Under the pieces are notes generated by a model that worked only from the letters and a program-made list of their open reading frames with translations, ran no database searches and was not told where the DNA came from. DNA of 61,184 bases from contig JARFTZ010000013.1 of assembly GCA_029289235.1 (NCBI GenBank), positions 1 through 61,184 of the forward strand. Direction: 5' to 3'. A program made the translations under genes and the position numbers. This document shows positions 1 to 61,184 of the stretch, in pieces. The stretch is from Gammaproteobacteria bacterium (lineage in GTDB: Bacteria > Pseudomonadota > Gammaproteobacteria > Burkholderiales > Rhodocyclaceae). Numbering within the stretch: the first letter of the stretch is position 1; each line of letters opens with the position of its first letter.

Positions 1-1
1 T

Positions 2-106
2 GATCCCTTCGCCTACCTGAAGGATGTCCTGTCGCGCCTGCCAACCCAGCCCTTCAGCAAAATCGCCGAACTTCTTCCTCATCGCTGGCAGAGCAACCCG
101 TCCTGA
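2..106 (+). pseudogene. IS66-family transposase, 3' end only
   Basis: An open frame enters from the left edge and encodes 34 residues (DPFAYLKDVLSRLPTQ... ending PHRWQSNPS) before a TGA. The pattern AYLKDVLxRLPT...ELLPHRW is the hallmark C-terminus of IS66-family DDE transposases (TnpC). Only the tail is visible because the window begins inside the gene, so its integrity upstream cannot be judged. The matching terminal repeat follows at about 121-140. The family call is secure; whether the element is intact is unknown. Confidence 0.75.
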
Positions 107-120
107 ATCTCGCGTCAAGG

Positions 121-140
121 TGAGTTCGCCGGGCGCTTAC
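121..140. repeat. Probable right terminal inverted repeat of the IS66-type element
   Basis: Read on the minus strand this stretch begins GTAAGCGCCCGGCGAACTCA. The 5'-GTAAGCG start is typical of IS66-family ends. It lies 14 bases after the transposase stop codon, as expected. The adjoining 141-148 (agatgctg) would be the 8-bp target duplication usual for IS66; the other copy lies outside the window. Confidence 0.55.
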
Positions 141-159
141 AGATGCTGATACACGAATT

Positions 160-387
160 CGTTTTCTTGCTCTTGCCGTTGCGTGTATTGCCAGCCTCGT
201 TGGCTACCGGCTCGTTCTTGCCGTGGCCGAGGTGCTCAGCCAGTTCAGCATCCAATGCCTTCTCGACCAGCAGCTTGGTCAGTTGCTTGAGCAGGCCGTT
301 CTCGCCAATTAAGTCTTCGGGTTTCTTGTAGTCGGCCAGCAGACTGGCCAGGACTTCTTCAGGGACTGCATGTTTCTTCGTGCTCAT
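160..387 (-). pseudogene. IS256-family transposase, truncated 5' fragment
   Basis: From ATG at 387 the minus strand encodes MSTKKHAVPEEVLASLLADY..., then KQLTKLLVEKALDAELAEHLGH and NTRNGKSKKT. This is the characteristic N-terminus of IS256-family (mutator-type) transposases. Family identity stops after about 76 residues: the frame continues NSCISICKRPANSP and terminates at 115, whereas family members continue for about 400 residues with the DDE core. The break lies 18-20 bases from the IS66 end at 140. That fits insertion of the IS66 element into, or next to, an already damaged IS256 gene. It cannot encode an active transposase. Confidence 0.75.
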
Positions 388-427
388 TGTGCCTCCGGAT
401 AGTTCGGCAGTTTCCTGCCAACAATCC

Positions 428-453
428 GTTTACACAAAATTCAGTACAGGCCC
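428..453. repeat. Probable terminal inverted repeat of the IS256-type element
   Basis: On the minus strand, upstream of the transposase start, the sequence reads GGGCCTGTACTGAATTTTGT and continues GTAAAC. This fits the outer end expected about 60 bp ahead of an IS256 transposase gene. The partner repeat is absent, so the exact boundary is inferred. Confidence 0.45.
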
Positions 454-666
454 AGCGTACGCCAAAATTCCCCGGTAGATGCCATGCGGCGAGCTGCTTT
501 TTGTTTTTTCTGCTGAAAAAACCGGCAATACCTGAAACCCGCGCCAGAAAAGCAAAAGCCGGGAAACCTCCCGGCCTTGTCCACAGAAAGTGGGGATAAG
601 TTCCTCTTCTGGTTTCAATGGCCATTGTTATCATTACGCTAACAACATCAAAAACCGCCTGAAACC
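454..666. other. Non-coding remnant between the IS256 end and the first AT-rich gene
   Basis: No convincing gene. It contains a 7-bp stem hairpin at 558-575 (GCCGGGA-aacc-TCCCGGC) which, read on the minus strand, is followed by TTTTGCTTTT and so resembles a Rho-independent terminator. No minus-strand gene in view would use it. It may be left over from a gene lost in the rearrangements. Positions 620-660 are AT-rich and probably hold the promoter of the next gene. Confidence 0.4.
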
Positions 667-1110
667 ATGAAACGCTTCATATTTCTTCTTTTTGGTACCG
701 CTTTTGCCGTAACTGTAAGTGCCCAAAGCATTTATTACTGTACGAAAAATGGCAAAAAGATTGTTACCGATCAGCCTTGCGAAAATCACGGTGCTTCACA
801 AAGCAAGCGCGTTGATTATCAAGAAATGCCTCCGTTGACTATTACGCAAGGTCTAACCGACTCGGAGAAGCGAAAAGGGCAAGCTTTAACGGAACGTCTT
901 AACCGTGAGGATCGGCAATATCTTCAGGCAAAGAAATATGAGCAAGCGAAGCTGCAATCGCAAAAATCTAACAATGAAAGAGTCTGCTCAGAGCTTTGGC
1001 GGTACAAAGAGCAAATCGTCTCGCATTTGAGGTATCGAAGTACGGATTATTGGAACAGCGAGCATAGGCGTGTTAATGACGAAATCTACCGGCGCGAGTG
1101 TGGTAAATAA
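667..1110 (+). CDS. Secreted DUF4124-like protein
   Basis: This encodes 147 residues. The N-terminus MKRFIFLLFGTAFAVTVSAQ is a clear Sec signal peptide with a likely cut after SAQ. The next segment, SIYYCTKNGKKIVTDQPCEN, has the layout of the small beta-hairpin DUF4124 domain (x-Y-x-C-x-x-x-G-x-x-x-x-T-D-x-P-C) found in many betaproteobacterial periplasmic proteins of unknown role. The remainder is charged and probably helical (about residues 60-130), with Cys residues near the C-terminus. Base composition is distinctly AT-richer than genes further right, which together with the flanking IS debris suggests acquired DNA. A second protein of the same design is encoded at 36108. Function unknown. 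Confidence 0.75.
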   Translation: MKRFIFLLFGTAFAVTVSAQSIYYCTKNGKKIVTDQPCENHGASQSKRVDYQEMPPLTITQGLTDSEKRKGQALTERLNREDRQYLQAKKYEQAKLQSQKSNNERVCSELWRYKEQIVSHLRYRSTDYWNSEHRRVNDEIYRRECGK

Positions 1111-1125
1111 ACAACGGTAAAAATT

Positions 1126-1374
1126 GTGCCGTCGTGGTCAAGTACGCTCCGTAATCTGTACTGGTTCCTGCGCTACAAACGCCGATTCGATCAAGCAGGG
1201 CGGCGTCGTTACTATCGACTGATCGAGAAAGAAAAACGCCGACTTGTTGAGGAAGTCGGCGTGGATCAGGAGGAGGTGAGATTGCTATGTCGATTTCTGG
1301 CTAACCTGAAAAACAGCAACGCGGAGCAAAGGTGGAAAACGTACGCGGCGCAGATGCGGTTATCATTAGAATAG
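1126..1374 (+). CDS. Small basic hypothetical protein
   Basis: An 82-residue frame with a GTG start (MPSWSSTLRNLYWFLRYKRR...), 15 bases after the preceding stop. It is rich in Arg, Lys and aromatic residues in the first half and then predicted helical (EEVGVDQEEVRLLCRFLANL). There is no signal peptide or membrane segment and I recognise no family. It shares the lower GC content of the gene before it and may be co-transcribed. Being short, with a GTG start and no obvious ribosome-binding site, it could be non-coding. Confidence 0.4.
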   Translation: MPSWSSTLRNLYWFLRYKRRFDQAGRRRYYRLIEKEKRRLVEEVGVDQEEVRLLCRFLANLKNSNAEQRWKTYAAQMRLSLE

Positions 1375-1474
1375 CTTCCATACTTAACATAATACAAATT
1401 ATGCGCGTTTCGAGTACGGCGACTTGCGGCGTTAGTCGGTCTGCTTCGCTTCCGCTCTCCAGGGACTCGTGGGG

Positions 1475-2782
1475 TCAGTGCAGAAACCTCGTGGGCGTAT
1501 CCAGATCCATATACGTCTTGCTGTGGTACAGCGCGGATACGAACTTGCGCCATAGCAGATCAGGCTCCCCAAGACTGAACCCGTAGTACTCGTTCGCACC
1601 TTCGTTATGGCCGCGCAGTGCCAAAGCGCGGATGTGCGATACATCGCTGTGTCCTAACTGCACGACTGTGTCGAACCAGATATTCAGTGGCAGCGGTTTG
1701 GTGGTACGGGCCTGGAAACCATAGCGGGAAACTTCTATGACTTCGATCGGTATTTCCTGGCTTCCTTCGTCGTTTGAAAGAACAAGTTTGGCCGGGCATT
1801 TCACCGAGAAACGCTCATGTTTCCGAACCGGGATTCCTTTTGATGTTGAAGGCAATTCCGGGAGAATAGCGCGATATTCAGGCAAGTCGTAGATCGTATG
1901 CAGGAGGACCTTCTTGCGGTCGCTCAGGTTTCTGAAGGTGTTGGTTCGAACGTTGAAGAAGTAATCAATCAGGTCCGGCGTCAATACCGGATCGTTCGTC
2001 GTGAAGAAGCGGCGATTGGGGAACTCGATATTGGGTAGCTTGATCTGGGTGAAGTACGCATGGAGATTTCGGCGTGCCGGTTTCGATTCGTAGTGCTTGC
2101 GGAATATTTCGGGCGCTTCCCATAGATCCAGCGTGGCTCCCACTGCGGGAGCCCCGTTCACGAAGTCGTAGTTTTCGACCACGTTTGCGGAAAGACGCTG
2201 GAAGAACAACAACGATTCGTACATTTCAATATGGCTCGGGTTGACCGCGATGACGAGATGCCGTGTATCGAAGAAGGTAGTGCAGTATTCGTACATGAAC
2301 TTCATCAAGGGAAACAGGATGCTTCCGCCGGTTTTCCTGAAGTCGCGATGCACGGCCAACGCTGAGACCTCGGCGACCTGCCCTTCTTTTTCCCGGACAC
2401 CGGTCAGGTCGAAAATCTTCTGGAGCGGTACGCCGAGGGCACTTTCGCGGATCAGCGAGATCGTTCCGACGACCTGTCCGTCGTACTTGGCGCATAGTGT
2501 CGTCGTTGTCGGGAGTGCGTGGTAGATGGTTACGCGCATCCCGGAAGGGTCCGGCTTCATGAAGCCGCTTTCCACATAGGCATCATGAAGGAGCTTGAAA
2601 CACTCCTCCAGTTCGTCTCGCGTCTCGGCAATCTTCAGGACGAGGCGCCGACTGGGGTTCGGGTTGCAGTCGGCGAACGAGCGGAAAACTTCGAAACGCT
2701 GTTGCCGGGGAAGCCATGAGATTGCTTTTCGCGTTGCTCGATGTGCGACACGTTTGAAGAACGAGCGAAGGTTTTTCAGCAT
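1475..2782 (-). CDS. FeeM-type N-acyltransferase fused to a PilZ domain
   Basis: This encodes 435 residues; ATG is preceded by GGAGGG at good spacing. Residues about 45-240 have the fold signature of FeeM/autoinducer-synthase-like GNAT acyltransferases: an early RxELEECFKLLHDAYVESG stretch, then VGTISLIRES, and EVSALAVHRDFRKTGGS as the acyl-donor-binding region. Known relatives transfer a fatty acyl group from acyl-ACP to an amino acid. Residues about 325-425 form a PilZ domain: RKHERFSVKCPAKLVL supplies RxxxR, and EVSRYGFQARTT stands in place of the usual D/NxSxxG. This suggests that cyclic di-GMP controls the acyltransferase. It is transcribed away from the IS debris and lies downstream of the kinase/PqqD cassette. 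Substrate unknown; the C-terminus is probably cytosolic. Confidence 0.7.
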   Translation of the reverse strand: MLKNLRSFFKRVAHRATRKAISWLPRQQRFEVFRSFADCNPNPSRRLVLKIAETRDELEECFKLLHDAYVESGFMKPDPSGMRVTIYHALPTTTTLCAKYDGQVVGTISLIRESALGVPLQKIFDLTGVREKEGQVAEVSALAVHRDFRKTGGSILFPLMKFMYEYCTTFFDTRHLVIAVNPSHIEMYESLLFFQRLSANVVENYDFVNGAPAVGATLDLWEAPEIFRKHYESKPARRNLHAYFTQIKLPNIEFPNRRFFTTNDPVLTPDLIDYFFNVRTNTFRNLSDRKKVLLHTIYDLPEYRAILPELPSTSKGIPVRKHERFSVKCPAKLVLSNDEGSQEIPIEVIEVSRYGFQARTTKPLPLNIWFDTVVQLGHSDVSHIRALALRGHNEGANEYYGFSLGEPDLLWRKFVSALYHSKTYMDLDTPTRFLH

Positions 2783-2835
2783 GGCACTACCCTCCGTTGA
2801 AGGAGATTTGTCCTAATCATAGACAACTGTGAACC

Positions 2836-3957
2836 TTACGGCTCGGGTTTCTCGGGGGCAGGCGTAAACAAGGTCTCCCAGGCACGGGCTGTCGAGTTCC
2901 GCATCGCCTTGCGGAGCAGATGCTGAACCAGTAGCGGGAACGGCATGCGCAGCCAGTGCGAGCGAATGTAAAGGAATGTTGTCGCGAGACGGCTACCTTT
3001 GGTGCTGCAGCTGTGATGTTGGGGGATCAACGCCCGTTGATAACAGAAATCCATCATCGACGAAATAATCGGGGCTGGCTTGCCTGGCTCCAGCTCGTTG
3101 ATAACCTCCACTGGAATGGGGGTGTTAAGGATCTTCGAACAATAGCGGAGCGCGTAGTACAACGGGCGGCGCATTCCGAGTTCAGCAGCCCGGGGAACGA
3201 GTTGTTCCCAGAAATCCGGTATCGCTCCGAAATGACGGAGCAGACAATCCAGATCGAACAGATCTCTCAGGCCGTTGTCGAGCGTGCCCTCATGGAAAAG
3301 GTGTGTGGCGCTGTGCAACACCATGTCCACCGGGGCCAGTACGTATAAACGGCCATGCCCCGGGACGGCGATCGCACTCTGGAAAAGAAGCGCTGTGTTG
3401 ATCTTCAGCCGGGCGGATTCGGGAAGTACCGTGTGATGAACGTCGATGCTTGTTCCGCGTTTTACGTGGCGCATGGGCGGAATCTCGTGCATCCACTGCC
3501 GATAGTAATGTTGGTCGTAATCATCGTGATGCGTGCCTTGCCATCCGTGCAACATCAGTTGGCTCTCGACTTCCGCAATACGTTGTTTGGGCACGAGGAT
3601 GTCGACATCGGCGAAGGTCCGCCCCTTGGCGGTCGGGAGATCCGACAAAAGATAGGCTGCGCCTTTCAGCAGGATGACTCGTTCATCGACGCCGGCCAGT
3701 GCGCGCAAGATGCACTCGACCTCCCAGCGCATGGCGGAACTTTGTCTATCGGCCATACGCAAGGCGGACAGGAGGTGCGAGCGCGGCCGTGGCGGAACGC
3801 GATCCATCAGTTGTTGTTCAACGATGCGATGAGCGAGGCGCGCAAGCAGGTTTGCGCGCCTCCCTTGCCGAACGAGGAGATCCCACTCGGGGGCTGACAG
3901 CCCGGTTACCAGCGAGGGCAAAAGCAAAGCGCGTGTGATCAAGGCGTTGCCGCTCAT
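2836..3957 (-). CDS. Nucleotidyltransferase-fold protein of the HPr-rel-A cassette
   Basis: This encodes 373 residues. I chose the ATG at 3957 because it overlaps the upstream kinase stop as ATGA; the 26 codons before it lie inside the kinase gene. The central motif LLKGAAYLLSDLPTAKGRTF with ADVDILVP (residues about 96-123; Arg113, Asp117, Asp119) is the catalytic pattern of the nucleotidyltransferase PF14907 group. Members sit beside lasso-peptide tailoring kinases and PEP-CTERM loci. It contains conserved-looking His residues (HHDDYDQHYYRQWMHE; HSATHLFHEG) after the NT core. No membrane segment. It probably transfers a nucleotide or acts with the adjacent kinase; the acceptor is unknown. 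Confidence 0.8.
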   Translation of the reverse strand: MSGNALITRALLLPSLVTGLSAPEWDLLVRQGRRANLLARLAHRIVEQQLMDRVPPRPRSHLLSALRMADRQSSAMRWEVECILRALAGVDERVILLKGAAYLLSDLPTAKGRTFADVDILVPKQRIAEVESQLMLHGWQGTHHDDYDQHYYRQWMHEIPPMRHVKRGTSIDVHHTVLPESARLKINTALLFQSAIAVPGHGRLYVLAPVDMVLHSATHLFHEGTLDNGLRDLFDLDCLLRHFGAIPDFWEQLVPRAAELGMRRPLYYALRYCSKILNTPIPVEVINELEPGKPAPIISSMMDFCYQRALIPQHHSCSTKGSRLATTFLYIRSHWLRMPFPLLVQHLLRKAMRNSTARAWETLFTPAPEKPEP

Positions 3958-4868
3958 TCGCAGCCCCCGGCCAACCGGTCGAAGATTCGAACAGCGTCTT
4001 CGAGGTTGCTGTAGGAGAATCGATAACAGTGACATGCGTCGATCAGCCTGCCGACGGCGGCAAAACCATTCTTGCCGTGGATGTCGTAGTTGAATGACTG
4101 CTCCGCGAGAAGCATGAACGCCAGCGCCCGATCATGCGGCACCAGTTCCGGACTAGCCTCCGGTGAATAATCCGGGACGATGATCCACGCGGGCCTTGCC
4201 GGGGCGTCGCGCGCGGCGATGCTCTCTTCCGGCGGACGCATCAGTGCGATCGTGCCTTTGGTCGTGTCCGGCACGGGGCCTGTCATCACCGCGTGTGGGG
4301 CAAAGCGCCTGATGACATCGATCGAAGCATTCTTCAAATTAACAGGGCGGCACATGCCGCATACCAATCCACTATCCAGATCAAGCAGCGCCAGTTCATC
4401 GGACAACAATCGCCACCCTCGATTGATCAACCCGGCACACAGGGTACTTTTCCCGGCTCCTGGAGCGCCGGGGAGGATCGCCGCCCTGCCCTCGCGCTCG
4501 ATTACCGCGGCGTGGATGATCAGATACTGGTGGCCATGTGCCGCGACGCACCAGTTCAATCCCCATTCGAGCATGGCGAAGGACTGGCTGACGGGCAACG
4601 GGATGAACGACGGACGGCCGTCGAAATAGAATCTGGCGCGTGGTTTCATCCAGTTGAGTAGTCCGGACTCGCGGATTACGGCCACGTGGAAATCGGCGAA
4701 GGCGTCTTCGGGGCAGGTGTCGAATCCGGCGTACATCAATGCGATGTCTCTCGCAATACCGGGAATGTTGGAGCGGATTCGTGCGACAAATGGCTTCAGA
4801 TCGAGTAGAAGCTCGCCGCTTTCAAGCCGGCGGGTTAGTTGCTCGTGCGAGTAGTTTGATATTTTCAA
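3954..4868 (-). CDS. HprK-related kinase A
   Basis: This encodes 304 residues with the P-loop GAPGAGKST at 134-142 preceded by a conserved His (IIHAAVIE, His119) and followed by LLSDELALLD (154-163), which replaces the HprK Walker B region. That arrangement is typical of HprK-related kinase A proteins. These lack the N-terminal domain of true HPr kinases and occur with PqqD-like partners in exopolysaccharide/PEP-CTERM loci. A related enzyme phosphorylates a serine of the lasso peptide paeninodin. The gene overlaps its neighbours by four bases at both ends, so the three proteins are very probably made together. It likely phosphorylates a Ser of a peptide or protein; the substrate is not established. 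Confidence 0.85.
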   Translation of the reverse strand: MKISNYSHEQLTRRLESGELLLDLKPFVARIRSNIPGIARDIALMYAGFDTCPEDAFADFHVAVIRESGLLNWMKPRARFYFDGRPSFIPLPVSQSFAMLEWGLNWCVAAHGHQYLIIHAAVIEREGRAAILPGAPGAGKSTLCAGLINRGWRLLSDELALLDLDSGLVCGMCRPVNLKNASIDVIRRFAPHAVMTGPVPDTTKGTIALMRPPEESIAARDAPARPAWIIVPDYSPEASPELVPHDRALAFMLLAEQSFNYDIHGKNGFAAVGRLIDACHCYRFSYSNLEDAVRIFDRLAGGCE

Positions 4869-5185
4869 TGGCGCCCGCTGCAGATAACCAGGTCAATGGC
4901 TTGCAGGTCGTGCAAGATGATCTCTATGATATCCAGCTTTTCGTCAGACTCCTTTTCTTCCCGGAAATGGTCCGGCAATGCTCCAAGGAGTTGCTCGCGC
5001 GTGGCGGGAGCGGTTTTCAGCTGGTGGAGGATATCGCCGGCCAAAGGCGATAGAAGATGCGTGTCCCCGCTCAGGCCGTTGTATACGACTGTTCCCGAGT
5101 CCCAGGAACGCAACTGCAGATTGTCTGGATCAAGTGGCGACCAGCGGGAACTGTCTGGTTGTACGGGTTTTGTTTCCGGCAACAC
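4865..5185 (-). CDS. PqqD family peptide chaperone, HPr-rel-A system
   Basis: This encodes 106 residues from a GTG start preceded by AGGGG. The chain shows the PqqD layout: a beta-rich N-terminal half (SGTVVYNGLSGDTHLLSP) followed by helices (AGDILHQLKTAPATREQLLGAL ... DIIEIILHDLQAIDLV). PqqD-like domains are leader-binding elements (RRE) that present ribosomal precursor peptides to modifying enzymes. The gene overlaps the kinase gene by ATGA and follows the Tat-leader protein gene by 10 bases, so its natural cargo could be that protein. Family assignment is good; the cargo is inference. Confidence 0.8.
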   Translation of the reverse strand: MLPETKPVQPDSSRWSPLDPDNLQLRSWDSGTVVYNGLSGDTHLLSPLAGDILHQLKTAPATREQLLGALPDHFREEKESDEKLDIIEIILHDLQAIDLVICSGRH

Positions 5186-5195
5186 GTAGCCCCTG

Positions 5196-5828
5196 TCAAG
5201 GAACGGCGATCCAGTTGTTTCTCAGGTAGTCGACAATCTCGCTTGGCCCCCAGACAACCGAAACATTTGGCGGGCTGAAAGTACCTCTCGCCATCTGCTT
5301 GATCTCCGACAGCGTAATGCAGTTACCCAGCGAAGAAAGCAGCATGCCGTTCAACTGGGCAACGACAACTGTTTGCTGGAACCCGGTGCCAGCCGTGAGG
5401 AATGAGACGACGGTCATGTTTTTATCGACTCCGGCCGGGATGGCAAGTCCTTTTTTTTCCTCAAGTTTCTGAAGCTTGACCTGAGTCCAATTGTTGCCGA
5501 ATCCCAGTCTTTGCCAGGGTCGGCCAAGCCCTGCCCGTCCCGTGTTGGTTCGCCAGTTGCTGATCGTCCAGGTTTCATCAGCGTACGAGGCATGCCCCTG
5601 GTTGGTCGCGAGGCTCGTGGCCGGATTCAGCTGTTCGGACCCCCATGCTGAAGGTGACTTGCAGTGCCACGCGAGGACCGGGCGGCTCGCCAAGGTGAGG
5701 AGTACCGGCGCAACGCGCGTTCCCTGCTTGAGAAGGCGCCGCCTCGATTGCGCCTTTTGATCGACGGCTGCGGCTTCTGCTTCTTCCGGGGGGGTCTTCT
5801 TTTCAGACGCATTAACCTGTTCGTTCAT
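5196..5828 (-). CDS. Tat-leader protein at the head of the kinase/PqqD cassette (candidate substrate)
   Basis: This encodes 210 residues. The first 27 are acidic and Ala-rich (MNEQVNASEKKTPPEEAEAA). SRRRLLK at 28-34 then matches the twin-arginine consensus, followed by a modest hydrophobic run (VAPVLLTLASRPVLAW, 39-54). Immediately afterwards comes a short motif HCKSPSAWGSEQLNP with Cys56 and several Ser residues. The rest looks like a soluble beta-rich domain with a second Cys (LGNCITLS) and no family I recognise. It is the first gene of a minus-strand run with the PqqD, kinase and NT genes, 10 bases from pqqD. The composition suggests a folded exported protein rather than a small peptide. 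It is proposed, not shown, to be the modified substrate. Confidence 0.6.
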   Translation of the reverse strand: MNEQVNASEKKTPPEEAEAAAVDQKAQSRRRLLKQGTRVAPVLLTLASRPVLAWHCKSPSAWGSEQLNPATSLATNQGHASYADETWTISNWRTNTGRAGLGRPWQRLGFGNNWTQVKLQKLEEKKGLAIPAGVDKNMTVVSFLTAGTGFQQTVVVAQLNGMLLSSLGNCITLSEIKQMARGTFSPPNVSVVWGPSEIVDYLRNNWIAVP

Positions 5829-5935
5829 GACGGGGCCTGTCAGTGTCTGGTGAGAAAGGGGGACTCTGAAAACAATCTAAACGTTTCAGGCGTTGCGGTG
5901 TGTGACGTAATGCACTTTTTGCAGGAAATAGAAGT
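5829..5935. other. Intergenic region ahead of the Tat-leader gene
   Basis: This 107-bp stretch between the protease stop and the Tat-leader start contains an AT-rich patch (about 5868-5935, with TGTGTGACGTAATGCAC). It should hold the cassette's promoter on the minus strand. I cannot assign -35/-10 boxes with confidence. Confidence 0.3.
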
Positions 5936-6724
5936 TTATCTGCTCAGCATTTCGGCCAGATGGCTGACCGGAATGGCAAAGCTGATTCCGGAGGGCTGGG
6001 ACAATGCCGCTTCCTTCGTGCCTTTGACAAAAACCATGTTGATGATCCCGATGACTTCACCGCTCTCCGAGTCCAGAAGCGGCCCGCCACTGTTGCCGGG
6101 ATACGCGGTTCCATCGAGTTGGTAGACGTTGAATGCGCCATTCTTCAATTGACGAATCATGCGTTCGTTGAGCTGTTGCGAATTGCCGCTTGGCAGTGAA
6201 ATCGGCGTAATCGAGGAAATGATCGCGCGATGTGTCACGGTCGAAAGGCCGAGAACGGTACCGATCGGAAAACCCATGAAAATGACGCTCTGCCCCTCCC
6301 TTACCGGGTCGGCGTGCAGTGGAAGAGAGGGCAAGGGCGGACCGTCGATTTGAAGCAAGGCAAGATCATGCGCGGCGTCGCTACTGATCAGGCGGGCGGT
6401 TCGTTGCTGCGAGTTTCCGCTTCCCAGGGGAAGGCGTACGACCAGGGATTCGTTCCCGGAAGCAGCAACCGACGGTGGAATGACGTGGGCGTTTGTCGCG
6501 ACGAGATTGCCACTGGCGACCGCAAAACCCGAGCCCCGCATGACGAAGGCTGGGCTTCGCGTCCTGTCGAATGTGCCGATTGCGACGATGGAGGGTTTGA
6601 CCCGTTGAATGAGATCCGGAAGGCCTGAAAAGGCGATTCCCGGAGTCAACAGGAATGCGATCGCGGCCATCGAAGTCCATCTCGATAAAATCCGGCATAG
6701 TGTCGTGTAGCCATGAGTCGCCAT
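5936..6724 (-). CDS. Secreted trypsin-like serine protease (S1C type, no PDZ)
   Basis: This encodes 262 residues; ATG has AGGAG eight bases upstream. The N-terminus has a basic stretch, a hydrophobic core (MAAIAFLLTPGIAFS) and a probable signal cleavage near residue 33. The catalytic triad is visible: His80 in ATNAHV, Asp120 in AHDLALL and Ser212 in YPGNSGGPLL. The chain ends soon after the protease domain, so it lacks the PDZ domains of DegP/DegQ. It is expected in the periplasm or outside the cell. It lies between the transglycosylase and the Tat-leader protein on the same strand and could trim secreted products of the locus, including the Tat-leader protein; that link is inference. Confidence 0.85.
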   Translation of the reverse strand: MATHGYTTLCRILSRWTSMAAIAFLLTPGIAFSGLPDLIQRVKPSIVAIGTFDRTRSPAFVMRGSGFAVASGNLVATNAHVIPPSVAASGNESLVVRLPLGSGNSQQRTARLISSDAAHDLALLQIDGPPLPSLPLHADPVREGQSVIFMGFPIGTVLGLSTVTHRAIISSITPISLPSGNSQQLNERMIRQLKNGAFNVYQLDGTAYPGNSGGPLLDSESGEVIGIINMVFVKGTKEAALSQPSGISFAIPVSHLAEMLSR

Positions 6725-6757
6725 AGTCCGCTCCTGTAGACCTTTGTGCGGCCGCGT

Positions 6758-7651
6758 CTAACTTTGCCGTTTTACGGCAAGCCGGATACGCGGAAGTTCC
6801 GGCGATGGTTCGGTTATGCCGGGATCGAAGGGGTGTTCGAGCTTCTCGAAAAGCTGCACGATGCGCTTCACGTAGTAGCGCGTCTCGGCAAAGGGAGGAA
6901 TGCCGCGATACTTGTTGACCGCCCCCTCTCCCGCGTTGTACGCGGCGGCGACCAAGGGAACGCTCCCCTCGAAATAGGCCAGAAGCCAGCGCAGATAAGC
7001 CATTCCGCCGCGGATGTTCTGCTCCGGATCGAAAGGCTTGCGGACGTTGAATCGGAGTGATGTTTCCGGAATCAATTGCATCAGCCCTTGCGCGTTTTTG
7101 GGGGAGACGGCGCTGGGTTCGAAGTTGGATTCGGCACGAATCACCGCCATCACGAGGCGCGGACTGACGCCATATTCGGGGGCCAGTTCGCGGACGATTC
7201 GATACACCTTCTGCTGTATTGGCGAGGCGGTCGAGAACGCGAGCTCGTCATCGTCGATGGTTGCCGTCTTCATGCAATCAGGAAGCGAGGCTGTGCTTTC
7301 GCCGACGAATCGCAACATTTTTTGCGCCTGCACATGCCCCTGCCCTGCTGCCATCTGGAAAAATACAGAGGCGATCTCATCGCTCCGCGCGACGCCCCGT
7401 CCGTTGGCATACATCCAGCCCAGGCTGAACTGCGATTCCGCATCACCTTTTCTTGCTCCCTCGCAATACAGTTCGGCGGCACGCAGGGGGTCTTTCGTCA
7501 CGCCTTCCCCGTGCTCCAGCGCGCGCGCCTCGACTCGGAGTCTGGTCAGCTGTTCCGCAACGGGTTCGGCGGCGATGGCATGGGCCGTCGCCAGCACTGC
7601 AGCCGTGAGCATGGGCGCCTTGCGCAGTTCGCATTTCCAGTTTCCGACCAT
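6758..7651 (-). CDS. Sel1-repeat lytic transglycosylase
   Basis: This encodes 297 residues from ATG 7651, which has a strong GGAGGAGGG upstream; codons further upstream lie in the epimerase gene. A short signal sequence (APMLTAAVLATAHAIAAE) is followed by one or two Sel1/TPR-like repeats (residues about 45-112, with SQFSLGWMYANGRGV). An SLT domain follows from about 147: Glu174 in IRAESNF is the predicted catalytic acid, with AQGLMQLIP and AAYNAGEGAV as supporting motifs. It cleaves peptidoglycan glycan strands and may open the wall for assembly of the polysaccharide export apparatus. It sits directly downstream of the nucleotide-sugar genes. Confidence 0.85.
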   Translation of the reverse strand: MVGNWKCELRKAPMLTAAVLATAHAIAAEPVAEQLTRLRVEARALEHGEGVTKDPLRAAELYCEGARKGDAESQFSLGWMYANGRGVARSDEIASVFFQMAAGQGHVQAQKMLRFVGESTASLPDCMKTATIDDDELAFSTASPIQQKVYRIVRELAPEYGVSPRLVMAVIRAESNFEPSAVSPKNAQGLMQLIPETSLRFNVRKPFDPEQNIRGGMAYLRWLLAYFEGSVPLVAAAYNAGEGAVNKYRGIPPFAETRYYVKRIVQLFEKLEHPFDPGITEPSPELPRIRLAVKRQS

Positions 7652-7670
7652 ACACGCCCTCCTCCGTTGC

Positions 7671-8708
7671 TTATGAGAAACGCGAGATGTACCAAGGCAT
7701 GGCCATACGAATCCCTTCGTCCAGCCGGTGGGTTGGCGCATAGCCAAGGAGCTGACGGGCCTTCGTGATATCCGCCTGCGAGTGCCTGACATCACCGGCC
7801 CGGAAGTCGCGATAGGCCGCGGGCGGCACGGTCCACTCCGGCCGAATCTCAAGCAGCGCATTGCGTAGCAACGCAAACAGCGAATTGAGTGAAGTCCGTT
7901 CGTTCAGTGCAATGTTGAAGACCTGATTGACCGCCTCGCGGTTGTCGGTCGTCGCCGCCAGCAGATTGGCCTGGACGGCGTTGGCGACATAGCAGAAATC
8001 GCGACTGGTCTCACCATCACCATTGATCAAGACCTGTTCATCGAGCAGCATCGCCCGCGTCCAGCGCGGGATAACGGCCGCATACGCGCCTTCCGGATCC
8101 TGGCGCGGCCCGAAGACATTGAAGTAGCGCAGCCCTATCGACTCGAATCCGTAGCACCGCCCGAAAACGTCGGCATACAGTTCGTTGACCAGCTTGGTCA
8201 CGGCATAGGGAGACAACGGTCGGCCGATGGCCTCTTCGACTTTTGGCAAGGCTGGATGATCGCCATATGTCGAACTGGAGGCGGCGTAGACAAACCGGTG
8301 AACACCCGCGTCGCGGGCCGCAATCAGCATGTTCAGGAAGCCGTCGATATTCGCCGCATTGGTGGCCAGGGGATCCACCAAAGAGCGCGGGACCGAACCG
8401 AGCGCAGCCTGATGCAGTACATGGTCGATGCCTTCGCACGCTGCCCGGCAGGTCTGCGGATCGCGGATATCGCCTTGAATAAGAAGAAATTTCCGCCATT
8501 GTGACGCATCGAGCGAATTTTCTATTTCATTGAGATTGCGCTGATGCCCCGTGGCAAAGTTGTCGAGGCCAACGACGACTTGCCCCAGGCGCAGCAATGT
8601 CTCGACCAGGTGCGAGCCAATGAAACCGGCGCAGCCCGTAACGAGCCAGCGCGCGGGCTGATCCGGCAGGCGCCGGGTCAGCTGTTCATAGGCGGTCAGA
8701 GACGCCAT
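7671..8708 (-). CDS. NAD-dependent UDP-sugar 4-epimerase (WbpP/TviC-like)
   Basis: This encodes 345 residues of the extended SDR family. The Rossmann motif is [14 protein letters not shown] near residue 24, with catalytic SSSTYGD and the YxxxK pair SPYAVTK. The length and the motifs GSVPRSL and [13 protein letters not shown] are typical of UDP-GlcNAc/UDP-GlcNAc-uronate C4 epimerases such as WbpP and TviC/VipB. Its 5' end overlaps the dehydrogenase gene by 13 bp, so the two enzymes probably act in sequence, oxidising and then epimerising a UDP-HexNAc to a uronic acid for exopolysaccharide. Exact substrate unknown. Confidence 0.85.
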
Positions 8709-9976
8709 ACGGTGACTCCCTGCTCGGCGAGCGCCGTTTCGTCGAACATGCTCTTCACATCAGTCAGCACGCCTCCCGGCTGCAGTTTTTCGAGATAGTC
8801 CGCCAGAGGCCGGCTTCTGAATTCGGCGTGCGAAACAGCCGCCACGATTGCCGCGGCTCGCGGCAAATCGTCCCAGGCAGTCAGTTCAACGCCATACTCG
8901 TGCATGGCTTCGTCGGCGTCGGCAACCGGTTCATGGACCAGCACCCGGGCACCGTAGGATTGCAGCTCACGGATCACGTCGATGACCCGCGAATTGCGCA
9001 GGTCCGGGCAGTTCTCCTTGAACGTCAGCCCCAGTACGATGATTGGCGCATCCTTGATTTTCCAGCCGTTGCCGACGAGTTTCTTGATCGTCATCTCGGC
9101 GATGAATTTTCCCATGCCGTCATTGATGCGCCGCCCGGCCAGAATGACTTCCGGGTGATAGCCGAGCATCTCCGCCTTGTGGGTCAGGTAATACGGATCG
9201 ACACCGATGCAGTGGCCGCCGACCAGTCCCGGCCGGAACGGGAGGAAATTCCACTTCGTTCCCGCCGCGTTGAGGACCTCCAGCGTATCGATGCCAATCC
9301 GCTCGAAGATGATCGCCAGTTCGTTCATCAGGGCGATGTTCAGGTCGCGCTGGGTGTTTTCGATGACTTTGGCCGCCTCGGCAACCTTGATGCTCGATGC
9401 GGGATGGACACCTGCGGCAATGATGCTCGCGTACATCTCCTTCACTCGAGCCAGGGTTTCCGGTGTGTCGCCCGAAACAACCTTGACGATTTTCGTCAGC
9501 GTGCGCTCCTTGTCGCCCGGATTGATCCGCTCCGGTGAGTAACCGACAAAGAAGTCGTGTTTCCATGTCAGGCCGGATTCCCGCTCGATGATCGGAATGC
9601 AGACTTCCTCGGTCGCGCCCGGATAAACCGTGGATTCGAAGACAACAGTGGCGCCCTTTTTCAGGTTCTGGCCGACGGAACAGGAGGCACCGATCAACGG
9701 CCCGAAATCGGGTTGGTGCGCTGCATCTACCGGCGTAGGAACGGCAACGACGATGAAGTCCGCATCGCGCAAGGCGCTGGACTCACAAACTGGCTCGAGG
9801 TACTGCGACGCCTTGAGTTCTTCGGCGGAAACCTCTCCCGTCGGGTCGAAAAAATTCTTGTAGTTCGCGACCTTCTCCGGCGAAAGGTCGAACCCGATGG
9901 TCCGCCATTTCTTTCCGAACTCTACAGCCAGGGGAAGTCCAACGTACCCCAGACCGACGACTGCAACTGTTGTCAA
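8696..9976 (-). CDS. tviB: Nucleotide sugar dehydrogenase (TviB/WbpO type)
   Basis: This encodes 426 residues. I read a TTG start at 9976 because AAAGGAG lies at the proper distance and the protein then begins [15 protein letters not shown], the NAD-binding motif. Other signatures are [24 protein letters not shown] and the catalytic Cys in [14 protein letters not shown]. The overall sequence resembles UDP-N-acetylglucosamine/galactosamine 6-dehydrogenases (TviB/VipA, WbpO) rather than UDP-glucose dehydrogenase. It performs two-step NAD-dependent oxidation to a UDP-aminouronic acid. It is located between prsT and the epimerase in the exopolysaccharide run. Confidence 0.85.
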
Positions 9977-9991
9977 TATTTTCTCCTTTTG

Positions 9992-12769
9992 TTATTTGAG
10001 CCCCTGCAACAGGGACCTGGCTTCATTGGCCGCCGGTAGTTTTTCACCGAGCGAGATGATTTCTTCCAGTTCTTTTCTGGCGTCCGGCGCCTTGCCGGCC
10101 TTGATCAGCGCCTTGGCGAAATTGAGCTTGATCGTTGGATTCTTCGGCGCCAGGGAGTCAGCCTTTTTAAGTAGTTCCAAGCCTCGTTCAATGTCGCCCT
10201 TTGCTACGAGTAGCGTTCCCAGCGTATCGATGATCGTCGGTTGTTCGGGCGCCAGTTTATAGGCTCTCTCGGCAAGCTCGATTGCCTTGGGATCTTTCGC
10301 CTGTCCCATGACCCAAGCGAGATTGTTCATCAGGGCCGGATTGTTCGGCTGCTTGTCGAGAAGGTAATTGTAGTGCTTGATCGCCGATACATAGTCTTTG
10401 CGCGCAGTCGCAGATTCCGCGACGTAAAGCCGGAAACGGCCGTCTGCCGGATGATCCCTCATCCAGCTCTCCGCGAATTTGTCAGCCTCGGCAGGAAGAT
10501 TTTGTGCCATCAGAACGGCGTAAAGCTTGACGGCGAGCTCAGGGGCGGCCGTCTGCCGCGTTCCGTTCCGGTATGCATTTGCTGCTTCCTTCCAGGATTT
10601 TCCGAGCGCATAGGCATCGCCTTCCAGCAAATAGCCGGCAATATTCTTGGGATGCTGTTTCTGGATGTTGCGCGCCCGAGCGATGGCATCATTTATCCGG
10701 CCAGCCTCCAGATCGAACATCATGATGCCCCGCTGCGCCTCGATCGAATCCGGCTTGACCGACAGCGCCTTGCGCAGGCTTTGGAGAGCGGCTTCCTTGT
10801 TCTTCGCCGCCATGTGTACTTCCGCCATGCGTAGATGCGGCTGCGGTGAGGTCGGCGCCAGGGTGGCCAGCTTCCCGTAGGCGGCCAATGCCTGGTTGTA
10901 GTTTTCGGCCGCCTGCTGCGCTCGCCCCTCCGCGTCGAGGATGGCCAGGTTGTCCGGGAGAGCCACCAAAGCATCTTGCGCCGCGGATACTGCCTTCTTT
11001 GCGTCCTTGGTGCCTAGATGCAGGTTGATCAGCGCGAGGCGTGCCGGCACGTTGGCGGGATTCGCCGCGATAGCCTTGCCTATCAGCGCCGCAACCTCGT
11101 CCGGTTTTCCGCCGGATCGGGCCAGCAGTTCAGCCAATGCCAGCCAGGCTTGCGTATTCTTGGGGTCTTTGGCCAGAACGCTCTCGAAACGTTTCTTCGC
11201 TTCCTCCGGTTTCTTGTCCGCGATATCCAGCCGGGCGAGGCTGGCCGCTGCGGGGAAATAGGCCGCATTCTTGGAAAGAGCCTTCTCGAAACTCTGCCGA
11301 GCCCCGGCAAAATCGCGCTTTCCCACCAGCGCACTGCCGCGGAGATTGTCCGTGAGCGGGTTGTCCGGCTGCTTTTTCTCCAGCGTGTCGATTGCCTTGA
11401 GCGCCTGATCGAACTTGCGGGCGCGAAGATGCGAGGCGATCAACGCCAGGTCGGCCTTGATGCCGGTATCGATCGAGGCGATTTTCTCCAGCTCGCGGGT
11501 AGCCGTGTCGGTTTCGCCCTGAGCCAGCTGGGAAAGCGCTACGGAGGTCCGCTTGGCCTGGTTTTCGGGGTCCAGCGCGGCAGCTTTCGCAAAGTACGTT
11601 TCCGCTCTATCGGCGTCACCGTTCTGCATGAACACTTCGCCAGCCAAGGCCAACAGGTTCGAGTTGTCATCGATCTTGTCGAGGATCGGCTCCAGGACAC
11701 TCAGCGCTTTGTCAGGTTGCCTGCTGCGCAGGTAGGTGGCGATGAGCATCCGGCGAGCCAGCCCTAGTCCGGGCGCCTTGGACAGAGCATCCTGCAGGTA
11801 TCTTTCTGCCGTGGCATATGATTGAAGTTCGTATTCGATTGCGCCTGCCAGTTGCAACCCCTGCACGCTTCCGGGCAACGATCTCAGGTGTTGCTGAATC
11901 GCGTCCCGGGCTTCCTTGAATTTTTTCTCCCGAAACAGGAGCTCCGCCTGGACATAGCTGGTTTGAGGATGCGATGGTGCCACCTTCTTCATCGCCTCGA
12001 ATTGTTTTCCCGCTTCGTCGAGTTTTCCTGACTCAATGTGCCGCGCGATGAGCGAGGCATGGGCAGGCAGATAATCCGGCTTGGTCTGGAGAATCTTGCG
12101 GTAGGCATCGCCCGACTCATTCATCTTGCCTTGCACGGATAGGATGTCGCCCTTGAATTGCAAGGCGTCGATGAAGGCGGGATTCTTCTCCAGGACAGAA
12201 TCAATGAGTGTCGTCGCTGCTGCGAAATCCCGGTTGGCGGCCTTGATTCTCGCCTGGCCGAAGACAGCCGGTCCGTAGTCCGGCATCGCCGACAACGCTT
12301 CGTTGAAGGCGGCCTGCGCGGCATCCATTTTTCCAAGGGCCAGCCAGGCGCGCCCGAGCGTTGTATTCAGGTCGGCCTTCCCTTCGCTTGAGGTTAGTTG
12401 CACCTTCCCCAACTCATCGACGACCCTTTTCGTCTGCCCCAGTGCAAGCAGCGCACGTGCTTGCACTGGAACGAGTTGATCGGCCGGATACTGCAGGTCA
12501 GCCGCTTTGCGCAACTCAATCTCCGCGCCGGTGGCATTGCCGTCTTCCAGCAAGGCCTTGCCCAGGAGGAAACGCGCTTCCGCAAGATCGGGTTTGTTCT
12601 GGAGCGCGTTCTTCAGCTGGATGACCGCAGCCTTGCTGTCATTCTTGGCGAGATAGTCTTTTGCGGAAGCCAGCATGGACTCCGGACTGTCCGCCCCGCA
12701 GGCGGACAACGCGAGCCCCGTCAGCAGGATCGATACTGTACGCCGAGCCATCAGTTTTCTGTTATTCAT
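9992..12769 (-). CDS. prsT: PEP-CTERM system TPR-repeat lipoprotein PrsT
   Basis: This encodes 925 residues from ATG 12769. That start gives an ideal lipoprotein signal (NNRKLMARR, hydrophobic TVSILLTGLA, lipobox LSAC) and has GTGGGG upstream. An in-frame ATG at 12820 that overlaps the prsR stop is the alternative start. After Cys24 the chain is an almost continuous array of TPR units (for example AVIQLKNALQNKPDLAEARF and AIKHYNYLLDKQPNNPALMN). Such giant TPR lipoproteins define PrsT and sit beside PrsK and PrsR in PEP-CTERM/exopolysaccharide loci. Likely a periplasmic outer-membrane-anchored scaffold for polysaccharide export or assembly. Confidence 0.9.
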   Translation of the reverse strand: MNNRKLMARRTVSILLTGLALSACGADSPESMLASAKDYLAKNDSKAAVIQLKNALQNKPDLAEARFLLGKALLEDGNATGAEIELRKAADLQYPADQLVPVQARALLALGQTKRVVDELGKVQLTSSEGKADLNTTLGRAWLALGKMDAAQAAFNEALSAMPDYGPAVFGQARIKAANRDFAAATTLIDSVLEKNPAFIDALQFKGDILSVQGKMNESGDAYRKILQTKPDYLPAHASLIARHIESGKLDEAGKQFEAMKKVAPSHPQTSYVQAELLFREKKFKEARDAIQQHLRSLPGSVQGLQLAGAIEYELQSYATAERYLQDALSKAPGLGLARRMLIATYLRSRQPDKALSVLEPILDKIDDNSNLLALAGEVFMQNGDADRAETYFAKAAALDPENQAKRTSVALSQLAQGETDTATRELEKIASIDTGIKADLALIASHLRARKFDQALKAIDTLEKKQPDNPLTDNLRGSALVGKRDFAGARQSFEKALSKNAAYFPAAASLARLDIADKKPEEAKKRFESVLAKDPKNTQAWLALAELLARSGGKPDEVAALIGKAIAANPANVPARLALINLHLGTKDAKKAVSAAQDALVALPDNLAILDAEGRAQQAAENYNQALAAYGKLATLAPTSPQPHLRMAEVHMAAKNKEAALQSLRKALSVKPDSIEAQRGIMMFDLEAGRINDAIARARNIQKQHPKNIAGYLLEGDAYALGKSWKEAANAYRNGTRQTAAPELAVKLYAVLMAQNLPAEADKFAESWMRDHPADGRFRLYVAESATARKDYVSAIKHYNYLLDKQPNNPALMNNLAWVMGQAKDPKAIELAERAYKLAPEQPTIIDTLGTLLVAKGDIERGLELLKKADSLAPKNPTIKLNFAKALIKAGKAPDARKELEEIISLGEKLPAANEARSLLQGLK

Positions 12770-12816
12770 ACAAACCCCACTTCGTAAGTGTGTCATCCGG
12801 GATGTGGCAATCGTTT

Positions 12817-14175
12817 TCATTTTAGTCCGTAGCGATGCATGAGGTCATACAGCGTCGGTCTGCTGACTCCAAGCATCTCCGCCGCTCGCAGAACGTTGCC
12901 ATCAACTCGCCCGAGCGCCGTGATGATCACGCGTCGCTCGGCCTCTTCGCGCGCCAGACGCAGGTCCAGGATGCCTTCTTCGCTTTCTGTGGCTTCGTTC
13001 AGGCCGATGTCTTCGAGCGTGATCTGGTTGCCGTCGGCCATGATAACGGCCCGTTTGATGCAGTTTTCCAGTTCACGCACGTTGCCCGGCCACGAGTGGC
13101 TTTCGATGGCGCGGAGCGCGTCTTCGCGAAGGGTCATCGCGCCTCGCTTGTGCTCTTCCGCAAAGCGGCGAACGAAGGCATGCGCCAGCAGCGCCGCGTC
13201 ACCCTGGCGATTGCGCAAGGGCGGCAGACTGACCACGATTTCGGCCAGCCTGTAATAAAGATCGTCGCGAAACCGCCCTTCACTGATCAGTGCTTTGAGA
13301 TCCTGATGGGTCGCGCAGACGATGCGTACGTCGACGGGTATTTCCTGACGACCGCCGATCCGCTCGATCACCCGCTCCTGCAGGAAACGGAGAAGTTTCG
13401 CTTGCAGGGGCATGGGAAGATCGCCGATCTCGTCAAGCATCAAGGTGCCGCCATCGGCGACTTCGATTTTCCCAGGGGTCGTCTTTACGGCACCGGTAAA
13501 AGCCCCCTTCTCGTAACCGAACAGTTCGCTTTCGAGAAGGGTATCTGGAATGGCCGCGCAGTTGATGGCGATGAAGCGTTGTTTCTTTCTGGCCGATGCG
13601 GCATGTACGCCGCGCGCGATCAGTTCCTTGCCGGTACCGCTTTCGCCGAGCACCAGAACGGTCGCATCGCTTGGAGCAACCTTTTCCACGGTACGGCAAA
13701 CCCGCAAGACTTCGGGGTCGCGGCTGATCAATCCGGCCAGCACGTCTGGTTGATGCATCAACTGCAACCGGGCGTTCTCCTGCTGCAAATCGTAAAGACG
13801 GTAAGCACGGTCGATCGTCAAGCCGAGCATGTCGACTTCAAAAGGCTTGGCAAAGAAATCGTATGCGCCCAAAGCAACTGCGCGCAAGGCGTTGCTGCGG
13901 TCGTTTTGGCCGGTGAGAACGATGACTTTCGTTTCAGGGGCAAGCGTCAGTAGTTCTTCCAGCAGCTTGAATCCTTCTGAAACCGAATCCGGGTCCGGCG
14001 GAAGGCCGAGATCCATCGTCACGACCGGGGGCATATGGCGACGAATCTGCGCCAATGCGCTTTCGCGATCACTCGCCGTGAGCGTTTCATATTGATCGAA
14101 GGCCCAGCGGATCTGTTTCTGCAACGCCGGGTCATCTTCGACGATCAGCAGTGGGCGCGGTTTCTCGGAACTCAT
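12817..14175 (-). CDS. prsR: PEP-CTERM-box sigma-54 response regulator PrsR
   Basis: This encodes 452 residues in three parts. A receiver domain (phospho-acceptor Asp55 in TMDLGLPP, Lys in AKPF). A sigma-54 AAA+ domain from about residue 148 (Walker A GESGTGKE, the sigma-54 contact loop GAFTGA, Walker B GGTLMLDEIGDL). And a Fis-type HTH at the C-terminus (VLRAAEMLGVSRPTLYDLMH). This matches PrsR, proposed to activate sigma-54 promoters of exopolysaccharide and PEP-CTERM protein genes. It overlaps prsK by four bases (ATGA), so kinase and regulator are co-translated. Confidence 0.93.
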   Translation of the reverse strand: MSSEKPRPLLIVEDDPALQKQIRWAFDQYETLTASDRESALAQIRRHMPPVVTMDLGLPPDPDSVSEGFKLLEELLTLAPETKVIVLTGQNDRSNALRAVALGAYDFFAKPFEVDMLGLTIDRAYRLYDLQQENARLQLMHQPDVLAGLISRDPEVLRVCRTVEKVAPSDATVLVLGESGTGKELIARGVHAASARKKQRFIAINCAAIPDTLLESELFGYEKGAFTGAVKTTPGKIEVADGGTLMLDEIGDLPMPLQAKLLRFLQERVIERIGGRQEIPVDVRIVCATHQDLKALISEGRFRDDLYYRLAEIVVSLPPLRNRQGDAALLAHAFVRRFAEEHKRGAMTLREDALRAIESHSWPGNVRELENCIKRAVIMADGNQITLEDIGLNEATESEEGILDLRLAREEAERRVIITALGRVDGNVLRAAEMLGVSRPTLYDLMHRYGLK

Positions 14176-16274
14176 GCAGAGACTCCAGTGCTTGCGGTAG
14201 TTGAATTCATCTCGTTTCCTGCGACGAACAGCGGCAACAGCAGGCTTACACGGGTTCCGGCGTTTACTTCACTATCGACCGATACCTTGCCGCCGAGTTC
14301 TTGCACATACTGGAAACTCTCGTAGGCACCAATTCCCATTCCGGCGGGCTTGGTCGTCTGGAACGGTTTGAACAGACGCTCCCGGAGGAACTCAGGACTC
14401 ATCCCGTGGCCCGTATCGCTGACGACCACCAGTGCGAGGCTGTCCTGGCGGGAAATCGAAACACGAACATCGCCTCCCTGCTCCGTGGCGTCCAGTGCAT
14501 TCTGGACGACATGCCCGATCACGCGTTCGACGCGGTCCTCATGTCCCTTGGCAATGAGCTTTTCCGTCGCGTCGATTTCCAGGCTCCGTCCCTGCCGCAT
14601 TTTCGCCGCCTGAATCCTGTGGACGATCGCTCCAAGATCGACACCGCGCGGACTGTCCACCGGCGTGGCGCCTTCGCGTAACTGCATCATCAACTGACGC
14701 ATGCGTTCAACCGAGTTTTCGACGGTCATCAGCATGTCCTGCTGGAATTCCGGGTTGTCCCGGTGGCGTTCCGCATTCTTCAGCATCAGGGACAACTGGG
14801 CAACGATGTTCTTCAGATCATGCACGACGAAGGCCGACATCCGGTTGAAAGCGTCGAATTTCCGGGCTTCAAGAAGCGCCTCGGCGGTCTGCATTTGCCC
14901 GAGGAACGCCCCCGCCTGGCGTCCTGCTGTCTTCAGAAGATCATTGACCTCCCAGTTGACTTCAACCGGTGTGCGCGCCGTCGCCAGAATTACGAAGCCG
15001 ATCAGTTCGCTTCCGGTCGCCAGCGGAACCACCAACCAGGCGTTGGGCACCTCTATCAACCATTTGGGCAGCAGCAGTTGTTCGTAACGTCCCGGTGAAG
15101 CACGGTACTCCTCCAGATTGATGATCCAGCCGCTGTCGGAAAGAAAGCGGCAAAGACTGCTGGTTGCGTCCTCGGTCGTCTCGGAAACCGGTAAGTTCCA
15201 ACGTGCGGACTGCGCAAAAAAACGTTCCGAAGGATCTCGCAGCCAGAGCGTTCCGGCGGGACTTTCCACCATGTCGGCGAGCCCTTTGATTACGTGGGTT
15301 CCCATTTCGGAAACGCCGTCCTGCGCTGAAAGCGTGTTGGTGAAACGCAGCCATTCTTCCCGGTAGTCGTAGCGGTAGCTGAAGAAGTGCTTTCCGATCA
15401 GAACGCGCAGTTTCGCCCGCATCGATCCCGAGAGCGCGAGCATGGCAAGCAGCAATATGGCAACGAACATGACCGCAATCTGCAGCGCACGTCCCCAGTC
15501 GCCGCCGAAATAGCGTACGTAATAGCCGGCGGCCGAGATGAAAAGAAGGTACAGGCCAGTGACAACCAGCGATGCCGACTGCAGCGCCGCGCGCTGCGAA
15601 AGAACGACACGCTTTTTCCAGTCCCGGCTGCGCGAAGTCGAGATGGCGATCAGCGGCACCGCCAATGCATGGACAAAACCGCGAATGCTGAAAGCGTCGG
15701 CGTCAATCCGGTTGAAAAGCAGCGCATCGGAATAGAGATACAGGTCGAATAGCGCTGCGCCGCCAAATCCGAGACACAGCGGCTTGATGCTCCAGCGTAA
15801 ATCGGGTGTGACGTTGCGCAACAGTTGCTCGACCAGAACCAGCGAAAAGACCGACGTTCCAAGCGCGTCAAGAAGAATGAGGCGTTGCGGCTGAACACCG
15901 AACCCGACGTTTGTCACCGCCATCAACAGAGACGCGAAACCGAAGGCAACCAGCCCTATGGCGATGGCTCGCAGCATTTTCCATCGCTTCGACACCTCGG
16001 AGCTGCTGTCGGGGTGCGGTTTTTCAAGAACCAGGAGGAACGCAAACCAGCTTCCGTATCGCATCAAGTCTGTCAGCAGGCTGCCGGACAGGAAAACGGA
16101 AAAACCGGTCAACGTAAAAGCGAGGCTCGTAATCCCCCACAGCGCACTGAGCGTTACGGCGAGGAATAGCGTCCGGCTGCGCACGCCCGCTTTCCATCCG
16201 TCGGCAAGAAAAATGCCGAAGATGGCGTAGGCGAACCCGGCTAATCCGTAGCTCCAGGCGCTAATTGTTTCCAT
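14172..16274 (-). CDS. prsK: XrtA/PEP-CTERM system histidine kinase PrsK
   Basis: This encodes 700 residues from ATG 16274 (GGAAGCAGG upstream; METISAWSYGLAGFAYAIFG opens straight into the first membrane segment). The N-terminal ~300 residues contain about eight or nine hydrophobic helices. A GAF-like sensor follows (TLWLRDPSERFF...), then the phospho-acceptor His485 in VVHDLKNIVAQL and an ATPase domain with NALDAT, SDTGHGMS and a G2-like GMGIGAYES. This layout is that of PrsK, partner of PrsR. It senses an unknown membrane or periplasmic cue tied to exopolysaccharide production. Confidence 0.92.
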   Translation of the reverse strand: METISAWSYGLAGFAYAIFGIFLADGWKAGVRSRTLFLAVTLSALWGITSLAFTLTGFSVFLSGSLLTDLMRYGSWFAFLLVLEKPHPDSSSEVSKRWKMLRAIAIGLVAFGFASLLMAVTNVGFGVQPQRLILLDALGTSVFSLVLVEQLLRNVTPDLRWSIKPLCLGFGGAALFDLYLYSDALLFNRIDADAFSIRGFVHALAVPLIAISTSRSRDWKKRVVLSQRAALQSASLVVTGLYLLFISAAGYYVRYFGGDWGRALQIAVMFVAILLLAMLALSGSMRAKLRVLIGKHFFSYRYDYREEWLRFTNTLSAQDGVSEMGTHVIKGLADMVESPAGTLWLRDPSERFFAQSARWNLPVSETTEDATSSLCRFLSDSGWIINLEEYRASPGRYEQLLLPKWLIEVPNAWLVVPLATGSELIGFVILATARTPVEVNWEVNDLLKTAGRQAGAFLGQMQTAEALLEARKFDAFNRMSAFVVHDLKNIVAQLSLMLKNAERHRDNPEFQQDMLMTVENSVERMRQLMMQLREGATPVDSPRGVDLGAIVHRIQAAKMRQGRSLEIDATEKLIAKGHEDRVERVIGHVVQNALDATEQGGDVRVSISRQDSLALVVVSDTGHGMSPEFLRERLFKPFQTTKPAGMGIGAYESFQYVQELGGKVSVDSEVNAGTRVSLLLPLFVAGNEMNSTTASTGVSA

Positions 16275-16403
16275 GCCTGCTTCCAAGCAAAACTCCTTCA
16301 GCTCCGGTGCGGCACCAAGGACACCATGACACACCGTGAGGGAGTCTGAACGTACCCCGAAATGTCCTTTGCCCGGGATACGTGGTATTACTTAGTTGCC
16401 TCT

Positions 16404-17786
16404 TTATTGAGCACCTTTTCCGGTGAGCACGACACCGACCGTTTCAAAAAGGATCACGATATCCAGGAACAGTGTGTGATTCTTCACGTAATACAGATCA
16501 TATTGGAGCTTCTGGATCGAATCATCGACCGATGCCCCGTAGTGATAGCTGACCTGGGCCCAGCCGGTCACCCCGGGTTTTACACTGTGGCGAACCGCGT
16601 AAAACGGGATGTCCCGGGTCAGTTGATCGACGAAATAGGGCCGTTCCGGACGCGGGCCGACCAGGCTCATGTCGCCCGTCAGGACGCTGTATAGCTGCGG
16701 GAGTTCGTCGATGCGCAGTTTGCGGATGATCCGGCCGACACGAGTCGTTCGATCGTCGTTGGCGGAAGCCCAGCGTGGTTTGCCGTCCCCTTCCGCGTCC
16801 CGACGCATGCTGCGGAACTTGATAACGTTGAACAAGCGACCGTTTCTCCCCACGCGTTCCTGGCGGTAGAAAACCGGGAGACCATCTTCCAGGACTATCG
16901 CAATAGCGGTGAGCAACATCACGGGCAAGGCGAGCAACAACAGGATACTGGCCGCGACGAGGTCGAACAGGCGCTTGACGAACGTCCGGCCCCAGCCTTG
17001 GCGAAACCCCTCGCCAAAAATCAGCCAACCCACCTTCAGCGAATCAAGCCGGATCTGCCCGAGCGCACGCTCGAAATAACTCGCGAGGTCGAGGACATTG
17101 ACGCCGGACAGCTTGCAGTCCAGCAGTTCCCTCAAAGGGAGGACGCCGCCGCGGCGTTCCTGGACCGCGATGATGATCTCGTTGACGTTGAGGCTTCTAG
17201 CTGTATCGGTCAGCGAACGGGAGCGCGGCAACAGCAATTGTTCCGGAACGCAGACCTCGTTTTCTGCCGGCCCCGGGTAGAAACCGACGATCTGGATGTC
17301 CGGATCGGATTTCTTCAAGACATTTCCCACCGTGCGGGCTTCGGGCCCGGAGCCGAAAATCAGGACGCGGTTGACCATCAGCGCGCCAGTCCGGCTGTGC
17401 ATGGTGTATACGCGATGAGCCAGGGTACCGAACAACGCAGCCAGGCCGGAAAGAAGCAGCATTTTCTGATTGTCGTCGGCGATCGACAACAATGCGAAAA
17501 CGGTATACGCGATCGGAACCGAAAGGTACAGCGACAGTACGGCCCGCGCCCTGGTTTGGGCGATGCTTCTGTTGTGCGCCCGGGTATACAAACCAAGCCA
17601 AGAGTTCAAAACGACCATAACGAGGGCGTAGATGGTTGCATAAGTGGCGACCGTCTCAAGATCAGCTTGCTCTCCCAGTCCCCAGAACAACACGGCCAGT
17701 AAAACGCAGGCAATCGGGAGGGTAATATCCAGAAAAATCTGAACGATCGTTTTCCAGTGAATCCAGTGGCTGAACACTTTGATCAT
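16404..17786 (-). CDS. Polyprenyl-phosphate sugar-1-phosphate transferase, XrtA/PEP-CTERM type
   Basis: This encodes 460 residues from the second of two close ATGs (17786), which sits about eight bases after AAGGG; ATG 17792 is the alternative. Four to five N-terminal hydrophobic helices are followed by a nucleotide-binding-like middle domain (VNRVLIFGSGPEARTVGNVL). The bacterial sugar transferase domain comes next (KRLFDLVAASILLLLALPVM, FYRQERVGRNGRLFNVIKFR, LRIDELPQL, SLVGPRPERP). It matches the EpsB/TIGR03013 group that starts exopolysaccharide repeat synthesis on the lipid carrier at the inner membrane. It is the first gene of the minus-strand run leading to prsK and prsR. Confidence 0.9.
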   Translation of the reverse strand: MIKVFSHWIHWKTIVQIFLDITLPIACVLLAVLFWGLGEQADLETVATYATIYALVMVVLNSWLGLYTRAHNRSIAQTRARAVLSLYLSVPIAYTVFALLSIADDNQKMLLLSGLAALFGTLAHRVYTMHSRTGALMVNRVLIFGSGPEARTVGNVLKKSDPDIQIVGFYPGPAENEVCVPEQLLLPRSRSLTDTARSLNVNEIIIAVQERRGGVLPLRELLDCKLSGVNVLDLASYFERALGQIRLDSLKVGWLIFGEGFRQGWGRTFVKRLFDLVAASILLLLALPVMLLTAIAIVLEDGLPVFYRQERVGRNGRLFNVIKFRSMRRDAEGDGKPRWASANDDRTTRVGRIIRKLRIDELPQLYSVLTGDMSLVGPRPERPYFVDQLTRDIPFYAVRHSVKPGVTGWAQVSYHYGASVDDSIQKLQYDLYYVKNHTLFLDIVILFETVGVVLTGKGAQ

Positions 17787-17909
17787 GATCATCACCCTTG
17801 ATTGGTCAGCCGTGGCGACAATGGCTGACCCTCTTAAAGGTCCGGCAACTTGGTGCCGCGGACACGGTTGCAATAATTTCTTCTTTACTTGAATTGCAGG
17901 TTAGCATCC

Positions 17910-17931
17910 GTCACGACTCCATTGCCGTGAC
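17910..17931. promoter_or_regulatory. Inverted repeat, possible operator upstream of the sugar transferase
   Basis: GTCACG and CGTGAC are perfect 6-bp inverted arms separated by ten bases, about 125 bp upstream of the sugar transferase start. The size suits a dimeric regulator such as a Fis-type HTH protein. No link to PrsR is shown. Confidence 0.35.
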
Positions 17932-18262
17932 AAATTTCACAATTGCGGGGAAATATCCTTGCCACCGGATGTTGCATAAAAAATTCTATTTATTTCAAAG
18001 AACTAACGAAATTATTCTGCATTGTGGATGCGAGTCCCAAGCCGGGGAAAAGCTTCGAATTATACCGTAGGCATCAATCTCCGCACAATCCGTTTTTCAT
18101 TTCCATTGTCGGGGTTTGGATCAGGGCATCGTCGCGCGAGTGTGTGCGTTCTTGTTGATCGACTCACTTTCACATTAGTTCCCCTCCCTCAAACAATAAA
18201 CCTATGGACAGCGCTTGCAGGCTGGAGCGCTCGTGTAGGGGGTAACGAACCCGTCCGTACAA

Positions 18263-18291
18263 TTCAACCCGTGAACTCCAGCGTATATAAT
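18263..18291 (+). promoter_or_regulatory. Candidate prfB promoter
   Basis: A perfect TATAAT at 18286-18291 lies 17 bases downstream of TTCAAC, a weak -35 match, and 33 bases ahead of the prfB start codon. Confidence 0.5.
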
Positions 18292-18323
18292 GCGCGATTC
18301 GACGACTTACCTCCTGGACCATC

Positions 18324-19428
18324 ATGGAAGCAGAGCAACTCAATATCATCGCCAATCGCCTCAACGATCTCGCCCTCCGGTCCACCGAATTACGGAGGTA
18401 TCTTTGACTACGATCAGAAGTTCGATCAGTTAAGTGCGGTATCGCGCGAGCTCGAGGATCCGGCGGTTTGGGACAACGCGGAACGGGCCCAGGCGCTGAG
18501 CAAGGAGAAAAAGGCACTTGAAGGCGTGGTGCTGACGCTGAACCGCGTCGCCGATGCGTTGAAGGATGCCGAGGAACTGTTCGCCATCGCCCGCGAGGAA
18601 AACGACGACGACACGGTGTTGGCCGTCGACTCCGACATCGACGGCATCGAGAAGGATGTTGCCAGCCTCGAATTCCGTCGCATGTTCAACAATCCGGCCG
18701 ACCCGTTGAACTGCTTTATCGACATCCAGGCAGGTGCAGGCGGAACCGAGGCACAGGACTGGGCGTCGATGTTGCTCCGGATGTATGTGAAATACGGCGA
18801 ACGCAAGGGGTACGCGGTCGAGGTTCTGGAAGAGTCCGAGGGCGACGTCGCGGGAATCAAGACCGCGACGATCAAGTTCTCCGGCGAATACTGCTTCGGC
18901 ATGCTGCGTTCCGAAACGGGGATTCATCGGCTGGTGCGTAAATCGCCCTTCGATTCCAACGCCCGCAGACATACCAGCTTCGCTTCCGTGTTCGTTTATC
19001 CGGAAATCGACGACTCGTTCGAGATCGAGATCAATCCAGCCGATCTGCGCATCGATACCTATCGTGCCTCGGGCGCCGGCGGCCAGCACATCAACAAAAC
19101 CGATTCCGCCGTGCGGATTACGCACGCACCATCCGGGATCGTCGTTCAGTGCCAGAACGACCGCTCGCAGCACCGTAACCGCGCCGAAGCGATGGCGATG
19201 CTGAAATCGCGGCTGTACGAAATGGAAATACGCAAGCGCCAGGCCGAACAGCAAAAACTGGAAGATGCCAAGACCGATATCGGCTGGGGGCATCAGATTC
19301 GCTCGTACGTGCTCGATCAATCACGAATCAAGGATCTCCGAACCAACGTTGAAGTCGGGAATACGCAAAGCGTGCTCGACGGGGATCTCGACCAGTTCAT
19401 CGAAGCCAGCCTGAAACAGGGTGTCTGA
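18324..19428 (+). CDS. prfB: Peptide chain release factor 2 (programmed +1 frameshift)
   Basis: The gene starts at ATG 18324 ([20 protein letters not shown]...), runs 27 codons and meets an in-frame TGA at 18405-18407. Reading continues after a +1 shift at CTT-TGAC, skipping T18405, through to 19428, giving 367 residues, the usual RF2 length. A GGAGG stretch just before the site mimics a ribosome-binding sequence and the shift codon is CTT, as in other RF2 genes. SPF in RKSPFDSN is the UGA/UAA-reading tripeptide and [10 protein letters not shown] holds the catalytic GGQ. Ala precedes SGAGGQ where E. coli K-12 has Thr246. RF2 frees peptides at UAA and UGA. lysS follows, the same order as in E. 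coli. Confidence 0.95.
18393..18408 (+). promoter_or_regulatory. RF2 programmed frameshift site
   Basis: The sequence ACGGAGGTATCTTTGA-C combines an internal anti-anti-Shine-Dalgarno stretch (GGAGG), the slippery CTT codon and the UGA C context. Low RF2 activity lets ribosomes slip +1, so the factor autoregulates its own synthesis. Confidence 0.9.
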
Positions 19429-19473
19429 AACACGCCGCTACGGAAGAAATTTCACTTATCCACGAGACTTGAG

Positions 19474-20979
<1,506 letters not shown>

Positions 20980-21001
20980 CGAACCTTGATTTCCTTCCCT
21001 C

Positions 21002-21030
21002 AAGCGCCCCTTACGGGGCGCTTGTCATTT
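21002..21030 (+). terminator. Rho-independent terminator after lysS
   Basis: A perfect 9-bp stem AAGCGCCCC / GGGGCGCTT with the four-base loop TTAC is followed by GTCATTTGT. It ends the prfB-lysS unit 22 bases after the lysS stop. Confidence 0.8.
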
Positions 21031-21127
21031 GTGGCCCCGGTTATTTGGATATGCGCATTCGATCTAAACAGCACCGTTTCTGCTGCTAAGATGACATGAA
21101 GCACATCCAACAACAAAGAGGACATAC

Positions 21128-22399
21128 ATGAAGCTCGAAACCCTCGTCGTTCACGGTGGTTACTCTCCGGAGCCGACAACCAAGGCCGTTGCCGTCCCGA
21201 TTTACCAGACCACCTCATATTCCTTCGACAGCACCCAGCACGGCGCGGACCTTTTCGACCTCAAGGTTCCCGGGAATATCTACACGCGCATCATGAATCC
21301 GACGCAGGACGTTCTTGAAAAGCGCGTCGCGGCGATCGAAGGCGGAACCGGCGCGCTGGCTCTGGCGTCCGGACAGGCGGCGATCACCTACGCGATCATG
21401 ACCATCGCCGAAGCCGGCGACAACATCGTATCCGCCTCGACGCTCTATGGCGGGACGTACAATCTGTTCGCGCACACGTTGCCGCAATACGGTATCGCGG
21501 TGAGTTTCGCCGATTATCGCGATCCAGAATCTTTCGAGCAGTTGATCAACGAAAAAACCAAGGCCATTTACTGCGAGTCGGTGGGCAATCCGCTGGGCAA
21601 CGTCACCGATTTCGAAAAGCTTGCAGAGATCGCTCATCGGCACGGTGTTCCGCTGATCGTCGACAACACGGTTCCTTCCCCGTATCTCTGTCGTCCCTTC
21701 GAGCACGGCGCGGACATCGTCGTTCATTCGCTGACCAAGTACATCGCCGGGCACGGGAATTCGATCGGCGGCATCATCGTCGATAGCGGAAAGTTCCCCT
21801 GGGCGCAGCACAAGGAACGCTTCAAGCGACTCAACGAGCCGGAAGTCTCCTACCACGGAGTAGTCTATACCGAGGCCCTTGGTCCGGCCGCGTTCATCGG
21901 CCGTTGCCGTACGGTTCCGCTGCGGAACATGGGAGCGGCGATTTCACCCTTCAATGCCTTCCTGATCCTGCAAGGACTCGAAACCCTCCCTTTGCGTATG
22001 GATCGCATTTGCGACAACACCCTGAAAATTGCGCACTTCCTGAAAACCCACGAGAAGGTCTCCTGGGTCAATTACGCTGGTTTGCCGGAACATCCCGATT
22101 TTCCTTTGGTGGAAAAGTACATGGACGGAAAAGCCTCCGGTGTTCTGACGTTCGGCGTCAAGGGCGGTCTTGCCGCGGGTGGGCGTTTTCAGGATGCATT
22201 GAAGCTGTTTACCCGCCTGGTGAACATCGGCGACGCCAAATCGCTCGCTTGCCATCCGGCGTCGACAACGCACCGACAACTGTCGCCGACGGAACTGCAA
22301 AAGGCCGGCGTATCGGAGGACATGATCCGGCTCTCGATTGGGATCGAGCATATCGACGATCTGATCGAGGACCTTGAACAGGCGCTCGCTGGAAGCTGA
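21128..22399 (+). CDS. metY: O-acetylhomoserine aminocarboxypropyltransferase (sulfhydrylase)
   Basis: This encodes 423 residues; AGAGG precedes the ATG. It belongs to the Cys/Met-metabolism PLP family: [22 protein letters not shown] at the N-terminal PLP region, [23 protein letters not shown], and the PLP-binding Lys in [12 protein letters not shown]. The length (about 425 rather than 390 residues) and the insert around [12 protein letters not shown] favour O-acetylhomoserine sulfhydrylase over cystathionine enzymes. It makes homocysteine from O-acetylhomoserine and sulfide in methionine synthesis. It is monocistronic or weakly linked to the following signalling gene, only 10 bases away. Confidence 0.9.
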
Positions 22400-22409
22400 A
22401 AGCTGGCTG

Positions 22410-22913
22410 ATGGCGATCTCCTCATCTCTCCTTGACGCAACGACCGGAGTGTTTGCCGAGAGCTATACACTCTTCCTGCTCGACAGTGAAATTCATCGCG
22501 CGAGACGTTACGGGACACCGTTTGCGCTCGCGCTGATTGCCATGGATGAGCCTCGAGCCATCAATGACGGTGGCGCGCAAATCGATCCTGGCGCGCTTTG
22601 GGCTGAAGTGGTGACATTGCTCGGAAGAAACATGCGCGAAGTTGATGTCGCCGGGCATTTCGGACCGGATGAACTTATCCTCCTTCTTCCGAATGTAACT
22701 CTGGGCAAGGCCATGATCGGACTTGAGCGACTCCGCATGCGCGTGGAAAACCGCTTGTTTCAGAGCAACCAGGCGGCTGCCACCATCAGCGGAGGCGTCT
22801 CGGAATATGCCGGCGAGAATTCCGGACCGCTCATCGCGCACTGCCGTTCGTTGCTCCACCATGCGCGGGAGAGCGGTGGAAACCGGTTCTGTATCGACTC
22901 GGGGTTTGCCTGA
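22410..22913 (+). CDS. Degenerate GGDEF-domain protein
   Basis: This encodes 167 residues from ATG 22410; an earlier in-frame ATG at 22374 lies inside the previous gene. The chain has GGDEF-domain topology: DATTGVFAESYTLFLLDSEI in place of the DxLTGLxNR opening, an HRARRYGTPFALALIAMD strand, VDVAGHFGPDELILLLP where the active-site loop should be, and ISGGVSEYAGE near the end. The catalytic GG[D/E]EF is replaced by GPDEL, so diguanylate cyclase activity is doubtful. It may bind GTP or c-di-GMP or serve as a partner. It starts 10 bases after the sulfhydrylase gene and precedes two larger c-di-GMP/two-component genes. Confidence 0.75.
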   Translation: MAISSSLLDATTGVFAESYTLFLLDSEIHRARRYGTPFALALIAMDEPRAINDGGAQIDPGALWAEVVTLLGRNMREVDVAGHFGPDELILLLPNVTLGKAMIGLERLRMRVENRLFQSNQAAATISGGVSEYAGENSGPLIAHCRSLLHHARESGGNRFCIDSGFA

Positions 22914-23218
22914 CCCGGTTTTGTTGCCCTGCCCGGCTTTTCATTCCCGCAGCCGCTCTTCAGTTATCTCTCCCGTTGCCGTAGTTGTTGCTATGGCCCT
23001 TCTGGCGGTTCCCGGGCGTAAATACAACGACGAACACCTTTTTTCCACTCCATCACGATGTCGCGCTGGCGTACATCAGTCAAGTTTGTATATTATTTTC
23101 GTCATATGTACTTGGTAATAGGCGCGCCGCAACAGATGGGCAGATAAATTTTCGATCAGGGAGAGCTTGGGTTGTCATCGCCCGGTCTGTTGAAAGGCGT
23201 GACGGTCTGGCCAAAAAA
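22914..23218. other. 305-bp intergenic region before the HDOD kinase
   Basis: No gene seen. The right half (about 23075-23130) is AT-rich, with TTTGTATATTATTTTCGTCATATG, and probably contains the promoter for the following signalling pair. Boxes cannot be fixed with confidence. An open frame reaches upstream from the kinase start but lacks a better start site. Confidence 0.35.
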
Positions 23219-25342
23219 ATGCACGAAAACGAATCAGATATTCGCCATCGCTTGCTCGTCGCACGTCTGCCGGCGATGCCGCAGATTCTTCTCAAGCTGA
23301 TCGAGCAATGTCAGTCCGACGATGTCGGAATGTCCGAGTTGGCGGAACTGATTTCCAAGGATGCCGGGATGGCCGGGAAGATTCTGGCCATAGCAAACAG
23401 TTCGGCATATCACCGCAACAATCGAAAGGTCGGGCTTGAGCACTCTCTGATGACACTTGGCGTTGAAATGATCAAGACGCTTGTCATCAGCGAATCCGTT
23501 TTGCAGGTGTTCAACAATTTTTCCCATTCGAGCAGTACTGACCTGCGTTCCTTCTGGAAGCACTCCTTGTCATCCGCGGTCCTGGCGCGAGAGATTGCCT
23601 CTGCGATGACGTACTCGCATCTCGAAGAAGCCTATCTCGCCGGTCTGCTGCATGACGTAGGCCGCCTGGCATTGCTGTCGACGGCAAACAAGGAGTACGC
23701 AGCCAATTTTCTTGCCAGGGACGACGAGGCCCTTTCCGAGATTGAGGAACAGACTTTCAGGATCACTCATCAGGAAGCAGGTGCGTGGCTCATCGAACGC
23801 TGGAACCTTGATTCATTCCTTTCCGACAGCGTGCTCTATCACCACGACGCGGTCTCTCGGCTGGAGAACACCCATCCATTGATTCGGATCGTTCGACTCG
23901 CCCACCTCATGAGTGTTTACGACACCAGCGATTCGTCCGTCCAGGCGGCCGCGTCGTTGTGCGAGATCAACGAGGAAGACCTGTCGCGCATTGCTTCAGG
24001 CGCCAGCGAGAAGGTTGAAAAGGCGGCAGCCTATCTTGGCATCGACTTGGCCGGCGTGGAGGAAATCGGCGTTGCTGCAGCCTGCGAACCGCCCGGTACC
24101 GAAACCAAGGCCGGCCAAAAGGAATTGTCGGAAGAAGTTCTCAATTTCGTACTTAACTCCGAGGCCGGGCGCCTCATGACCCCCCGGCAGGGCGAGACGC
24201 AGCTCCTGGAAGCGATGGCGCGTTCGGCGCGAATCCTGTTCGATTTCGAGGATACAGCCACGCTCCTGATGAACAGAGACGGAAAGCACCTTGTCGGCGT
24301 GCCGCTCGGAGGAGACAAGCAACGCTTGAAGGAATTCACCGTCACACTGTCGCGCGGCGGCCCCGTTGCGGAGGCGGCGATGCAGCGGCGAATGGCGTTC
24401 ATCATCACCAATGGCAACCCCCTTGGTGTCAGTGAAGAGCAACTGTTGCGCATCCTCCGTTGCGACTCGCTGGTTTGCCTTCCTCTCGTCTTCCGGAGCC
24501 GGTGTCTCGGAGTGCTGGTTGGCGGCGTCGCAGCGTGGCAGGTGCCTGGGCTGCGCAAGCGTGAGCGATTTCTGAAATCGTTTGGGGAGCAGGCCGCGTC
24601 TGCGTTGGAGAAGGCGCTTGACGAAAACAGTGAGGCGTCACGACGGGTAGCCGATGTCGTCGCGGAATACCAGGAAGCCTCGCGCAAGATCGTCCACGAA
24701 GTAAACAACCCGCTGTCGATCATCAAGAACTACCTGAGTGTGCTCGACAGCAAGTTGGAACAGCAGGAACTGGTTTCCAACGAGATATCGATACTTAATC
24801 AGGAAATCGACCGTGTCAGCCAGATCGTTCGCGGACTCGCCGATCTGAAACCGGAAACGCCGGCTCCCTTTGCCGAAGTCAATCGGGTTATCCGCGACGT
24901 GGCTCGGCTGTTCCGCGATACCGAGTACGCACCCGCTTCCGTAAAGATTGTCGTCCAGACACAGGATCTTCCGACGGAAACCGATATTGCCCCGGACCCA
25001 CTCAAACAGATCCTGGTCAATCTCGTGAAGAATGCCGTCGAGGCCGTTCATTCGACCGGGGAAATCCAGATCGTCAACAATGGCCACGTGAACAGAGACG
25101 GTACTTTGTATGTCGAGGTCTGCGTCATCGACAACGGTCCCGGGATTCCCCCGGAGATTCTGGGCCATCTCTTCCATCCCCTGAAAAGCTCGAAAGGCGA
25201 CGGACATCAAGGACTCGGCCTGCGTATCGTGCACGGCCTTGTCAAGAAGCATCAGGGGTTGATCTCCTGCCGAAGCAGCGCCCGGGGGACCCGCTTTGAA
25301 TTGTTGCTACCTGTTCGCGGCAGCCTGAATCAGGACACCTGA
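23219..25342 (+). CDS. HDOD domain-containing hybrid sensor histidine kinase
   Basis: This encodes 707 residues from ATG 23219 (MHENESDIRHRLLVARLPAM). Residues about 10-220 form an HDOD domain (LPAMPQILLKLIEQC, ISKDAGMAGKILAIANSS, YLAGLLHDVGRLALL). A GAF-like segment follows (about 330-460, RSRCLGVLVGG). A histidine kinase core completes it, with HEVNNPLSIIKN as the H-box, NLVKNAVEAV as the N-box, DNGPGIP and HQGLGLRIVHG as ATP-binding motifs. No membrane segment, so it is a cytosolic kinase. The next gene, 23 bases away, encodes a receiver protein and is the likely phospho-acceptor. Confidence 0.88.
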   Translation: MHENESDIRHRLLVARLPAMPQILLKLIEQCQSDDVGMSELAELISKDAGMAGKILAIANSSAYHRNNRKVGLEHSLMTLGVEMIKTLVISESVLQVFNNFSHSSSTDLRSFWKHSLSSAVLAREIASAMTYSHLEEAYLAGLLHDVGRLALLSTANKEYAANFLARDDEALSEIEEQTFRITHQEAGAWLIERWNLDSFLSDSVLYHHDAVSRLENTHPLIRIVRLAHLMSVYDTSDSSVQAAASLCEINEEDLSRIASGASEKVEKAAAYLGIDLAGVEEIGVAAACEPPGTETKAGQKELSEEVLNFVLNSEAGRLMTPRQGETQLLEAMARSARILFDFEDTATLLMNRDGKHLVGVPLGGDKQRLKEFTVTLSRGGPVAEAAMQRRMAFIITNGNPLGVSEEQLLRILRCDSLVCLPLVFRSRCLGVLVGGVAAWQVPGLRKRERFLKSFGEQAASALEKALDENSEASRRVADVVAEYQEASRKIVHEVNNPLSIIKNYLSVLDSKLEQQELVSNEISILNQEIDRVSQIVRGLADLKPETPAPFAEVNRVIRDVARLFRDTEYAPASVKIVVQTQDLPTETDIAPDPLKQILVNLVKNAVEAVHSTGEIQIVNNGHVNRDGTLYVEVCVIDNGPGIPPEILGHLFHPLKSSKGDGHQGLGLRIVHGLVKKHQGLISCRSSARGTRFELLLPVRGSLNQDT

Positions 25343-25365
25343 GGGACATCCAGCGTGAGACAACC

Positions 25366-27582
25366 ATGAACGTGATTTCGACTGAAGATTCTGCCGCTCT
25401 GGTGGTTGCGCTGGGAAACGGGCTGACACAAGGTACTTTTGTCGCGGGAGAATATGGTCCGCGTCTGCTGCTGGTCGATGACGAACCGATGCTGCTGAAC
25501 AGCCTGTGCGAGTTGCTCAAGGGGCGCGGCTATCAACTGGTGACGGCATCTTCGGGTTCAGAGGCGATTCGACATCTGGAAAAGACGAAATTCGACCTCG
25601 CCCTGCTGGATCTTCGCCTGCCTGACTACAGCGGGCACGAGATCATGGATGTCATCAATACTCGTCGTATTGACACGAAAGTCATTGTTCTGAGCGGCGA
25701 TACGGGGATCGATGCAGCCATTGGCGCGCTGAAACGCGGCGCCTACGACTATCTGCGCAAACCGCATACCCGGGAAGAACTGCTGACGACTGTCGACAAC
25801 GCGCTGAAACAGAAGCGGCTGGAAAACGAAAATCACCACATTGCCTGGCAACTCGAGTGCTCGGAAAAGCTGTACCGCTATCTGGTCGACAGTTCACCGG
25901 ACATCATCTATACGCTCAACGGGGATGGACGTTTCACATTCATCAACGATCGCGTCCAGCAACTCCTGGGTTTCTCGCCAGCCGAGCTGATTGGGAAGCA
26001 CTATTCGGAACTGGTCCATGACGAAGATCTTGAGCGGGCGCGCTACGTATTCAACGAGCGGCGGGTGGGGCAGCGCGCATCGCGGAACGTTGAACTGCGC
26101 CTGAAGAGCAATCTGGGCAACGAGCTGGATCTGACCTTCGAAAACACGCTGATGACCATCTCGTTCAACTCGATGGGCATGTACGCCGTCGGCGCCGACT
26201 CCGAACAGCGCGAGTTCTTCGGGACCTATGGCGTGGCGCGGGACGTCACGGAGCGCAAGCGCGCCGAAGCGATGATTTCCTATCAGGCGTACCACGACAT
26301 CCTCACCGATCTCCCAAACCGCGTTCTCTTCAAGGATCGCCTGGGTCTCGCCGTCATTCAGGCCAAGCGCAATCGTTGCGGACTGGCGGTCATGTTCATT
26401 GACCTTGACCGCTTCAAGCTGGTCAACGACACCCTGGGACATGTGAAGGGCGACGAGTTGTTGCAGCAGGTCGCCACCCGTTTGAAAAATTGCTTGCGAC
26501 GCGGCGACACGCTGGCCCGGCTCGGCGGTGACGAGTTTACCGTCGTTTTGCCGGAACTTCGCGAAAAGAACGACGCGAAGGTCATTGCGGAGAAATTCCT
26601 CGAGACCTTCCGGCTGCCGTTTGTTCTTGAGGGCAGCGAGTTTCATATCTCGGCGAGCATAGGCATATCGATCTATCCGGAAGACGGCGAATCGATCGAT
26701 GAGCTTTTGCGCCATGCCGATATGGCGATGTATCACGTCAAGGCGCAGGGCAAGAACGGCCACGCCTTTTACGAAGAAGCGATGTACGACGCAACATATC
26801 GCGAGATGACGCTGGAAAAGAGCATACGGCGGGCTCTGGAGCAGAATCAGCTCGTCATGTATTACCAGCCGCAAGTCGACGTGGCGACAGGATGCATTTC
26901 GGGCGCAGAAGCGTTGATTCGGTGGAATCATCCGGAGCGAGGTGTGCTGTCGCCCGGCGAGTTTCTGCCTTTCGCTGAAGAGCACGGACTGATGATTCCG
27001 ATCACCGACTGGATGCTTCAGGCGGTTTGCAAGGATATGCGCGACAGAGCTCAGGCCGGGCTCGCACCGATTCGCATCTCGATGAACGTCTCGCCGCAAT
27101 ATCTCGACCGGGGAGACTTTGCCGAACGCATGCGCCAGGTGCTGCCCCAATACGGCATTCCTCCCGAGCAGATCGAGGTCGAAATCACCGAGAACATCTG
27201 CATCCGCAACCCGCAGCACGTCAACGAGCAACTGACCCGCTTGTGCCAGATTGGTGTCAGCGTGGCGATCGACGATTTCGGGACGGGCTATTCCTCACTC
27301 TCCTACCTTCATCGCTTCCCTATCCACACGGTAAAAATCGACCAGTCGTTCGTGAAGGAAATCCAGCGCGAGGATGGGCATTTCCCGGTCGTTCTGGCGA
27401 TCATTTCCATCGCCAAGGGGTTGGGGCTGAATCTCATTGCCGAAGGCGTCGAATCAGAGGTGCAGGCCCGTTACCTTGAAAGCTGCGGTTGCTCGACGAT
27501 GCAGGGATATCATTTTTTCCAGCCGATCCCGGCTAGAACTCTTTTTGAAATCCTGAATCACAAACAGGCAGCCTGCATCTGA
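25366..27582 (+). CDS. REC-PAS-GGDEF-EAL response regulator (c-di-GMP turnover)
   Basis: This encodes 738 residues. The domains in order are a receiver at about 33-150 (LLLVDDEP, phospho-acceptor Asp in LALLDLRLPDYSG, Lys in RKPH), PAS at about 165-300 (SSPDIIYTLNGDGRFTFIND), GGDEF (intact LGGDEF with the inhibitory I-site RRGD just before it) and EAL (SGAEALIRWNHPERG, NVSPQYLDRG, IDDFGTGYSSLSYL, DQSFV). Both synthesis and hydrolysis motifs look intact, so the receiver state may set the balance. It is paired with the HDOD kinase upstream. Through c-di-GMP it could reach PilZ outputs such as the acyltransferase at 1475; that is inference. Confidence 0.92.
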   Translation: MNVISTEDSAALVVALGNGLTQGTFVAGEYGPRLLLVDDEPMLLNSLCELLKGRGYQLVTASSGSEAIRHLEKTKFDLALLDLRLPDYSGHEIMDVINTRRIDTKVIVLSGDTGIDAAIGALKRGAYDYLRKPHTREELLTTVDNALKQKRLENENHHIAWQLECSEKLYRYLVDSSPDIIYTLNGDGRFTFINDRVQQLLGFSPAELIGKHYSELVHDEDLERARYVFNERRVGQRASRNVELRLKSNLGNELDLTFENTLMTISFNSMGMYAVGADSEQREFFGTYGVARDVTERKRAEAMISYQAYHDILTDLPNRVLFKDRLGLAVIQAKRNRCGLAVMFIDLDRFKLVNDTLGHVKGDELLQQVATRLKNCLRRGDTLARLGGDEFTVVLPELREKNDAKVIAEKFLETFRLPFVLEGSEFHISASIGISIYPEDGESIDELLRHADMAMYHVKAQGKNGHAFYEEAMYDATYREMTLEKSIRRALEQNQLVMYYQPQVDVATGCISGAEALIRWNHPERGVLSPGEFLPFAEEHGLMIPITDWMLQAVCKDMRDRAQAGLAPIRISMNVSPQYLDRGDFAERMRQVLPQYGIPPEQIEVEITENICIRNPQHVNEQLTRLCQIGVSVAIDDFGTGYSSLSYLHRFPIHTVKIDQSFVKEIQREDGHFPVVLAIISIAKGLGLNLIAEGVESEVQARYLESCGCSTMQGYHFFQPIPARTLFEILNHKQAACI

Positions 27583-27703
27583 CCACGTCCCTGTTGGTCT
27601 TATTACAATCGGGCATCAGCAGTCGGGATTGCTCGTTGGCTGGTAACGTGGCAGATTTTCGGCATCTGGCAAGATTGCCATCGGTATATCGTCCAGGATG
27701 ACG

Positions 27704-27717
27704 GAACAGTACTGTTC
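27704..27717. promoter_or_regulatory. 14-bp perfect palindrome upstream of the antiporter operon
   Basis: GAACAGTACTGTTC is fully self-complementary and ends 16 bases before the GTG start of the first antiporter gene. It may be an operator. No regulator is assigned. Confidence 0.35.
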
Positions 27718-27733
27718 TCGACAGGAGTTCGGA

Positions 27734-28204
27734 GTGCTACGTACGATCATTGTGCGCTGTCTGCTCGCCATCGCCCTTTGGTGGATTCTCTCCGAAGGGC
27801 GCATCGACAGCTGGGGAATTGGCGCGATTACTGTCGTCTCCGCCGTCATCATCAGCCTGCGCTTTCTTCCCGCTTCCACGGTCCCTGTGAGTCTCGCCGG
27901 TCTCGTTGCGTTCATTTGTCTCTTCGTCTGGAACTCGGTGCGAGGCGGCATTCAGGTTGCTCTGGCAGCGTTTGAGGGGAGAACGGCACTTCGCCCCGGC
28001 ATTCTCGAAATGCGGCTGAAACTCCCGCCTGGCGGAGGGCGAATCCTGTTGGTCAACACGCTGGGATTGATGCCGGGAACGCTCGGCGTGGAGCTGGATG
28101 ATGATCGATTGCGGCTGCATGTCCTCGATGAACGTCTCCCCATCGCCGAAGAAGCGCGCGAAATCGAGCGAGCCATTGGGCGAGTGTTCAAGGTGACGCA
28201 ATGA
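27734..28204 (+). CDS. mnhE: Na+/H+ antiporter subunit E (Mrp/Mnh)
   Basis: This encodes 156 residues from GTG 27734, chosen because ACAGGAG sits seven bases upstream; an ATG 12 codons earlier has no such site. Two to three N-terminal hydrophobic helices (LRTIIVRCLLAIALWWILSE, AITVVSAVIISLRFLP, LAGLVAFICLFVWNSVRGG) are followed by a cytosolic C-terminal part (LLVNTLGLMPGTLGVELDDD) typical of MrpE. It is part of the multisubunit cation/proton antiporter in the inner membrane. It overlaps the next gene by four bases. Confidence 0.9.
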   Translation: MLRTIIVRCLLAIALWWILSEGRIDSWGIGAITVVSAVIISLRFLPASTVPVSLAGLVAFICLFVWNSVRGGIQVALAAFEGRTALRPGILEMRLKLPPGGGRILLVNTLGLMPGTLGVELDDDRLRLHVLDERLPIAEEAREIERAIGRVFKVTQ

Positions 28205-28455
28205 CCGGTTTCGAAATGCCTCTCGCTTTCTTCCTTCTCGGTAACCTCGTCGTGGCCCTTGTGGCTGCCGCCCGCGGCCCGACGGCTGCCGACCGGATGC
28301 TGATCGCGCTGCTGTTCGGCTCAACCGGCGTCGGAATCATCGTTCTCCTGGCATATGCAGAAGGAGCCAGGGAATTGGTCGATGTCGCGCTGGTCCTCGC
28401 GCTACTGGCGGCGATCACCGGGATCGCTTTTGTCCGCCGCTCCTGGCGCAGATAA
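28201..28455 (+). CDS. mnhF: Na+/H+ antiporter subunit F
   Basis: This encodes 84 residues forming three membrane helices (FFLLGNLVVALVAAARGP, MLIALLFGSTGVGIIVLLAY, LVDVALVLALLAAITGIAFV). The RGPTAADR loop between helices one and two corresponds to the conserved polar motif of MrpF, which lies in the antiporter's membrane core. It starts with ATG overlapping the mnhE stop. Confidence 0.9.
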   Translation: MTGFEMPLAFFLLGNLVVALVAAARGPTAADRMLIALLFGSTGVGIIVLLAYAEGARELVDVALVLALLAAITGIAFVRRSWRR

Positions 28456-28468
28456 AGAAGGCTAATCA

Positions 28469-28771
28469 ATGCTCTCGACAGCAAGTACGCTGCTACTGTG
28501 CGTTGGCGGTTTTTTTTACCTCGCGGGAACGGTCGGCTTGCTGCGCTTTCCCGACGTTTATTGCCGATTGCACGCGCTTGCCAAGGCGGACAACCTTGGG
28601 CTTGGCTGCATTCTTCTTGCGCTGGCCTTGCAGGCTCCGAATCTGGAGGCGGCCTTGAAACTCCTGCTGATCTGGCCACTCGTCCTTGCAGCCAGCGCCG
28701 GCGTCAGTTACGCCATCGCCCGGCGCGCCGACGTCCTTGGCGTCAAGCCCTGGCGAGGAGGGAAGCCTTGA
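28469..28771 (+). CDS. mnhG: Na+/H+ antiporter subunit G
   Basis: This encodes 100 residues with three membrane helices. The motif GTVGLLRFPDVYCRLHALAKADNLG is the MrpG signature (LRFPDxxxRxHAxxKAxTLG). It starts 13 bases after mnhF. MrpG is a small structural membrane subunit of the complex. Confidence 0.92.
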   Translation: MLSTASTLLLCVGGFFYLAGTVGLLRFPDVYCRLHALAKADNLGLGCILLALALQAPNLEAALKLLLIWPLVLAASAGVSYAIARRADVLGVKPWRGGKP

Positions 28772-29031
28772 GCGCAACCCTCGCCTTCGATCTTCTGCTG
28801 TCGACCGCGCTCGTCTGGAGCGCCTGGCGAACGATCACCGCGAATCGCCTCGACCAAGCGGTGGTGATGTTCATCGTTTTTGGTCTGTTGATGACTCTGG
28901 CCTGGTGCCGACTGAGAGCGCCGGACATCGCGCTTGCCGAGGCCGCCATCGGGGCGGGACTGACAGGCGCTCTTCTCCTCGATGCGCTGGGGGCTTTGCG
29001 CAAGGGGAAAACGGCACGGAGGCGCCAATGA
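28768..29031 (+). CDS. DUF4040 / MbhD-like antiporter subunit (MrpA C-terminal part)
   Basis: This encodes 87 residues from a TTG start at 28768 that overlaps the mnhG stop as TTGA, with AGGAGGG five bases upstream. Three helices carry WRTITANRLDQAVVMFIVFG and LAWCRLRAPDIALAEAAIGAGL. This is the DUF4040 pattern, with the conserved APDIALAEAAIGAGL segment that in fused antiporters forms the C-terminal part of MrpA. In archaeal Mbh complexes it is the separate subunit MbhD. Its presence as a free gene shows that the MrpA module is split here. Confidence 0.85.
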   Translation: MSATLAFDLLLSTALVWSAWRTITANRLDQAVVMFIVFGLLMTLAWCRLRAPDIALAEAAIGAGLTGALLLDALGALRKGKTARRRQ

Positions 29032-29690
29032 AGCGCGCCATCGTCATCGCTGCAGCACTGGTTTTCGGGGGGCTGCTGATCAACGCGATCGTTGATCTGC
29101 CCTCAAGCCCGGTGGATCTCCGCATCGCCGTTGCGGACAACATGGCCAATAGCGGGGTGTCTCATCCCGTTACTGCCGTGTTGTTGAATTTCCGTGGTTA
29201 CGACACCCTGCTGGAGATCGCCGTTCTTCTCCTCGCGCTTATCGGTCTTATGGCCGCCGGGCCGATGTTGCCGCCCCCTCCCAACCAACCGGCCGATGCG
29301 TTGCTGCAAAAACTGGCTCGCATCGCCACGCCGCCCGTGATCGTCGTCGGAGGCTATTTGTTGTGGGCCGGTGCCTTCCGGCCCGGGGGAGCGTTTCAGG
29401 CCGGAGCGGTACTCGCGGCGGCGATGGTGCTTCTGCATCTTTCCGGGCTTTTGTCCGCCTGGAATGCCCAGTTGTTGCCCTTGGCTCGTCGCGTAATCCT
29501 GGTCGGTGGATTCGTTTTGTTTCTGTGCATTTCGGTTGCGCTGTTGGCCGCCGGCAGCCTGCTGCAGTACCCACCCCATCAGGCGGGATTGCTGATCCTG
29601 TTGATTGAATCAGGGTTGACTCTGTCGCTGGCGGCAATACTTGCGGGCTTGTTCCTTTTCCTGTCACGCGACAACGGGGGGGCGCCTTGA
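29028..29690 (+). CDS. mnhB: MnhB-domain antiporter subunit with MbhE-like N-terminus
   Basis: This encodes 220 residues from ATG 29028, overlapping the previous stop. The first ~85 residues (NSGVSHPVTAVLLNFRGYDTLLEIAVLLL) match the MbhE/MrpA-tail region, where NFRGYDTLxE is conserved. The rest is an MnhB domain (PPVIVVGGYLLWAGAFRPGGAFQAGAVLA). This protein therefore joins what are separate MbhE and MbhF subunits in archaeal complexes. About six membrane helices. Confidence 0.88.
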   Translation: MKRAIVIAAALVFGGLLINAIVDLPSSPVDLRIAVADNMANSGVSHPVTAVLLNFRGYDTLLEIAVLLLALIGLMAAGPMLPPPPNQPADALLQKLARIATPPVIVVGGYLLWAGAFRPGGAFQAGAVLAAAMVLLHLSGLLSAWNAQLLPLARRVILVGGFVLFLCISVALLAAGSLLQYPPHQAGLLILLIESGLTLSLAAILAGLFLFLSRDNGGAP

Positions 29691-29992
29691 GCAGCGAGCT
29701 GCTTTTTGCCGTCGTCGGTGCTCTAATCTTCACCCTTGGCGTGGCTGGAACGGTCCTCGTCGCCAACTTGCTGCGACGCATTCTGGCGTTCAACCTGATG
29801 GGCAGCGGCGCCTTCCTCGTTCTCGTCGGATTGGCGCAACGAGGCGGCGAGAGCGATCCGGTACCGCACGCGATGGTACTGACCGGTATTGTCGTCGCCG
29901 TTGCCGCCACGGCACTCGCGCTTGCCCTCTTGCGCAAGCAGCATGAAATGAAAGACAGCGAGGAAGAGTTGACGGAGATCGACGATGGTTGA
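29687..29992 (+). CDS. mnhC: Na+/H+ antiporter subunit C (NuoK-like)
   Basis: This encodes 101 residues from a TTG start at 29687 that overlaps the mnhB stop (TTGA). Three membrane helices resemble NuoK/MrpC: VGALIFTLGVAGTVLVANLL, FNLMGSGAFLVLVGL, and DPVPHAMVLTGIVVAVAATA containing the conserved DPxPxAxVLTxIVI. It is expected to line the ion path beside the D subunits. Confidence 0.9.
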   Translation: MSSELLFAVVGALIFTLGVAGTVLVANLLRRILAFNLMGSGAFLVLVGLAQRGGESDPVPHAMVLTGIVVAVAATALALALLRKQHEMKDSEEELTEIDDG

Positions 29993-31421
29993 GCCGGTAA
30001 CATTCGTCGTCTGGTTGATCGTCCTTCCCCTGGCGTGGGCAGTGGCAGCATTCGTAACCGGCGAACGTATCGGGGCATGGCTCGGCGTCGTCGGAAGTGC
30101 CATCCAGACGTTTCTCGTCGTCTGGATGGTGGCAACATGGGACGTTGCCGTTCCGGTGATTCACCGCGTCGGCGGTTGGGGCGCGCCGCTCGGGATCGAC
30201 CTGGCAGTGGACGGACTGGCCCTGGCCATGCTGCTACTGACGCAAGTCGTGTCCTTGCCTTTGACCATCTATGCCCGCAGCTATTTCTCCGAGGACGCCT
30301 CAAAAAGCCGTCATTTCTGGCCTTTGGCCGGATTCCTGATCGCCGGCCTCAACGCGCTGTTCGTCTCGGCCGACGTGTTCAACATCTATGTCACCCTGGA
30401 AATCGTCGGTCTTTCCGCAGTCAGCCTGGTCGCCATCGGAGGCGGAAGGGCACAGATCTCCGCAGCCTTGCGCTATCTCTTCGCCACGCTGATCGGCTCG
30501 GGTGCCTACCTTCTCGGAGTCGCCCTGATCTACGGCGCGTTCGGGTCGGTGTCGCTTGCGACGCTGATCCCGTTGGTCGGCAGCAATCCACCGCAGGCGT
30601 TTGCTTTGGCTGGGCTGCTTATGCTGTTCGGGCTGATGCTGAAGACCGCCCTCTTTCCCTTCCATTACTGGCTGCCACCCGCGCATGGCGGAGCCGCCGC
30701 GCCTGTCTCCGCCCTGCTTTCTGCGCTTGTCGTCAAGGCTTCGTTCTATCTGACCCTCCGCCTTTGGACAGAGCTATTCGCATCGATCGCCGACGACATT
30801 GCCTGGATTCCAGCCCTGCTCGGTGCGGGAGCTATCCTGTGGGGATCCTGGCGGGCTATCCAGGCGATTCGCATCAAAATGCTCATCGCCTACTCCACTG
30901 TCGCTCAACTCGGCTATTTGTTCCTCGTGTTCCCGCTCTTGCCCGGGCAGGACGCGATCCGAGCAACGGTGATGCAGGCCTGCGCCCACGGCGCGGCCAA
31001 GGCTGCGATGTTTGCCGCTGCAGGCGTGCTGATCAAGGCGACCGGGCAGGATACGATGGCCGGGTTGGCTGGAATGACAGGACGCCTGCCATTGACTCTA
31101 TTTGCCTTCGGCCTCGCGGGCATGACGTTGATGGGACTTCCGCCATCGTCCGGTTTCCTCGCCAAATGGCAGTTGATCGAAGCGGGTATGGCTCGCGATC
31201 TGTGGATCATTCCGGTTGTCGCACTTGCCGGCGGCTTGCTGACGGCCGTTTATATTTTCCGAATTTTGAGTTTCGCCTTCCTGCTTTCCCCCTCATCGGT
31301 AAAAATCGCTACAGTACCGCGCGTTCAGGAATGGACGGCATTCGCGCTGGCAGCCGGCAGCGTTCTGCTTGGGCTTCGCGGAGTCGAATTGATGGCGTTG
31401 CTTCCTGGCCAGGTACCATGA
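29985..31421 (+). CDS. mnhD: Proton-conducting antiporter subunit D, first copy
   Basis: This encodes 478 residues with about 14 hydrophobic helices of the NuoL/M/N-MrpD family. The ion-channel residues are visible: Glu in VFNIYVTLEIVGLSAVSLV (helix 5), Lys in VSALLSALVVKASFY (helix 7), and the helix-breaking PFHYWLPPAHGGAAAPVSA. The start ATG overlaps mnhC by eight bases. It probably moves protons or sodium through the membrane as one of two D-like subunits. Confidence 0.92.
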   Translation: MVEPVTFVVWLIVLPLAWAVAAFVTGERIGAWLGVVGSAIQTFLVVWMVATWDVAVPVIHRVGGWGAPLGIDLAVDGLALAMLLLTQVVSLPLTIYARSYFSEDASKSRHFWPLAGFLIAGLNALFVSADVFNIYVTLEIVGLSAVSLVAIGGGRAQISAALRYLFATLIGSGAYLLGVALIYGAFGSVSLATLIPLVGSNPPQAFALAGLLMLFGLMLKTALFPFHYWLPPAHGGAAAPVSALLSALVVKASFYLTLRLWTELFASIADDIAWIPALLGAGAILWGSWRAIQAIRIKMLIAYSTVAQLGYLFLVFPLLPGQDAIRATVMQACAHGAAKAAMFAAAGVLIKATGQDTMAGLAGMTGRLPLTLFAFGLAGMTLMGLPPSSGFLAKWQLIEAGMARDLWIIPVVALAGGLLTAVYIFRILSFAFLLSPSSVKIATVPRVQEWTAFALAAGSVLLGLRGVELMALLPGQVP

Positions 31422-32935
31422 TGACATCGGGCGAACTGCTTCCTCTAGCCGTGTTCTTTTCCTCGTTGATTCCGGGGGTGCTGATTTTCCTGATGCCTGA
31501 ATCGGCAACGCGTACCCGCACCACGTTGAATATCCTCGGTGCGGTGGTCAAACTGGTGTTGATTTTCATCCTGCTTGCAGGTGTCCGCGCTGGAGATGAG
31601 TTTGGAGTCAGTTTTGCTGTGCTTGAGGGATTGGAGCTCGCGTTCAAGGCCGATGCCTTGGGGCTCCTGTTCATAACACTGTCTGCAGTGCTCTGGCTGC
31701 TTACAACGCTCTACGCGATCGGCTACCTCGAACACTCGGCTTTTCGCCGACGCTTTTTCGGCTTTTTCAGCCTGTGCGTGACCTCCACGATGGGGATCGC
31801 CATGGCGGCCAACTTGTTCACGTTCTTTGTATTCTACGAATTACTGACCCTCTCCACCTTCCCTCTCGTCGTTCACCGCGGAACGCAAGCCGCCATGCGT
31901 GGCGGACGAATATATCTTGCCTATACCCTGACGGGAGGCACGGTCTTGCTGACCGGCATCGTTCTGGTCCAGAACCTGCTAGGACACACCGACTTCGCTC
32001 ACGGAGGTGTCCTTGGTGCATTTGACGATTCGCGGTCCACTTACTTAAAGGCGATATTTTTTCTGCTGATTGCTGGTGTCGGCGTCAAGGCGGCCATCGT
32101 CCCGTTGCATGGCTGGCTACCGCAGGCCATGGTCGCGCCAGCCCCCGTTTCGGCCTTGTTGCACGCTGTGGCGGTGGTGAAGGCCGGAGCGTTCGGCATC
32201 GTCCGCATCGTTTACGAAATCTATGGTGTGGAGTTTGCCCAGTCACTCGGTCTGCTCACACCGCTTGCAATCGCCGCATCGATCACCATTCTTTGGGGGA
32301 GTCTGCGCGCACTCTCTCAGGACGATCTAAAAAGGCGTCTGGCTTTCTCGACTGTGAGCCAGGTTTCCTACATTGTTCTGGGTGTCGCGCTATTCGGCCC
32401 CATTGGCACGATAGGGGGAGTGGTGCACCTGGTGCATCAGGGCCTCATGAAAATCACGCTCTTCTTCTGTGCCGGAAACTATGCCGAAACCCTCGGCATT
32501 CACAAGGTCAGCGAGATGGATGGCGCAGGAAGGCGCATGCCAGTAACCACGCTGGCCTTTTCCATTGCGGCGCTGGGGATGATGGGAGCCCCGTTCACTG
32601 CCGGGGCAGTCAGCAAGGCCTGGCTTTCCGACGGCGCAGTCGCCGCGAACATGGGCTGGGTGGTCTGGGTTCTCTGGGGCTCAAGTCTGCTCAATGCCGG
32701 GTACTTTCTCCCCATCCTTTGGCGCACCTGGTTCCGCTGCAATCGCTCCGGATGGCACGCAGAGCACATTCCCGTCGCCGGCTGGCGGGAAACAGCCTTG
32801 CTGTTGCTGATTCCGCCGATAGTCACGGCAACGGCTACCATCGCTGCCGGCATTTACGCCAATTCCGACCTAAGCCCGCTGGCGTGGGCCAGGCTGATCG
32901 CTTCCCGCGAATACGTCACCAAAATCGTTCGGTGA
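31418..32935 (+). CDS. Proton-conducting antiporter subunit D, second copy (MrpA/NuoL-like)
   Basis: This encodes 505 residues from ATG 31418, overlapping the previous stop by four bases. The same family features are present: Glu in FTFFVFYELLTLSTFPLVVH, the loop PLHGWLPQAMVAPAPVSALL, and Lys in HAVAVVKAGAFGIVR. It is longer than the preceding D subunit and stands in for the NuoL-like N-terminal part of MrpA, whose C-terminal parts are encoded by the DUF4040 and mnhB genes. It is the last gene of the run; guaA converges 23 bases later. Confidence 0.9.
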   Translation: MMTSGELLPLAVFFSSLIPGVLIFLMPESATRTRTTLNILGAVVKLVLIFILLAGVRAGDEFGVSFAVLEGLELAFKADALGLLFITLSAVLWLLTTLYAIGYLEHSAFRRRFFGFFSLCVTSTMGIAMAANLFTFFVFYELLTLSTFPLVVHRGTQAAMRGGRIYLAYTLTGGTVLLTGIVLVQNLLGHTDFAHGGVLGAFDDSRSTYLKAIFFLLIAGVGVKAAIVPLHGWLPQAMVAPAPVSALLHAVAVVKAGAFGIVRIVYEIYGVEFAQSLGLLTPLAIAASITILWGSLRALSQDDLKRRLAFSTVSQVSYIVLGVALFGPIGTIGGVVHLVHQGLMKITLFFCAGNYAETLGIHKVSEMDGAGRRMPVTTLAFSIAALGMMGAPFTAGAVSKAWLSDGAVAANMGWVVWVLWGSSLLNAGYFLPILWRTWFRCNRSGWHAEHIPVAGWRETALLLLIPPIVTATATIAAGIYANSDLSPLAWARLIASREYVTKIVR

Positions 32936-32958
32936 CCGCAGAGGATTCCATCAGTAAA

Positions 32959-34524
<1,566 letters not shown>

Positions 34525-34585
34525 TTTCGTGCCTTGAATGAACAAGGGCGGCTCGCAAGCCGCCCATCGGAGGGGAATAAAAGGA

Positions 34586-36046
34586 TTACTCGACGTGGTA
34601 GTTTGGAGCTTCCTTGGTGATCTGGACGTCGTGGACATGCGATTCGCGCACGCCGGCCGACGTAATCTCGACAAAGGCCGCACGCTGGTGCATGTCATCG
34701 ATCGTCGCGCAACCGAGGTAACCCATCGAAGAGCGCAAACCGCCCATCAACTGGTGAATCACCGCCAGGACGGAACCCTTGTAGGGAACGCGGCCTTCGA
34801 TACCTTCGGGAACCAGCTTGTCGATGTTGGCCGAACCATCCTGGAAATAGCGGTCGGCGGCGCCATCGGCCATTGCGCCGATCGAGCCCATGCCACGATA
34901 GGACTTGTAGGAGCGCCCCTGGAACAATTCGACTTCGCCGGGGGCTTCTTCCGTGCCGGCAAACAGTCCGCCAAGCATGACGCAGTGCCCGCCTGCGGCA
35001 ATGGCCTTGCAAATGTCGCCGGAGTAACGAATCCCGCCGTCGGCAATCAGCGGAACGCCGGTTTCCTTGAGCGCATCCGAAACCATCTGGATAGCCGTAA
35101 TCTGGGGAACACCAACGCCCGCGACGATCCGTGTCGTGCAGATCGAACCGGGGCCGATACCCACCTTGACCGCGTCGGCTCCGTGATCGACAAGTGCCTT
35201 TGCAGCGTCTGCCGTAGCGATGTTTCCGCCAATCACCTCGATTGACGGGAAATTGTTCTTGACCCAGCGTACACGCTCAAGAACACCTTGAGAATGCCCG
35301 TGCGCCGTGTCGACCACGATGACATCCACGCCGGCCTCGGCCAGCAACTCGGCGCGTTCTTCGGTTCCCGCGCCGACGCCAATCGCCGCGCCGACGCGCA
35401 AACGCCCCAGCGGATCCTTGCACGCGTCCGGATGCTCGGTCGTTTTGATGATGTCCTTGACCGTGATCAATCCACGCAACTCGAATGCATCGTTGACGAC
35501 CAGTACACGTTCCAGTCGATGCTTGTGAATCAGCGCCTTGCCTTCGTCGACGGTTGCGCCTTCCTTGACGGTAACCAGACGCTCCCTTGGCGTCATGATG
35601 TTGCGGACCGGTTGGTCGAGACTCGTTTCAAAACGCAGATCCCGGTTGGTCACGATTCCAACGACGACGGATCCGTCGAGCACGGGGAATCCGGAAATCT
35701 TGTGCAACCTGGCAAGTTCGACAACGTCGCGCACAGACATGGTCGGTGGAACCGTAATCGGATCCTTCAGGATCCCTGACTCGAAACGCTTCACCTTCGA
35801 CACCTCCAGCGCTTGCGCTTTCGGCGACAGGTTCTTGTGGACGATCCCGATGCCGCCTTCCTGGGCCAGGGTGATCGCCAGACGGCTTTCGGTCACCGTG
35901 TCCATGGCGGCCGAAACGAGCGGCATATTGAGGGAAATGTTGCGAGTCAGGCGCGTCTGGAGGCTGACATCGCGAGGTAAAATAGAGGAATGAGCAGGAA
36001 CCAGCAGGACGTCGTCAAACGTAAGTGCCTTTTGAATTACACGCAT
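34586..36046 (-). CDS. guaB: IMP dehydrogenase
   Basis: This encodes 486 residues. A (beta/alpha)8 barrel is interrupted by two CBS domains at about 92-205 ([40 protein letters not shown]). The catalytic Cys lies in [11 protein letters not shown], followed by [10 protein letters not shown] and the flap region GMGSIGAM. It oxidises IMP to XMP, the first committed step to GMP. It heads the guaBA unit. Confidence 0.97.
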
Positions 36047-36074
36047 GGCCTATAATCCGGTGTCACAAAAACGT

Positions 36075-36080
36075 ATTATA
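36075..36080 (-). promoter_or_regulatory. -10 element of the guaB promoter
   Basis: On the minus strand this reads TATAAT, 29 bases upstream of the guaB ATG. The -35 region is not a clear match. The divergent gene at 36108 starts on the other side. Confidence 0.5.
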
Positions 36081-36107
36081 CAGCATGCACTTTGACTCAG
36101 GACGGCC

Positions 36108-36548
36108 ATGAAACGATTTGCTCTTCTCGCTGCGGCGGCTTTTTTTGCCTTTTCGGCACATGCACAGATCTATCAATGGAAAGACGCCAGCGGAAAAACC
36201 GTGATTTCCGACAAACCTCCCGTCGGCGCCGTCCAGCAGCAAAAAACTCTTGGCGCGAGTTCGCCATCGACCAGCCCTGCGCAAAAGTCGCTCGCCGAAC
36301 GCGAGATGGAGTTCAAGCAGAGGCAGAAGGAGTCGCAGGACATCGCCGAAAAAAACCGCAAGGAAGAGGCTTCTGCGGCTGAAAAGCAGGAGAACTGCAA
36401 CAATGCCCGCAGACAGCTCCAGATGCTCGAATCCGGCGAACGTATTGCCTTGCGTGACGAAAAAGGTGAAAGATATTTCATGGAGGATGCCCAGCGCGAG
36501 CAGGAAATTGCGAAAGCGAGAAAGTTCCTCGAGTCGAGCTGTAAATAA
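36108..36548 (+). CDS. Secreted DUF4124 protein
   Basis: This encodes 146 residues. The signal peptide MKRFALLAAAAFFAFSAHAQ is followed by IYQWKDASGKTVISDKPPVG, the textbook DUF4124 opening (Y-x-W-x-D-x-x-G-x-x-x-x-S-D-x-P). The rest is a charged helical tail, likely a coiled coil (ASPSTSPAQ through EREMEFKQRQKESQDIAEKN), with a Cys near the end. Periplasmic, function unknown. It is divergent from guaB and has the same build as the AT-rich gene at 667. Confidence 0.8.
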   Translation: MKRFALLAAAAFFAFSAHAQIYQWKDASGKTVISDKPPVGAVQQQKTLGASSPSTSPAQKSLAEREMEFKQRQKESQDIAEKNRKEEASAAEKQENCNNARRQLQMLESGERIALRDEKGERYFMEDAQREQEIAKARKFLESSCK

Positions 36549-36692
36549 CCGCAACCTGCGTACAGCGCACATCACGGCGACTCGTCGTGATGCGGCAAGC
36601 TCCATTGCTGTCGAAACATTTGCTGGCCGCAAAATTGCTTAAGCCAGCCCGTTCCTTTATCCTTCGTGCTTTGCACTGGCCACCCCGCCCCC

Positions 36693-37493
36693 ATGAGCAT
36701 CATTCTGAAAAAACCCGAAGAGATCGAGAAAATGCGGGTCGCCTGCCGCCTTGCGGCCGAAGTGCTCGACTACATTGCGCCTTTCGTCAAGCCCGGCGTC
36801 ACCACCGGCGAACTGGACAAGCTTTGCCATGACTATATGGTCGACGTTCAGGGTTGCATCCCCGCCCCGCTAAATTACGCACCTTCCGGCTACAAGCCGT
36901 ATCCCAAATCGATCTGCACCTCGGTCAATCATCAGATCTGCCACGGCATTCCCGGCGAACGGCAGCTGAAAAACGGGGACATCGTCAATATCGATATAAC
37001 CACGATCAAGAACGGGTATCACGGCGACACCAGCCGGATGTTTATGGTCGGTGAAGCCTCGATCCAGGCGAAACGGCTGTGCGACGTGACTTTCGATTGC
37101 ATGTGGAAAGGAATCGAACAAGTGCGCCCCGGCGCCCATCTCGGAGATATCGGCCACGCCATCCAGCAATACGCGGAAGCGGCTGGCTTTTCCGTAGTGC
37201 GCGAGTTTTGCGGCCACGGGATCGGGGCCAGCTTTCACGAGGATCCTCAGGTCGTTCACTACGGACAGCCCGGCACCGGCGTTGTGTTGCGCCCGAACAT
37301 GATTTTCACGATCGAACCGATGATCAACGCCGGCAAGGCCGCGATCCGTACGCTCGCCGACGGGTGGACCGTCGTCACCAAGGACCACAGCCTCTCGGCG
37401 CAATGGGAACACACCGTTCTTGTCACCGACACGGGCTACGAGATTCTCACTGTTTCCGACGGGATGCGCCCGCCGCCTGAATGGATTGAATGA
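36693..37493 (+). CDS. map: Methionine aminopeptidase, type I
   Basis: This encodes 266 residues from ATG 36693 ([20 protein letters not shown]), the usual family start. Metal ligands are in place: the two Asp of [19 protein letters not shown], His in [13 protein letters not shown], Glu in FTIEPM and Glu in WEHTVLV. It removes the initiator Met from new proteins. glnD follows after four bases, the map-glnD order common in proteobacteria. Confidence 0.96.
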
Positions 37494-37497
37494 CCTC

Positions 37498-40077
37498 ATG
37501 AAACTCGATTCTGCAGCCCGATCAGATTTACTCTCCCGCTACAAGTCGAGGATTCAGAAAGGTCAGCAAGAACTGTGCGAGCAGTACAACCGGGATCCCG
37601 ATCCGGCCCGGCTGCTTTACGAACGCAGTCACCTGGTTGATGAAGTTTTGCGCGATCTTTGGGCGGAACTGCATTTTTCCGACGCCCTCGCGCTGGCAGC
37701 AGTTGGCGGCTATGGCCGGGGCGAGTTATGGCCCTATTCGGATATCGACCTGCTCATCCTGTTGCCCACAGACCCGGATGCCGTGCTGGCGGAACAATTG
37801 GAACAACTGGTCGGACTCTTCTGGGATGTCGGCCTGGAAATCGGCCACAGCGTCAGAACCGTCGAAGACTGTCTCAAGGAGGCCGAGGGTGATCTGACCG
37901 TGCAGACGGCGCTGGTCGAAGCACGCTTGATTGTCGGCAACTATGCGCTGTTCTGCCGGATGGTTTCGGAATTCAAGAACCACCTCGATCCCCAGGTGTT
38001 TTATCACACCAAGCGAATCGAACAGGAAGAACGCTACCGGCGCTATCACGAGTCACCCTACAGTCTTGAGCCGAATTGCAAGGACAGCCCGGGCGGACTG
38101 CGTGACCTGCAGACGATTCTCTGGATCGCCCAGGCAACGGGATATGGCAACAGCTGGAAAGACCTGAAACGGCACGGGTTCATTACCTATCAGGAAGAGC
38201 AGGGGCTGGAGCGACGGGAGCGATTTCTGCAGCAATTGCGTATTCATCTGCATTTCCATGCCCGGCGACGTGAAGACCGCTTGCTTTTCGACTACCAGAC
38301 GGCACTGGCCGAACAACTCGGCTTCGAAGCCACGCCGGCGAAGCGAGCCAGCGAACAACTCATGCAGGAGTACTACCGCACGGCCAAGACGATCATGCAA
38401 CTGAATACGATTCTGTTGCAGAACATGGGCGCCGCAATCTTCCCTCCGCCTGAGCAGGAACCGCAACCGATCAACGAGCGTTTCCAGAATGCGCACCAGC
38501 TGCTCGATGTCACCCACGAGCGGGTGTTCAGCGAACATCCGGAAGCCATGCTGGAGACATTCCTGATCATGGCGCAGCATTCGGAGCTGAAAGGTCTGAC
38601 GGCAAGGACGATCCGTTCGCTGTGGCGGGCGCGCAAGCTGATCGACGACGATTTTCGCAACAACCCGCTCAACAAGGAGCGGTTCATCGAGATATTCAAG
38701 CAGCAGCGCGGGGTACTCCACGAGTTGCGGCGCATGAACCAGTTCGACATTCTCGGCCGCTACCTGCCGAAGTTCGGGACGATCGTCGGGCAGATGCAGC
38801 ACGACCTGTTCCACGTTTACACCGTCGACCAGCACATCCTGCAGGTACTGCGCAACCTGCGCCGCTTTTCCGATACTGCCTTCACTCACGAGTATCCGTT
38901 CTGCAGCCAGTTGATCAGCGAGTTCGAGCGCCCCTGGCTCCTGTATATCGCCGCCCTCTTCCACGATATCGCCAAGGGGCGCGGAGGTGGCCATTCGGAG
39001 CTCGGTGCAATCGACGCGGAGGAATTCTGCCGCGAGCACGGGTTGTCGGAGGACGACTCGGAACTGATCGTCTGGTTGGTCAAGCATCATCTGGTGATGT
39101 CCAACGTCGCACAGAAACAGGACATCGCCGACCCGGACGTTGTCGCCGCATTCGCCAGGATAGCCAAGGACGAGCGCCATCTCACCGCGCTTTACCTGCT
39201 GACCGTATCGGATATTCGCGGCACCAGCCCGAAGGTCTGGAACTCCTGGAAAGGCCAGTTGCTGGAAGGCTTGTTCAACCAGACACGGCGTCTGTTGCTC
39301 TCCGGTGGCCAGGTTCCAGCGCAGGGCATCATCCAGGAACGCAAGGCCGAGGCGATTCGCCTGATGCTTTATCACGGCATCCACGAGTCTGCGCACGAGC
39401 AACTATGGAACCAACTGGATACCGCCTACTTCCTGCGCCATTCCTCGGAGGAAATCGCCTGGCACACGCGCGCATTGCACTACCGCATCAACAGCGAGGA
39501 GCCCGTCGTCAAGGCGCGTCTCAACCCCCACGGCGACGGCATCGAAGTCATGGCCTATACCCGCGACCAGCGCGATCTGTTCGCGCGCCTGGTCGGCTTC
39601 TTCGGCCGGGCCGGCTACAACATCCTGGATGCGCGCATCCACACGACGAAACACGGCTACGCCCTGGACAGCTTCATCATGCTTGACGTCACCGGGCGCG
39701 ACAGTGATCGCAGCATGATCAACTACATCGAGCATGAACTGAAAGACCGGCTGATCCACCAGGGACCACCGGAAGCTCCGGCCTCGGGACGGATATCGCG
39801 GCAGGTCAAGCATTTTCCGATTCAACCGCAGGTGACCATCGAAAACGACGAGAAAGGTGCGCAGTTTGTTCTCTCTGTCAGCGCCGCCGACCGGCCCGGG
39901 TTGCTCTACACGGTCGCCCAGGTACTCGCGACACACGGCGCCAACCTGCATACCGCGAAGATCGTGACCCTCGGCGAACGCGTCGAAGACACGTTCCTGA
40001 TCACCGACGGTGATCTTGGGGAGGCTACCAGCCGTATCAAGCTCGAAACTGAACTCTTGAATCGACTGAAGTCATAG
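37498..40077 (+). CDS. glnD: [Protein-PII] uridylyltransferase/uridylyl-removing enzyme
   Basis: This encodes 859 residues from ATG 37498. The nucleotidyltransferase motif is [19 protein letters not shown] at about residue 68. A central helical region follows, then an HD domain ([22 protein letters not shown]) for deuridylylation, and two ACT domains at the C-terminus ([20 protein letters not shown] and [20 protein letters not shown]). It senses glutamine and modifies PII, controlling nitrogen assimilation. All four parts look intact. Confidence 0.96.
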
Positions 40078-40091
40078 CACCGCTGCCGCGC

Positions 40092-40130
40092 ATTGGTTGC
40101 GGGAAGCGCCTGCACAACCAATATTTTGTT
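40092..40130 (+). terminator. Probable terminator after glnD
   Basis: ATTGGTTG at 40092-40099 pairs perfectly with CAACCAAT at 40115-40122 across a 15-base loop and is followed by ATTTTGTT. It lies between the convergent glnD and def genes. Confidence 0.55.
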
Positions 40131-40158
40131 GTGGAAGCGCTTGTTGCGCGGACGTGTT

Positions 40159-40692
40159 TTATTCGGCGTTGGAATCGAGTTGAGGAAAAAGCACGTCGGT
40201 AAAGCCGAACCGCCGAAAATCGGTCATGCGCATCGGGTAGAGCACCCCATCAAGATGATCGCATTCGTGCTGGACGACGCGGGCATGAAACCCATTCACG
40301 GTCCGGTCGATCGGACGTCCGAACTGGTCGAAGCCCTGATACCTGAGTTGCTGCCAGCGGGAAACGACACCGCGCAGGCCGGGAACGGAAAGACACCCCT
40401 CCCAGCCTTCTTGCGTTTCTTCCGATAGCGCCGTGAGCGTCGGGTTGATCAGGACGGTGCGCGGTACGCTCTCGGCGTCCGGATAACGCTTGCTGGCCTC
40501 GAAACCGAAGATCACCACGCGCAGTCCGACACCGATCTGCGGCGCAGCGAGGCCGACGCCCTCAAAGTGCCGCATGGTGTCCTCCATGTCGGAAAGCAGG
40601 CCACGCAACGCGGGCGTATCGAAGTCGACTACATCCCGAGCGCGCTCCCACAGGCGCGGGTCGCCCATTCTAAGAACAGGACGGATCGCCAC
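40159..40692 (-). CDS. def: Peptide deformylase
   Basis: This encodes 177 residues from a GTG at 40692, chosen because deformylases begin (M)[13 protein letters not shown]; the frame extends further upstream but inside the neighbouring gene. The three family motifs are present: [17 protein letters not shown] (metal Cys) and QHECDHLDG (metal His pair and catalytic Glu). It removes formyl groups from nascent proteins. It overlaps the phosphorylase gene upstream by 23 bases. It is apart from fmt, with which def is usually found, so a second def may exist elsewhere. Confidence 0.88.
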
Positions 40693-41425
40693 AGCCGACC
40701 AGACTTTCGATGATGGAGCGTACATGCCCCATGGACTCCTGCAGGACGGCATCGATGGCGTCGAAACTGATTCCGTTCAGGCTGTCCGCCCTGCCCGCCG
40801 CATAGTTTGATACGACGTTGATGGCCGCGTAAGGCACGTTCAGCTCCCTCGCCAGAGCGGCTTCCGGCATGCCGGTCATGCCCACCACGTCGGCGCCATC
40901 GCGCTCGTAGCGGTTGATTTCCGCCGCCGTCTCGAGCCGGGGCCCCTGTGTGGCGGCATAGACCGCCGAGTCCTTGACCGCAACGCCAGTGAGTCCAGCC
41001 GCCTTGATCAACAAGGCGCGCAGTGCACCGTCGTAGGGTTCGGTGAAATCAATGTGCACGACCGCGCTGTCGCGCCCCTCGTGGTAGGTCATTTTCCGCC
41101 CCCAGGTGTAATCGAGAATCTGGTGCGGGATGATCAAATCGCCTGGTCGCAAGTCGGCCCGGATGCCGCCGACCGAGGCAACCGAAACGATGGCGGTCGC
41201 CCCCCGCTTGCACAACGCCCAGATGTTTGCCCGGTAATTCACCTCGTGCGGCGGGATGGTATGCCCATAGCCGTGCCGTGCGAGAAACGCCACGGGGTGA
41301 CCGCAAATCTGCCCGAAGGTTACCGCTCCGGACGGTTCGCCGTAGGGAGTACGCAGCACCTCGCGGTGCGACACGTCAAGATTGGCCAGTTGGGTCAATC
41401 CACTTCCGCCAATGACTGCCAGCAT
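40670..41425 (-). CDS. 5'-methylthioinosine (or methylthioadenosine) phosphorylase
   Basis: This encodes 251 residues from ATG 41425 ([17 protein letters not shown]). It belongs to the trimeric PNP/MTAP family: the phosphate loop [36 protein letters not shown] and [15 protein letters not shown]. Where human-type MTAP has Asp residues that read the adenine amino group (SxDYD), this protein has VVSNYAAG. The Asn suggests a 6-oxopurine, as in Pseudomonas methylthioinosine phosphorylase. The next gene upstream encodes a hypoxanthine phosphoribosyltransferase, which would reuse the product. The methylthio-sugar product goes to methionine salvage. Confidence 0.8.
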
Positions 41426-41427
41426 GC

Positions 41428-41976
41428 TTACTCTTCCTTCATCGCGTAAATGGCCTGCAGGTTGCGCCACTTGCCGCGCACATCCATGCCGAACCCGAAA
41501 ACGAAACGATCAGGCACGGTCAATGCGACGAAATCCGCCTGAATGGGCTTTGACTTGCCGTTCAGCTTGTCGGTCGCAACGGCGGTAAAGCAGGCCTTTG
41601 CACCCAGTTCCCGCAAGCGCTCGACGATGGCGGCCAAGGTCAGGCCCTCATCGAGAATATCGTCGAGAATCAGCACTGTGCGCCCCTCCACCGATGTCCA
41701 GGGGGCCGCACGCCAGGATAGTGCCCCACCGGACGTTTCCTTGCCGTAGCGGGTGACGTGCATGTAGTCGAAATCGAGAGGGAATTCCAGCTGGGTCATG
41801 AGTTGGCCGGCAAACGGCACACCGCCACTCATGACGCAGAGTACCAGCGGATTCGTTTCGCCCAGCTTTTCCGTGATTTCCCTTGCTACGCGACTCACCG
41901 CGGCCGAGACGGTTTCGGCCGTATGGATGACCTCCGCGTTGGCCAGAATCTCCCTTGCTTCCAGAATATCTGTCAT
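41428..41976 (-). CDS. hpt: Hypoxanthine-guanine phosphoribosyltransferase
   Basis: This encodes 182 residues of the purine PRTase family. The PRPP-binding loop is [20 protein letters not shown], with [17 protein letters not shown] near the N-terminus and [19 protein letters not shown] near the C-terminus. It converts hypoxanthine and guanine to IMP and GMP. It overlaps galU by four bases (ATGA) and precedes the phosphorylase gene by two, suggesting a purine salvage pair. Confidence 0.88.
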
Positions 41977-42845
41977 TCGTGTTCCAGTTGTTTAAGGTAA
42001 TTGGCGAATTCTTCGCCGACTTCGTGATGACGCTTGCCAAACTCGACGGTCGCCTGCAGATAGCCGAGCTTCGAGCCGCAATCGTAACGTGTGCCCTCAT
42101 AGCGATGGGCCAGAACCTGCTCCTCGCGTAGCAACGAGGCGATGCCGTCGGTCAGCTGGATTTCGCCGCCGGATCCGGGCGTCACGTTCTCCAGATGATG
42201 GAAGATGCGCGGCGTCAGGATGTAGCGCCCAACCACGCCGAGGGTAGATGGCGCTTCTTCGGGCCTGGGTTTCTCGACAATCGCCTCGATCCGTTCGATT
42301 CGCTCGGCGACAGATGCCGACTTGACGATACCGTAGCTGCGGGTGTCAGCCAGCGGCACATCGAGCACGCCGATCACCGAGCAGCGATAGTAGTCGAACA
42401 CGTCGACCATCTGCTTCATGACGGGAGGCTTGCCGTCGAGCAGGTCGTCGGCAAGCAGGACGGCGAACGGCTCATTGCCGATCACCGGCTTGGCGCAGAG
42501 GATCGCGTGACCGAGGCCGAGCGCTTCCGGCTGGCGGATGTAGATGCAATTGATGTTCTTCGGCAGCATGTTGTGGACGAACTCAAGCATTTCGGTCTTG
42601 TGCCGCAACGCCAGTTCGCTTTCCAGTTCGTACGCCTTGTCGAAATGATCCTCGATCGCCCGCTTCGTCCGGCCGGTAACGAAGATCATGTCGGTCACGC
42701 CAGCAGCTACCGCCTCCTCGACCGCATACTGGATCAGCGGCTTGTCAACGATCGGCATCATTTCCTTCGGACTGGCCTTGGTTGCCGGAAGAAAGCGGGT
42801 GCCGAGACCGGCGACGGGGAATACGGCTTTTCTGACCTGGCTCAT
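41973..42845 (-). CDS. galU: UTP-glucose-1-phosphate uridylyltransferase
   Basis: This encodes 290 residues. The N-terminal nucleotide-binding motif is [23 protein letters not shown], with [17 protein letters not shown] and [16 protein letters not shown] as further GalU signatures. It makes UDP-glucose from UTP and glucose-1-phosphate for glycans, including exopolysaccharide. It lies 12 bases after ligA on the same strand. Confidence 0.95.
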
Positions 42846-42857
42846 TCTTTGATCCTT

Positions 42858-46170
<3,313 letters not shown>

Positions 46171-46178
46171 TTTTCGTC

Positions 46179-49100
46179 CTAAACGATCTGTTCGCGCATC
46201 CGCAGCGCTTCTTCCATGTCTACTTCGACGATGCGCGAGACGCCCGATTCCTGCATTGTCACGCCGACCAGTTGCTGCGCCATTTCCATGGCGATCTTGT
46301 TGTGGCTGATGAACAGGAACTGGGTATTGGCCGACATGCGCCGCACCATCGCGCAAAAACGTTCGGTGTTGGTATCGTCCAGTGGCGCGTCCACTTCGTC
46401 AAGCAGACAGAACGGCGCCGGGTTGAGCTGGAACATGGCGAACACCAGCGCAATCGCCGTCAGCGCCTTTTCGCCGCCGGACAACAGGTGAATCGTCGAA
46501 TTCTTCTTGCCCGGCGGTTGAGCCATGACCTGCACGCCGGCATCGAGGATTTCCTCGCCGGTCATTATCAGCTTCGCTTCGCCGCCGCCGAACAGAATCG
46601 GGAACAATTCGCCGAAGCTGCGGTTGACCGCGTCGTAGGTCGACTGCAGCAAATCCCGCGTTTCCCGGTCGATCCGCCGGATGGCGTTTTCCAGCGTCTC
46701 CATCGCCTGCGTCAGGTCTTCCGATTGCGCATCGAGGAAGCCCTTGCGCTCGCGGGCGGATTCGAGTTCGTCCAGCGCCGCCAGGTTGACCGCGCCCAGT
46801 GCTTCGATCGAGCGTTGCAGACCGGTGATCGCGCCCTGCAACGGCCCGGGCCGTACCCCGACGAGTTCGGGCGTCAGGCTAGCCTCGTCGGCGTTGACTT
46901 CCTGGAGTTGGGCCGCCAGTTGCTCGACGTTGAGCGCAGCCGCCTGTTCCTTGAGCCGGAGTTCGCCGATCCGTTCCCGCAGCGGTTCGAGGCCGTGCTC
47001 GACCCGCATCCGCTGTTCTTCGAGCCCGCGCAATTCGTTCGTGGCCGCCTCCAGCGCGTCGCGGGCGGCAGCGAGCGCCTGTTCGCAGGCGACCCGCTGT
47101 TCGAGCGCGGCTTGCAGCTTGGGCTCAAGATCCTCCGCCTGCATGGCCACCGCATTTTCCTCGCAACGCGCCAGTTCCTCGACGATGCGGTCGATCTGCT
47201 TGCGCGCCAGGGCGCGGTTGTTGGTGGTTTCCTCGATCTTGCCGCGGCATTCGCGCTGAGAGAATTGCGCTTCGCGCAATTCGCGTTCGACGGCATTGAC
47301 GCGCTCACGTTCGTCGCGCAAGGCGCGCTCGGCCTGTTCCAGGCGCCCGAGGGCGCCGCTCATCGTCTGCTGCAGTTCGCGGATTTCTTCGCGCTGCGTT
47401 TCGATGGCTTCCTCGGCGATGAACAGTCGCTCGTTCTCGGCCTCTTCCTCGGCGGCCATTTCTTCGAACGCGGCATCGATCTGCGCCTGCCGCTCGCGGA
47501 AGCGATCCAGCGCCTGCGCGAGCTTGAGCGTCTCGACCTGGATGGCGTGCGCCTGTTCCTGCAGGTCGTCGAGCAGCTTCCGTGCCGACTGCAGGGCGTT
47601 CTGCGCATCCGTCGCCCGTGTTTCGAGTTCCGCCAGACGGCCCTGCTCTTCCTCGACCCGTTCCTCCAGTCCGGCAATCGTCTCCGCGAGTCCGTCGATT
47701 TCGCGCTGCCGTTCGAGCAGGCCGTGTTCCGCCGCATCGGCCGCGAACAACAGAACGCTCTGCCGGGTGACGATGTCGCCAGCGGGGGTCACGCAACAGG
47801 CGGACGGACTCAGGCTTTCCCGCCGCGCCAGAGCCTCGCTCAGGCTGGCGACGGCGAACACCTCGGCGAGCCATTCGTCGAGCACCGCCGACAGCACCGG
47901 ATTGTCGCAGCGGATACGGGCGCGCAGGCTGCCCTCGCCCGGCTCGGCAATCACCGCTTGCGGCAGCAGCAGCGTCAGCTTGCTGCCGGGGCGGTCCTTG
48001 CTCCACTGCGGATCGACCAGTTCTGCCGGCAGCGCGTTCAGGCGCTCGCGCAACACGGCTTCGACCGCATCCTCCCAGCCGGCCTCGACGTGCAGCGACC
48101 TCCACAGGGGGGCACGGTTGTCCAGGCGATGCCGGTGCAGCCAGTCGTTCAGTTTTCCGTCACCCTGCATGCGGCGCTGCAGCTGTTCCAGCGCCGCCCG
48201 ACGGGCGTGCGCCTCGGCGCGGTCCTTCTGCGCGTGCTGCACGCGTGCCATGATTTCCCGCCGTTGCTGGTCGAACGACGGCAGTTCCCGCTGGCGGTTC
48301 GCCACTTCCTCCTGTGCGTCGGCAATGCGTTCGCGCAGTTCGGCCAGCGTTTCCTGCTTGATTTCGTACGCTTCGGTATCGGGAAGCGGCAATGCGCCCC
48401 GCTCCTGCTGCAGCCGCTCGCGGCGGCCGGCGAGGATCTGCAGCGAGCGCTGGGCATGACCACGGTTGGCGATTTCGACTTGCAGGCGCTTGTCGGCCTG
48501 CGCCAGGTCGTTGCGCTGTGCGCCGACCTCGTCCTGCGCCGCGGCAAAAGCGTCCTCGGCCATCGGCAGGCGCTCCTGCTGCGCGGCGAGGCGCATCTCT
48601 CCCTGTTCGACGCGCTCGTCGGCCAGCAAGAGAAGTTCCTGCCAGCGTTCGTGCTCGGTCTCGAGCTTGTCGGACTGCGCTTCCCAATGGATCTTGTCTT
48701 CGGCGAGTTGGGCCAGCCGGGACTGGTACTCATGCTGCGATTCGCGGCGGTGGCGAATCTCCGCTTCCAGCCGCGCCACTTCGGCGTTGGCCGTAAACAG
48801 CGCGCTCTGGGCGGTGTGCAGGCCGTCGCTGGTAGCGAAGTGCCGCTCCCGGGTTTCCTCCAGCCGCGCCTCGGTTTCGCGCAAGGCGGCATTCTGCCCT
48901 TCGAGGCCCGTGACCGCGGCGTCGATCTCGTGCGCCAACCGCTCGCGTTCGGCCTGCGCCTCGTTGCGCTTGAGCAGCCAGAGCAGTTGCTGCTTGCGCG
49001 TCATCGCGTCGTGGTATTCGCGGTACTGCCGCGCGATCGCTGCCTGCCCTTCCAGACGCTCCATCTGCGAACCGAGTTCGGTGCGGATGTCCTCGACCCG

Positions 49101-49676
49101 GGTGAGGTTCTCGCGCGTGTCGGCGAGCCGTCCTTCGGTTTCCTTGCGCCGTTCCTTGTACTTGGTGACGCCAGCGGCTTCTTCGAGGAACACGCGCAAT
49201 TCGTCCGGCCGCGCTTCGATGATGCGCGAAATCGTCCCCTGCCCGATGATCGCGTAGGCGCGCGGGCCCAGGCCGGTGCCGAGGAACAGGTCGGTGATGT
49301 CCTTGCGCCGGACGTGCAGATTGTTGATGTAATACTCGGACTGCCCGTTGCGGGTCAACACGCGTTTGACCGACAACTCCGTGTATTGCGACCACTGCCC
49401 CGCGATGCGCCCGAGCGAATTGTCGAACACCAGTTCGACGGAGGCGCGCGACACCGCCTTGCGGGTACCCGAGCCGTTGAAAATGACGTCCTGCATCGAC
49501 TCGCCGCGCAGTTCCGAGGCCTTCGACTCGCCCAACACCCAGCGCACGGCGTCCATCACGTTGGACTTGCCGCAGCCATTCGGGCCGACGACGCCGACCA
49601 GTTGCCCCGGAAGAGCGATGGTCGTCGGGTCGACAAACGACTTGAAGCCGGCGAGTTTCAGTTTTGTCAGGCGCAT
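46179..49676 (-). CDS. smc: Chromosome segregation protein SMC
   Basis: This encodes 1165 residues from ATG 49676 (MRLTKLKLAGFKSFVDPTTI). The Walker A motif is GPNGCGKSNVMDAVRWVLGE near residue 32; two long coiled coils flank a hinge around 510-640; the C-terminal half has the ABC signature HLLSGGEKALTAIAL and Walker B FCLLDEVDAPLDD. It forms the condensin core with ScpA and ScpB (not in the window) to compact and separate chromosomes. Length is normal. Confidence 0.96.
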   Translation of the reverse strand: MRLTKLKLAGFKSFVDPTTIALPGQLVGVVGPNGCGKSNVMDAVRWVLGESKASELRGESMQDVIFNGSGTRKAVSRASVELVFDNSLGRIAGQWSQYTELSVKRVLTRNGQSEYYINNLHVRRKDITDLFLGTGLGPRAYAIIGQGTISRIIEARPDELRVFLEEAAGVTKYKERRKETEGRLADTRENLTRVEDIRTELGSQMERLEGQAAIARQYREYHDAMTRKQQLLWLLKRNEAQAERERLAHEIDAAVTGLEGQNAALRETEARLEETRERHFATSDGLHTAQSALFTANAEVARLEAEIRHRRESQHEYQSRLAQLAEDKIHWEAQSDKLETEHERWQELLLLADERVEQGEMRLAAQQERLPMAEDAFAAAQDEVGAQRNDLAQADKRLQVEIANRGHAQRSLQILAGRRERLQQERGALPLPDTEAYEIKQETLAELRERIADAQEEVANRQRELPSFDQQRREIMARVQHAQKDRAEAHARRAALEQLQRRMQGDGKLNDWLHRHRLDNRAPLWRSLHVEAGWEDAVEAVLRERLNALPAELVDPQWSKDRPGSKLTLLLPQAVIAEPGEGSLRARIRCDNPVLSAVLDEWLAEVFAVASLSEALARRESLSPSACCVTPAGDIVTRQSVLLFAADAAEHGLLERQREIDGLAETIAGLEERVEEEQGRLAELETRATDAQNALQSARKLLDDLQEQAHAIQVETLKLAQALDRFRERQAQIDAAFEEMAAEEEAENERLFIAEEAIETQREEIRELQQTMSGALGRLEQAERALRDERERVNAVERELREAQFSQRECRGKIEETTNNRALARKQIDRIVEELARCEENAVAMQAEDLEPKLQAALEQRVACEQALAAARDALEAATNELRGLEEQRMRVEHGLEPLRERIGELRLKEQAAALNVEQLAAQLQEVNADEASLTPELVGVRPGPLQGAITGLQRSIEALGAVNLAALDELESARERKGFLDAQSEDLTQAMETLENAIRRIDRETRDLLQSTYDAVNRSFGELFPILFGGGEAKLIMTGEEILDAGVQVMAQPPGKKNSTIHLLSGGEKALTAIALVFAMFQLNPAPFCLLDEVDAPLDDTNTERFCAMVRRMSANTQFLFISHNKIAMEMAQQLVGVTMQESGVSRIVEVDMEEALRMREQIV

Positions 49677-49761
49677 TAAACAGAACGCAGCCAGGAAGGC
49701 TGCGTACAAATTAAGGTCTCGAAAACAAGGTATGACGGCGACACCCACCCGCCGGGCCGCC

Positions 49762-49767
49762 TATAAT
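49762..49767 (+). promoter_or_regulatory. -10 element ahead of the queF remnant
   Basis: A perfect TATAAT lies 30 bases before the queF fragment ATG, in the region divergent from smc. A matching -35 at 17 bp spacing is not evident. It may now drive the UPF0149 gene downstream. Confidence 0.45.
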
Positions 49768-49796
49768 AGCATTTTGTTCCACCCACCGATTCAGCC

Positions 49797-49949
49797 ATGA
49801 CGCCCCAGCCTTCCAAGACGCTCGAAACCTTCCCCAATCCCGCGCCGCACCGCGATTTCCACATCCACATGGAAATCCCCGAATTCACCTGTCTCTGTCC
49901 CAAAACGGGACAGCCCGATTTTGACACCCAATCCAACGCACGGGGGTAA
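49797..49949 (+). pseudogene. queF: queF remnant (7-cyano-7-deazaguanine reductase N-terminus)
   Basis: A 50-codon frame reads [20 protein letters not shown], then [20 protein letters not shown] and [10 protein letters not shown] before TAA. Residues 1-42 match the QueF N-terminus exactly in style, including the nucleophile Cys34 in [12 protein letters not shown] and Asp41. Family members continue for about 80 more residues (NADPH- and nucleobase-binding parts); here these are wholly absent and the next gene starts five bases after the stop. The enzyme, which makes preQ1 for queuosine, cannot be functional from this copy. It looks like a clean deletion that kept the 5' end. A short expressed peptide is possible but unsupported. 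Confidence 0.8.
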
Positions 49950-49954
49950 GCACC

Positions 49955-50677
49955 ATGACCGAACAAGCGACAACGCCCTCCCCTCTGGCCGACGAACTGC
50001 TCGATCGTCTGGAATTCCTGCTCGACGATCCCGCGCTGGAAGAAGCCATGCGCCTGGATGAACTTCAGGGCTACCTCTGCGCAGCCCTTTCCGGCCCCAC
50101 GCAGATCGACCCGGACGACCGATTGGTCGACATCCTCGGCAGCGAAGATGCGCTCGACAGCGATGCCGGCCAGGAGGCCGCGCAGATCATCGGGCTCTTT
50201 TCCAAGGCGCTTGAAGCCGACTTGGCGGCCGGCAACCCGCCGGTGCTGTTGCTCTACCCGAAGGATGAGTCCGAGGACAGTCCAAGCGACTACCTGCCGT
50301 GGTGCCAGGCCTACCTGGCCGGTGTCGACCAGGCGACGGAAGACTGGTTCGAGTGCCTTGAAGACGATCGCAGCGAGGACGCAGAGGAGCAGATCAACTA
50401 CCTCGACGAACGCCTCTTCCCGCTGATGGTGCTGACCGGCGAAGCCGAGGCTGCCGCCAGGGAACACGGCGAGGAATGGCCCGAAGGCGAGGAGCGCGCC
50501 GAAATCGAACAGGACTGCGAGGAAGACCTGCCGCAGGCGGTGGTCGATATCTACCGTTTCTGGCTGGCAAAGCGCGGTGTCGCGACGATCCGCAACGACG
50601 AACCCCGGATCGGCCGCAACGACCCCTGCCCCTGCGGTAGCGGGAAGAAATTCAAGCAATGCTGCGGGAAGGAGTGA
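49955..50677 (+). CDS. UPF0149/YecA-family protein with C-terminal SEC-C zinc motif
   Basis: This encodes 240 residues. The acidic helical N-terminal part ([20 protein letters not shown] ... [20 protein letters not shown]) is of the YecA/UPF0149 type. The C-terminus ends in a SEC-C zinc-binding motif ([18 protein letters not shown]), as on SecA and YecA, which contacts ribosomes in related proteins. Likely cytosolic, with a role near translation or secretion. It starts directly after the queF remnant and may use that gene's promoter. Confidence 0.85.
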
Positions 50678-50694
50678 CTTCAGTCGTCCTGTGA

Positions 50695-50722
50695 GCCGCC
50701 AGCGCACCGGCGGGCGGTTTCA
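50695..50722. terminator. Weak hairpin between convergent genes
   Basis: CCGCC and GGCGG pair around an eight-base loop and are followed on the plus strand by GCGGTTTCAT. It lies between the convergent UPF0149 and yccF genes. The stem is short, so the terminator call is tentative. Confidence 0.35.
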
Positions 50723-51181
50723 TCATCCTTTTCTGATACGCGACAGTTCCGCGTCAGCCCGGCGGCCGCGTGCCGCCGAGGCGACTTCCTTGTCCACGAT
50801 GGTCTTCCCGATCGGCGCGAGTGCGATGCCGGCCAGCTTCAGGTGCTGCACGGCGAACGGAATGCCGATGATGGTCACGAAGCAGGCGATCGCGGACATC
50901 ACGTGCCCGAGCGCCAGCCACCAGCCGGCGAGGATGAACCAGATGATGTTGCCAAGGGTACCGAATCCTCCGGTGCCGATATCTCCCTGACCGGAAAGAT
51001 CCTCCCGGTCGATGGCTTCCTTGCCGAAGGGGAAGAAGGTGAATGTGCCGATCACGAAACAGGCACGCCCCCACGGGATGCCGATGATCGAGACGAATGC
51101 CAGCACCCCGGCCAGCCACCATCCCAGCCCCATGAATACGCCGCCGAGGATGAACCACAGAAAGTTGCCGATCACGCTCAT
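50723..51181 (-). CDS. yccF: YccF domain inner-membrane protein
   Basis: This encodes 152 residues with two near-duplicate halves, each a YccF domain: GNFLWFILGGVFMGLGWWLA...IIGIPWGRACF and GNIIWFILAGWWLALGHVMS...IIGIPFAVQHLKL. Four or so hydrophobic helices place it in the inner membrane. Family function is unknown. It is followed at some distance by the copper sensor kinase on the same strand; there is no sign of a shared unit. Confidence 0.85.
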   Translation of the reverse strand: MSVIGNFLWFILGGVFMGLGWWLAGVLAFVSIIGIPWGRACFVIGTFTFFPFGKEAIDREDLSGQGDIGTGGFGTLGNIIWFILAGWWLALGHVMSAIACFVTIIGIPFAVQHLKLAGIALAPIGKTIVDKEVASAARGRRADAELSRIRKG

Positions 51182-51258
51182 TGGAGGCTCCTGAAGTCAA
51201 ATGGGTTTGTCGCAAACCGCGCAACGATACCAAACCATTTGACTCATCGTCTCAAGAA

Positions 51259-52650
51259 TCAACGTGCGAACGTCAGCCTGAAGGTGGTCATTCCTTCCGC
51301 CGAGAACGCGACGACCTGTCCGCCGTGTGCCTCGACGATCGACCGGACGATGGCCAGTCCGAGTCCGGAGTGCGAGCCCTCGCCAGCGCGCGACGGATCG
51401 GCCCGGTAAAAACGGTCGAACAACCGCGGGAGATGCTCGGAAGCGATGGTCTCGCCAATATTGGTTACATCGATCTCGACGCACGTGCCGTTGCGACGAA
51501 TGCTTACGGTGACACGACCGCCGATCCGCGTATGGCGGATGGCATTGGACAGTAGGTTGCTGATCGCCCGGCGGATCATCAGCCGGTCACCCTGGATTGC
51601 CCCCTCGCCCTCGCTTGTGAGTTCAACCTCCTTTTCTTCGGCCGCCAGCCGGTGAAATTCGACGAGGTCGCCAACCAGAGGGGCCAGTTCAAGCGTTTCC
51701 CGGGTGGGTACGATCCGTCCATCTTCCGCTTTTGCAATGAACAGCATGTCGGCAATCATGCGCGAAAGCCGCTCGTACTCTTCGACGTTCGAGGCAAGCA
51801 CATCGCGGTATTCATCGGGCGACCTTGTCCGCGACAGCATCACCTGCGTTTCTGTCATCAGATTGCTGATCGGCGTGCGGAATTCATGCGCCAGATCCGA
51901 GGAGAAATCCGAGAGCCGGCGGAACGAATCCTCCAGCCGCGCCAGCATCGCGTTCAGCGTGACCGCCAGATCGACCAGTTCCACCGGTACGGCATCGAGC
52001 GCCAGACGGGCGTGCAGGCGCTGCGCCGTGATCTTCTCGGCCTCGCGCTTCATCGCCTGCAACGGCGCGAGGCCGCGACGCACCGCCAGCCAGCCGAGCA
52101 GCCCGCTCAACACGGCGGCGAAGGCGACGAAGGCCCACAACGTGAGGCGGAATCCGGCCAGATACTGTTCATGGTGGGTGATTTCGGTCGCCACGCCGAC
52201 CACCGCCTTTGGCATCCCGGCGATCCCGGTCGGTACGCTCGCGGAGATGCCGCGCATCGGCGTTCCCCGCGCGGTGCGCCATGCGCGCGGATGCGCGACA
52301 TCGCCCACGGGGCCGCCGGACAGCAATCCATCGGGAAATTCCGCACCGCTGGTGGCAAACAACAGTTCGCCATCCTGCAGGGCGACGACGACCGACAGCC
52401 CGTGATGCCCGACCAGTGCGTCATCGAGTTGTTGTGGAACGGCCAGCAGATCGTCGCGCGACCGCGCCTTTTCGAGGATGCGTTGCGTCAGGTCGAGCTT
52501 GCCGGACAGCACATCGATGTCCTGTTCGACGAAGTGCTGCTCGACCGTACTGCCGATCAGGTAGCCGAGGGCGAGCAAGACCAGGGTCGAAACCGTGGCA
52601 AAAAGTGCCGTCAGGCGCAGCGTGATCGACGCGCGGCCGACGGATTTCAC
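51259..52650 (-). CDS. Heavy-metal sensor histidine kinase (CusS/CopS type)
   Basis: This encodes 463 residues from GTG 52650, which overlaps the regulator stop as GTGA. A first membrane helix ([18 protein letters not shown]), a periplasmic sensor of about 130 residues, and a second helix ([20 protein letters not shown]) precede HAMP. The H-box [15 protein letters not shown] and ATPase motifs ([21 protein letters not shown]) follow. This is the CusS/CopS/IrlS layout. It presumably detects periplasmic copper or silver and phosphorylates the adjacent regulator. Confidence 0.9.
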
Positions 52651-53333
52651 GCCGTGCCCTCCGGCACGTCGAGGACGTAGCCCATGCCGCGCACGGTACG
52701 CACCAGCTTCATCTCGAAATCGTCGTCGATCTTCGCCCGCAGGCGGCGCACGGCGACCTCGACCACGTTGGTGTCGCTGTCGAAGTTCATGTCCCACACC
52801 TGCGAGGCGATCAGCGAACGCGGCAGGACCTCACCTTGGCGTCGCAGCAGCAGTTCGAGCAAGGCGAATTCCTTGGCCGTCAGGTCGATGCGCCGCCCGC
52901 CACGGGTCGCCCGGCGACGCAGGAGATCGAGTTCCAGATCTGCGGCGCGCAGCACGTCGCCCTCCTTGCTTTTGCTTCCGCGCCGCAACAGCGTCCTGAC
53001 TCGCGCCAGCAGTTCGGAGAACGCGAACGGCTTGACAAGGTAATCGTCAGCACCGAGTTCCAGCCCCTTGACACGATCCTCGATCTGGTCACGGGCGGTG
53101 AGGAACAGCACCGGCATGTCGCTCCCCGCGCGCCGGATGCCCTGGAGGATTTGCCAGCCATCGATACCGGGAAGCATCACGTCGAGAACCGCCAGGTCGT
53201 AACTCTCGCTGGTCGCCAGATGCAGGCCGTCGAAGCCGTTGGCGGCCAGATCGACCACGAAGCCGGCTTCGCTCAGCCCCTGTTTCAGATACGTGCCGGT
53301 TTTGCTTTCGTCTTCAACTACCAGAATTTTCAT
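52647..53333 (-). CDS. Heavy-metal response regulator (CusR/CopR type, OmpR family)
   Basis: This encodes 228 residues. The receiver domain has acidic EDE near the start, phospho-acceptor Asp51 in [13 protein letters not shown] and Lys in [14 protein letters not shown]. The winged-helix DNA-binding domain ends in [18 protein letters not shown], the usual OmpR/CusR ending. It is transcribed away from the copper genes, and the candidate operator at 53397-53412 lies between, allowing control in both directions. Confidence 0.92.
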
Positions 53334-53396
53334 CGAATTCCCTTGTTAGCCGCTGGCTGGGGGATTTTCCTTCGTTTTTGCGGCCGGGCGCAAAAG

Positions 53397-53412
53397 ATTA
53401 CAGAAATGTAAT
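53397..53412. promoter_or_regulatory. Copper-type operator, copy 1 (ATTACA-N4-TGTAAT)
   Basis: ATTACAGAAATGTAAT has perfect six-base inverted arms around GAAA. It lies 63 bases upstream of the regulator start and 98 upstream of the TolC-like gene. Its form resembles CusR/CopR boxes. The same 16 bases recur exactly at 57515. Confidence 0.75.
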
Positions 53413-53510
53413 TCGGGCGTCAGCCTTATGTCAGACAGCCTCAGGCAAGCTGCTTGCAGCAGGATAGGCGACGAGTCTGCTCACACGCCTTTTTTGAGAG
53501 AGGAGTGACC

Positions 53511-54620
53511 GTGATCCGGGAATTGATTTGTTGCTCCGCCCCGCGTCTTCTACTGGCCGGATTGCTTGCCGGCGTTTCGGCGGCCGCTTTCGGGCAATCG
53601 GTTCCACCTGATGGTATCGGCGACTGGCGGGATGCAAACGACACCGTCGGCCAGTACGCGCGGGGGCACGCCGACGTACTCAAGTGGGAGCGGTCCAATC
53701 TCCCTAGCGCGTCCGGTCCCGGAGATCCTGCGGGACGTATCGAGCTGGGAACGCCGGAGGCCGCGGTGCGGGAGGCGTGGAATGCACACCGTGAACTCGC
53801 CTCGGCTCTGGCGACGATGGGGACACAAGCGGTCGAACAGGCGGCTACGGGCCACTTGCTCGATATCGACCCGAGCGTGCGTCGGCGCGTCCATGATATC
53901 GACGAAATCCTGGAGGTGGCGGCTGGAGCACGAAAGGCCTGGATCGGCGCTGTTGCGGCCAGGCAGGTCCTGACGCACTGGGAAGCTGCGTTGCATGCCG
54001 CCGAGACGGCTGGCGAACTCGCCGCCCGCATGGCTCGGATCGGCAACTGGAGTCGTCTGCAGGAGGCACGAGTGCAGATGGCGAGGGAAACAGCGCACAT
54101 TGACGCGGCCAACGCAGGATATGCGCGAGCCACGGCCCAGGATGAATTGCTTCGGCGCGTGCAGTTGATCGCGACCTACTCCGACGTCGATCTTCCCGAA
54201 AACCTGCCTGATTTGCCGGCTTCGGCCTGGTCGGAGAGTTTCGTGCAACAGCGAATCGAGGCGCTGGAAAAGATACTTCCGCGCGCCAACGCCCTGCGCA
54301 TGCGATCCGACGTAGCACTGGCATGGCGCGCATACCTCGCCGCCTACGAAATCGCCCGGCGCCAGCAGACGATCCTGAAACTGCAGGAATTCGTCTCCGA
54401 CGAAACCGTCTTGCACTACAACGGAATGCTCAAGAGCGTCTGGGATGTCCTCGATGAGGCGCGCCGGCGCGCCGAAGCCGCCATTGCCGCCACGGAGGCA
54501 TTGCGTGCCTTCTGGATCGCCGAGACCGACCTGCAGCACCTGCTACTCGGGGGCGAACTCAAGGAATTCGTTTCTCTGGGCCAAGGCGGGAGCGGCCGGG
54601 ACGCACCCGCGGCACATTGA
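53511..54620 (+). CDS. TolC-like exported protein, first gene of the copper run
   Basis: This encodes 369 residues from GTG 53511 (AGGAG six bases upstream). A signal peptide (CSAPRLLLAGLLAGVSAAAFGQ) is followed by a mostly helical chain rich in Ala, Arg and Glu (AVREAWNAHRELASALATMG; EVAAGARKAWIGAVAARQVL; YEIARRQQTILKLQEFVSDE), with heptad-like runs. The pattern recalls the periplasmic helices of TolC-family outer-membrane factors. It is shorter than usual (about 420-450 residues) and beta-barrel strands are not obvious. It is followed at once by the multicopper oxidase. Exact role in copper handling unknown. Confidence 0.6.
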   Translation: MIRELICCSAPRLLLAGLLAGVSAAAFGQSVPPDGIGDWRDANDTVGQYARGHADVLKWERSNLPSASGPGDPAGRIELGTPEAAVREAWNAHRELASALATMGTQAVEQAATGHLLDIDPSVRRRVHDIDEILEVAAGARKAWIGAVAARQVLTHWEAALHAAETAGELAARMARIGNWSRLQEARVQMARETAHIDAANAGYARATAQDELLRRVQLIATYSDVDLPENLPDLPASAWSESFVQQRIEALEKILPRANALRMRSDVALAWRAYLAAYEIARRQQTILKLQEFVSDETVLHYNGMLKSVWDVLDEARRRAEAAIAATEALRAFWIAETDLQHLLLGGELKEFVSLGQGGSGRDAPAAH

Positions 54621-54635
54621 ATGGAAAGAGCGATC

Positions 54636-56015
54636 ATGAACCCACGTCGTCAATTCCTGGCTGGGCTTGGAAGCGGTATGGCCGCCTTTGCTGTTTCGCG
54701 ATCCGCCCTGGCCGGTTTGCCCGACCCGGTGACGCGTGCCACGCCCGAAACCGCCTCGCCCCTCATACCGGATTCCGGCCGGCCCTACACACCGGTAGTC
54801 ACGCTCAACAGCTGGACGCTGCCCTGGCGAATGAACAATGGCGTCAAGGAGTTCCACCTCGTGGCAGAACCCGTCGTGCGCGAAGTCGCGCCAGGTTTCA
54901 AGGTCAACATGTGGGGCTACAACGGACAGAGCCCCGGTCCGACGATCGAGGTCGTGGAAGGTGATCGCGTGCGCATCTTCGTCACCAACCGTCTGCCGGA
55001 GCACACCACCATCCACTGGCACGGCCAGCGCCTGCCCAACGGCATGGACGGCGTCGGCGGCCTGACCCAGCCGCAGATTCCTGCCGGCAAGACCTTCGTC
55101 TACGAATTCGAGGCGCGCCGTCCAGGTACCTTCATGTACCACCCGCACGCCGACGAGATGGTGCAGATGGCCATGGGCATGATGGGTTTCTGGGTAACGC
55201 ACCCGAAAACCAGGCACCCGCACATCAGCCAAGTCGATCGCGATTTCTGCTTCCTGCTCAACGCCTTCGACGTCGAACCGGGCAGCCGGACGCCAAAGAT
55301 CAACACCATGACCGACTTCAACATCTGGTGCTGGAACAGCCGCATCTTCCCGGCCATCGACAGCTTGAACGTGCGCCTGAACGACCGCGTGCGCATCCGC
55401 ATCGGCAACCTGACGATGACCAACCATCCGATCCACCTGCATGGCCACGAGTTCACCGTCACCGGCACCGACGGCGGGCCGACGCCGCCCGCCTCGCGCT
55501 GGCCGGAGGTCACCACCGACGTCGCCGTCGGCCAGATGCGGCAGATCGAGTTGATCGCCGACGAGGAAGGCGACTGGGCCATCCATTGCCACAAGAGCCA
55601 TCACACGATGAACGCCATGGGGCATGACGTCCCGACGATGATCGGTGTCGACCATCGCGGCCTGATCGGCAAGATCCAGAAGGTCGTGCCCGACTACATG
55701 CTGATGGGCGAGCGCGGCATGGCCGACATGGGCGCGATGGAGATGCCGCTCCCCGACAACACCGCGCCAATGATGACCGGCAGCGGCCAGTACGGCCCGC
55801 TGGAGATGGGCGGCATGTTCACCGTGTTCAAGGTCCGCCGTGGCCAGAAGCCGGGCGACTACGCCGATCCCGGCCCGTTTGCGCACCCGCCCGGCACCGT
55901 CGCGCGCGAATGGACAGGTGAGACGCCAGCCGCCGCGCGTTCCGGAACGGGCGCCGCATCTGCCCTGGCAACGGCCCGCGCCATCAAGCCCGCGGGCGCC
56001 AAACACGAACATTGA
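54636..56015 (+). CDS. Tat-exported multicopper oxidase
   Basis: This encodes 459 residues from ATG 54636, giving a twin-arginine signal (NPRRQFLAGLGSGMAAFAV). An in-frame ATG five codons earlier is the alternative start. Copper ligands are plain: TIHWHGQR, MYHPHADEM, HPIHLHGHEF and AIHCHKSHHTMNAMG, covering the type 1 site and trinuclear centre. The order and length suggest a three-domain or compact oxidase like CopA/CueO relatives that oxidises periplasmic Cu(I). A Met-rich tail (MLMGERGMADMGAMEMP) probably binds extra copper. Folded export through Tat fits cofactor loading in the cytosol. Confidence 0.9.
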   Translation: MNPRRQFLAGLGSGMAAFAVSRSALAGLPDPVTRATPETASPLIPDSGRPYTPVVTLNSWTLPWRMNNGVKEFHLVAEPVVREVAPGFKVNMWGYNGQSPGPTIEVVEGDRVRIFVTNRLPEHTTIHWHGQRLPNGMDGVGGLTQPQIPAGKTFVYEFEARRPGTFMYHPHADEMVQMAMGMMGFWVTHPKTRHPHISQVDRDFCFLLNAFDVEPGSRTPKINTMTDFNIWCWNSRIFPAIDSLNVRLNDRVRIRIGNLTMTNHPIHLHGHEFTVTGTDGGPTPPASRWPEVTTDVAVGQMRQIELIADEEGDWAIHCHKSHHTMNAMGHDVPTMIGVDHRGLIGKIQKVVPDYMLMGERGMADMGAMEMPLPDNTAPMMTGSGQYGPLEMGGMFTVFKVRRGQKPGDYADPGPFAHPPGTVAREWTGETPAAARSGTGAASALATARAIKPAGAKHEH

Positions 56016-56052
56016 AACAACATCCGTTTTAACCCCCAAGAGGACTACCTGC

Positions 56053-56574
56053 ATGAGAATTGCCAAAAAACTGATCGCTTCCGGCCTCGTCGCGGCTTCT
56101 GCCGTGGTGTGGGCGCATGGCGATGCCGAACATGCTCGCCCCCGCCCGGTGAAGCACGAACAAAAACCGTGGGGCATTGCCGGCGACGCCAAGGCCGTCA
56201 AGCGCACCATCGAAATCCGGATGACCGACGACATGCGTTTCACCCCGGACCGCATCGAAGTCAGACAGGGGGACACCGTCCGATTCATTCACAAAAACAA
56301 TGGTGTAGTGATGCACGAGTTCGTTCTCGGCACAAAAGCTGAACTCGACGAGCACGCCGCCCTGATGAAGAAGTTTCCCGGCATGGAGCACGACGAGCCG
56401 TACATGGCGCACGTGGCTCCCGGCAAGGAAGCGGAGATTGTGTGGACTTTCAACCGCGACGGGGAATTCGACTTCGCCTGCCTCCTGCCCGGCCATTACG
56501 AAGCCGGGATGGTTGGAAAGATCCGGGTCGTGGCTGTAACCGCGAGGAGCAAGGACAGCAGGAATAAAAACTGA
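56053..56574 (+). CDS. Periplasmic cupredoxin (CopI-like)
   Basis: This encodes 173 residues: signal peptide MRIAKKLIASGLVAASAVVWA, then a His-rich segment (HGDAEHARPRPVKHEQK) and a cupredoxin fold (IEIRMTDDMRFTPDRIEVRQ). Blue-copper ligands can be placed: His in VVMHEFVLG, and Cys, His and Met in FACLLPGHYEAGM. The size and His-rich tail resemble CopI cuproproteins that protect the cell envelope from copper. It sits between the oxidase and a CusF-like gene. Confidence 0.88.
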   Translation: MRIAKKLIASGLVAASAVVWAHGDAEHARPRPVKHEQKPWGIAGDAKAVKRTIEIRMTDDMRFTPDRIEVRQGDTVRFIHKNNGVVMHEFVLGTKAELDEHAALMKKFPGMEHDEPYMAHVAPGKEAEIVWTFNRDGEFDFACLLPGHYEAGMVGKIRVVAVTARSKDSRNKN

Positions 56575-56584
56575 GGAGATGACG

Positions 56585-56926
56585 ATGAAAAAAATCGTTG
56601 GAATTGCAGCGGCAGCCCTGCTCGGCGCAACGACACTGATGTCGCCGGGCAGCCTCGCCCAGCCCGCCATGAATCACGGCGCAATGCCGATGACTGCGGA
56701 ACAAGCACTGAGCGACGGTGAGGTCCGCAAGATCGACAAGGAGACAGGCAAGATCACCATCAAGCATGGGCCGATCAAGCATCTGGACATGCCGCCGATG
56801 AGCATGGTGTTCACGGCCAAGGACAGGACCTTGCTCGACAAGGTAAAAGCCGGTGACAAGATTCGCTTCATGGCCGTGGACGAGGGCGGCAAGCTGGTCG
56901 TGACGGACATTCAGTTGGCAAAGTGA
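56585..56926 (+). CDS. CusF-type periplasmic copper-binding protein, copy 1
   Basis: This encodes 113 residues from ATG 56585, which sits six bases after GAGGAG (ATG 56579 is too close to it). A signal peptide (MKKIVGIAAAALLGATTLMS) precedes a CusF/CopF beta-barrel: EVRKIDKETGKITIKHGPIK, DMPPMSMVFTAKDRTLLDKV. The His in KHGPI and the Met pair in MPPMSM are the Cu(I)-binding positions. It probably hands copper to the CusCBA efflux pump. A second copy is encoded at 58057. Confidence 0.88.
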   Translation: MKKIVGIAAAALLGATTLMSPGSLAQPAMNHGAMPMTAEQALSDGEVRKIDKETGKITIKHGPIKHLDMPPMSMVFTAKDRTLLDKVKAGDKIRFMAVDEGGKLVVTDIQLAK

Positions 56927-56967
56927 AGAGCTACGTTCTGCAACAACAGATCACTGCCACCGGACTC

Positions 56968-57010
56968 AACGCCACAGGCGTTCCGGCCATGCCGGAACGC
57001 CTGTGGCGTT
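56968..57010. terminator. Strong 20-bp perfect hairpin between cusF and copK
   Basis: Arms of 20 bases at 56968-56987 and 56991-57010 are exactly complementary around the loop CAT and are followed by TTCCCG. It lacks a long T run but its stability suggests termination or mRNA protection at the end of the first copper unit. Confidence 0.6.
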
Positions 57011-57030
57011 TCCCGAACCCGCTCGGCAAC

Positions 57031-57046
57031 CTGACCGAAACGTAAT
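57031..57046. promoter_or_regulatory. Copper-type operator, degenerate copy
   Basis: CTGACCGAAACGTAAT matches ATTACAGAAATGTAAT at 12 of 16 positions and keeps the right arm. Downstream of it come CCGTCA and a GGGTTC element, also present in part after the copy at 57515. It lies 99 bases before copK. Confidence 0.45.
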
Positions 57047-57145
57047 TTCTCCGTCATCGTCCCGTCGGGATCGGGTTCTTAAGATGGCATCACCGTCTGA
57101 CGACACTCCGTCTGGCGCGAACAACTGACTTTTCAAGGAGAAATG

Positions 57146-57448
57146 ATGAAAACGAGCTTTACCAAACCTGTCCTGATCGCCGCCCTCAGCCTCGTCGGTG
57201 TTGTGGCGACGAATGCGCATGCTTTCGCCAACAACGCCCTTGGGGCCGAGGTAACACAGATTGTCGAATTGAAGGATGGTTCGTCGGTTTACATCTTCCA
57301 GGACGGCAAGATGGCCATGGAATCGAAGACGGGCCGGGTCACACGCATGAACCCCGGAGAGACCATGGAAGCCAAGGATGGCCGGAAGATCGTCATGCAC
57401 GGCGACGAGGTCGCGAGACTCGACTCGCTGAAATACATTCCCAATTAA
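57146..57448 (+). CDS. copK: CopK family periplasmic copper-binding protein
   Basis: This encodes 100 residues from the second of two ATGs (57146), better spaced from AAGGAG. After a signal peptide (TKPVLIAALSLVGVVATNAHA) the chain aligns in pattern with CopK of Cupriavidus metallidurans: VELKDGSSVYIFQDGKMAME...METMxAKDGRKIVMHGDEVARLD. Met residues in KMAME, RMNPGE, TMEAKDG and VMHGD match the Met-rich Cu(I) site. CopK binds Cu(I) and Cu(II) in the periplasm and is strongly copper-induced. It stands between two hairpins as its own unit. Confidence 0.85.
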   Translation: MKTSFTKPVLIAALSLVGVVATNAHAFANNALGAEVTQIVELKDGSSVYIFQDGKMAMESKTGRVTRMNPGETMEAKDGRKIVMHGDEVARLDSLKYIPN

Positions 57449-57457
57449 CCAACTCCT

Positions 57458-57484
57458 GACGGCCCTCCAGAGGGCCGTCTTGCT
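57458..57484 (+). terminator. Terminator after copK
   Basis: A perfect 9-bp stem GACGGCCCT / AGGGCCGTC with loop CCAG, followed by TTGCT. It begins nine bases after the copK stop. Confidence 0.75.
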
Positions 57485-57514
57485 ATCCAGAGCATGCCAC
57501 GGCAGCCGGGAAAC

Positions 57515-57530
57515 ATTACAGAAATGTAAT
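57515..57530. promoter_or_regulatory. Copper-type operator, copy 2 (ATTACA-N4-TGTAAT)
   Basis: This is identical in all 16 bases to the site at 53397 and lies 68 bases before the DUF411 gene. It suggests that the same regulator controls both units. Confidence 0.75.
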
Positions 57531-57598
57531 CCTCAAGTCAGTTTCCCGTTGGGTTCGGCTCTTCATACTGCCACTACCCAATTCAAGGAGGTTCTCCA

Positions 57599-58039
57599 AT
57601 GACACCAAAGCTACCCATCTTGCTCACCCTTCTGGCACTCGGTTCTGGCGGCGCGCTGGCGCAACAGGCGCAACAAACGATAGATATTTACAAGAGCCCG
57701 TACTGCGGTTGCTGCGGCAAATGGGCGGAGCACGTCACCAAGGCCGGTTTCACCGTCAAAACCCATGAGGTCGATGACGTTCCGGGCACGCGCAAGAAGC
57801 TGGGAATGCCTGACAAGCTTGGGTCGTGCCACACGGCCAAAATTGGCAACTACCTCCTTGAAGGGCATGTACCCGCAGAGGACATCAAACGGTTGCTGAA
57901 GGAAAAACCCAAGGCGATCGGACTCGCCGTTCCCGGAATGCCGCCAGGCTCCCCCGGCATGGACGTCCCGAACTCGCCTCCCTACGAAACGTTGCTTGTC
58001 CAGAATGACGGCAACACCCGAGTCTTCGCTAAACACTGA
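57599..58039 (+). CDS. DUF411 (CopG-like) periplasmic metal protein
   Basis: This encodes 146 residues: signal peptide TPKLPILLTLLALGSGGALA, then a thioredoxin-like DUF411 domain with the CxxC pair in YKSPYCGCCGKWAEHV and the later Cys-His of KLGSCHTAKIGNYLLEGHVP. This fits CopG-type proteins found in copper clusters, which handle Cu(I)/Cu(II) in the periplasm. A copper operator lies upstream. The next gene is a second cusF. Confidence 0.85.
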   Translation: MTPKLPILLTLLALGSGGALAQQAQQTIDIYKSPYCGCCGKWAEHVTKAGFTVKTHEVDDVPGTRKKLGMPDKLGSCHTAKIGNYLLEGHVPAEDIKRLLKEKPKAIGLAVPGMPPGSPGMDVPNSPPYETLLVQNDGNTRVFAKH

Positions 58040-58056
58040 CCTTCAGGAAAACACGC

Positions 58057-58407
58057 ATGAAAACCTCGATTGCTTCCGTATCCATCGCCCTTGCCGCGTT
58101 CCTCCCGATATCCGCGATGTCCGCCAACGATCACAGTGGCCACGGCGCCATGGCGTCACACGCCAGTGCTCCGGCTCCCGCGAAGATGGTCGATGGCCAA
58201 GTGAAAAAGATCGACAAGGCCGCCGGAAAAGTCACGCTTTCGCACGGCCCGCTGGCCAACCTCGGAATGGACATGCCGATGACCATGGTCTTCCGCGTCA
58301 AGGACGCTGCCTGGCTTGAGCAGATGAAAGAAGGCGACAAAATCCGCTTCGTCGCCGACAACGTCAATGGCGCGATCACGGTCGTCCAGTTCGAACAGGC
58401 CAAATGA
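58057..58407 (+). CDS. CusF-type periplasmic copper-binding protein, copy 2
   Basis: This encodes 116 residues. The signal peptide MKTSIASVSIALAAFLPISA is followed by a short His-rich linker (NDHSGHGAMASH) and a CusF domain: QVKKIDKAAGKVTLSHGPLA and DMPMTMVFRVKDAAWLEQMK. The SHGPL His and MDMPMTM Met residues are the Cu(I) ligands. It is related to copy 1 but distinct in sequence. It is probably the carrier for the TolC/CusB pump genes that follow. Confidence 0.88.
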   Translation: MKTSIASVSIALAAFLPISAMSANDHSGHGAMASHASAPAPAKMVDGQVKKIDKAAGKVTLSHGPLANLGMDMPMTMVFRVKDAAWLEQMKEGDKIRFVADNVNGAITVVQFEQAK

Positions 58408-58413
58408 TTCCTG

Positions 58414-58451
58414 CCCAGAAGCCGGTAGCGCGGCTGCCGGCTTCTTCTGGG
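58414..58451. terminator. Hairpin between cusF copy 2 and the outer-membrane factor gene
   Basis: CCCAGAAGCCGG pairs with CCGGCTTCTTCTGGG apart from a three-base bulge, with further pairing inside the loop. It lacks a T run. It may reduce read-through or stabilise mRNA between the two parts of the run. Confidence 0.5.
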
Positions 58452-58552
58452 AAACAACCGCGCTGAGGCGAACTTCCTGAAGCTCGGCGGACGGTGCCAA
58501 AAACCCGAAACAAGACAACAAGACAAACAACCCTGGGTAGTCGGAGACACTT

Positions 58553-59824
58553 ATGCCAACACGTTTTACCCTGCGAACCCTGGCGGTGCTACTGGCTGTC
58601 GTTTCAGCCCCCGCCGCGCTCGCGCAGGAAGCGCCGATCGGCCAGACCGCTGCCAGCCTGCTCGACTATGCGCGGCAGAACAATCCCGAGTTCGCAGCGA
58701 TGCGCCACGAGGCCGATGCGGCCGGAGAACGGGTGACGCCAGCCGGCGCCCTGCCCGACCCGCGCTTCCGTGTCGAACTGATGGATCTCACGCGGATGGG
58801 CGAACAGAACGCCACGCTCTCGCCGAGCCGCGTCGGCAGCACCAAATACACGATCACGCAGGAAATCCCCTGGTACGGCAAGCGCGACCTCAAGCGCGAA
58901 ATCGCCGAACTTGACGCAGATGGCGCCACCGGGCGCGCCCGCGGCGCGTGGGCAGATATCGCCGCACGCCTGAAGGCGAGCCACGCGCAGTGGTACCTCC
59001 TGCAGCGCAACGAACAGATCACCCGCGAAATCCTCGACCTGATGGTCCGGCTGGAGAAGGTCGCACAGGTCCGCTACGCCGGAGGCCTCGCCATGCAGCA
59101 GGACGTGATCCGCGCCCAGGTCGAGCAGACCGGCATGCGCAACGAGCTGATCATGCTGGAAAACGAAAGCGCGATGCTCCGCGCCCGGATCAACATGCTG
59201 CTCGGACGCCCGGCCGGTGCGCCGCTTGCCGTTCCCGAGGGACTGCCCGACCTGCCGACGCCGGCCAAGCTCGATTACGTCACGCTCGAAGACCGGGTGC
59301 GGTCCCGCAATCCGCGCCTGTTCGCCGACGACGCGGCGATCCGTGCCGCCGAAAAAAAACGCGACCTCACCTACAAGGAGCGCTACCCCGATTTCATGCT
59401 CGGCGTGACGCCGGTGCAGTATCAAAGCTCGATCAAGGAATGGCAGCTGATGGTCGAGGTGAACATCCCGCTGCAACAGGCCTCGCGCCGGGCCATGGAG
59501 CGCGAATCGGAAGCCATGCTATCCGCCGCCCGCGCACGCAAGGAGGCGACGGCTAACACCGTACTCTCGGAACTCGCCGAGAACCTTTCCGGCATCGACG
59601 CCGCCCGCCGCACGGAAAAGCTTGTGGAGAGTAGCCTGCGACCACAGGCCGAACTGACCTTCCAGTCCGCGCTGGCCGGTTATGAGAACGGCGCGGCCAA
59701 CTTCGCCATGCTGCTCGAAGCGCAGCAGCAGATTCGCAAAGCCCGCCTGAGCCAGATCAAGGCGCAAGCCGAGGCACACATTCGCCTCGCTGAAATCGAA
59801 CGACTTTTGGGAGAAGAATTATGA
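58553..59824 (+). CDS. TolC-family outer membrane factor (CusC-like)
   Basis: This encodes 423 residues. The signal peptide (RTLAVLLAVVSAPAALAQ) is followed by TolC-family halves: LLDYARQNNPEFAAMRHEAD, then ASHAQWYLLQRNEQITREIL, and the repeated equivalent ERYPDFMLGVTPVQYQSSIK and FQSALAGYENGAANFAMLLE. It forms the outer-membrane exit duct of a CusCBA-type Cu/Ag efflux system. It overlaps the adaptor gene by four bases (ATGA). Confidence 0.88.
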   Translation: MPTRFTLRTLAVLLAVVSAPAALAQEAPIGQTAASLLDYARQNNPEFAAMRHEADAAGERVTPAGALPDPRFRVELMDLTRMGEQNATLSPSRVGSTKYTITQEIPWYGKRDLKREIAELDADGATGRARGAWADIAARLKASHAQWYLLQRNEQITREILDLMVRLEKVAQVRYAGGLAMQQDVIRAQVEQTGMRNELIMLENESAMLRARINMLLGRPAGAPLAVPEGLPDLPTPAKLDYVTLEDRVRSRNPRLFADDAAIRAAEKKRDLTYKERYPDFMLGVTPVQYQSSIKEWQLMVEVNIPLQQASRRAMERESEAMLSAARARKEATANTVLSELAENLSGIDAARRTEKLVESSLRPQAELTFQSALAGYENGAANFAMLLEAQQQIRKARLSQIKAQAEAHIRLAEIERLLGEEL

Positions 59825-61184
59825 ACAAAGGCCCCTCGATGGCCATTGGAATCCTTGCTGTTGCCATCGCCGCAGCCGGCGGTGGCTACTGGCTGGGAAC
59901 AAAGGGAATCGCTCACGGCGACGCAACCTCTGCTGAAGCGTCCGTCGCCGCCCCCGTCGCGGACAGCGGCAAGAAGGAACGCAAGCTTCTCTATTACCGT
60001 AACCCGATGGGTCTGCCCGACACCTCGCCGGTGCCGAAGAAAGACCCGATGGGCATGGACTACATCCCGGTCTATGAAGGCGAAGACACGTCGGAAGGCG
60101 ACTCGTCGGGAACCATCAAGGTCAGCACCGACAAGGTCCAGAAGCTCGGCGTCCGTACCGAAGCCGCCCAATTGCGCGTGCTCGACCGCGTGGTACGCGC
60201 GGCAGGCCGTGTGGAACCGGACGAGCGGCGCATCTACGCCGTGTCGCCGAAATTCGAGGGCTACGTCGAGCGCCTGCACGTCAACGTCACCGGTCAGCCG
60301 GTCGGCAGGGGACAACCGCTGTTCGAGGTCTACAGTCCGGAACTGGTGTCGGCGCAGCGCGAGTACGCCATCGCCGCCCAGGGCATCGAATCGCTGAAAG
60401 GCGCCGATGCCACCGCGCAGGCTGGGATGAAGCAGCTGGCCGAATCGAGCCTCGCGCGGCTGAAGAACTGGGATATCTCGGAAGCGCAGGTCAAGGCGCT
60501 GGCGCAGTCGGGCGAAACGAAGCGCACGCTGACCTTCCGTTCGCCCGTATCCGGCATCGTCACCGAGAAAAAGGCATTGCAGGGCATGCGCTTCATGCCC
60601 GGCGAGGCCTTGTACCAGATCGCGGACCTCTCGTCTGTCTGGGTCGTTGCGGACGTTTTCGAGCAGGACATCGGCTTCGTCAAGACCGGCGCGAGTGCGA
60701 AGGTGCGCATCAACGCCTATCCGGACAAGGTATTCGACGGACGGATCGGTTATGTCTACCCGACGCTCAACGCCGACACGCGCACCGTGCCGGTACGCGT
60801 CGAACTGGCCAACCCCGGCCTGTTGCTCAAGCCGGCGATGTTCGCGCAGGTGGAACTGCCGGTTTCGGCAAAGGGGTCTGTAGTGACGGTGCCGCTCTCG
60901 GCCGTGATCGACAGCGGCACGCGACAGGTAGTTCTGGTGCAACAAGCCGAAGGCCGCTTTGCCCCACGCGAGGTCAGGCTCGGTGCACGCAGCGAGACGC
61001 ATGTGGAAATCCTCGATGGCATCAAGGACGGTGAGCAGGTTGTCGTCGCCGCCAACTTCCTGATCGACGCGGAAAGCAACCTCAAGGCGGCGCTGAGCGG
61101 CCTGGGTACCGAGGGAGCAGGCAGCAAGGCATCGGCCAGCGCGACGGTCGGCCACAAGGCCAACGGGCGGATCGACGATATTGA
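59821..61184 (+). CDS. cusB: CusB-like RND efflux periplasmic adaptor (3' end beyond window)
   Basis: The frame opens at ATG 59821 and stays open to the edge (454 codons). An N-terminal membrane anchor or signal (MAIGILAVAIAAAGGGYWLG) is followed by a metal-binding segment, YYRNPMGLPDTSPVPKKDPM with GMDYIPVYEG, as in CusB. Barrel-sandwich and helical hairpin parts follow (VSPKFEGYVERLHVNVTGQP; TFRSPVSGIVTEKKALQGMR) and beta-barrel segments (IADLSSVWVVADVFEQDIG). It links the outer-membrane factor to an RND pump. cusA would be expected just beyond the window. The C-terminal end is not seen. Confidence 0.9.
   Translation, partial: MNKGPSMAIGILAVAIAAAGGGYWLGTKGIAHGDATSAEASVAAPVADSGKKERKLLYYRNPMGLPDTSPVPKKDPMGMDYIPVYEGEDTSEGDSSGTIKVSTDKVQKLGVRTEAAQLRVLDRVVRAAGRVEPDERRIYAVSPKFEGYVERLHVNVTGQPVGRGQPLFEVYSPELVSAQREYAIAAQGIESLKGADATAQAGMKQLAESSLARLKNWDISEAQVKALAQSGETKRTLTFRSPVSGIVTEKKALQGMRFMPGEALYQIADLSSVWVVADVFEQDIGFVKTGASAKVRINAYPDKVFDGRIGYVYPTLNADTRTVPVRVELANPGLLLKPAMFAQVELPVSAKGSVVTVPLSAVIDSGTRQVVLVQQAEGRFAPREVRLGARSETHVEILDGIKDGEQVVVAANFLIDAESNLKAALSGLGTEGAGSKASASATVGHKANGRIDDI

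Follow-up and report, generated by a model that had tools for sequence, protein, structure and literature searches.

A four-gene locus beside an exopolysaccharide cluster

The window, by which we mean the whole 61,184-nucleotide stretch of DNA analysed here, carries adjoining genes for a Tat-signal protein, a PqqD-family protein, an HprK-related kinase A and a nucleotidyltransferase-fold (NT) protein (Table 1). All four open reading frames are present on the minus strand, as an initial annotation of this DNA had described them. A gap of 10 bp separates the Tat gene from pqqD, and the kinase and NT genes share an ATGA overlap; this is the sole ATGA junction, whereas pqqD and the kinase gene, for which the same overlap had been proposed, are joined by a 4-bp TTGA overlap. 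The NT frame also exists in a longer version reaching 4035, and its start was taken at 3957 because this fits its relatives. In agreement with the proposed proximity to an exopolysaccharide locus, the four genes are found where an exopolysaccharide/PEP-CTERM cluster ends, which encodes TviC- and TviB-like sugar enzymes, PrsT, a PEP-CTERM response regulator, PrsK and an EpsB-type glycosylphosphotransferase.

Table 1. Positions of the four genes, of sequence features in the putative substrate and of neighbouring genes in the window.
Feature	Positions	Strand	Details
Tat-signal protein, type 1 family, proposed substrate	5196-5828	-	210 aa; ORF call
Signal peptide, residues 1-53 of the Tat protein	5670-5828	-	SRRRLLK, hydrophobic stretch, T45-L46-A-S48-R49-P50-V-L-A53
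Conserved C56-K-S-P-S60-A-W-G-S64, proposed modification site	5637-5663	-	Just past the signal peptide; alignment conservation
PqqD-family protein, discrete RRE	4865-5185	-	106 aa, GTG start; TIGR04353
HprK-related kinase A	3954-4868	-	304 aa, TTG start; TIGR04352
Nucleotidyltransferase-fold protein (NT)	2836-3957	-	373 aa; PF14907
Trypsin-like serine protease, accessory neighbour	5936-6724	-	PF13365
FeeM-like N-acyl amino acid synthase, accessory neighbour	1475-2782	-	PF21926, 157 bits
Exopolysaccharide/PEP-CTERM cluster	7671-17873	-, same strand as the module	Family scan of genes

Catalytic residues and fold of the predicted enzymes

The kinase scores 394 bits against TIGR04352 (HprK_rel_A; cut-off 200). 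Its residues H119, K140 (in the P-loop), D157 and E158 are invariant across 34 sequences and line up with the catalytic H, P-loop K and DD set in HPr kinases, with E replacing the second D. The NT protein matches PF14907 at 209 bits (cut-off 31) and has K98-G99, D117-x-D119 and D172, all invariant in 22 sequences; a sequence-only search of the PDB returned chance matches only. The identities first given to these two proteins are thus borne out by family scores above cut-off and by the retention of catalytic residues.

The PqqD-family protein reaches 57.1 bits against TIGR04353 (PqqD_rel_X; cut-off 35) and does not match the Pfam PqqD family PF05402. Compared with PDB folds, its structure model (pLDDT 91.4) best matched lasso B1 RREs in complex with leaders: 6jx3_B at E 7.8e-4, with 5v1u and 5v1v next (E 2e-3 to 1e-2). 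A sequence-only PDB search gave a weak match to TbiB1 (E 0.91). The model therefore supports the earlier assignment of this protein as an RRE with a PqqD-like winged fold.

A Tat-signal protein with conserved serines

The Tat protein of the window belongs to no Pfam, NCBIfam or PHROGs family and has no relative among PDB sequences (best E 1.6), and its model matches no PDB fold in Foldseek (best E 3.7), so that a known domain was rejected by all of these routes. An AlphaFold model contains blocks of pLDDT 78-97 within residues 91-210. Among thirty members of types 1-3, no NCBIfam or Pfam family was matched more than once, and these matches were weak and attributable to chance (E 0.003-0.009). 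The genome encodes TatC (247 bits) and, given this machinery and the twin-arginine signal, we regard the protein as a Tat substrate. Cleavage probably follows A53, judging from the V-x-A motif; C56 would then stand at +3 past the likely cut, and we do not favour it as a lipoprotein cysteine.

In an alignment of 105 type 1 proteins, R30 is present in every row and R29 in 104, and the end of the signal peptide is marked by P50 (92/105), S48 (86/105) and R49 (77/105). Beyond the signal peptide, S64 is invariant (105/105), with S60 in 103 rows and C56 in 99. These counts exclude L071, L101 and L107 (short or wrongly trimmed ORFs), the type 2-like L041, and L109 and L128, which come from the same contigs as L034 and L031. 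Counted over 106 rows, C-x(2,3)-S-[GA]-x-x-S in its strict form occurs in 78 type 1 proteins and in 4 of the 9 held-out ones; S-[GA]-x-x-S alone occurs in 98/106 and 8/9, respectively.

Types 2 and 3 (48 rows, with L196 outside the set) have instead C-x-x-S-[FLIA] near the C-terminus in 45 proteins, its serine being present in all 48, against a background of 224 among 7718 ORFs. The count is 43/46 when L230 and L232 are omitted, since both were recovered through this C-terminal motif and their Tat leaders were read afterwards. The bodies of the different types differ, and a fixed serine is common to all. Type 1 proteins extend about 150 residues beyond the signal peptide; the minimal relatives L054 (74 aa) and L206 (82 aa) keep the motif within some 12-20 residues past it.

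The leaders were also searched for [Y/W]xxP, the motif that known discrete RREs bind. It is found in none of 161 type 1-3 leaders and in none of the 115 type 1 leaders scored, that of the window included; a common [Y/W]xxP leader for these types was therefore rejected. YxxP was seen in short relatives only (7 of 8 scored). A bare P-x-[hydrophobic] inside the hydrophobic stretch occurs in 56/115 type 1 leaders, in 0/7 of type 3, and in 38/39 and 8/8 of the remaining groups. A looser pattern (88/115, 33/39 and 7/7) was set aside because it also captured the S-R-P signal end. A control drawn from the remaining Tat signals in this genome gave 10 matches, about six of them readable, too few to be of use.

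Recurrence of the gene set across genomes

The initial annotation had made its reading depend on whether a Tat-leader gene recurs beside other PqqD/kinase pairs, and it does. With one partial kinase (G524) left out of the 98 loci with HprK_rel_A above cut-off, 97 were examined, two of which (L061 and L218) lie at contig ends; a Tat-leader gene is present at 89 of the 95 judgeable loci and at 79/80 named loci. Of the 89 Tat-positive loci, 84 have a detected PqqD, and five of the six judgeable kinase loci that have no Tat gene nearby also have no clear PqqD. Joint presence and absence of the two gives a Fisher p of 2.5e-5, a value which, like the hypergeometric ones, ignores kinship.

The kinase exceeds its cut-off in 41/369 and 61/398 sampled genomes, and all 30 genomes with a full-length type 1 protein in the first sample are among those 41. 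Absence of type 1 proteins in that search is soft, because the model was built from kinase neighbours and at most eight candidates were scored per genome. The Tat-PqqD-kinase-NT set was found again in two genome samples, and its recurrence is therefore beyond chance. We consider the pairing of an exported Tat protein with PqqD, kinase and NT in many proteobacteria to be solid. Among the loci are L095 and L099 from the environmental species Rubrivivax gelatinosus.

Other neighbours recur less often. Among the 138 loci with sufficient flanking sequence, 39 have a relative of the serine protease nearby, which argues against a core role, and 7 have a relative of the FeeM-like synthase. Polysaccharide genes or the protease were also rejected as core components, at least one of those sought being near 13/31, 26/62 and 6/45 loci.

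A predicted modification pathway and its alternatives

Given these genes, their association and their intact catalytic residues, we think it probable that the module is dedicated to the modification of one exported protein, and we infer its substrate, site, transferred group and leader binding as follows. The PqqD protein would bind the Tat signal peptide of the newly made protein and deliver it to the HprK-like kinase, which may phosphorylate, and perhaps polyphosphorylate, the invariant serine in C-x(2,3)-S-[GA]-x-x-S past the signal peptide or, in types 2 and 3, the serine of the C-terminal C-x-x-S-[FLIA]. The PF14907 protein might then add a further group, a sugar or a nucleotide, to the phosphate, and the modified protein would leave through Tat. 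An invariant serine in otherwise unrelated protein bodies, minimal relatives included, argues for this reading, as do the association and specificity of the gene set, the modelled RRE fold, the alignment with HPr kinases and the precedents of LppK, PadeK, PsmK and PsmN described below. Several observations count against it: two sites at opposite protein ends are required to cover all types, the strict type 1 pattern is partial, type 1-3 leaders do not have [Y/W]xxP, and there are six judgeable kinase loci with no Tat gene nearby and five Tat-positive loci with no clear PqqD. Another possible role for the conserved Cys and Ser is in folding. The original idea of a peptide-tailoring module holds in part, as regards its recurring parts, the RRE model and the catalytic residues, but a type 1 substrate would be a protein of about 150 residues, though peptide-sized relatives exist.

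The kinase and NT might instead act on another substrate, such as a sugar, a lipid carrier or a regulator of the polysaccharide locus, with the Tat protein a co-transcribed partner and PqqD a regulatory subunit. Sugar-nucleotide and PEP-CTERM genes do adjoin the locus, and at a few loci the kinase was found with no Tat or PqqD genes nearby, some of these retaining NT; yet the Tat gene is far commoner beside the kinase than the polysaccharide genes or protease sought, Tat and PqqD are mostly absent jointly, and the serine is invariant across unrelated proteins, so that we regard this explanation as rather unlikely. It also seems unlikely that PqqD acts chiefly as a chaperone for the Tat signal peptide, retaining the protein until it is modified or folded, with a kinase step that is regulatory and not structural. 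Such chaperones are known (PMC3712460, PMC3316669) and T-L-x-S-R-P is conserved at the signal-peptide end, but this role alone leaves NT and a fixed serine outside the signal peptide unexplained, and it is compatible with, not exclusive of, the dedicated modification proposed above.

Cys lies three residues ahead of the serine in 45/48 type 2/3 proteins and shortly ahead of S60 in 99/105 type 1 proteins, as it might if phosphoserine were an intermediate from which phosphate is eliminated before the Cys adds to form a small thioether ring. However, neither a lyase nor a cyclase was found among the four core genes, and the Cys is absent from 3/48 and 6/105 rows with the type 2/3 Ser and S64 retained, which makes this route quite improbable. 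We find it very hard to credit that the locus derives from a known RiPP cluster, of lasso or other type, through loss of its cyclase: RRE, kinase and NT are common to both, but the four-gene set recurs unchanged across many genomes, and neither a B2 protease nor an Asn-synthase-like cyclase was named among the scanned neighbours in the window, as first noted, the PF00733 matches of the genome lying elsewhere, away from the locus. A lasso remnant is accordingly disfavoured.

If dedicated modification of the Tat protein is true, RRE-guided kinase tailoring reaches beyond small peptides to whole Tat-exported proteins, HprK_rel_A can be assigned a family of substrates with a predicted serine, and the fields of RiPP leaders and Tat signal peptides are joined. 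The existence of peptide-sized relatives makes the prediction testable on short substrates. We see only a slim chance for a bolder version, a widespread, unnamed class of modification in which the Tat signal doubles as a RiPP leader and a serine (glycosyl-)phosphate lets the exported protein anchor or prime the exopolysaccharide made by the same locus.

Comparison with known systems

The window kinase and PqqD both score above the curated cut-offs of the HPr-rel-A system (NCBIfam TIGR04352 and TIGR04353), whose Tat protein is named by no NCBIfam or Pfam family; a literature search on the HPr-rel-A family names found no paper. The paeninodin and pseudomycoidin lasso peptides likewise combine an RRE with an HprK-like kinase, and an NT is annotated in pseudomycoidin; a Ser of the precursor is the target of PadeK and of PsmK, and the hexoses on phospho-Ser require PsmN, as reported in PMC9266682. 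Unlike these systems, the window has no macrolactam cyclase or B2 protease among its scanned neighbours, and its predicted substrate is Tat-exported. As with redox enzyme maturation proteins, a cytoplasmic partner is predicted to bind at a Tat signal peptide and the substrate would be completed before export, but an RRE-fold protein and a kinase are present here in place of cofactor insertion.

The closest known system is that of the Linear Polyphosphorylated Peptides (LPPs), described in Bacillota by Popov et al. (2026; PMC13381572) and discovered via clusters inside capsular polysaccharide loci. LPP clusters are described as combining a discrete RRE, an HprK-like kinase and an uncharacterised NTP transferase without a macrolactam cyclase, and the same three components are combined in the window. 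LPP precursors are 35-200 aa, and LppK phosphorylates core Ser3, directly after the leader. Deletion of the LPP NTP transferase gave no detectable change in that report, and the NT step is therefore the weakest of those proposed here. LPPs also rely on a YxxPxVLxHQ leader together with an SpI-like peptidase of the SipW type and an MsbA-like transporter, whereas the leader in the window is a Tat signal, the four core genes include no peptidase or exporter, and the genes scanned in the window (1475-17873) include neither an SpI-like peptidase nor an MsbA-like exporter. The discussion of that paper calls LPPs restricted to Bacillota, and its main text makes no mention of Tat, twin-arginine, proteobacteria or Pseudomonadota. 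The four-gene set may best be read as a Tat-exported counterpart of the LPPs, in which the kinase would phosphorylate a fixed serine.

Organization of the gene module and its surroundings

Reading of the window sequence bore out the four minus-strand genes that the initial annotation had placed nearly end to end, all of them present at 2836-5828. The ATGA overlaps proposed across the PqqD, kinase and NT genes held in part: the kinase and NT genes do overlap by ATGA, whereas the PqqD/kinase junction is a TTGA overlap. A 10 bp gap separates the Tat gene from pqqD. Profile searches of the window genome returned a single match apiece for the kinase, PqqD_rel_X and PF14907 models, as well as a gene for TatC; an exosortase is encoded on another contig. 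A FeeM-like gene follows the module downstream. The upstream region carries, in the same orientation, genes for a trypsin-like protease and a lytic transglycosylase-like product. TviC- and TviB-like sugar enzymes, PrsT, PrsK, the response regulator of the PEP-CTERM system and a transferase of the EpsB type are also encoded there, and this neighbourhood agrees with the proposed proximity to an exopolysaccharide locus.

Features of the module and neighbouring genes in the window
Feature	Position	Strand	Evidence or remark
Tat-signal protein	within 2836-5828	minus	Tat leader
PqqD-family protein	within 2836-5828	minus	TIGR04353, 57 bits
HprK-related kinase A	within 2836-5828	minus	TIGR04352, 394 bits
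Nucleotidyltransferase (NT)	within 2836-5828	minus	PF14907, 209 bits
FeeM-like N-acyl amino acid synthase	1475-2782	minus	additional C-terminal domain, presumably PilZ-like
IS256-type transposase, beginning (presumed from resemblance)	115-387	minus	

The Tat gene is specifically associated with the kinase module

In TIGR04352 searches at the curated cut-off (200 bits), 41 of the 369 genomes in the class sample and 61 of the 398 in the phylum sample yielded a kinase; as the samples share 4 genomes, this gives 98 kinases altogether. We examined 97 of these (window, L031-L070, L181-L236) and left L061 and L218, whose contigs end too near the kinase, out of the count. A Tat-leader gene, whose recurrence beside PqqD/kinase pairs had been suggested as a check, is present in 89 of the 95 judgeable loci (40 of 41 in the first sample; the second contributes 40 profile matches, 8 loci with a type 3 reading, and L196). 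In most of the 89 it directly precedes PqqD in the same orientation; at L196 both genes are on the opposite strand. No Tat gene was found near six loci: L198 (just 1.3 kb of upstream sequence), L199, L205, L212 and L222, which also have no clear PqqD, and L236, where PqqD is present. Five Tat-positive loci (L219, L221, L223, L224, L225) have no clear PqqD match; at three of these a weak ORF occupies the expected position. The resulting co-occurrence table (84/5/1/5) yields a Fisher p of 2.5e-5, kinship being ignored.

A Tat-gene profile match was likewise found in 79 of 80 named loci, which were picked by kinase similarity and include two whose contigs are those of L031 and L034; some of these ORFs are overlong, that of L071 is short, and L127 has neither Tat gene nor PqqD. 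The L071 ORF, from a Candidatus Accumulibacter MAG, is just 67 aa, reflecting a broken gene or an assembly error. At L141 and L143 the Tat gene is positioned after NT, the single L143 gene sitting between two kinase/NT pairs, downstream of the first NT. Where flanks suffice, 132 of 138 loci have NT nearby and 39 of 138 a relative of the trypsin-like protease. Six loci (L193, L194, L195, L203, L207, L211) have kinase-to-NT gaps of ~1.5-2 kb, some of which contain an ORF with weak similarity to the TPR repeats of PrsT.

A profile of the window's kind of Tat protein (type 1), built from 27 kinase neighbours and run over the 369 class genomes with at most 8 candidates scored per genome, matched 35 genomes at E <= 1e-6. 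Matches including the leader (E <= 1.4e-12) occur in 30 genomes, all within the 41 kinase genomes; with that limit on candidates, 11 of the 41 have no such match. One of the 30 (G296) carries a second type 1 copy on a contig other than its kinase's. The five remaining genomes match more weakly: in four, only the body domain matches and the contig bears no kinase above the cut-off; in G184 a leader match lies ~0.6 kb upstream of a below-cut-off HprK-like kinase (L255). The leaderless matches (G015:C37, G080:C1, G099:C48, G215:C152) fall in open frames of ~200-650 aa. The association of the Tat gene with the kinase module is real and specific.

Fixed serines, leader motifs and enzymes

Across 105 aligned type 1 rows, R30 and S64 are invariant, followed by R29 (104), S60 (103), C56 (99), L159 (97), N160 (96), W92 (95) and P50 (92). 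The motif C-x(2,3)-S-[GA]-x-x-S begins three residues past the likely signal-peptide cut; its strict form occurs in 78/106 type 1 and 4/9 held-out type 1 proteins versus 94/6216 background stretches, and S-[GA]-x-x-S in 98/106 and 8/9 versus 403/6216. Types 2 and 3, found chiefly in the phylum-wide sample, differ in body from type 1 and carry C-x-x-S-[FLIA], most often as C-W-x-S-F, at the C-terminus (45/48, or 43/46 minus two rows recovered via the motif, versus 224/7718 background ORFs), the serine of this motif being present in 48/48 by eye. By pattern count the N-terminal motif is absent from types 2 (0/39), 3 (0/7) and 4 (0/8), the last being short relatives near below-cut-off kinases, and the C-terminal motif from type 1 (0/115). 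Two proteins, L054 (74 aa) and L206 (82 aa), extend just ~12 to 20 residues beyond the signal peptide. In the predicted structure of the window's Tat protein, a helical domain is modelled with confidence from ~residue 91 onward, and S60-S64 forms a low-confidence helix; a fold search of this model against PDB gave no match.

Among 24 loci with below-cut-off HprK-like kinases (L237-L260), at least nine (L237, L238, L246, L249, L250, L252, L254, L255, L260) have a Tat-leader ORF of ~55-106 aa near the kinase; scanning of L254 and L260 found PF05402 PqqD and PF14907 NT. Within the Tat hydrophobic stretch, 7 of 8 scored leaders of these relatives, and L249 by eye, carry [Y/W]xxPx[hydrophobic], which resembles the binding motif that PMC13381572 describes for discrete RREs. 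That pattern was counted in 0/115 type 1, 0/39 type 2 and 0/7 type 3 leaders, and bare P-x-[hydrophobic] at the same place in 56/115, 38/39 and 0/7, with 8/8 for type 4, so that type 2 and 4 leaders match the lasso-like RRE motif better than type 1 as a group. These short ORFs likely represent a wider class of Tat-exported peptides.

Kinase residues H119, K140, D157 and E158, which correspond in alignment to the HPr kinase H, K and DD, are kept in 34/34 sequences, and NT residues K98-G99, D117, D119 and D172 in 22/22. The predicted PqqD structure (pLDDT 91.4) has leader-bound lasso B1 RREs as nearest folds (6jx3_B, E 7.8e-4, then 5v1u and 5v1v), and the model thus supports an RRE fold.

Proposed mechanism and comparison with known systems

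Alongside the observed genes, association, conservation and catalytic residues, the Tat protein is likely to be the substrate of the kinase module; the chemistry of its modification is predicted. PqqD would bind the signal peptide, the HprK-like kinase would phosphorylate a fixed serine, NT might extend the phosphate, and the product would be exported via Tat. Among the matches listed, no open PMC paper links an HprK_rel_A kinase or the PqqD family to a Tat protein in its title or abstract start.

The closest precedent is the Linear Polyphosphorylated Peptides (LPP) of Bacillota, which share the RRE/kinase/NTP transferase trio. According to PMC13381572, the LPP kinase phosphorylates Ser3 of the core, directly after the leader, and deletion of the NTP transferase left detectable products unchanged; in pseudomycoidin (PMC9266682), hexoses on phospho-Ser require PsmN. 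Of the features that define LPPs, the peptidase and exporter were not found among the genes scanned at 1475-17873, nor the leader motif in the window's Tat leader, and the module is therefore classed as a variant rather than an LPP member. The genomic setting is alike, the window module adjoining an exopolysaccharide locus as LPP (PMC13381572) and paeninodin clusters often adjoin capsular polysaccharide loci, and its way of working would resemble that of the LPP/paeninodin tailoring trio.
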